NCBI GenBank assembly: GCA_027574665.1
Contig: CM050662.1
Location: 6,540,501-6,604,500 of the forward strand
Source: Rhynochetos jubatus
Taxonomy: Eukaryota > Chordata > Aves > Eurypygiformes > Rhynochetidae
Direction of reading: 5' to 3'
Length of the DNA: 64,000 nt
This document shows, piece after piece, positions 1 through 64,000 of the stretch. The number at the start of each line of letters is the position of its first letter. The stretch's first letter is position 1. The notes below the pieces were generated by a model. That model worked only from the letters and a program-made list of their open reading frames with translations. It was not told the DNA's origin and searched no databases. The translations under genes and the position numbers were made by a program.

Positions 1-3000
1 TGCACAGCTAACAGGGCTTCTGCACCTCCTGGATCCATCGTCTCAGCACCAGGGGACTTGAAGCACAGATCAGGCTCCTGAGGTGTAGAGCTTGTCCATC
101 TCAGGGAAAGAGAGATTCCTCCTTTAGGCTGTTAGTGAAAGCTGTTGGAAGGTGGGGAACACCATGGCTCTGCTTCAGGGGCCGTACCTTCCCAGACAAG
201 GAGGTAGCGATGATCCCCAGAGCCAGCAGGTCTCCAGGTGGAAACAACCCCCAAAACCATTCTGTGCCCACTGCAAGTGCCCAGGAGAGGAGGTGCCCAG
301 TATCTACGCGTGTTATCTGGCCCAACATCAGACCGATTGAGTCAATGGGGGCCTCTTTCCTTTGATTTCAGAGCTGTAGGGTGGTTCCTCCCCAACCTGC
401 TGCCTGCACCCTGGGGTCTGTCTGCCTGCACAGCCAGGCACGGCAGTGAGCGGGGCTGCTGGGCATCAATAGGAAGGACTTTGACTGAAATCCCAAGACT
501 GGTGAACATTTCAAGACAAGCTGTGCACACTCTCCAGCGCACACAAGCAGGGCCCACGTGCAGCCCCAAGGTATGGGATCCACCCCCACTTTGCCCTGGA
601 GACGCCGCAGCAGTTGGCACACGAGCCATCATCAGTTGCCAGGAGAAGACAGCACACGATGTTCAGGGAGGAGAGGTCAGGTCTCTTCCTGTTTAGATGC
701 TTTCAAAAAATGCTTGAGCATTTTAGTGGAAAAATGACTGAGGGAACCATCCAAATTAGGAAACAGGAATTGCTGTGCTGCCATAAATATAATTTTGCAG
801 CTGAAATGAGAAGGAAGTTGTTGTCAGGTAGGGCTGGTAAGCACGCGGCTGGGCCAACAGCTCGTGCTGAAGGTCAACAGCCCACGGGCATGTTCTCCGT
901 GCCACGCTCAGGGACATACCTACCAGGCAGGCGTTACTACTGTTGTGCCAAGGTGGATGCCGGAGCCAAGTCACCGGGTGTCTTTCATCTTGGGTTCTCC
1001 GAATGTAGTGCCAATAGTCAGTAAGATGTGTCCTTCAGCTGGGGGACTCAGTATTTCCGGCAGAGGACAGTGAAAAAGATGACGCTCAAATCAGAAGTTT
1101 TATGGAGTATAAATTAGTAGCAGACTTCCCAGTTCCTTCTTACTTATGTGGTGAAATTAGCAGTTCATGTCTAATGTCAGCCCTGCTCATGACTCTTTCT
1201 CCCCTTCAGCAAATCACTGAACCTCCCCAAGCCCCTTTCTAGCCATATGTTAAGTTGATGTAATGCTGCTTTTAGGCCTGTGCAATTACTCAATTACTCC
1301 TGCATCAGATTGCAAGGAATATGCCCTTGGGGCTGTGATCCAGTTTTGCCCATTGATTTCCTGTGTGACCTTCAGCACCACATTAAAAATACTTTTAATG
1401 TTCAAAGGAATTGTGCTCGTTTAAGCTCCTGGTTGTGCTATCCAAATTCCTACTCTATACCCAACTTTCCAGTCAGTCTGCTTGTTATTTATTGCGAAAT
1501 TTAAAGACAGAAGCTACTCTCTTCTAAAATATAAAAGAGATTTGGGAGCCTAAGTTCCATTCAAATTCACCTCAAGCGAGTTTCAATGGAGCTTGAAGAG
1601 TCAAAGAAATGTAGATACTTCTGAAAATGTCACCCTAGCTGTACCTCCAGGGTCTGACATTACACAGACACCTGAATCACTCAGGCAACTTCCCTCTGCT
1701 GATCCAGCCTGACTGCTGTGGAGCTTGCAAAGCGTTGAGCATGCACATATTTAATGTCTGCTAATGCTGGAGGGGGAGGATGCCTCAAAGCAAAAACTGT
1801 TGTGCATTTAAATGTGGTGTTCTTCAAAGCTCATCTCGATCCCAAGCTGAGTAATAACAGCTTCCTCCAGCTCCTGGGGAGCCGTTTTGGAGGGCTGTCT
1901 GGTGCTGCTTGCTTGTTGTAGTCACCTCTACGTTCTGTGCGCTGGGGAGAGGAGCTATTGAATCAAGGAGTGGTCTCTGTTTGAGGAGAGGTCTTCTGGG
2001 AGAATGAGCAGCCAAGGGAGAAGCGTGGGTAGAGCTTGTCCCATCACTAGGATTGGCCCCTGCCTGTGGTGCTACAAGGTTTTTGCGAGTCCTGTCTCTC
2101 ATGCATGTTTGTGTAAGGAGCAACTGTGGTTTTCTTTAAATTTTTGGAAAATCTCTGTTAAATAACACGGGTGAGAAGCAAACCTGTTTTCTGAATAGTT
2201 TAAGAACTTGCAGCTTGGTTTTTTGTGTGTGTTAATTGAAAGTAAATGAGGCTTGGAAAAGCAGCCAGTATGGGTTTGAGCCTGGGACAATTCTGGGAAT
2301 AAGCAGGCACAAATAACCCTTCCTCAAAATGTTCTTTGCAACCCCACCCTTCAGGAGAGATTTTCTCTGCAACGATGTTAAGTCTGGGCAACGCTGGCAG
2401 CCCAGGGCTGAACTTTAGCTGTCCTTTGTACTCAGCAGTTACTCTTACAGTACAAACAGCTCCCTGGAGCCAGGAGGTGAATTGCTGAGACAGCACGTGC
2501 CGGGTAGAGTGAGCGAGGACTGCAGTGTCTGGCTGCTTGTCATCCCAACCCAGTGAAAAGCCATGGGCTGGGGAACAAGAGGCTGGGCTGGGACCTCAGT
2601 GGCGGCGGCAGCAGGATTTCATCCCCACTCAGTGTTCCGCTCCGTACCTGGACTGCAAAGGGTTTAAACTGCAAAATCCCTGCGCTGCTATTAATGCATG
2701 AGCGCTGTGAGCAGCTAGTGTCGGCACCCCTGTAAATAGGAGCTCTGCTGTGCGACTGCTGTCCTTTGAATCTGTAAAGGGCTTCATGCTCCTTGCCTGT
2801 GAAGCAACATAGAAATGAGTGTGATGTGCAATTTCTACAAATACTCCAGCTTCTACGTAGGAATCCCTCAAACCACTGAAATAGTTAGACGACATCAGTG
2901 AAGATGAGGGTGGAGCTAGTCTTGAATGCTTTAAAAAAGTAAAGCTACCAGACCTCAGCTGTGTTCTGATTATTTTCCTTGAATTTGCTTCCTTTTCACT

Positions 3001-5700
3001 GCTTTTTTTATACTGAGACGTAAATAATGGTAAATTCCAGATCAGCCATGGGTCTGAAATTTAGCTGTAGCAAGGACTTCTGCCAATTTTTACGAAAGGA
3101 TTTTGCTAACATGAAAGAAAAATAGCTCATACATAATAAACACTCCTCCTGACCCATGTTACCCTTTTGCATTTAAGGTCAAACATCTCTGAAAGGAAAA
3201 AAAACCCAAAAAAGATAAAGGGGATGCAGAGAGTAAGCTGCAACAACGAACCAACCCCCTGCGTGAAGGTCCTCCCATCAGGGTTTTGATTTTCAGGCTG
3301 TTCACAGCTGCCACTGCAATTTTTCCTTGGCCTGAATAACATAAATACTGGACTGGGTAGTGCTTTCCTTTACACTGGTGTAAATCCAGGTTGGAGCTCA
3401 AACCTTGACTTGACCATACATGCACTTTATCCCTGGGACAGCATGTGGTATAAAATTAATCATGGGTGTAAATCTATGCAGGACTTCTGCCCAGTTCTGA
3501 GAATTTGACTTCAGATGAACTCAGAGCAGTTCCTCTGGACACCAGCTGGTGCAACACAGGCCGAATTTCGCTTAGTACCTTCTGCTGAACCCACCATGGA
3601 GGTTCTAGCCAAGAGCAGCTATTTGGTAATAAAGTGATAATTTTGAAATTCTTCCAGTTTTCTATTTCTTAGTAATATGTCTCTCCGTCCTGCCAGAGAA
3701 AACACCTACAGGTTTCATAATCAGCTTTTTCTGCTGCTGAACTGATTATGCATTATGAATGGCTAAAGTAGATGTTCTTTTTGCAGATAACAAGTAGAAT
3801 ATTTATCCTTATATTAACTCCTTTCTCCAAGCCCATGCCCTCATGTTTCATGGAAGATGAGTGAATATTTAAGTTGTGGTGGGAGCATGCTGGAGATGAG
3901 GTATTATCTTACAGTGGCCAATTTCAAATACTACCGATGGTTAAGTGACGATGCTAAAAATGCAATTGAAAGAGGAACATCTGGCTTAGACTGGCAGCAG
4001 GAAAGAGCTTCTGTGCAGTCAGGGGCTGCTTTGAGATCCATGTTCTGGGCCAAAGTGTGGCCAGGCCAAGGAAGCCAGGCTGCCTTCTCCCTGCCACCCT
4101 GAGAGATGCCTGGCATGCCAAGGTCATGATGTGCAGCGCTAATTGTGACATGAACCTGGCCGGGGGGACTGGTGTTCTTGTAGCCCACCGTGCTTTCCCC
4201 TACGTGCATCAGTTTTCAGAGATTTTTTCTGGTCTAACACACTCTCTTTTGGCCATTTTCTAGAGTTTAGGCAAGCCCTACTGCTTTTACAAAGTCATCT
4301 CTTCCATTTGTTTTGATGAAAAAAAAAAAAGTAAGCAAAATAACAAAAAATCTACGTAGAAAACCATGAAGTGACCAGGTCCTGCAGTACAGCCCCACTC
4401 ATTCACGTCTGCTGCTGGCTTCACCTCTGCTTAGAAAAATCCCTGTTCTAGCTAGTGACTGCTCAAGTCTGCAGTGATTTAGGGGGAGGCTGTACTCCTG
4501 AGGATATACAGCAATCTTCACAAGCAGTGGCACACCCTAACGCTGGTTCTCGCATGGACACATCTTTCTTTACATTTCCTATGGTTGGTGTTTCTGTATT
4601 GATCCTCTGTGACTCTGCTGCCGCTTAGCTGAGCTTGGAGCAGCAGCAAGGGCCCTTGGGGAGTGTGCAGTGCATGGCCCAGGAGCCACCAGCCGTGGTC
4701 CGAAGGCTAGGAGCCACTCTCAACTCCTGAGAGCCAGGGTGAAAGCTAGTTATTTCTACATGCCGGGTCTGCTGACACAACCCTGTGTTCTTCTGAGCAA
4801 GTAAAGAGCGCAACCCTCCAGCTTGAAAGCTGCTTGGGGGTTATCGCCCCAGTCAAAGGGGTGTGTGTACCCTTCATACTCCTCAAGACCCATTCCCTGG
4901 GCTTTCTCCACCCATCCTCTGGTAAGGGGATCTGCTTCCTCGGAGGAGTATGCCACCCTTTGATACTACTGTGCTGAAAAAAGGGCTGAATTCCTCTTGT
5001 TTCTTGAAATAAACTTGCAAAACCCTTGACCTTCCTGAACTGAAGGAATATATTTACAGATTGTGTAATTCCATTTGTCTTCCCGAGCGTGTGAGGGAGA
5101 CAGCAGTGTGGGTGAGGGAAGGGGAGCTGTGTGACCAGCTCATTTCAAGATCAGAGGTAAGACACCGATAAGTCCCGTGCACTTTGCAGTGTGCAGCCAT
5201 TCCCATTAATTTTTTGAGGGGCAAGAAAAGGAACTACTTAAAGGAATCCCCTGTATTTTCTCCTTTATGTGAAGTCCACGACACAGCAGTATGCCAGGAG
5301 AAACGTCATCCTTTGTATTATGTTATCTACGCTTGCAACATCTTCCAGTACTGGTGCTTGTAGGCTTCTAGAAGGATATCAGGAGATATTTCTGCAGCAA
5401 GTCTTTTCTAGAGTTACACCATCTAAATTCGTCTTCACACTTGTGTATCTGAAGTCAAGGTAGCCAGAAGCAGCAAAGATTATCAGAGGACAAAAGAGGC
5501 AAAAGACAAGGTGGGGAGGTTGCTTGTATACCTATATTAAAGTATGTAGCCTTATTTAAAGGCCTTAGCAACTGGGAGAAGCCCTTTAAGACAGAAACCA
5601 TCTTTGCTCTGAGGCTGTAGCACTAGGAGGTCTCACGGGTGTCATCACCAGGTATTTGTAATAATGTCACCATTTCCAGGACCCTTAGCACAAGCAGCGT
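1..5700. other. Gene-free stretch, no coding exon seen
   Basis: I see no exon with both splice signals and a recognisable protein. The short open frames here are chance frames. Two short pieces near 1,195-1,240 and 1,350-1,385 resemble the tRNA-SINE/L3 type text 'gacctt..gca..tcact', suggesting very old interspersed repeats, but too little is left to name them. A 9-bp perfect inverted repeat (CATAATCAG, 3,716-3,724, with CTGATTATG, 3,742-3,750) is the only clear structure. Confidence 0.5.
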
Positions 5701-5704
5701 GGCA

Positions 5705-5915
5705 GGAGAGGAATTGCCAAGGGTAGCTGACTGGCGATAATGGATAGTAGGATGAAATTGAGAGGAAAAAACTTAATTGGAATTAACTAGCTGAGAAAAG
5801 CCTCTTGATCTGTCAGACAGTGAAATTGCCTCCCAAGAGCAATGGTATAGTCCCAACCACGTGGGCATTTAAAGCCAGCCTAATGTCTATGATTCCCTGA
5901 GTTAACTGGAGTATC
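5705..5915 (+). repeat. Old CR1-like LINE 3' fragment (tentative)
   Basis: The order of short phrases (reaction-like block 'gaaattgcctcccaagagca', then 'cattt-aaa-gccag-ct', then 'atgattcc') follows the layout of the CR1/L3 3' region, where a 'cctcccaaggga..ggttgt..aatc' block precedes a 'tttttaaga..ggctgga' block. Divergence is high, so this would be an ancient copy. It could also be unique sequence with chance resemblance. Confidence 0.35.
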
Positions 5916-8900
5916 TCAATAATTGGAACTGACACAAAGATTTATCTTCTTTGATTGACTAGCTTTCATAGAGGCTCATCTCTTTGTGGTACTGCATGGA
6001 GCTTTCAGGGCAGCTGGTTGCACTTAAACTGCCAGAAGCTGACAATACGTATCCATTTCAGCTCTTCAAACATGTTCTTTGAAGAAACACTTAAATCACT
6101 GGAATAGACAGTACTAATCAGTCTGCAGGAAAACGGAGCATCCTTACCTGGGGCTCAGTGCTATAAATCTTCCCGTGCCAGAGCGCGGTTATCATACAGC
6201 AGTAGAGAGCCGTTTAGGTGCATTACTGCCAAATGCCCAATCAACCTGAAAAATTGGGCTGATTTTGGCCAAGACAATAAAAGGAAAAGGTGTTTTGCCA
6301 GACATATAAGAACAAATGGTTGGTGTTTCAGCAGAAGCTCCCGTTTACAATAGAGAAGGATTAATCGTGCTAAGATGAAGGAAAAGATATCCCATGCTGC
6401 TTTCCGAAAAGACAGAGTACGGTAGCAAGCTGGCCCTAAACCGTGAGTTTTGTAAAGATGTTTTGTATTCAGCCTTGCCCACTCGCCTGCTGAGCGCCCT
6501 TGCGCAGCAGCCACATATCTCCTCTCTTGCTTTGCCTTCTCTGATTCAGCGAAGGTCTTCAGACCAACGCCTTCCCCCAGAATTCTGGTCCTTTCTACGA
6601 GTGCACAGATAGGACCTGGGGAACTGAGATGCCTCCTTTGCTGTGGTGCAGCACAGCGCTTTGGAAATCAGAATTTACAGAAATACTAGCTCTCAAGCCG
6701 ATTAGCCTATGAGATATTCAAGATATGCCTAAATGTGTCAGGTTGGAAGCAGGTAGAGGAATAAACTATTGCTACCAAATAGGACATCCAAACAGAGGCA
6801 TCCGCCAGGATGTACGTGTGTGCCAGAGAGTTTGCTTTCTTCCTTACTTCTTGGCCTTGCATGGTGGGTGAGACAAAGGAAACAAGAGAGCAAAGCAGAT
6901 GGGGAACGGGAGGACTCCTCCCCGGGGGACTGAGGCCCCGGGGCTGGTGGGAGCCTGTGTCCTGAAGGGACATGGGCACCACGGTGGGGTTGCAGATTTG
7001 GGAGGTGGAGCACTATAGCAGAGCTTCGAATTCAAGGTTTTACCTGGAATGTTGTCAGGTATGGCACTATGAGGATAATATCCTGATTTACTTCTGAAGA
7101 GTAAATGGTTATAATGGAGTGCGTATCTCACTGGAGCATTTCTGTTCAAGCAACAGTTTCTCCTGCTGTGAGAAGGTTGGGTGAAATATATCTATACAGA
7201 TACAGGGAGAAAAAGTTGAAAATTTAAAGTAAATACTATGGAGGGGGATGATAGAAAATTGTTATTTGAAAATTAAAAAAAAGGAAAAGGTTAAAAATAC
7301 ACTTTGAGAAGTTGAGGCTTTGGGTAATATCTGCAAAGCTACAGCCAGTTGGTGCAACCAGGAATCTGACACACACATATATTCCTTATTACACTCTTCT
7401 ATTATGTTGCTTCTTTCCTTCTATTGTCTGTAAGGTCTTCTCAGTAGATCATATGTTCTGCTGAGCCTGATTGTCTCTGCATGTAGGCTCTTGGGTATCA
7501 AGTAAATCCTTTTTTTCAGAAGAAAGAAACCCTTCAGTCCAGAATGCCTGTATTGAGCCAGCTGGACATGGACTGGGAAGGGTGTAATGGAGAGCCCTTC
7601 AGCTGGCAGGCATGGACCGGGTCCAGCTGGTGATGGCCACCAAAGCTCCCAGGAGCAGAACCTGCTGTAAGAAGGCCCTGCTGCTGGTTCAAGCACACCG
7701 CGGCGGGAGCAGTAAGCACCCTTTCTATTTGCCCTCCACTTGGCTTGGGAGGGTTTTGCTTCTGGCTCACCGTTCCCAAGCTGGTTTCCCACACCTCTTC
7801 TGCTTTGAAAAGTCCTGGATGATTGTTAGCCTGGAACTGTCACCTCATGTCATAAGCCACAAATTCTGCTACTTCCCATGTTGTACAAACGTGCAAATAA
7901 ATCAATATTGGTTGTAAAATGGTTCTGTCGTTATGAAATCCGTCTAGATTGCTTGGCTTTTAATAGCATCAGCCCTGAATTACACGTCTGGACTAGACAG
8001 AGTGCAGAGATGAATTTCCTTTAATTTCTTCCAGAGTAACTCACCATTTAATTTAAGTGAGCAGTTCCTTATTCTCCTATTCTGAAATGATAGATTGTGA
8101 AATGCACTCCTTTAAATTAATCCTGATGCTTGATTTCTGTCAGCAGGGTAATGTTTCTCGGTGGTATGCAAAGTATGCTTTTAAAAGGTATGGTGAATAT
8201 GAATGCTATGCACTCGGTTGATGATTTAAGTGTTTACACTTTTCAAACACCTCAGAAAAAACAAATATGGCTTAGCTGCATTTTTTATAACCTTCCAGAA
8301 GTGATCATTCAAATAACATCAAAAGGTCTTAAATGGATTTCTAAATGTGATGGTAGAAGTGAGGGCAACTCCCCTCTCATTAAAGAACCATCGATTTCAA
8401 ATGGGGCTGAGCGAAGCTTATAATATTTCTGATTGCACGGCTTCCATAGATCATCCAGAAAGCTTTCTATTGGAGCTATTAATGGTAAAATATTTCATGT
8501 GGGTGCTGTCACTGCTTATGCTGGCTTGATGTTGCATGGGAACAGTGCCCATGTTTTTTTTTCTTTTGCTGTTTTTACTTCTTAAAGACGAAGTGGGGCA
8601 TTTTTGGAGCAGAGAAAAGAGGGAGTGTATGAATACTTTGTAGTTCTATACTGTCTCCTCTACAAGACCTGCAAAAAGTTATAGTGAAGTTGAGTAAGTG
8701 ATCTCGATGTAAACCAACCCATCAGCTCCTCTCAGCCCAGACACTCCCTTACTCCGTGTTATCAGAGATATGGACTATCTGAATGCCACAGCTAGAAACT
8801 GCACAGCATTCCCTGCATCCAGCTGGAGCCTGGCAGCAACAGAAGACAAGACAAATCCTCCTGTCACTGAAATATGTGGCAGTGCTTTTCAGGCAAAGGT

Positions 8901-11900
8901 AGATGTCCCTGAACTTTTAGCACCACACGAACCGCAGTACATGTTTGCCTACCCTGTCATTCTTGGCAGGTTTACACATACAGAAAATGCCACACCTAAC
9001 GACTGACCTTGGCTGAAATCAGGATTTCTACTTTGTATGTACGGGCAATGTGTTGGAAAGGGCATTTGGGATCCGAAGGCTTGAATCCTTTTACTTCACT
9101 GTCAGTGGTAGACAAAGAGGTGGTAACTTCTTTGCAAAACAGATTTAGATCTTACTGAGAAATATGTAAAACGCTTGTACTATCCAAAATATTAGGTCAA
9201 GATGTTTTGCAGAAAGTGAGAAACTGAGCTCACCTGCAGGGCATCACATACAAGGCGATTGCATGTGCTGACATCCTGGTATTGACAAGATAGTGCACTT
9301 TTTTTCTTGATCCTTCTAAAGCCTTTTGTGCATGGAATACGTAATAGATTTGTTACCCTGACTAGGTAGCTAACGTGTACCTTATGCCTTCCAAATCTTA
9401 CTCTGCAGCAACCTATGAGATTTGGCTCAAGTAATCTTGTAGATATTTGGCAGTCAGGGGAAATGGCATGTGTATTTTCTACTATTCTGACTTAGCCACC
9501 TTTGTCTGCCTCATTGCTTAAAAAAGAAGGTGAAGAATTGAAGTCTGCCTCATACTACTTGCCAGCCCTCTCCCAGGACAACACATAGTTTTGTGACCTG
9601 CCAGCTCCGCGTCCTATAATAGCTCACACCGCTGAGCCATCTAAGGAGAAATTGTTTGGCTCAATAAGCTGGGAGTTGTGTTATGCCTGGATACAACCAA
9701 GAACGTACGCAGCTTCCTGCCGTAAGTAGGCTGGCACCAAGCTTTATTTCAGTCTTAGGCAAGGCCTGGGTACTGCTGAAATCTGAAGTGAGCTAGATCA
9801 AATCAAGGTCTTTTGATCTGAAGTGCTTTTATTAACGGGTTTGGGTGGTTTAGTATCAGCATTTCTTTTTTGAACATCTTAACATCAATCGTCTTCAAAT
9901 CCAAAATGTCCCTTCTCTTGAGTTTTGAAAGTCTGTTATAGCAAAGTAGCTCAATAACCAACCTAAAGGCTTTAAGGTCTTAAAGTCAAAATTTACTTGC
10001 CTTGCTATGCTTCCAAACCAGAAACTGGTTATAAAATTGGTTTACAGTAGTGCCTGGGTAGCAGATGCCTGTTACACCCATCACCTGGTAGTGGAGACCA
10101 GACCTCGCGGTCAGCTAGAGATGTTATGGAAGATACAGCCAGGTGTCTTAAATGCATATTTAATTAGAATTAGAATCCATCTGGGCTTTTGTCTTCGTGC
10201 TGCTGTGTGGTAGGACCACTGGCTCTGTTAGTCTTTAGACCTAGACTTACAGCCTTTCTTAGAACAGGCAAAGGTTTGTTAGCCAGAATGAGTGTTTTCA
10301 GCTCCCCTGTGAGCTGGGAGAGGTTGAAGGACCTGACAGAGATCATAGAACCACACCTGGGTGTTGATGTCTTCACTAGTGACTTCAGGTCTTTTGTTAT
10401 CCCCTAAAATGCAAATGATGACTAAACCACGATTAAGGCTCGGTGCCGCAGACATTTGCACTGTGAGTTCTAGCTTGTCGCACGGAGGACTTTTTGCCGG
10501 GGCGCTAAGAGCCTCCGAGGTGCTTGCCAGGGGCTTTGTATAACTCGGTACGAGGGCTGGGCTCGCTTCGGGCCAACCAGCTCGGGTACTCTTGACATTT
10601 CTGGATGTCTTCTAAACATGTAATGCTGATAGAAATGTTGTTTAAATATTTGTGAGTTATTTAAAAATAGTGCGTCAAATAAGCAGCCTTGTGACGCCCG
10701 ACAGATATCTGGCTCAGACGAGTGCTTCGGTGAAGAAGGAAGAGGTCAGCACGAGTTATGTACACAACTTGAACTCTGACGAGAGACACGCTGGATCCAT
10801 AAAATACAGAGCAAAACTAGTCCCCCGTTGGAAAGCCCTCGTGCACTTGGGGCCCCGGGGCGAGGCTGAGCAGGCACAGCTGGCCGTGGGCGTGGCTGGA
10901 GGGATACTTGGTTGACCGCCGGCCAGTCCATGGCTGGGGCAGGAGGGAGATGCCAGGGTTTTGGCAAGCCCTGGCACGTGGTGTGTGGGGAGTATGGGTG
11001 TGCAAGAAGTGCTAGCTGGGACCTGGAGGACAGGCAAACCATGCTGGGGCTGCCAGGCATCCCTGTCCCTGTCTTGAGCTATTTAGGCTCTCTGAGTATT
11101 TCCCCTAGTTGGTGCCCATCTGCATTTGGAGAAAGCTAAATTTTAGGAAGCTCAAAGGAATGAATTTGCAATCCAGCTGTTATTAAGGCCTTTCAGCAGT
11201 TTCTTCTCGGTATTATTACATAGAGCATTTGAGGTCAGGACAGGTGGGTGCTGGAAATGGGATTCCTGTGGTAGACGTGACAGCTGTGCATTATCTAGTA
11301 ATTATATTAAATATTTATTTTTTGAGCTTTAAAATAATCATAAAATGTTTTAAAAGCTGCTTTCATATGGGAAGTGTATTCTTTCAGTAAACAATTACCA
11401 TGTAGAGATTAAAATAAGCCACAAGGCATTGCTGAGACGCAGTCCATTAGAGAGGTCAAGCCTACTATAACATTTGAATCCAGTTTTGTTGCCTTGAAAT
11501 CAATTTGACACCAAGTCCAGACCTATTGGAAAAATGAGATCCATGATTAGAGCACCACTGTCATCTTTCCAAGGTTTCCCCACTTTTTAGAATTGCTGCA
11601 AAAGAAATAATTATTTTTAAAGCATTCAGAATATCGACCTGTTTCTTGGCTCTTGTCACAATCCATATAGTGGCTGCAACGGGAGATCCTCTGTAGTTAC
11701 CCTCCAGGCAGCACATTTTGTACATTTGGAAAACGGATTTACAAGTTACTACTGCAGTTTTACACTCTGCCTTACAGATTCTGATCTGCAGTCTCTTGGG
11801 TTTGGTTGGGGGTATTGGTTGCTATATTCTTGACATCTTCTACTCATTTAAAGTGCCAAAGTGAAAAGCCAAAATGAGCCTCAGCTTCTCTGAGGCCTGG

Positions 11901-14900
11901 ATACAAGCTGTTCTCCTTTTCAGATGAAAATGCTACATCTACTTATGGAATTTATTGAGGTTACTTACTGAAATATTTTGGCTCTTATTTCTCCCAATAT
12001 CAACTGCATTTTTCAAAGTTTACTATAGGACTAACATTAGTCATTCAAAGCTTAAGCACATGTCACAGAAAAGAGGGCATAGAAAAAAAAACCCACAGAA
12101 AAAGAATTGCGTTGTGTTCTGGAAAGGTCTCAAAAATTTCAAAGAATTATCGGTTGATAATAAACTTGAGCCGTGAAAATAGCAAATTACATGAATTACA
12201 TTATAAAATCAGTCCATAATCTACAAATTATATATATTAATCTACAAATTATGGACAGATTTGATTGGAGTCTACAAATCAAATTAACCACCACACTTTT
12301 TTCCTTCTCTCTTGTTGACACCTTCCTGGAAATAGATGGGCAAACACTCGCCAAATACCTTTGAAAATAGTTTCAGCCTACGAGGGAAAGCAACCCGCTT
12401 GAGGTAGCTGTGATACTAGTTGTTCACAGCAGATTGGCTAGCCGTGGGTAACTTCTGTTGGTCCCCGGTTATTCCTCCGAGCAAAATGATGGTTTCACAA
12501 ATGCTGGCAAATAATGAAACAAGGATGTGAGCGTGGCCAGACCGAACTACTGTGAGGAATTCAAATAAGTATTGGTTGCATCTGTTTAATTGGTATTCCA
12601 TCAAAACCTCATTACCTGTCAGATTTTACTGTTCTAATAAGCAAATAAATTATTATAAGCTTATATATTCTAGTGCTTGTTATTCACATGAGCTATTGTA
12701 CCCAGCTCTCCTGTGATAAAATACTACATGTTCCTTTGCATCAATTGCTTACATTGACGGCGATACACATTGATGGTAATAACACTGCACGACCCGATCC
12801 AAAATACTGAAATTCAGATGTCTTCAAATATGTCACATTTATTTTGCTCAAAACCAAGGACTTCTTGGAAAAACTCACAAGCCAACCTGCTCTCAGATTT
12901 CCAACCAAGCAGATCTGACTGCAGGTACAGATAAGCTTGGAGTAGCCTTTGATCTAGTATGGCACTTGCCTATTGCTGCTTCCTGAGCTGTTAAGATAGA
13001 TTGTTAGAAACCAGCAACTCTCTTTTCACGTGTAAAGTCAATCTGCTAAAATTAGGAGGATCTGGCTTTGGCAGATCAGCAAAGAATTGACCTGTTCAGC
13101 TGCTTTTATTTGTCGCTGGAACAAGCATCCACTGGATCTTTGAGGAAACCTCTGGCCAGCCACTTTGTTCAACAGCTTAGCTGTAATGAAGACAGGAAGA
13201 AAAATCAGCACGAGGTACTATTCTGCAAGCATAGTCAGGCAGGTCAGGCAAGAAACAGCTATTTTTCAGGGAGGATAACTGAAAGAGGATCCGGAGTTTG
13301 GATACAGATCCTATTTGACTTGGTCTCAGTTCACAGCAACATCTGAACGCCAGAGGGAAAGACTTGGCTGTCCGTCAGTCTGTATGTTACATCGCCCGGT
13401 GACACGCTGCAACGTCTGAGGAAGTTCCATCTGTGACGCTGTTTCCTTACGTGCCAAGCCCAAACGCCGGTGCAGTGGCGGCACTGCCATCAGAAGGGTT
13501 AATGCCTGCTGCATCCGTGCAGGAAAAGGAAAGGGGCAGGGAAAGGAACGGTTTAGAATGGACTTTTGAACTGTGTTACACCTTCAGGCCTGGCCTGTGT
13601 GGCAGGGGAACACACTGGCACAGGAGTGAGTCCTGTTAGTTGTTTTATACAAAATGGTTTATTTCCCAAGTGTTAAAGTGTCATTTCTAGAATGGGCCGT
13701 CCACCCATGCTTATGCCTCAGCCACTTTGGAGGCATGTTGGTAAGACATAGACTGGGCACTCCAGTTTTATTTATTTAAATAGATGAAAATGTCCTGGTG
13801 AGTTTGTTCTCTTTACGTGCTGCTGAACTGACAGTCACTCTGAATAGAAAAAAAAGGGCTGTTGGCTGGTGCCCCTGGGAGAAGGCGGTGGGTGGATAGA
13901 TTTCAGAATGTCATCACTCCAGATGACACGGGACGTTGGAGACTGCAGACTGCGTCTCAGACTTGGGACAGAGGTGAGCTCTTTCTTTCCCTAACTTCTT
14001 TCCCTGTGTAAAATTCCCGTGTTGACCGGTGACAGAGGAGTGCTGTGTTGCACTCCATCTAGTTCACCAGCAGCTCTGATTTGTTTTTTTACTACCTCCC
14101 CCGGCTCAGTTAAGTGCCATTTGTACCAGTGTGTGTATATTAGGTAATCAAAGTGAATTTGGTAATCTGGACAAGGAATGACACTTGCTGCTGGATTTCC
14201 TTCCCCCCCCTGCCTTTTTTAAACTTGTATCGGGTGGACCCAAATTCATAACCAGCACAGCCAATTTTGACAAGCAGCGGGGCATTACACTGAAAACGTG
14301 AGCAGTCACGCCAGGGGAATACAACAACGCCCACCTCTGTTCAGAGCTGGCATGCCCAGGTATCTGACAGATCACTCATCACCACTTCCCCGTCAGAGTC
14401 CCATCGCTCGCCTGCCAGAAGCAGAAGCTGTATCCAAGGGGGTGGTGAGCAGTGGGCAGAGGGGTTGTGAAAGAAGGCTTTGTGAATCAGAGCTACTTAC
14501 AATCTATTGACTTCTTATGGGGGACGGGTTGAAAGAAGATTCTTTTCCACACAGTTCCATGCATATTAGGTAGAGGAGCTTCATATATTTTTTGGCGTTT
14601 TGCCCCCTCCCATACGATCATCTGGCTCTCTCGTTTTACGTAATGTCTTTGGCAGGGATCACCACTGTCCAAGGCAGGACACTGTGTTCACTAGTGCCTG
14701 AACAGGACCTGGCACACATCTCCAAGGCTATGCCGTGGCTTGCTCTTTTGGGTTTGTTTCTCACAAGAAATCCCTCTAGGGTTGCCTTCTAAGGAACATA
14801 TTGCTGCTTCAGAAATTTACTATGGAGAGTAGCAGATCCCTGCCTGATTGCTTTGCTTGGAATGTGTGGAATACTACTTTGAATAAAACCCAACCATTAA

Positions 14901-17900
14901 TAACAGGCAATCTGTAAGGGCCCGCGTGAAAAGCATTAAGAGTCATCTATTCCCAAATATCTCAGGTCCAAATAGAAATAGGTGTGATCTAAAACATCCT
15001 TAGGACCTTTTCAGCAGCTTACTCATTCCACGATGTAGAGCCTCCTCTAGCCTGAGAGTAAATAAACTAAGCACAAGTATTCTTATGATTCTAGAAATGC
15101 ACTTTAATAGCAGAGATGGCAAAACCTTTCAGAGAGGATACTTTAGTGGGAGTAGAAAAAGTAAGTTACAAGTAACAACCATGTTTTCTTCTGCAAGCTA
15201 AGCAAAATGATTTCTTTTTAAGCTTCAACAGAAGCTGATGTTCATTTGAATTTGGTATGCTTTGAAACCAGCTCCATTTATCCCAGACGTTGACTACCTT
15301 TTGGCAGAAAGAACTGGAATTAAGCCTTGAAGGTTGCGCGGTATCAGGTGGTTGAGTGCTTTCCTTGGAGATTTCTGTCTGTGCAGACAGATTTTTCGGA
15401 GCTGTGATCCTCAAGCATCCAGGCCAATACCCTGTAGTGTTAAAGCTTTTATGTAGAGACTTCAGAAGTGCTGGTGGCTCTGCCTGTAGTGTCACCTTTG
15501 CCGCTGTGATTGGCCCTTGAGATAGGAGGAAAAGATAGGTGATTGAGAAAAGCAAAGAGCTTGCTCATTTTTCCCAGTCGGGGGGCAGAGTGGTGATTTT
15601 GCTCTGGCTACACTGTTCTTTGCACCACACGGTTAAACTCTTCTGTGCACTGTTCCCAGGCAAAAAGGTCTGACATGGATATACATCCCTGGAGGGGAAC
15701 TCCAACCACCCACTGCAAGCACATTTCTCCTGAGCTTTTTCAAGTTAAATATTCTTGATGAATCTATGAAATAAGATGTTACGTTCTTTGTCACTACATT
15801 TTCTTACCCATATTTTAGGAATTTAGCTAGTTCTGGAAGAATTCTTCAATTTGTTTAGTATAACCATAGAAGTTTCTTGAGAAAACCCGTGGAATTCCTT
15901 GTGATAGCATAGTGTTTTCCTCTTTAAAATATGCTTGACTTTTAACAGCCGAAGACAAAAGCTAAATTCCAGCTTGAGATTTGACCTGCTTTAATGAGAA
16001 GCAGCTTGCACAATTGTGATGGAAATAGGGGCATAGGGATTTGAAGGAGTGAAGATCAAACCAAGCCACTGTCACCTGCTGGATAAGGCAACACTCTGTG
16101 CTGATTTCCAGGCTCAGCAATTCCACAATATTTCCTTTCGTAACAACACAGAGTAGCTGTGATTATGGTAGCAGCAGGTAAACAGCCATATAAAAGGATC
16201 AACGTCTAAGGGATACAGGAATTAACAAGGATGCTCTACCTTTCCCTTAAAAAAAAAAAAACCCAAAAATCAAATCCACCAAACCCAAAAAACCCCAGGG
16301 TTTGTGTTCTGTGCATTCTTAGTTCTGGTATCTGGTATTAGAAGGGGAATTCTCCCTGGTTTTCGTTTTGCGGGGATTTCTAGAAGAGGTAAGGGGTGCA
16401 TTTCCTACCATTGTGGGTTGTTGTGACCCAGACGTTGAAGGCTGAGTTTGGAAAGGAAGACATGGAAAATGAGACTTAATGGTAACCTCACCTTGTCATG
16501 GGCCAAACTCCAGAGCAGGGGGATCTCTAGATTTCAGGCCTGTGTTTCTCAGGTGAGCTTGGACATGTGGGAGCTTTGTCTGCTGCCGGTTTCACTGGAA
16601 GGTCCCATTGCAAGCAGCCAAGCAAAGTTCACTGGGAGATGGAGAACGTACTATGAAAATGATTTAAAAGATTTTAATTGTATTTTAAAGATTTTGATGG
16701 TGAAGACTGTAAAAATCAGTTCTGAGTACTACAGCCTGGACAAACCATGAGGATATGCTTGCTGTAATCCAACAGCTTTTTGGCTGACTTGGAGCCACCC
16801 CATTTTATCTTGATTTTCAGGGGGAAAATCTGCTGTTAGTTTCAGGGGCCATTGAATGTGTTTATGTTCTCATACTCCTGTTCTCACACAGATGCTTTCT
16901 GACAAGAAGACCAGAATGATAACTAGGTGCTATTTTATAATATGACGGGTTAATGTTTTGTCTTTGCCTCAACACCACTTTAGCGTATCCAATAATCTAT
17001 GTTTTAAAATAGTGTTTTCCTCTTTTTAAGCAAGGGTGAAGCCTTTATTCATCTTACTCTTGTCACAAGAGAAGAAAAATAGTCACGCAGTCCAGGTTTT
17101 CACTCATACATCTTTGCTCCCTGGAATACACATGCTAGCAGTTTGTCTAACTGCTTTGCATCATGGGTGATAAAGATTCAGTCTTTGTCCTTGGGAAAAT
17201 ACTTTTCAATCAATGGATTTCCTTGTCAGGAAGTTTTTGGTTTTGTTAACCTATTTCTTCTTTATTTTTTTTTTCCTTAGTTTTCTCTGATTATTTCCTA
17301 TTTCAAATCCTTTTCTATTGAGCTTAGTAATTTTCTTCTTTCTAACTGACAACTCTTTCCCACTACCTTTAATATTCATTTCTTTTTACTCTGTCTCAAT
17401 GCATTACCTGTGTTTTGTTCTGCATTTTTCTTCCTAATTGGTCTCTTTAATTAATCATGCAGCTTTTCTCTGAACAACATGCTTCCATAAAAATATCTTT
17501 CTTGATGCCTACGAGTATAGTTGCAGCTGAAGTTAGATTTCTCGCTCTCCCATGTTAACAGCAAGGAAAATGGAAAACTGTTACTTTGGGATCTTACTAA
17601 GGGAAAGTCAGAAATGAAATTCCATTCAGTTTTGATGCCTGAAAAGTGTTTGTTGTGGGAGGCAGTAAAAGGGAGCCATGGGAAGAAAGGAGCAAAGTGA
17701 TCTCTGGTAAATGTATTTGCATGGGAAATATTCCAGTGACATCAGAATTAAAATATGCAAGAAGCTTGGCTGTAAGGAGATGTGACTCCGTTTCTTGGCA
17801 CAGTGCATGTCTGAAATATCTTCGGGAACTTGGGGCTTTTGTACGGTTTTGGTGAAGTATGAGTGAGGGATTTAGAAGCGGCAGGCTCATTTATATAAAT

Positions 17901-18699
17901 GATTAATTTTGTTCATGCAGTATTTTTTGAACTTGTTTAAAATGACCCGCTCTGGGGTTGTCTTTCACCATATTTGAGCAAGGTGGAATGTAACTGCTTA
18001 CAGAATCCCGACATGTGCAGGGTTTTTCGGGCAAGTTAAGTCAACTTGTGATGCAACCTGTCAGAAAGGTCCTGGAGAACCTTACCAGCGAGGGTAAGTC
18101 GGTTCAGAAAAGAGGAAATCAAGCACCAATGGCTGTTTGGGGAAAAGATCTCATTGTCCAGGCTTCAGTCCCAAACAATGGCGTAAGCTGTAGGGCTTTG
18201 GTGATGCTATCGGGTGGTCCTTGGCGCTATTCCCGACAGCCTTGTGAAAAGAGTAGTTCCTGCTTCTGGTACAGGTGCTGAGGACCAGCTTCTGTAGGGT
18301 GTAATCTTACTGTGTGGGGGCTCAACCTCCCCTAGTCAGAGCCTGACATAAGGGTCCCCCAAGTTCCTTGTACTACAGGATGGATGAAATGATCAAGAGA
18401 GGGGAATCTGATTCCTTCCTAAGAAGCGTTCAGAATTCTTCACTCAGTGCCATGTCATACTGAAGCAGCCCCTCAGAAACTTCTCTGTAGGCGTTTTCTT
18501 GATCAGTTACCTATACAACAGTAGGAACCCTGCCGTAAGTTTATTGTTAAAGTAACATACCCACCTAACAGACAGAGACAATGAGCATTTTAGGGCTATG
18601 TGTTGCTGTACAGCAAATACCCAAAGGAAAATGAGTGGGAAAGAGAAACTGCAGTCTAGTTGGAGCACTTCTATCATATGGAAGCAGTCCACTGATGTT
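5916..18699. other. Gene-free stretch, no coding exon seen
   Basis: About 12.8 kb without a supportable exon, RNA gene or full repeat. It is mostly AT-rich with short homopolymer runs (for example an A12 run near 16,250). A locally denser GC patch lies at about 10,430-10,990. At 12,212-12,256 the arms GTCCATAAT and ATTATGGAC enclose repeated 'tctacaaat' words. This DNA may be upstream regulatory territory of the DLC-like gene, but nothing in it shows that directly. Confidence 0.5.
12212..12256. repeat. Inverted repeat with internal direct repeats
   Basis: The 9-bp arms GTCCATAAT (12,212-12,220) and ATTATGGAC (12,248-12,256) are perfect reverse complements. The word 'tctacaaat' recurs at about 12,220, 12,240 and 12,270. 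The loop is AT-rich. It could be a small cruciform or an eroded palindromic element; no function is implied. Confidence 0.6.
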
Positions 18700-19480
18700 A
18701 TCTCCAGATTTAAACTATATATTCTGTCTCCCTAACACAAGCACATAGCTGACAATTTAATCAGTGCAGGGTGTGTACTTTTTATATTGCTTTGGGTGGG
18801 TCTGGCAAAAAGCACTTTCTTAGCTAATCATAGCTAGGCGCCATATATCACACTACCTTAATCTCTGTTGCATTGTATTGGCACCGGGCTGCCAATATCA
18901 AACATCTTTATTATCGTGCCAGACAAATTGCCAGCTTAGGGGCCAATTGCATGAATAATAAATCATAGGTCTGTGCAAATTCTCCATTTGGTTCTACACC
19001 AGAAGAGAAATCTAATGATGATGAGACACACACATAAAATGCAACTTCATTAGGGTATAATGATTCTAAATGAGATGAACAGAAAAAGGTGTTACTTTGC
19101 TTCTCAAATCTTCACTTAGAAAACAAAACCAGCCACCTCCAGAAGAATTTTTGTTTTAAACAGAAAATCTTTGCTTATCCACTGCATTCAATTTCTTTTT
19201 TAAAATTTTTTTTCTGTTGTGTTTCAAGCTCCAAACTGTAAAAGAGTCTAATCATTACAAGAAGTTGTCCTACGGAAATTCAGAGCCTGTTCTGCTTATC
19301 TGGAGTGATTGATAGAGTTTGAATTATCTTCCGACCTTCCTGTGTAAATTAACACAGCATCCCACCCTTATGTCTACCCTATCGAACTGTAATGCCTAGA
19401 AGTCAATCAGCTATCAAATTATCGACGATTTAAAGTTATCTTCCAGGGAGTTAACGTGAAATGTATTAGCACTTCTGATA
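18700..19480. promoter_or_regulatory. Candidate conserved noncoding (enhancer-like) block
   Basis: This is a dense, non-repetitive AT-rich stretch with no open frame. It is packed with homeodomain/POU-like words (taatc, attgcatgaataataaatca) and has a perfect inverted pair TTGGCA/TGCCAA at about 18,888-18,905 that resembles spaced NFI half sites. The texture is that of vertebrate conserved noncoding elements, and it lies 2-3 kb upstream of the DLC-like promoter. This is a judgement from base texture only; no alignment was made. Confidence 0.25.
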
Positions 19481-19686
19481 CATTCTTCTGGGACCAGTCT
19501 TCATGACACTCTCTACTTTGTTAGGTGTCCTTGCACAGTGGTTGTTCAGCTTGTAAAGGCTCATCCTGTATTCTTGTTAGAAACCTACAATTTTGTATTG
19601 CTCATTTGGATTAAGAATCGGATCAACAGTTTTTATTTTATCTTTTTTTTTTTTTTAATGTGACAAACAGACCACCTACATTTAAA

Positions 19687-19715
19687 GGGGTTTTTCTAGG
19701 GGGTGGGGGTTGGGG
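19687..19715 (+). other. G-quadruplex motif
   Basis: Four G tracts lie in a row: GGGG at 19,687-19,690, GGGGG at 19,699-19,703, GGGGG at 19,705-19,709 and GGGG at 19,712-19,715. The loops are 8, 1 and 2 bases. The two short loops make a stable fold likely. It lies about 1.9 kb upstream of the first DLC-like coding exon. Confidence 0.75.
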
Positions 19716-20439
19716 TTAGGTTAGTAAAACAGCGCCGTTAAAAGCAGAAATTAAAATCATAGCAGCCACGAGCTGCAGCAAACAGAGAAATCTAGCTAGA
19801 TGCAGAGGTCACAAAGCATGGTAATGTTTCTAGCCCACAGATTCATTGCTCAACTGCGTATGAATTTTTCAGACCACAAACTACTTTTTGTCTAGACTAA
19901 GGCTATATAAGCAAAATACAAGTAAAGGTTCTGTCCGTTCCATGCAGACTGTGGTGGCAAGGGACCTAATTGCAACACAAAACCACATGGTGTGGCGGGG
20001 TCACACTCCGTAGCTGGGGCTGGGCAGTGGCTCCAGTCACGGGTCCCGGCTCCTCTTCTGCTCCACCTAAAGTCCAAAAGTCTGCTGCTAGCCACACTAT
20101 CTCCTTGGAGGATGCAACATCAGCCTTAATTTTTTGTGTGCAGGGCAGAGGCAACGTTGTCCTAGATATTTATTAGAAAGGAAAAATGGAACAGTAGCTA
20201 ATGTGGTGAAGATTTAAGTAACCCATCAAAATGACACTGGCAAAGTGTTAAAACACTGAGGCAAGCCAGCAACTTAGCCACGGAGTGTTGGTTTGCTTTC
20301 AGTTACTCCTTCACTCTGAATGAATGCGGGTAACTCGAACGAGACGGCGATCCTGTACGGCCAGATATCCTACCTCCTACCTAGGTATGTGTCTGAGGGG
20401 AACAGGTGCCGTACCGTGCTCATGCTGCGAGGGAAGGTG

Positions 20440-21195
20440 CGATCCGTGGGCTGAGGCCACTGTGTGAGGCCACAACAACCCCCTGCAACGCTGCGGGCTT
20501 GAGGACGAGGGGCTGGAAAGCTGCCTGTCGGAGAAGGACCTGGTGGTGTTGGTTGGCAGTGGCTGAATATGAGCTGGTGTGTGTTCAGGTGGCCCAGAAG
20601 GCCAGCGGCAATCAGGAACAGTGTGGCCAGCAGGACCAGGGCAGGGATCGGCCCCCTGTGCTGGGCACTGGTAAGGCTGCACCTCCAATCCTGGGGTCAG
20701 TTCTGGGCTCTTCACAAGACAGACACTGAGGGGCTGGAGCGTGTCCAGAGAAGGGAACGGGGCTGGGGAAGGGGCTGGAGCACAATTCCTGTGAGGAGCG
20801 GCTGAGGGAGCTGGGCGTGTTCAGCCTGGAGAAGAGGAGGCTCAGGAGACCTTACCCTTACCCTTACCCTTACCCTTACCCTTACCTCTCTCTACAACTC
20901 CCTGAAAGGAGCGGGCAGAGGTGGGGGTTGGTCTCTTCTCCCAAGTGACAAGCGATGGGACAAGAGGAAACGGCCTCAAGCTGTGCCAGGGGAGGGTTAG
21001 GTTGGATGTTAGGAAATTATTCATGGAAAGAGCTGTCGGGCATTGAACGGGCTGGCCAGGGGGGTGGTGGAGTCACCGTCCCGGGAGAGATTTAAGAGAC
21101 GAGGTGCTTAGGGACAGGGCTTAGTGCTGGCATGAGCAGTGGGACATTAACCGTTGGACTCGATGACCAAAAAGGTCTGTTCCATCCTAAACGGT
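20440..21195 (+). repeat. CR1 LINE, 3' end of ORF2 plus 3'UTR
   Basis: The text follows the avian CR1 3' region almost phrase by phrase: 'gggctgaggcca', 'cacaacaaccccctgca', 'gctggaaagctgcctg', 'ggagaaggacctggtggtgt', 'gtgtggccagcaggaccagg', 'ggctggagcgtgtccagaga', 'gagcggctgagggagctggg', 'ttggactcgatgacc'. It is 5'-truncated, as most CR1 copies are. It is moderately diverged, and an internal CTTACC array has grown inside it. Its 3' end runs straight into the CpG island of the DLC-like gene. Confidence 0.92.
20851..20886 (+). repeat. (CTTACC)6 microsatellite inside CR1
   Basis: Six perfect CTTACC units sit where CR1 normally reads 'gaccttatcgctctctacaa', so the array probably expanded from the CR1's own 'cctta'. 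Rotated, the unit is CCCTTA, which differs from the vertebrate telomere unit CCCTAA. Confidence 0.95.
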
Positions 21196-21375
21196 TCTGC
21201 GGTCTCTGACGCGGGGCCCGGGCAGCAGCTGCAGGCCAGCCCCGCCGGCCGTGCCATGCGGGAGGCCGGTACCGCCGTCGGCACCGAGCCTGGCGCGGCG
21301 GCCTCGGAGCGCGGGTGGTAGAACACGGCGCGTGCGGGCACACCGACCCGCAGCGCGCGGCAGGGCCGGAGCGGC

Positions 21376-21445
21376 ACGGCTCGGCTCGGCTCGGCTCGGC
21401 TCGGCTCGGCTCGGCTCGGCACGGCTCGGCTCGGCACGGCTCGGC
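21376..21445 (+). repeat. Pentanucleotide array, 14 units of tCGGC/aCGGC
   Basis: Fourteen consecutive 5-bp units fill 70 bp: eleven tcggc units and three or four acggc variants, with eight perfect tcggc in a row at 21,381-21,420. It lies about 165 bp upstream of the DLC-like start codon, so in the promoter or 5'UTR. Such arrays are usually length-polymorphic. Confidence 0.95.
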
Positions 21446-21607
21446 GGGGCGTGGCCGGGCGTGGCCACGGCCACAGGCGGGAGCGGCGCGGAGCGGCCGG
21501 CGAACCGGGGAGGTTGCGGGGCAGGGCTGGCGGCCGGGGGGGCCGTTCTTCGGGGCCAGAGGGTCCCGGCCGGGTTCGTACGGCGGAGGAGCGGCCGGCA
21601 GCGGTAG

Positions 21608-21620
21608 ATGACATCCTCGG
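21608..21620 (+). CDS. DLC-like exon 1 (coding part, MTSS)
   Basis: ATG ACA TCC TCG G then donor gtgaga. The leftover G joins AA of exon 2 to make Glu5, giving MTSSEIEAREACDWL, which matches the short N-terminus of DLC1 isoforms. The in-frame triplet directly before the ATG is TAG, so the reading frame cannot extend upstream. Confidence 0.75.
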
Positions 21621-24600
21621 GTGAGAATTCAGGTGGGTGCTGCGGGGACCTTCCGCTCCTCTTCAACATCGCGCCTCTGCCAGTGGGAAAGCGCAGGGGC
21701 GACACGCGTGGTTTGGGGCTTGTTGCTTCTGTTGCTGTAGGTTTGATGGTGGCTCTGGTGGGAGCAAGCGGTTACCCTTCCCGTTACAGCTCCTCCTAGG
21801 AACTTTACATCAAACATTCCTCAACTGCACGCCAGGGTCCTGGAAAAAACCAGCCCTAAGGAGCTCCAGTGTCAGAGAAACAGTGTGTCTGGTCCTGGTT
21901 CACAGCCAGCAGGACCGAAGCGCGGAGAAGCAGTGTCCCCGGGGTTAGACTGCAGGGAGACAGATGCCCTGTCTCTTGCCCCACTTACCTGGGTAAGAAT
22001 TTTCAAGTGGATTTGGAAATTAGAGTTACACGCTCGTTTCTCCTGAAGTCGATGGGAGTTAGACACCTAATTCCCTTGAGCCCTCTGAAACTCTTGTAAA
22101 GCAAACACTACCTTCTCTAACATGTAGAAGCAATTAAAAGATCAGCCAACACTGACAAGCTGGTTAATGTGCTTTGCAAAGAAAATGCCTTTAAACTTGT
22201 CTAGGTCCCAGTAACCGACATGGGAGGTTAATGACAAGGACCTGAGTAAAGATCCTAATGTCAGCTTGGGAGTTGTAGTAATCAGCTCGGGAACCTAATG
22301 CCAAGGAGCTGGATAAAGATGCAATTAAGGCTGCCACGAAGCCCTGGGATACATTGCAGTTCCCAGCTGTGATAACTGAAGAGTTGGCTGCGGTTCCAAA
22401 ACACCAGCATGGTAGTAAAGTAGGAACAAAAGGACAAATATCTCGGCCTTTTCATTTTCCAGACATTTATATTCACTATCTGCATGGAGCCTAAATTATC
22501 CTGGCAAAATCCCAAACAATCCTTTTTTTTCCCCCTATTCCTCGAGTGGGTTAATAAAGTGCAATTAGACTTTCCTATTTTGCATTGCACAAGGGACAAC
22601 AGAATAAACATTTCCACTCACTTATGATCCATCTCAGCTTTTTGGAGAGTTTGACAGTTTTAGAAGTCCCTGACTGCTTCCCCTGGTCAATGCATTTGAA
22701 AGCATCGCTTTTGAGCCTTCAACTTGGAGTAGACAACATGTTCAGACTGTCTCTTTAAGTAAGAGGAGATAAGTTAAGAACAAACAGTTGTTGAAAATCC
22801 TGTCACAGGTGCCATGAAGTTCTGAGCATCCTCAGGCAATCATAGCTCTAAGGCAGTAAATGCTTGTGTGTGTAAAAGGAAAGAGCTTATGAGCAGCTGT
22901 AAGTCATAGGGAACCAATACAGATTTTTATAGCCCAAGGAAGGTACACAGGCTGGAAAGGTGCAATGGGAAGCTCATAATTTTATCTTCAACTGGACCCT
23001 GAAAAGCCTTGTCACTTCCACCACTGCCAGCACAACCAATAATGACAGGATCTAAGTCACCACGGGGAGGATCTGCCAGCTCCCAGCCGACGGCTGGTGA
23101 GCTCTCGGGAAACAGCACTCAGAGCTCGGCTGCCAAGCACGCCCGGTGCCTGCCGACTCCAGCGCTGGAGGAGGCTGAGGGGGATGATAGTTGGGATTGT
23201 CAGTGCGAGGAGGCATCAGCATCTTGCTGTGCTGGAGCAGTCGGCTGTGTTGTGCCAAATCAAGCAGGTTTTGAGGCAGGGGCTCTGGGCATCTGCTTGT
23301 CTGTTGCTGTCGTAGGAGGGTTAGTGCCATGTGGGGAAAAAAATCTTCTATATAATGACAGAGATTGGGAAAGAACAAAATTCTCTGTGGGTGCTTTTTT
23401 TTTTTCCTGTTCCTTCCAGATTTGTCTAATAACGTACTCAAAGTCAGCCAGTCCTACCCTCCTTTCTGTTCTCCTGTCTGTACTCGCACGGCGTGGGGAG
23501 GAGCGGGTGGGTGCCTGCTAGCTGGACACGTCGAGAAAATCCGTTCCTTTCGCGAGCACTGCACTTGCGTACTACAGACAAGCGGACGAGTAGGGTCCTG
23601 GAGGTGCTGCAGACAGCCAGAAAACCTCTCAAACTGTTTGCTCACTGGCATGGTTTTGGAAGATGTTCAGACTTAAATGCAAGTCTTTCTGATTACGTTA
23701 ACACCTGATCACCATGTGATTCTTACCTGTCAAAACTGGAAAACTATGTTCTAGGAAGACACAAGTAATGCATCTACCACAGGTTTTAAAGATATCCTAA
23801 TAAAATACCTTGAAAATAGGAGAGCTACGATGAGAGCTCTGTGAAAAATGATACATTCAGGTGGAGGTTCCATCCTCCCGAAGGGCTGCTGGCTACAGCT
23901 GGGCAGTTGCATGTTGCCACACCTCTCCCTTCATGTGCCCGCCGCGGCCCTTCTCTTGCCACTGGTGCTCATCAGAACGTGTGGTAGCCGATTCAGAAAG
24001 CATCAGCCTCACAAATCTGATCTTGCCAAAAACCAGTGAACTGTTTCCTGCCAGTTTGGCTGGCCAGGCCTGCTCGCACAGGCTCGGCGGTGTCAGTGAG
24101 GAGGGGTAGGAACATGCCATCTGGGGAAAGGAGAGAAACAGGACTCCTGCTTTGGCAGCAGATCTGTGCAGCTGAAAAGTCATGCTGCTTCCTGAGAATT
24201 TTTCTCAGGTTCATTGTACTTATGCTATCAAACAGAAATTTGCATCCTCCAATTTTATGTAGAGGAATATTTTTTAAAAATCGAACTACAATTTGACACC
24301 CCCCTTTGGTTGAAGCTTGTGATCATCTTGTAGTAAGACCTGTTTCATCTACAGTTTCTCATTGGTTTGAGCTGCTGCCTCTCCCTTGTTGTTAGGAAAA
24401 TGCCACTTCTTGTGAGGAAAAATCTGGAGAGTGCCTAAATCTCAGCACAGATGTCTTCGTTATTGCAGGCATTCCTGTTAACACTGATGTTCGTTCTGAT
24501 AGGGATTTAATGCATCTCTTGGCAACTACTTTCTAAGTACCTGATGGCTCTGGGTTTTCTCCCCAGTCTGCTCAGATGGGGGAATGCAGGTTTTCAGGTC

Positions 24601-27600
24601 TTAATCCCAAGTGGGCGAAGGAGAGGAGCTGCCAGCCGAGCTCATGTAGGTACTGGGGCTCCGGGGCAGCAGAGCACAGAATGGCATCGTGGTGCAGAAA
24701 AAGGGGCAGGAGCCGTGGAGAGCAAGGTTTGCTGGGTGTCGTTGGGACAGGCGTGCTGTGGCACAGCCATCATTCTGAATGCTGTTTTCAGTGGACTGAA
24801 TCATCTTCAGCACAAACGGACCCGTGTAACATAGTACAGCCGAAGGATGGCACGGGTCATGTGCTTGTTTATTGTTTCTCATAAACATCTGGCAGTAACC
24901 ATGGCCCATGGGAAAACAGCTTAAAGGCTGCTAGCAAAATTTCCATGCCAAGCCAGCTAAGATAGAATATTAAGCTTTGCAGGAAATGATTTTTTTTTTT
25001 TCCATCTGCTTAATTATGAAATCAGTTCATGAGAAGATGACATGTTCAGGTTGCTCTGCTACTTCCATTGTGCAGATGGTGCCCAAAAGATCTGTTAAAA
25101 TTGTCATCCCCTTGTATGACATCTAGCTCACAAGCAGATAGGCTGAAATTGCAGTAGTATTTGGGGGTGCAGCTCCGTACTGTCTTTCTGAAGGCTCCCC
25201 ATTCCCACTTTCTGTTCAAGAACAGAAACTTCTCTCCAACAAGCATCTGAGCAGCTATTCTAACATCAAGAAGGACTAAGCAGTTGCTATCAGCTTGTGT
25301 GTATTAGTACATCTATTTTAGAAGTTGGTTTGTAAACCTGGGAAATTCTTTTGTGGTGACTGTACGGCTATAGAAATGGGAGAGCAAATTCTAGGCAGCC
25401 GGTGAGGCTGGCTGGGGAGGTGCATGTCACTATTGCATGGCGAGGGGGAGTAGACAGGCTGTGGAGCCGAGCTAGGATGAGAAACTAGGAACGGGTCTTC
25501 TGCACAAATGCCTCATCTATACTATTTGTCTTGCCAAAAAGCCAGCATGAGGGTCCTTTCAATAGTCCCAGAGAGTCTTCAAGAAGCTTGTTGCTGCTTT
25601 TCATGACAGAATCTTACATAGGAAACTGAACTTTGGCTGCTTTGAAGTGCATGCCTTAAAGCATCGCGCAAGTTGCCAGGACCGTGATGGTTACTTTAGC
25701 ACCTCCTTAGAGCAGGATTTATAAGTATCTGTTGCACGTTTGTAACAGCTGCTGCCAAGCATGCCCAGTGCTTGCTGACTCCAGTTGTGGAATTTCTTAT
25801 TTCCTTTTTATTTCCTCCTCCCATAGTGATCATTATCATAGTAACAGAGGCTGGTCTGGGAATTCCCTTTCATCAGAGTAAAATTCCTAGGCATCCATTA
25901 CCCCTTTATGATTTCAGTTTTCAGTAGCGCTGGGAGAAGGCAGCGTAGACATCCCTGAAATACAGAGGTATCAGTAGGACCCTTTTGGTTTTTATTTTAG
26001 CAGTGACATAGTGGCAGCAAATCTAGTGGCAAATGCTTGTACATACGTAGGCCAAGAACTTGCTAGTGCTTCATGGGTTGTCTCCAAACATGGCGGGGAC
26101 ATTGCAATGTGGGACTGTGCAAAGGTATGTTAAAAGGCCCTGAAGACCTACATTAGCAGAGAAAATTCCCCCAGCTTCCGTCTCCTTGTCCTACGAAGAG
26201 GCCACCGCTAAGCGTAGGATTGCCATCGTATTTTCAGTCATATTCACTGAAAATGCCGTCGCCATCTGCAAAATATTTTCTAGCCGGTTCCCGTTTGCAT
26301 CACTGTTCACGGCTTGGTTTGCTCTACAAACAGAGTTGTACTTTTAATGTGTTGGGAACTGGGGTAGCTTCAACCCCTGCACAGTCACTCTCCCGTCTGA
26401 GCTCAGGGCTCAAGCTGACCAGTGGAAAGCGAGCTCTGGAATGAGGACAGCCATCGTTTCTCCACAGCTGAGCAGGCTGAGTGAGTCTACTGGGTTTTTC
26501 AAAGTGAAAATCACTTTGTCTGTGAAGACTTTCAGTGGTAGACTGGTCATCCTCCTGGATCTTTCCTACAGACTTTTTTCTTTCCTGTTTCGCTCTGTGA
26601 GTACAATGCTTGTGTGTTATCAGTCCCCTGTCGTGGTATTCAGTAAATGCTGTGTTACGATAAAGATTATGATAAATTGTGTCACTAAGTATAGTAATAA
26701 ATGTAGGCATGGTGTATATAGGCTATTGTGGCCGAAATTAGTTTCTGTTCTGCAGCTTGGAAAAAAAAAAATCATGCATCTTTTTTAGGTAGAAATACTC
26801 TTATCACCCTGTGGTATCGCTTATTCTCAGATGAAGAAGCCGTAGAGTTTTGTGCAACAAAGCCTTTGTTATGGATGGCATTGTCCAAATTAATCAAGTG
26901 ATAATGGAAATAATTCCAAGTTTAGAAGTAGAATAATAAAATCATGGGTGTCCTGGGAGTTTTTTGATGGGTTTCTTCAGTCTGTTGCACTGATGACTTA
27001 CAAGTGAGACCTTAGAGCAAAGCCAGCAGTGAATTTGAATAGGTATGCACGCAAAGTGCCTTGGAATTCTAATCTTTCAGTGTACATGTAAAGAAAATAG
27101 TTTTTAAAAATGGGTCTGTTCCTCTACCCTAGCTACTTTTTTAAGGTGCTTTAAAAACATTCCTCTCTACTGAGCATGCTTTATTTTAAGGCAAGTTTTC
27201 AAATGTTTCTTTTGAAGGGGTCTGCCTTTTGGTTGGTGTCTGCTGTACTGGGGTACACGCAGCCACACAGCAAGTGTACTGTGGGAATCCTCTCCTCTTC
27301 AACAGACCCAGTAATTTCTCTTATTTGCAGAGTCTAGAGCCTGCTGGCATGTAGTTATGCTAAGCATGTTTATGTTTTTGAGGAATCTGGTGAGCGTTCT
27401 GTGATTCTGTGAAGTTATATTCTGCTCCTGCAGGAGTGTTACAGTATTGGCCATAGGGCTTTAGGAATTGTCACCAAATGAGCAGTTAATTCTTGACATC
27501 TGCTGTGCTGAAGCGACTGCCAAGTTGCGTTGGTAGTTGGCAAGGAAATAAATATTGATAGACCCTAGCAACAGGTACTCCCGAGAAGCCTTGTTCTGGG

Positions 27601-30600
27601 AATGCTTGGGCTGTGTCCAGTGTTATTAATGTTGTGATAGCATTTTAAGTTTATTTATAGGATTTGTTCGTGTCTTATCTCCATCTCTCAGAACTGGAAT
27701 GCATGAATGGGCTTTGCTGTGCGAGGGCATAGACACGCGTATCACACCCCCCTCTCTGGTGACTCACTGCAACACACAACAGACCTCAGGGGTAGCTGAT
27801 GCACACCCAGGAGTGACATCTCGAGCGTGTGCCCATATCTAGACTCCCCGAGGTTTGCTCTCTATCCTACGCTGGAATGACTGCTCCGGAGCTACGTACG
27901 TAACAGTGCATCGGATACAAGAACTGCTTTCTTTTCAGGAATAGAGCCTCTGAGGATCGACCAGATGCCGTTAGCTTGCTTATATTGTGAAAGCGGTAAC
28001 TCTTGTGAGTAAACGAACGATTTTATGTTCTCGTTGCAGAAATTGAAGCCAGAGAAGCCTGTGACTGGCTGAGAGCTGCCGGCTTCCCCCAGTATGCTCA
28101 GCTGTTTGAAGGTACGATCCCAAAGAAGCCGACACTGAATTCAAGTAGAATTGGTTACGTAAATTGTATTTCGGAACCTGGCACTTTTGATGGAAGCACT
28201 TCCAAATGCTGTAATAATCCTCATGCAAACCTGTAGAAAAAGAGTCACCTGTGTGTCTTGCAGAAGTGACAGCTTCAGTAGGTTAGCCTGGGCTCAGCAG
28301 GACTCTGTAAAGACCAAATCTTTCCTGGTTATTTTTAGACTGTAACTCAGCCCAATTTCTGCTTTTGTGATTTTTAGTTCCTTACAATTTTCTCAGGCTC
28401 TTTTCCTTGACGTGTTGGGTTTTTTTTTTTTCCGACTCGCTGACGGCAGCCAAAACTCACCTAAGGCTCTCCAGCTTGTGGTCTTGTGTAAGATTGTTTT
28501 ATTGATGTTTCCAAAAAGAAGGTTGGGAAAATCATCTTGCAACCTGAAGTTTTTCAAGCAGATACTCAGAAGCAGTCAGCCAGTCAAACAATGCAATTTC
28601 AGCATGCTTTCATGTCGGTAAAGCTACAAAGAGTGCGTGTGGGGGAGGTAAGGATTTGTTGAGAAGGTGTATAATTTTCAGACAACACTTGTCTGCCTTA
28701 AAACTGTTCTTTATAAAATATGTTTATTGTTACAAACATTGCATGTAACAAAAGCCGATCTATTTTTAAGAGAGACTTTATCAAAGAACCACAGCTACAA
28801 GAACAAACAGTAACTTCTGCCTGCTCTTACTCCCACCTCTCCCATTCATTGCCAAATTAAAAATTGGAAGTCAAGCAATAGAGCCAAATTTGAAAGCTGA
28901 ATACTGTGAAACATGATGTCTCATGGAAATGCTTCCTGTTTGACTGCAGCAGATTTTATTGTATAAGCTGTCCATTACAGTTCTTTTGGAAACGTACATT
29001 GTCATACTTCGGGAAAATGAACCCTCTGCATTACCTTGCTCTTTATGCAGTGTCCTGACCTGACTAGGTAAATTAAAAAGTAAGCTAAGAAAATACTGTT
29101 GGATCTCACTGGTTTCCTCATCTGCAAGGCTCAGTCTCAGAAGCTGAAACACTGAACTCCGGCTGCCGCATCGGTTCGCCGCAAGCACAGCATGACTTGG
29201 AGGGCTCGCTGCACCCCAAAGAGCATACGCCACGTGCTGTATTGCACCTTACCATCAGCAAGAGCTCATGTAAAATAGTCCGGGTTTCATGCTGTACTTG
29301 AAAGCAGAAGGTGCAGAGAACCTAACTAAACCAGAGCTTTATTTCTTTATTTCTTGGCTATAGTACCCAGTCACTGCAAGCTCCTGGAAGTGCAGGTGTA
29401 CCTGTGACTGCTAACAGCTGTAGTCTCCCACTTGCCCCAAGGAACTGATCCTCACTTACTTGAGGGACATTTGGGTGAATATATAGAAATACATTTAGGT
29501 TTAGATTACCACCTATGGTAGATACGATTCAAAATTCAAAGTCTTTGGAATTACAACTCAGCTTTCAGATTCAACTTCTTTGTTTGCAGATATGCAGTTT
29601 CCTATTGACGTAAAAACTGTGAGGAAAGATCATGAATTTTTAGATGGAGATGCGATTGAATCACTATTCAGGTAAACGTGAATTATGAATCATCTTCAAT
29701 ACCGGCAGTATCCGCAGTTGTTTGTCGTTCATCTTTGCATGCCTGAGTTTTTGTAAGGGACTAACAAAGCCACCAGTGCTGCCACTGGAGGAAATCACTT
29801 AAACACGTACTTTAGTACCACAGAAGTTGGCTGTTGTAAGACTTTAAAGGTAAAGTAGGCACGTCTCTGCACATCGTCTTCAGCCGAGCTCGCAGTGACG
29901 TTATGCTGAGCGTCACACCTGTTCTGTAATGTGCAATGTCTGCGGGCTGAGAAAGAACGATCGGTTCCCCGCAAGCACACGGTGGCATGACGGTCTGCTC
30001 TTCAGAACTGCACATTACAGAGTGCAGGGATTTCCCCTGACTAGTGAGCTTCCCCAGAGCCGTCCCAGGAGACAAACGGCAAAAATGATCTGAGCAAGAG
30101 GTCCGCTTTCTGTTCTGCTTTCCTGAATACGTTTTCCAGCGAGCAGCAAAGGTATGGGTTTGAAGGGACTGTTCTGCCACAGCTGTACACAGCACACAAA
30201 GGAAACTGCGTCCTCAGTGCAACCTCGTTGCTCCGTGGGCTTTCCCCCGCCAGGACAGTGCGGAGGCATTCTATTTTACCGCTTCCTGCAGTTATCAAAG
30301 CCTTCCCCCGATGAGTTGCTTTAGCAGCTGAGGTGAACTCCATGCCGCACCACTCGGCCGATCCGAGGGACGCAGTAAGAATTTCTAACTCGTAAGGGAC
30401 TGGAAAGTTCCTCTTCTAGCAAAGTGCTTTGGTCCTTTTCTGTATCATCAGGTCACCGGACTACAAATTCTGCTTGTAGCAGGAGCGCCGGCTGCGGTTG
30501 TTTGCACAGGTGTCGCTAACGCACGGCAGATAGTGGAGAACTGGACATATTTTGTTTCTTTATATGACTTCTGTCCTGAGTGCTCCTTGGAGGCTGCCAG

Positions 30601-33600
30601 TGTGCCTCCCTGGGGATGCCATGGATTGTTTGACAGTTCAGTGACTGGCTGGTTTGGGGGCTTACTGATTCCACAACTTTTAATTAAGCTGATTGATCAA
30701 TAATAAAGTCTTTCCAAGGATATAGGTTAATGTCCTAATTTTTTTTTTTTTATTCTCTTAAGAAGCCCACTCAGAGTTTCTTTCATTTTCAAAATCTTAA
30801 ATCAATATACACTTTTTAAAAATCATACAATGAGCTTTAATGATTGTGAATTAACTGATTAATTACAGTCCTCTAATTTTAAGACAGCAGAACTGGAACT
30901 GTGAACATCATGGGGTTGTTAGCTGGTGCTGGCTTTGGCAAAACGTAAGGACAACCGCTAACAGAATTTGGTCTTTGAGCCCCAATAATGAAAACTCCAT
31001 GGTAGAACCTTGTAACTACCACTAGTTTGGTACCTGCTTGTTTTCGAGAAATAAAACAGTTTAAAACTTGTGTCCCTTTTCTTGTACCTTAGGCGGTTGA
31101 ACACATTGAACAAGTGTGCATCACTGAAAGTGGAAATAAGCCGTCAGAGGAAACGGGTATGTTTGTAAAATATAGTTAATTTTCTCATGAAAAATGTGGT
31201 TATCTATTATTATATCAAAAAACTGTTTTTAAAAGATGTATGAAGGATTAGCAATTTCTGAACTTCTCTTACTATTCTCTTCCATCCTTCAAAGCTCTTT
31301 CATTTGCATTTTCAGCTGAAAAACATAGTGGTGGAAATTGAAAGTATGTGATGTTCATTTAGTAACTCTGTAAGGCAGGTTAGGGGTGGGTTTAGAAACA
31401 GTTTTCAGTAATAATTTGATGCAGATTATTGTCCAAGAGTTGCACCAAGGCCCCACCTCAGCATGTCTTTTATTGCTTTTCTAAATGGTTTCACATCTTA
31501 TTTAAGGCCTGAGGGTGAAATTTCACTCTTACTGTCTGAACGAAGGATAAGAAACTAAAATGGAGAATCCAGACAGTGTCAGCCAGTGTCAAATGTCCAG
31601 CCAACAGGAGCTGGATAGGTTTTAGCTGGGCTGGCTTTGTCCCCTCCTGCAAAAAGGTACCGTAGCTGAAACAGAGTTATAGCCTCACCTTGGCTGGCTA
31701 GCACCAGGATTGTAACGCCTCTCGGGTACCGTGGATGAACTGCAGCACTAGCGAGAAGATAATGTCAGCTTTTGGAAAAATGTCTGGTGTTCTTGGAAAG
31801 TTCCACTCCGCCGTCAGGGAAGAATGGGGCAAGAGGGGGTCTGCAGAGGAGAGACAGGTCATCCCGCCCTCTCTGGCCAGGTGCCCACTGGGGGCAGGGT
31901 CAGTACAGCAAATGGAGCGCCGGGGGCATATGGCCAGTGAGGTCCCCAGGAGGCTGAGCCAGGTGCTGGTGCTGCCACAGTCCCACAGCCAAATGCTTCT
32001 TTACCTGAAAGGGGATGAGTTTTGGCCACGGAATCGTTAAAATGCTTGTTTGGCTTTAGGAAAGGCCATGCAAACCCAAAACGGTTATCTTTCGAAACAT
32101 ATGGAATTGCCACAAAACAGATTTTTTCATCCTCAGATCAAATCTGTCACCTTTTCCTGTGGTAAACCTGCCAGATTTGTCAACGTGCTTGCGAGTGATT
32201 TGTCAGCATGTTTTTCAACTGAGAGAACAGAGCTCAGGGCAGCCCTTCAGTTACAATTCCGTATGCTTGGGGGTTTTGGAGGTAGTCAGAAAATTTGTGT
32301 CTCCTTTTTAATTACACTTTTTGCTAATTTAAAGTTTGCCAAACTTTGCTCTTGAACTGTACGTTTTTTTTCCTTCTAAGAGTGACGACTCTGAAGACGA
32401 TGAACCTTGTGCAATAAGTAACAAATGGGCTTATGAGAGGTGCAGCCAGAGATGGTCTCGTATCGAGAGCCTAGGAGGTTTCCCAGGAGAGGAAGGTGCC
32501 AGTGCATCAGTCCCAGACAGTCCCATACTGAAGAGCAGCAGCAACGAGGATACTATCTTTCTGGAATGTGGGGAGAAACATGATGTGTCCTCGATTCACA
32601 GTACTAGCAGTGGTGACAGTGACACCGTTAGCTTCCCAAGACCTTTTGAAGACGTTGAAACCAGCACGAGTTCCTCAAGGTGTTCCTCAATTAAGGTGGC
32701 TTCACTGAACTCTTCTTTTAGTTGTTCTCCTCCCACCAGTGAATTTTTAAACAGCACCAGTGAGGAGAAGCTTTTGGATAAGTCGTCACATAAAAAGAGG
32801 AAGAGCCTTCTAAAGAAAATGGAAAAGTTGCACTTAAGGAGCTCCAATTTAAGGAGTGGTCAGTCAAAGACCAAACCCTTAATAAGTGAACCTGTTCTCC
32901 TGGAAGGACTTAATGAAGAGAAGATGAAGATGCTGAACTGTGTAAATATTTCCGACCTCTCTGGCATCCAACCCAAGAACAATTCTTCTTTTTCTCCCCA
33001 GCATTGCAATAGCAACAATCAGTCTGAAAATGGCCGGACAGCGAGCACCCCAAGTCCTGTTACACAACCAGGAAGCCACTGCGAAGGAAGGGGGGTGCCT
33101 GCGGAGGACTTGGATTCTAGCAAGGTCTTGCTGTGGAATGATCTATCCCAGCAAAACTTGAAAAATGACCTGAAGTTCCACATGAACCAGGTGTTTCAAA
33201 TACCACAAGGCCATAAACCTGGCACTTTCCCCACAGCGCTTACAAACAGCTCCCTCTCTCCAGTAGACAACTCTTCCGTCAACTGGAGAACTGGGAGTTT
33301 TCATGGGTGCAGGAGGAGCCAGAGAAGAAGCAGTTCCAAGGACTCCAAAGCCCCCAGGAGTCCCCTCTCATGCACGGATAACAGGCTAAGCGTATATGAC
33401 AACATGCCCAATATTGAACTCGATAGTTTGGAGACAGCGCAAGTTGGTGACGACGACGTCTTTTCAGAACTGAACAGCGTTATAGAAGATGTCAACAGTC
33501 TCAAAAAGTTGGTTGATCAGTGGACAGAGAAGTTCTCCAATGATGAGGATTTGGACTTTGCCGGTGACTTGACCTCTTTGTATCCACCCTCACCCAAAGA

Positions 33601-36600
33601 AAGCTGTCCGGAAACAGGGAGCTCAGAAGATACGGCAGCAGACCTCCCACCCACGGAGGGAGAGCGCAGCCGCGCTCTGGGCAAGGAGATCAGTTCTGCA
33701 GACCTGGCGTACACGACAGACTCTAGAAAAACCAACAGGTCAGCCATCCTTGGGGCTCCTGAGCAGGCTGCCCCTTGGGAACCTCTCCCCATTGATTCTC
33801 TCCCCTCAAAACGTAATTGCTTTTCAGGCAGGTCTGTCGTGGGTAGCAGGGCCTGCACCGCTGGTGCCAGGCACCGCGGGTCCACAGGCACCCTGGTACC
33901 TACCCCTGCTCCGGCCTCTGTTAAAAGCAGGGTGCTCGTAACCTGCATGAGCCCTCAGACTTCTGGAATCAGACTTTATGGCTAGCTTGCTGTACTTAGT
34001 GAAACATTTTGTGTTGCCAGCTTACCTCCCGGGTGAGAAGCGCCTTGCTTAAACGCAACGAACCCTGCGGTGCTTGGGAACTGCAGGTCGTTCAGCGTCT
34101 GAGGTGCGTCACAGATGCGGGCATAAAACGAACGTGGACGATGGGAATAGTCCTAAGCTTAAACAATATTTATCCCGTAGGCATGGGACGCAACACTGGT
34201 CTGTGGAAGAGAACTTGGAAAGCCTTTCCATGCAGGCTGACAGCCAGTCAGCTGCCCAGCTAGCCCGGACACAAAAGCTGGCCCTGTTGAAACTCACTGC
34301 TCTGATGGACAGATACTCCCCTTCCAGTAAGCAGGGCTGGAACTGGTAAGTCGTCTGATGCTAAAGCCGCCTGCGTTGGAAGCAGAGGATTTGGTGTAAG
34401 CGGGTGAATTTCCTTGTCTGCCTAGATCACGCACGTTCAAGACGGGGAATTTCGTCCTGTTAAATTGCTGGCAGTTGCGTGGTTATTTCAGTGGCTCCAG
34501 GATTCCCGCTGCTGTGGACTGCACTTTCACTCCTCGCTGGTGGCCACGTTGTCACTGCTGTTAAAGCATGTTGTAGTTCCTCTCTAACTTCACCCGTTGG
34601 CAGGGCTTTGGCAGAGGTCCTTCACAGAGATGGCAGGACCTGAGGTGAGAGCTGGCTGGGCTGAGAATCCCCCTCCTCAGCATCCAGGGCCTGTTAGAAC
34701 TGAAACAGCATCTCGAGATAGGGATCTGGTACCTGAGTGTAGAATGAAGTGAAAAAAGCCTGCAGCCTCCTAAAGGGATGGAACATACTTCACATGAGGA
34801 GGCTTTACAAAGCTCATTTCAGCTTTGGAATGAGGAAGTCATTCCTGTAATTGCCCTTGATGATTTTCTCTCTGTCTTACGATGCTGTGCATGTGGCAGA
34901 ACTGGGCTTGTGGCTGTGCATGTGGCAGAACTGGGCTTGTGGCTGTGCATGTGGCAGAACTGGGCTTGTGGCGAGCATGGCTAAACCCTTCCGGGTGCAG
35001 TGGCAGGCGGGACTGTGCTGGAGAGCTGAGAAGTGACTGCACTGGGTTTTGTTTTCAGGACTATACCGAAGTTCATTAAAAAACCGAAAGCCTCTGACTA
35101 CAAGGACAAGAATGTGTTTGGGGTTCCTTTACTTCTGAATGTTCAGCGAACAAGCCACCCACTGCCTAATGGCATACTGCAAGCACTGGACTACTTAAGA
35201 AGCCACTTTCTTGACCAGGTATGGACTTGAGGCAGCCCAGAGCAGTCTGTTCCGGTCTGCTCCAGGAACCAGACTGCTTCCAGCTCCTGTGAGGGACTTT
35301 CTTGCCTCCTAAAGGTCAGAGCAGGCAGCACGGCGTCAGTTTTATTCCCTGTGTTTTGTATAGGTGTGTAATGCCATGCCCAAGTACCAAAACGTGTCGT
35401 CCTGTGAAGTTACAACACGGTTTGGTGGCACATACCGGGGTGCGAGCAGGCAGATCCTTGTGAAGGCAGCGCGGTTCAGTTTGAAGCCGTGGTATCTGTT
35501 CAGGACTAAACCAATGAGCGTAAATACCGTCTCAGGGGCACACAGTGAAACTTACAGCAGAAGTTTTGTTGAGTTTGGGTTTATGGGAAACTTCTAAATC
35601 CAGGTTTTGGCTGGAATTCGATTGACTCACTCATACTAAAAATAAAATCATGATTTCCCCCAGAACGGCAACTGCCCTTTGCCAACCTGTAGATGTATTA
35701 GATGTATCAGACGTGTCAGATGTTAAACCTGAACCTTGTGGATCCCACAGTCTGAGTTTGCTCCAGCATGGGCATCAACGTCCATTTGCTTTGGGGTGAA
35801 CACAGGTCGATGCATGAGACACTTCAGTTCTGATGTGTGAGCGTGGCCTGCTCAAGCAAACTGACAGGTGTCAGTAGTAATGATTCTGAAAGTCAGAAAG
35901 CAAACATGAAAATGGGTATGTCTTCCACAGCTGGCTCTGTGGGCATCAGTCGTGGTTTGCCTAGGAGGAATATCTGTGCTGCTTCTAATGATACAAAAAT
36001 CCTTTGCCGTTAGATCCCACTACCATAGGGTCTTAGCGATCAAAAGGAAAGTGAAGGATCAATTCTTTGTCACAGGTTTCATTCCTGGTGACTCCTCTCT
36101 TTGTCTTTAATATTTTCTTTTATCCACAGGTTGGCCTGTTCCGAAAATCTGGTGTTAAATCCAGGATTCTGTCTTTAAGAGAAATGAACGAAACCAACCC
36201 AAACAACGTATGTTACGAAGGGCAGTCGGCATTTGATGTGGCAGATATGGTGAAGCAGTATTTCCGAGACCTTCCCGAGCCTATATTTACTAGCAGGCTC
36301 TGTGAATCCTTCCTCCACATCTACCAATGTAGGTGACAAAAGCGATAGTTTTCCAATTCCTTGAATATCTTAATATTCAGCTGTACGAGGCAGCGGCCAG
36401 ACAGGACTAGTGCCATGTCCCCGTGCAGTCAGAGGGGACAAGTCAGGCAGGATGTTTCTGAGAAGATGAGTGCATTGTGGGTCTGGACTTCAGACAGATG
36501 CAGATATCTGCATCCTGCGGGCCAGCTATTTTCTACTGTAGTCTCTCTTCTGTTCTTTGGAGGATGAGTGTAGTAATACATGATGTAGGAGAGCTGCTAC

Positions 36601-39600
36601 AACATGTTTTTAAATGGTCATTTCCTTCTGCAGAATTAGGAAGGAGTCTAGTCCCTTTGTTCATGGTGTGAAGTAGCTCCTTGTGCAAGAAGTCACGTTA
36701 TATTGATGACATTCCTCTACTAAGGTGCCCAAGCACGGTTGCTGTGAAACAGCATCTTTGCCTGGAAGCGCCAGCGGCTTTCTGCCGGAGCTCTCCCTGT
36801 TACTATCCTTGAAACTCAACCTGAAAAAGAAGGAAACGTGAGGCTGAAATCTGGCCTTGAATAAAGTTTTAAACAGGTTCTGTCTCCAGTACTTTGTCTC
36901 CAAGGAATTCACTTGCAAAAAGCAGCCGGGGAAGGAACTTATGATGGTGTTGCTACAGGCAAGATTCTTCTTCTTTTGAGAAGAGGTTTTGAAAGTCGAA
37001 ATACAAGATTTCTGAGTGGCCTGGTTTTCAGCCTAGTTTACGTGACTTTTAGCGACATGAGCACCTGAGCTGCTGCTGTCCTGTGTGCGGTGTAGGGTCA
37101 TGAAAGTTTGGTTTGATTTTTTTAATTTAACGAGCTTTTAGAATCTTGTCTGAAAACAGTTTGTTTGAAGCAAGTTTTCTTTTGGCACCCACAAATCCTT
37201 TCTGTAAGGAGATCCACAACTCCTGTGTCCAATGGGTGTGCGACCATTCTCTTCTGGTTGTTATAACCTGGCCACTGTGCCCCTCCTCTCCGTTGTTTTG
37301 GGGTAGATACAGCAAACGACTGAATTCTACTCACCCATCTTGTCCCACGTGTGGCTTGAGCAAGTGCCCAGACTAAACTGCTCTCTTTTGGAGATAAGAA
37401 ATGTGCTGTTTTCACCAAAAGAAGCACGTTTTGTGTGTTCTGCCTATGTGCTTCTACGCGAAGGGAAGGAGAAGTGACCTTCTGCCCTTTGCAGTGGTGT
37501 AAAGTGGAGACCTCCTCCCGCTGGGGCGGTGCGTGGCAGGACGAACCATTCCTGCCCTCCTGCAGCAGCTGCTCGGGCACACGGAGCACTGGCTTTGGCA
37601 CAGGTCACAATCTGTTGGCAAAACGTTGTTCTCCGAAGTGAGTCGTCTGAGAGCATCTCTTCCCTTCACGCCTGACGCTGCAAGGAAAAGACAGCGGAGC
37701 AGCTACCTGCTCCAAAGCATCGTTCCGGAGCAGTATTTTAGGGGGAGACAAGCCCTTATTTGGATTGTAACCAGAGCCGCCGGTTCAGAGAGGCTCATGA
37801 GCATGGTGTTCAAGATAAATTGCAAGCCAAGCACCGGTGTCAGTGGGTGCAGAGGTGCATCCTGACAGCAGAACTAGGACAAAACTGTACGACGTGACAG
37901 TGCCTTGTCTGTTGTGAGCTGGAGTGGCAGGAAAATGGGTGAACCTGCAGTTGGAATGCCCTGCTCGGGACTCTGTGCATGGCTGCTTCCCCTGCGACAC
38001 GCGTGACTGTCATTTTCTCTGTTTGCAGACGTGCCGAAGGATCAGCAGTTTCAGGCTGTCCAGGCTGCGATTCTCCTTCTCCCGAAGGAAAACCGGGAAG
38101 CTTTGAAAATCCTCCTGTTCTTTCTACGAGATGTGGTCGCTTTTGTTGAGGAGAACCAGATGACCCCAACCAACATTGCCGTCTGTCTTGCACCGTCTTT
38201 GTTTCACCTCAACACCCTGAGACGGGACAGTTCCTCCTCCTCCACGAGGTATTAGCATCCCGCTGCTGGCACTGCGGCCAGCCAGGGGGTTCTTTGCTGG
38301 GACAAGGCTTTCTGTAGCTGGCCTGGGGTCAGTGTCTGATTTTAAGGGAGAAATAGTGTATGTATGTGCCTTGGGGTTTGCCTCAAATCTGGTTGCTCGG
38401 GCCCAGCAGGAGCTGACCGCAGTGCACGCAGTGAAGCAGCAGCTCACTGTCCAGGGTCAGGAGCGAGGGTGAGGCCCCACCACTCGCTCCTACACGCGAG
38501 CTAGCCTGCCTCCCTCACGAGAGACTGCCGTGCTCCGTGGGGCTGCCCACAGGTCCAGCTGCCCCAGGCACGCAGCGCGTGGCCCACCGCTCGCGTTCAG
38601 GTGGCGCCGGCCATTGAAGACGTGGCTCCTGCACTGGCAACCTCAGCCCAGGTGCAGCTTTGAGGCCCCCCAGATACCTGGCAGATTGTAGCGGCTGCTG
38701 GCACCGGTTCTGGGTGATAAGGGGAACGTTCCTGCCAAACTGGGCCACAGGGATTCTGTAAATTTATCTTAGTAAGGACAAGTATCTGGGTTGCAGAACA
38801 TCCCGTTGGTACAGGGAGGAAGGTGCCCTTGGGCCAAAGTAGACGGATAATCTCTGAGAGCATTCACGCCTTATCTGGGCTCGAGGCAGGGCTGTTTGCT
38901 TTACTCCATGCTCCTGCTATGGACAGACGTATCAGGGTAGAAGAGGACAGCTGACTGATGGAAACACTCTGCGCCCGCCAGAGCAGCCAGTTAACCACCT
39001 CACTCGGGGGTCTACAGATGAGGAGTAGCCCCAAAGCAGAGGCTGGCAGATGTGCTATTGGCATCTTTCAGGCTCTGGATAGCACAGAGCGGGGAAGGAA
39101 AACACTGAGGGCTTGGCCTTAGAGTGGCGCAAAAGATGGGAACCTGCCGAAGCGTAGCTAGCCCCTGCGGCTGCCCAGCTCGCCCTGGGCTGAGCCGGTG
39201 CCTGCTAACGGAGCCCTGTGGTCACTGTGAGGGCAGCCCGGGATGCGATGGAGCATGAGGGCAGCGGGTCCTTCTGGACTGCAGCGGTGTCTGAGCTCCG
39301 GCAAGCCATGCTTTGCGAGCTGTGCCTCCTTGGTGTACGCAGCATTACTCTGAAAAACCAGGAGCAAAATAGCAAGGGAGTTTTCTCTTTGCTGTCACTG
39401 TTTAGAAGCCAGGATGCTTTGAAGCTTTAGCTTTTTTGTAACTGGGCATTAATGCCTTAGTGCAGGGCTCCAAAGGACTTCAAAGGGTAGAAGCTGACGG
39501 GTCTGCCTTTGAGGAGCAGTGCCAGGACTCTTATCTTCCGCCCAATTTTCAAGCCATTTGGCAGGAAAGCACACAGATAAACGTATCAGAAGCCAGGATA

Positions 39601-40160
39601 AATGATGTCACATAATGATTATAAATTAAAAGAGGGGACTGTTTTTGCAACGTGTACGGTGTGGTTTGGGCCAAAGGATTTAAACGTGGGCTTTGCAGAA
39701 TATCAAAGGAGCTTGGTGAAGGCTACACACAAATCAGTTTGGGGTCATCGCGGTCTTTGGCCAAGTGTGCGATGACGTGTTGGGGGGGATAAAAAGCCTT
39801 GACTTGCTTCTCTTGGGCATACACCACCACTGGCCAGTACTGCCCTGGGCACTTTCGGGGAGTGCTGGAAGGGAACGGACCTCGCTGCAGTAACGCTATG
39901 GCACGCAAGGGTCCTTCAACGCAGTGCGTGTTTGCTGACGCTGCCGGGTTCCAGCCCCTGGCAGCCCAGCTGAGCAGGCCCCTTGTACTGGTGGTTCACA
40001 GCATCTTGCTCACACAGCCCTCCTCTCCCCTCCCCCGCACCCTAGATCCAGTCAGAGGAAGTGCAGCTTGGGGAAGCCGGACCAGAGGGAGCTGAGCGAG
40101 AACCTGGCAGCAACGCAGGGCTTGGCCCACATGATCATGGAGTGCAACAGACTCTTCCAG
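21608..40160 (+). CDS. DLC-family RhoGAP (SAM-linker-RhoGAP), fourth-paralog candidate lacking a visible START domain
   Basis: Ten exons (21608-21620, 28040-28111, 29590-29671, 31093-31156, 32381-33738, 34181-34345, 35059-35218, 36130-36328, 38029-38248, 40046-40160) join in phase into 816 codons with no stop. SAM domain: residues 5-75. Serine-rich linker: 78-584, with family blocks HKPGTFP, VNWRTGSFHG and tensin-type SVYDN (Y416). A lysine-rich stretch (589-602) precedes RhoGAP at about 605-815, with arginine finger R643 in GLFRKSG and the NQMTPTNIAVCLAPSLF helix. Family members inactivate RhoA/Cdc42 at focal adhesions; that role is inferred. Linker blocks are closest to DLC1 and some RhoGAP residues (NNVCYEGQSA, PEPIF) to STARD8, so it is none of the three. 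The family's START domain and the RRDSGVGASLTR block before it are not seen. The 3' end is unresolved: the last donor (gtacgt) is intact but no next exon is recognisable. Confidence 0.88.
21621..28039 (+). other. DLC-like intron 1 (6.4 kb)
   Basis: No second gene is seen inside. An imperfect duplicate of about 40 bp ('gggaggttaatgacaagga' near 22,223 and 'gggaacctaatgccaaggag' near 22,288) and T-runs near 23,395 and 24,990 are the only visible structures. The intron ends in a good polypyrimidine tract and gttgcag. Confidence 0.7.
28040..28111 (+). CDS. DLC-like exon 2 (SAM, first half)
   Basis: Acceptor ctcgttgcag, donor gtacga. It encodes residues 5-28, IEAREACDWLRAAGFPQYAQ followed by LFE, nearly identical to the SAM start of DLC1 and STARD13. 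Confidence 0.93.
29590..29671 (+). CDS. DLC-like exon 3 (SAM, middle)
   Basis: Acceptor tgtttgcag, donor gtaaac. It encodes DMQFPIDVKTVRKDHEFLDG then DAIESLF, matching the DLC1 segment with 'FPIDI..V..DHDFLDRDAIE'. Confidence 0.93.
31093..31156 (+). CDS. DLC-like exon 4 (SAM, last helix)
   Basis: Acceptor gtaccttag, donor gtatgt. It encodes RRLNTLNKCASLKVEISRQR then KR. RRLNTLNKCA is a family signature. The exon ends exactly on a codon boundary. Confidence 0.93.
32381..33738 (+). CDS. DLC-like exon 5 (large linker exon)
   Basis: A 1,358-nt exon, equivalent to the single large exon of DLC1. It starts SDDSEDDEPCAISNKW and ends DSRKTN plus AG of Arg530. Family blocks in order: S/T-rich acidic start, KSLLKKMEKLHLR, EEKMKMLNCVNIS, STPSPVT, HKPGTFPTALTN, VNWRTGSFHG, RLSVYDNMPN (Y416), and an acidic LD-like helix at 434-462. 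The frame stays open for 247 nt past the donor, ending at 33,985; I treat that as intron because exon 6 joins in phase at AG|gtcagc and restores the family sequence. Confidence 0.92.
34181..34345 (+). CDS. DLC-like exon 6
   Basis: Acceptor ttatcccgtag, donor gtaagt. It completes Arg530 and encodes HGTQHWSVEENLESLSMQAD through LALLKLTALMDRYSPSSKQG. This matches the DLC1 block 'HRLRWHSFQ..LLKLTALLEKYTPSNKHG'. The family's conserved RRDSGVGASLTR is not found just before it. Confidence 0.87.
34886..34972 (+). repeat. Perfect 29-bp tandem repeat, 3 copies, intronic
   Basis: The unit begins tgtgcatgtggcagaactgg and ends gcttgtggc. Copies start at 34,886, 34,915 and 34,944 with no mismatch among them, so it is a recent or homogenised minisatellite. 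It lies in intron 6, about 90 bp upstream of exon 7. Confidence 0.97.
35059..35218 (+). CDS. DLC-like exon 7 (polybasic stretch, RhoGAP start)
   Basis: Acceptor ttttcag, donor gtatgg. It encodes residues 585-638: TIPKFIKKPKASDYKDKNVF, GVPLLLNVQRT, ALDYLRSHFLDQ. The lysine-rich segment corresponds to the phosphoinositide-binding basic patch described in front of the DLC1 GAP domain. Confidence 0.93.
36130..36328 (+). CDS. DLC-like exon 8 (RhoGAP, arginine finger)
   Basis: Acceptor tttatccacag, donor gtaggt. It starts VGLFRKSGVKSR; R643 is the catalytic arginine finger. It continues NNVCYEGQSAFDVADMVKQY and FRDLPEPIFTSRL. It ends on one base of Tyr705. Confidence 0.95.
38029..38248 (+). CDS. 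DLC-like exon 9 (RhoGAP core)
   Basis: Acceptor ctgtttgcag, donor gtatta. It encodes YVPKDQQFQAVQAAILLLPK, then ENREALKILLFFLRDVV and ENQMTPTNIAVCLAPSLFHL. The Asn-rich helix contacts the Rho switch regions in this fold. Confidence 0.95.
40046..40160 (+). CDS. DLC-like exon 10 (end of RhoGAP; last recognisable exon)
   Basis: Acceptor caccctag, donor gtacgt. It encodes SSQRKCSLGKPDQRELSENL then AATQGLAHMIMECNRLFQ, closely matching the family text before START. If the donor is not used, translation runs 72 more codons of proline/glycine-rich text to TGA at 40,377-40,379 (888 residues in all). A second possible acceptor, ctgtctctgcag, ends at 40,300. Confidence 0.9.
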
Positions 40161-40536
40161 GTACGTCCCTTGCTGCAGCCAGGCAAAAGCCCTGAGCAGC
40201 CTGATGCCGGTGGCCCTGCAAGACGTCCCTGTTTCTCTGGGCCTGGGAGAGGAGTGAGCCCTGCTGGCTCCAGTAGAGAGGTAATTCCTGTCTCTGCAGA
40301 TTTTACCGCAGCTGTTGGTAAGGGCTGTGAGAGCATTCCTCCATTGCCCCCTCATCCCCCAGCTGCTTTGGGGGTTTGACTCCCTGGGCTTGGGGCCAAC
40401 AGTACCTGTGGGGCAGAGGCTCTTGCAGGGAGGCCCTGGCCAGGGCCAACCATCCCTTCTTGTGGGAGTGGGTTGAAGTTGAGGTGCCTGGCCATGGACC
40501 CCAGTAATCCGGACCTGGACCTTGACCCACAGACCG

Positions 40537-40775
40537 ACTTCCCAGCTTGACCTCGGCCTTTCCTCATCATTATGGACTTGCCTGGCAATCACTAAACTGT
40601 GGCTGACCCTGGTTGCTGTCGCTGGACCTGATCCCGACCTCCCCTGCTGACTCACCTTCCTGGCTCAACCTCGGACCTCATCACCATGGATGTGTCTGAT
40701 GATCTGGACTCTTGGCTGGCCCTGGCTGCCAGCTCTGGCCTGGCTCAGGTACCGTGGGACCGGGAGGTTGCCCTG
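40537..40775 (+). repeat. Two diverged ~119-bp tandem monomers, unclassified
   Basis: The segment from 40,537 (cttcccagcttgacctcggc) and that from 40,656 (cttcctggctcaacctcgga) align phrase by phrase: 'cctcatcattatgga' with 'cctcatcaccatgga', and 'gtggctgaccctggttgctg' with 'ttggctggccctggctgcca'. Similar 'gaccctg/ctggccctg' text recurs near 41,520-41,630. It looks like an old C-rich satellite or an unclassified interspersed element. Confidence 0.55.
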
Positions 40776-42796
40776 CCAGCCCTGTTATCCCTCTCAACTC
40801 CCGGCCCCTCTCCCTGGGGGTGGCCACCAACCCTTGGTGCACCCTGACAGTCAGCTCGGGCCTTCTTGCGCCCTGCTCCAGCACCACGGCGGGGCAGGGG
40901 CCACTGTCCCATGGCTCCCCTGAGCTGACACATGGCCTTGCCCCAGGGCTGCCCCCAGCACTGACTTCCCCTGCCAGCCCCTGGCTTCCGAGTGACACCC
41001 ACCACCGCCCCCAGTGCAGCCTGGGGGCTGATCTCTCCATGGCATCATGGCCAGGGCTCCTAAGTGACCCCCTCTGCCCCCAGCCCAATCATGGGGGCCC
41101 CATTTCCTCAGCAGTGGCCTGAATCCCTCTGCCCAGCCCTGAGGCCCCTTGGGGTGCCCTGACACCTGCTGCCTACCCCACACTCTACAGTCAGCCCTGG
41201 CACTGTGGCAGCTGGCCCCATCCCTGGCTGCACAACCCCCCGAAATAGCCCTGCAGGAACTGAGCTGCCCTTGGACACGTGGACATCTGCACACTCCTGC
41301 TACGATCAGGACGCTTCACCACAAGCACCGCTGATGTCTGTGAGCTGAGGGGCTGCCCCTCACCGAGGGGTGCTGGGGTCCTGCTGCTGTGCCCCTGCCC
41401 TGCCGAGACTCAGAGACCGCCTGGAGCTGCCTCCCTTCTGCTGGTGATCATGAAGAGAGGCTGCAGGCAGCTCCACAGGCTGCCCTAAGCCGTGCCCGGA
41501 CACGCACTCACTGCTCTGGACCCGGACCCTGATGCTGGCCCTGCCTGGTCACTGCAGCTGTTGTTGGTCGTCACTGGATGTGGCTGATGGTTACCACCAC
41601 CGAGCCTGACCCCGCCTGGCCTGGCCTCAGCTCTCGTGACCCGGGCTCTCGGGTGGTCACCGCCGTTCCCAGGCTGCGCTGCGTCTCCCTCAGGTAGGGT
41701 GGGTGCGTACCTGATGTCTGACATCAGATAACTAGACCCGTGTATCTCCTGTATCCAGCTCTGCAAGTACAGATGTACATACACACGCGTACATCAGCGA
41801 GCACCCAAATCGAGTGCAACACCTACTCCGGAGTGGTAGCGAAGCCTCGTTTCTGTGCTGCTTTACCTCGTGCAGCAGAGCTTCCAGCGCATCCCAAAGC
41901 TAAGGCAGGAGCCACGGCCCGCTGCCCTGCAGTCACTCTTGTGGTTACCAGAGATGGATGTGCACCCAGCAAAGGGCTTTGCCGACTCTGTAGGGATGCG
42001 AATAGTTGCTGCTGCGGGGAAAGGCATTTCCCTCGTGTCTGCCTCTGAGGGAATGCAGTTAATTGATCTGCTCCTCTCCTGGGCTTCCCGCTCCTCCAGG
42101 CAAAACCGCTGCCTGCCTGCGCCGGTGCTGCGCCTGCAGCAGGCAGCCTAACGCCACTGCCCTCCGCGAGAGGGGCCCTCAGGAAGCCATCCCTTTTTGG
42201 GGGCTGGTGCAGGCCACCCACACAGGGCAGCGCTGCGGATGCGTGTGTTTGCAGGCAGTACACCCCACAGCCCGCACTCCCTTGCCCTGGTGAGCACGTG
42301 CTGTTGAACACCTCCCCGGTTCAGTCCTCGAGCGTGACACTGGATCTCTTTCGCAGGCTCCTGACCGCTGCCTCGGTCAGCTCACCAACAGCACCGTGAG
42401 ACGAGCACGCCGAGTGCCAGCGCCTTGCCCTGCCGGGCTGGGCTGAGACAGCCTGGCTCCCCTGGGAGCTCTGTGCTCTGCTCAGGGATGCCCAAGGTGA
42501 CACCACGGGCTGGGCGACCTGCTCACGCCTGGCAAGTAAGGTAAGGTAAGGGTGGGGGCCAGCAGAGTAAGATTGGCTCTGGGAGTGTGGGCGACTGTGC
42601 TGTGGCTAGAGGGTTGCCTGGAGGTGCTCTTGGGTGTTCTGAGATCTCAGCCCTCATGCTCTGGAGACTGAGGCAGAGCAGCCCTGGGCATGGTCCTGTG
42701 GGGTTTGGTTCCTGCACAGAGAATTGCCCTGAGCTGCACCCATGCCCCCTCCTGTCTGCCTCTGTACCTGTGGCTTTTGATGCCATCCATGCTCCT

Positions 42797-42884
42797 GTTC
42801 TCTCCTTATCTTCCTCCCTCCCCTCTTCCTTTCTTTCCTCACTTCCTCCTTGCCCTTCATTCCTTCCTCCTTTTCTCTCCTAAG
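42797..42884 (+). repeat. Polypyrimidine tract
   Basis: About 88 bp almost wholly of C and T (cttcctccctcccctcttcc and similar). On the RARS1 sense strand it is a purine run about 60-150 nt past the likely cleavage site, a position where G/A-rich DNA can help RNA polymerase II pause. Confidence 0.85.
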
Positions 42885-42963
42885 GGGTGCTGCTCCCTGA
42901 CAGCATCTTCCCTTCCCACAACCCCAACCCCACAGACACACACACCTCCAGTTGTTCAGTCCC

Positions 42964-42969
42964 TTTATT
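42964..42969 (-). terminator. RARS1: RARS1 polyadenylation signal AATAAA
   Basis: TTTATT on the plus strand reads AATAAA on the gene strand, only 19 nt after the stop codon (42,989-42,991). The 3'UTR should be only about 40-50 nt. No other signal is near. Confidence 0.85.
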
Positions 42970-42988
42970 CTCACCCCACAGGGAACAG

Positions 42989-61546
<18,558 letters not shown>

Positions 61547-61666
61547 CCTCCACCGGCCGGAAGCGGAAGGAGAGCGAGCGGAAGTGGAGACAGGCGGGGA
61601 GGGTAGAGGCTCCAGCGCGGCGGCGGCGCCCCCGGGCGGCCGGGAGGGCGCGGGAAGCGTCTTGTC

Positions 61667-61674
61667 TGACGTCA
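61667..61674. promoter_or_regulatory. Perfect CRE/ATF palindrome TGACGTCA
   Basis: An exact 8-bp CREB/ATF site about 120 bp upstream of the RARS1 start codon, inside the CpG island. Aminoacyl-tRNA synthetase genes are known targets of ATF4 and related bZIP factors under amino-acid stress; a role here is inference. Confidence 0.7.
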
Positions 61675-61960
61675 CCCTCGAGCCGTGCGGCAGGGAGCCC
61701 CGCGCGCCCCGGGAGCGCTCCTGTCGGGCGGCGGGGGGCGGCGGGGCCGGGCCCTGCACCCAGTTGCGACGCGTGTGACGGTGTTTCGGGAGGGAAAGGC
61801 CTCCCCGGCTCCCCCAAACCCCCGTTTAAGGTGCGAGCAGCCAGCACGAGGGACTTACCGGTCCCAGTGGGTGGAAAACGGGGCCCGGCGTTTGCTACGG
61901 CAGCCGAGGGCCCACCCCGAGGGGCTGCCGCTCCCGCCCGTGCCGGCTCTTGGGCACCGG

Positions 61961-62372
61961 TGAGTGGAGACCCAAAGGCCAGTAAGCACGGCCGGTAGCA
62001 GGGGCACGGTGAACTCCGGGAAAGGCAGTACATGGACAGGAAAAACCACCCAGCACCGATCCGTGCAGCGGCAAGTGCAGTGGGTCAACTGGCTCCTACC
62101 CAAGTAGGTGCAAAGTAACCAGGGAGCAGGGGGGTTACACCTCCGGCGCCTTCAGAAACACCCGTATCTAGAACAGGGAGAAGCCCGGGAGCAGCCAAGC
62201 TGTGCACCACCCACCTCACAGAACTGAAGGATTCACAGAGCAAGGCACACTGAAAGCTACACACTCGCAGCTGCTGACACAAAAACAAACCCCCAAACAA
62301 CACAGGTGCCAGCTGACGAGAAGATTCACCGGAGACACAAAGCGAGAAGGCAGGTTTGTCCAGAAAGGTCAC
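61961..62372. other. Short spacer between RARS1 promoter and WWC1 3' end
   Basis: About 0.4 kb with no exon or repeat that I recognise. WWC1 transcription runs through or toward this DNA into the RARS1 promoter on the same strand. Confidence 0.5.
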
Positions 62373-62378
62373 TTTATT
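62373..62378 (-). terminator. WWC1: Possible distal WWC1 polyadenylation signal
   Basis: TTTATT on the plus strand gives AATAAA (context ccaataaagtg) on the gene strand, 654 nt past the WWC1 stop codon. Confidence 0.45.
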
Positions 62379-62697
62379 GGAAAAACCTAAAATGGACTTA
62401 AAACCGGCAGCCCTCCTCCCACGGCAGTGGTTTCAATGGGCTCCCCAAGTTACCTTAACAGACCCATTACAGATAGGAGCTGCAGTACAAATGTTAAAAG
62501 TGCAAGTATCCCGAACTTCACACCCACTTTTATGACCTGGCAGGAAACACAAACGCTTCACAGCTCACAGAGAATTCGTTCACAGCACGCGGGAGTCGGA
62601 ACTGGCTCCCTGCATTCCCCACAGGGCACAAAACACACCACTCGGAGGAGAGGCCGATGCAGAACATCATAGAAGGTAGGGGTGAGGTTCCTTCAAA

Positions 62698-62708
62698 TTT
62701 ATTTTATT
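62698..62708 (-). terminator. WWC1: WWC1 polyadenylation signals (two overlapping AATAAA)
   Basis: On the gene strand the text reads caataaaataaatt: two AATAAA overlapping by one base, about 325 nt after the stop codon. This is the likeliest 3' end. Confidence 0.65.
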
Positions 62709-63031
62709 GCAGTAAAACCTCTAAAAGGTAGAGCTGTACAAAAAGTCTAAACAGCATTATTTAAGAATAACAGCACCGTACGCTGCGTTTGTTCTTATTT
62801 AAAATTCTATTTCCCAAAAATACATTCCTAAATATACAAACTATACAATCTTGTCACTTTAATGCTGGTTTCTGTGATGATATAACTTTAACCTAAAATC
62901 TCCAAAACATCCACATACTGACAGAAGCTCTAATATACAAATGCCTCAGTACCTTCATAATACCACATAAATAACTTCAAAACCCAAACTGCATTTGTAG
63001 AATTGTCCGGCAAGTCAATACTTTATGGTGA
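62709..63031 (-). other. WWC1: WWC1 3'UTR
   Basis: AT-rich, non-coding DNA between the WWC1 stop codon and the double AATAAA. No exon or repeat is seen. Confidence 0.65.
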
Positions 63032-63098
63032 TCACACGTCGTCCGCAGAGAGCGTTGGAATGTTTATCCTCGGCCGTGTGAAAAACGCCATTTTCTCT
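63032..63098 (-). CDS. WWC1: WWC1 last exon (ADDV tail)
   Basis: Acceptor tttttttag, then [21 protein letters not shown] and TGA at 63,032-63,034. The ADDV end is the PDZ ligand. Confidence 0.92.
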
Positions 63099-63750
63099 CT
63101 AAAAAAAGATGATGGGTTGTTAACGCGGCAGAATTCTTGCCAGAAACGTCCATCATCCACATTAACATTTATCCCACCAGCTGTCACCGCAAGGAGCAGC
63201 AGCACGGCCGCTCACAACCTACACCTCCGATTTACATATCAGACGGGAGGCAGCCTTGCAGTTAAACTCCCAACACTGACCTTAGCAAAAAGTCATTTCG
63301 GAAAGGCTCACGGTTGTGCCTTTCTAGGCACGCTGCTTGGGGAAGCAGAGGGCTGCTTCTGTATTAAGCAAAGGATTTGTGATTTGTTGCCAGGTGGGGG
63401 ATGATTTAGAGTACCGCCGGTTGCGCTGAGATCCCATGCAGCGCTGCAGTTAGCTTCCCCGACTCTCAGACCTTATACTTTGATATAAAAACACAGAAGT
63501 TTGTGTTTCAGCAGAACAGTTAACTACTTCTTCAAAGATATGCCTTCCTTATCAGCATCTTAGTCACCCACAGAAAAATCACAGCAGCAGCCAGGTCTTC
63601 CTCCCCTTTACCAGCGACCTGTAGTTACCTGAATGACTGTACTTCCAGAGGCTCCTTCCGACTCTGCCCTCGCAGCCTGTGGACATCCTTGGCAGCAGCT
63701 CTCATCATTTTATCAGCCTTGAGCTCACACTTGTGTTCTGTTTTTTCCAC
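63032..63750 (-). CDS. WWC1: WWC1 (KIBRA) C-terminal two exons, partial gene
   Basis: WWC1 is a WW- and C2-domain scaffold that promotes Hippo signalling (LATS, Merlin) and binds aPKC and synaptic proteins. Only its last two coding exons are in the window: 63,750-63,629 and 63,098-63,032. Together they give 62 residues: [40 protein letters not shown], then [20 protein letters not shown] and DV-stop. The HRLRGQ / [13 protein letters not shown] text and the ADDV PDZ-ligand tail identify WWC1 over WWC2/WWC3, from memory of the family. Phases match (AG|A = Arg). The rest of the gene lies beyond 64,000. It is upstream of RARS1 in the same direction, as in human. Confidence 0.92.
63629..63750 (-). 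CDS. WWC1: WWC1 penultimate exon
   Basis: Acceptor tttgtttag, donor gtaact. It encodes [20 protein letters not shown] then [20 protein letters not shown], a charged, probably coiled-coil tail segment. Confidence 0.92.
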
Positions 63751-64000
63751 CTAAACAAATGATGGAAAAAAGTTGTTTGTGTTTCTAGGAAGAATCATTT
63801 TATCCCAGCTAATCTCCAAATACAGCAGCATTTCAGCTGCAGGTCTAAGGGGTTTGGGAGCTGCTGACTCTAGAAATCACTAGCCTGTGGTAAACAGCTG
63901 TGTCTCCTTTCTACCCCTGCCTTGCAGGCCACCCTTCCTAAGAACAGTAGGTACCACTAAACTTAAAGCCAGAAAGTCTGCTGTCATCTGACTTAGTATC
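63751..64000 (-). other. WWC1: WWC1 intron (partial)
   Basis: Sequence upstream of the penultimate exon acceptor on the gene strand. No further exon is recognisable before the window ends. Confidence 0.7.

Follow-up and report, generated by a model that had tools for sequence, protein, structure and literature searches.

The window, i.e., the whole 64,000-nucleotide stretch of DNA that was analysed, carries a DLC-type RhoGAP gene, for which we use the working name DLC4. It is probably a fourth paralogue of the DLC family of cell-shape regulators. Its branch would have left the DLC1 side of the family earlier than the separation of birds and mammals, most likely during the early vertebrate genome duplications, and its START-domain exons would since have been lost. 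In those portions of the literature examined, the vertebrate family is treated as having three members, DLC1 (ARHGAP7, STARD12), STARD13 (DLC2) and STARD8 (DLC3), and no description of a fourth was found in a literature search by title and abstract opening; an unnamed automatic annotation of DLC4 may well exist in the predicted-gene databases. With DLC4 beside RARS1 the DLC quartet is complete, and studies of the family in birds may miss one paralogue.

The gene model of ten exons (21608-40160, plus strand) was re-derived exactly and yields an 816-residue SAM-linker-RhoGAP frame (Table 1). The in-phase exons and clean splice sites of the preliminary description were upheld: the coding sequence has 2448 nt, 816 codons and no stops, and all nine introns are GT-AG. 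Six exons (2, 3, 4, 7, 8 and 10, of 72, 82, 64, 160, 199 and 115 nt) agree in length across all four DLC loci of the genome, and exons 2-10 agree in entry phase, a match that is beyond chance. What did not stand was the reading of the 816 residues as the whole protein, since the model has no stop codon and closes with a splice donor after exon 10 (CAG/gtacgt). The N-terminus is tentative: the evidence for exon 1 is limited to a GT donor and an ATG situated within a CpG island, the T at -3 makes the context of that ATG weak, and a TAG in the same frame immediately precedes it. The island itself was measured in three overlapping 400-base windows, and CpG o/e in the neighbouring windows was 0.25-0.52.

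Table 1. Features of the DLC4 locus and its 3' flank (positions in the window).
Feature	Position	Strand	Remarks
CpG island, presumed promoter	21001..21800	+	GC 0.67-0.81, CpG o/e 0.96-1.06
Exon 1, encodes MTSS + 1 nt; start tentative	21608..21620	+	13 nt; ATG, donor CGG/gtgaga
Exon 2, SAM domain	28040..28111	+	72 nt, length and phase common to all four DLC loci
Exon 3, SAM domain	29590..29671	+	82 nt, matches paralogues
Exon 4, SAM domain end (RRLNTLNKCASLKVEISRQRKR)	31093..31156	+	64 nt, matches paralogues
Exon 5, serine-rich linker	32381..33738	+	1358 nt open
Exon 6, linker to GAP	34181..34345	+	spliced model
Exon 7, RhoGAP domain	35059..35218	+	160 nt in 4/4 loci
Exon 8, RhoGAP domain, arginine finger R643 in GLFRKSG	36130..36328	+	199 nt in 4/4 loci
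Exon 9, RhoGAP domain (NIAVCLAPSLFH)	38029..38248	+	spliced model
Exon 10, GAP region end, last recognisable exon	40046..40160	+	115 nt in 4/4 loci; ends LFQ in phase 0
Splice donor gtacgt, no recognisable exon after it	40161..40166	+	same junction as exon 10-11 of the paralogues
Expected place of START exons 11-14, none detectable	40161..42968	+	START profile search
Decayed dispersed repeat	40484..40745		36 other genome matches, 66-88% identity, all inside this stretch
RARS1 last coding exon	42992..43099	-	86% identity to bait; poly(A) signal at 42969

Pfam matches to SAM_2 (residues 10-68, E 3.7e-7) and RhoGAP (residues 624-765, E 8.5e-37) delimit the domains of DLC4. Its best solved relative is the GAP domain of DLC1 (Rho GTPase-activating protein 7; 3kuq, E 1.3e-95), and the SAM structures of DLC1 and STARD13 match at E 4e-28 to 6e-25. 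The GAP domain contains R643, K680, R684 and N753, whose roles we take to be those assigned in other RhoGAPs. Where the three bird paralogues all have the same residue, DLC4 has retained it at 42/48 in the SAM domain, 73/144 in the linker and 128/158 in the GAP domain, and differences by codon position were 0.21-0.24 at position 1, 0.15-0.17 at position 2 and 0.49-0.60 at position 3. Judging by the open frame, the CpG island, the residues it conserves and its splice sites, DLC4 seems to be a working gene, and its product would be expected to stimulate GTP hydrolysis on Rho-type GTPases. The marks of the family found in DLC4 are a SAM domain of the DLC type, a DLC-type RhoGAP domain with the catalytic arginine, the exon phases and lengths, and common descent, which here means similarity in SAM, linker and GAP and trees without an outgroup; there is no START domain. 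Judged from sequence, it is a paralogue by descent and not a holder of the full SAM-linker-GAP-START architecture.

The genome searched (1.33 Gb in 148 contigs, bird-like) also holds the three known paralogues, each assembled with its START domain: DLC1 on C4, STARD13 on C2 and STARD8 on C14. A protein search of the genome located DLC-type exons on these contigs and on C17, the contig of DLC4, only; C1 gave one further RhoGAP match, a weak one (E 4.1e-4). Against human comparison sequences, of which the GAP part of DLC1 agrees with 3kuq, the C4 linker was 82% identical to DLC1, the C2 START exons 71-95% to STARD13, and C14 59-79% to STARD8 in the better pieces. Relocation of STARD8 or another known paralogue to C17 is ruled out, as all three sit elsewhere in the same genome, and the proposal that the gene is distinct from each of them is borne out.

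DLC4 shares with DLC1 the order of SAM, linker and RhoGAP, the exon phases, a GAP domain of 73% identity and a YDN(V/M)P motif, but it differs in having no START domain and LNSVI in place of the LDDIL block. STARD13 has the same exon structure and 72% GAP identity, and groups weakly with DLC4 on the GAP domain alone; however, DLC4 is without its START domain, and the SAM-to-GAP data put STARD13 with STARD8. The exon structure, domain order and some GAP residues (DLPEPIFTS) of STARD8 recur in DLC4, although here the identity is lowest (64% in the GAP domain) and START is again missing from DLC4. The RRDSGVGASLTR block, common to the three paralogues, is gone from DLC4. In the matched part of the exon 5 linker, identity was 39% to DLC1, 34% to STARD13 and 28% to STARD8, in agreement with the earlier observation that the linker is nearest to DLC1.

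If DLC4 had arisen recently, within the bird lineage, by duplication or translocation of DLC1, STARD13 or STARD8, it should fall within one of them, and that placement had been named beforehand as the outcome that would tell against an ancient origin. On an unrooted tree of bird and human paralogues, AU tests rejected DLC4 as the sister of any one bird paralogue, both for the GAP set (p 0.048, 0.025 and 0.0004) and for the full data (p 0.0011, 0.0033 and 0.00008), which tells against such a copy. The linkers agree, DLC4 and DLC1 being 35-39% identical versus 82% for bird and human DLC1, and in the GAP domain DLC4 was 63.8-73.0% identical to the bird paralogues, against 95.7, 88.5 and 83.3% for the three human-bird orthologue pairs. 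On the side of a recent copy, the SH test on the GAP set rejected just one of the three recent-duplicate trees, leaving two standing, and GAP-only data leave the exact attachment loose (support 45.5/57, with three placements surviving testing). The longest branch in the GAP tree is that of DLC4 (0.29 vs 0.02-0.15). Taken together, we consider a recent copy highly improbable. The SAM-to-GAP data set DLC1 and DLC4 against STARD8 and STARD13 with support of 99.3/100.

The chromosomal setting accords with the older origin. DLC4 is flanked by PANK3 and RARS1, and WWC1 follows on the far side of RARS1; the position beside RARS1/WWC1 given in the preliminary description was correct. The RARS1 assignment is presumptive, from a C-terminal bait sequence. 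An FBL-type bait for FBLL1 matched nothing in the window or in the 40 kb to its left and 20 kb to its right. Among families picked from human map positions, and not by an unbiased scan, CDX matches were on C14, C17 and C2 (4/4), sarcoglycan matches on C2, C17 and C4 (13/13), and WWC1/2/3 on C17/C4/C2, the C17 markers sitting 8-11 Mb from DLC4. FGF genes were not diagnostic as a marker (34 matches over 11 contigs). The DLC4 contig is, for these chosen families, the fourth chromosome of a paralogon that also carries the other DLC genes, and their distribution over C2, C4, C14 and C17 fits what a genome-duplication quartet would give, and with it the earlier suggestion of a fourth copy from the early vertebrate duplications.

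That suggestion came with no mention of START, which is absent from DLC4 and present in all three paralogues of the same genome. The final donor of DLC4 sits at the same position and phase as the junction that, in the paralogues, leads on to the four exons of the START region, and only 2.8 kb separate it from the RARS1 poly(A) signal. Across the window, a START profile, built partly from exons that doubled as its positive controls, picked up no START exon. Over all 148 contigs, a STARD13 START query (E<=1) matched 12 exons only, four per known paralogue and none on C17. These searches rule out START exons concealed in the interval, on the opposite strand or elsewhere in the assembly. Among 11 weak acceptor candidates at 40176-43000, no terminal exon stands out, and the plus strand has no AATAAA or ATTAAA from 40161 to 44113. 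No tandem repeats occur at 38000-46000. Read-through past the donor adds 72 residues with no Pfam match.

These findings could reflect a complete DLC4 in the animal, its START exons having dropped out of the assembly by collapse or misjoin in a GC-rich interval. The donor is well formed, at the family's position and phase, and the interval 3' of exon 10 is about 60% GC, but the window has no N, the interval runs directly into an intact last RARS1 exon, and the genome-wide query recovered START exons of the three paralogues alone, all of which make a loss in assembly quite unlikely. Somewhat easier to entertain, although still unlikely, is a recent pseudogene from which START was deleted so lately that the remainder is undecayed. 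Because neither a stop codon nor a poly(A) signal was found, the gene may be broken and its 3' end is provisional, and the missing 3' exons point the same way. Set against this are the nine intact introns, the retained CpG island and 816 codons free of stops and frameshifts, in a coding sequence in which 4.0% of single changes would create a stop, so that some would be expected after a long period of neutral drift. For a fourth paralogue that lost START, we infer that a protein would be made that ends shortly past the GAP domain, either because translation continues into the intron that follows exon 10 or because an undefined terminal exon is used.

A precedent for such a protein comes from Drosophila, where, in the published Cv-c model, the SAM domain represses the GAP domain and the lipid-binding START domain relieves the repression. 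By that model, a protein with SAM and GAP but no START should inhibit itself, short of release of the GAP domain by some other partner or by a modification. The Cv-c delta-START construct (PMC5854602) has, like DLC4, SAM, linker and GAP without START; the engineered form is reported to be inactive in the ectoderm, whereas DLC4 is natural and known here from its sequence, and yet seems to retain its SAM and GAP sequence. It is possible, if rather doubtful, that in DLC4 the fourth 2R ohnologue of the family has survived, absent from the human set and long functional without START, either as a constitutively SAM-restrained RhoGAP with a non-lipid release or as a SAM/linker decoy competing with DLC1 at adhesions. 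As the natural counterpart of a laboratory deletion, DLC4 offers a test of START relief of SAM repression.

The START-less 3' end of DLC4, as we call the window gene, is a larger point than its identity as a fourth DLC-family gene. Its exon 10 ends in a phase-0 donor (CAG|gtacgt) at the junction where its paralogues DLC1, STARD13 and STARD8 continue into a START region, which comprises four exons in each assembled bird (R. jubatus) model. A START-region profile, built from six sequences (three human, three bird), detected the 12 paralogue exons at E 2.7e-42 to 1.2e-18, scores that are partly circular since those exons are in the profile, and returned none in the window (best E 6.5). As an independent control, a STARD13 START query recovered, for DLC1 and STARD8, all eight exons of the START region (E 6e-29 to 3e-6) and, across the whole assembly at E<=1, nothing beyond paralogue exons, STARD13's own four included; Pfam START gave ten genome matches, 0 on C17, the DLC4 contig, where the window spans 6540501-6604500. 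A START region for DLC4 is therefore absent from the assembly. On the plus strand, neither AATAAA nor ATTAAA occurs between 40161 and 44113, and the poly(A) variants ACTAAA and CATAAA occur once each.

Features of the DLC4 window and of other R. jubatus contigs (C)
Position	Strand	Feature	Remark
Window 21608-40160	+	DLC4	ten exons
Window 40484-40745		decayed old dispersed repeat between DLC4 and RARS1	36 other matches, 66-88% identity
Window 40591	+	ACTAAA	
Window 42969	-	RARS1 poly(A) signal	
Window 43466	+	CATAAA	
C14:23887070-23887462		full-length CDX activation domain	same strand as next
C14:23909895-23910293		full-length CDX activation domain	
C17:14252878-14254783		two sarcoglycan 3' exons	near-equal score to next, ~1.01 Mb apart
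C17:15266148-15268056		same two exons	
C3:17177987-17220456		five near-identical RhoGAP exon pairs	~10.4 kb spacing
C16:10634660-10657662		RhoGAP matches	
C3:12433332-12459776		RhoGAP matches	

The clean ten-exon frame of the preliminary description was reproduced from the window sequence (816 codons, no stops, GT-AG in 9/9 introns), and Pfam recovered both the SAM and RhoGAP domains it had proposed; among solved structures, the nearest to the protein are the GAP domain of DLC1 and the SAM domains of DLC1 and STARD13. The proposed exon 1, a tentative assignment, lies inside a CpG island. DLC4 lies between PANK3, to the left outside the window, and RARS1, which runs on the opposite strand and is followed by WWC1. 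Among 30 matches of the 816-residue query in the genome (1.33 Gb, 148 contigs), DLC-type exons occurred only on C17, C4, C2 and C14, the last three identified with human sequences as DLC1, STARD13 and STARD8, respectively; the sole match outside these four loci was a weak RhoGAP on C1 (E 4.1e-4). Exons 2-14 of the three paralogues were assembled, each with a terminal stop codon, and all four genes share identical entry phases for exons 2-10 and equal lengths for exons 2, 3, 4, 7, 8 and 10.

GAP identity between bird and human is 95.7% for DLC1, 88.5% for STARD13 and 83.3% for STARD8, and DLC4 shares 73.0%, 72.2% and 63.8% with the respective bird paralogues. In unrooted trees without an outgroup, seven GAP rows recovered the three orthologue pairs with DLC4 outside all of them, weakly beside STARD13 (support 45.5/57), and five rows including the linker (without human STARD8 and human STARD13) split DLC1 and DLC4 from STARD13 and STARD8 (99.3/100), which persisted without START columns (99.7/99). 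Nesting of DLC4 as sister of a single bird paralogue was rejected by the AU test for DLC1 (p 0.048 GAP, 0.0011 full), STARD13 (0.025, 0.0033) and STARD8 (0.0004, 0.00008); the more conservative SH test rejected the STARD8 case only (0.015, 0.049), and none of the three without START columns. The earlier claim of a fourth DLC-type gene distinct from these three holds as far as one genome can show.

From its sequence, we favor DLC4 being a functional gene because of its open frame, introns, CpG island, kept paralogue-invariant positions (SAM 42/48, linker 73/144, GAP 128/158) and kept catalytic residues (R643, K680, R684 and N753, by their roles in other RhoGAPs); its codon-position differences are low-low-high, usual for coding sequence, and it keeps the YDN(V/M)P motif. 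Against function stand the lack of a 3' end, a long branch in the GAP tree (0.29) and the fact that two blocks common to the paralogues, LDDIL and RRDSGVGASLTR, are gone. Its START loss may be old and shared, or else recent and a first step of decay; that DLC4 is a recent pseudogene we consider unlikely. That an assembly gap removed the START exons appears distinctly improbable. The exon-10 donor and the RARS1 poly(A) signal are 2.8 kb apart.

Work on Drosophila Cv-c bears on how DLC4 might function: Cv-c minus START was inactive in ectoderm but became active once SAM was removed as well, for which its authors suggest a repression of GAP by SAM that START relieves (PMC5854602). PMC9678365 describes a GAP-independent START role in testis. 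By the Cv-c model, DLC4 would be restrained by its own SAM domain unless freed otherwise.

The CDX, sarcoglycan, WWC and FGF families were chosen by their human positions (5q, 8p, 13q, X), so the pattern they confirm was anticipated and did not come from an unbiased survey. Caudal (CDX) activation-domain matches (4/4) lay on C14 (two, 23 kb apart, a possible tandem duplicate), C17 and C2, and sarcoglycan matches (13/13) on C2, C17 and C4, with one group of them lying 0.4 Mb from DLC1; the doubled sarcoglycan exons on C17 are either a large duplicated segment or a copy produced by the assembly. The best matches of a WWC1 bait were on C4, C2 and, 27-70 kb beyond the right end of the window, C17, with ten weaker rows elsewhere, probably other WW proteins; FGF genes, spread over 11 contigs, were little informative as paralogon markers. 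The shared CDX, sarcoglycan and WWC contigs fit an origin of the four DLC copies in the genome duplications of early vertebrates; PMC2020491 describes the ParaHox paralogon itself.

Elsewhere, the five exon pairs on C3 are a tandem RhoGAP gene array, and the remaining C16 and C3 intervals in the table look like smaller ones.
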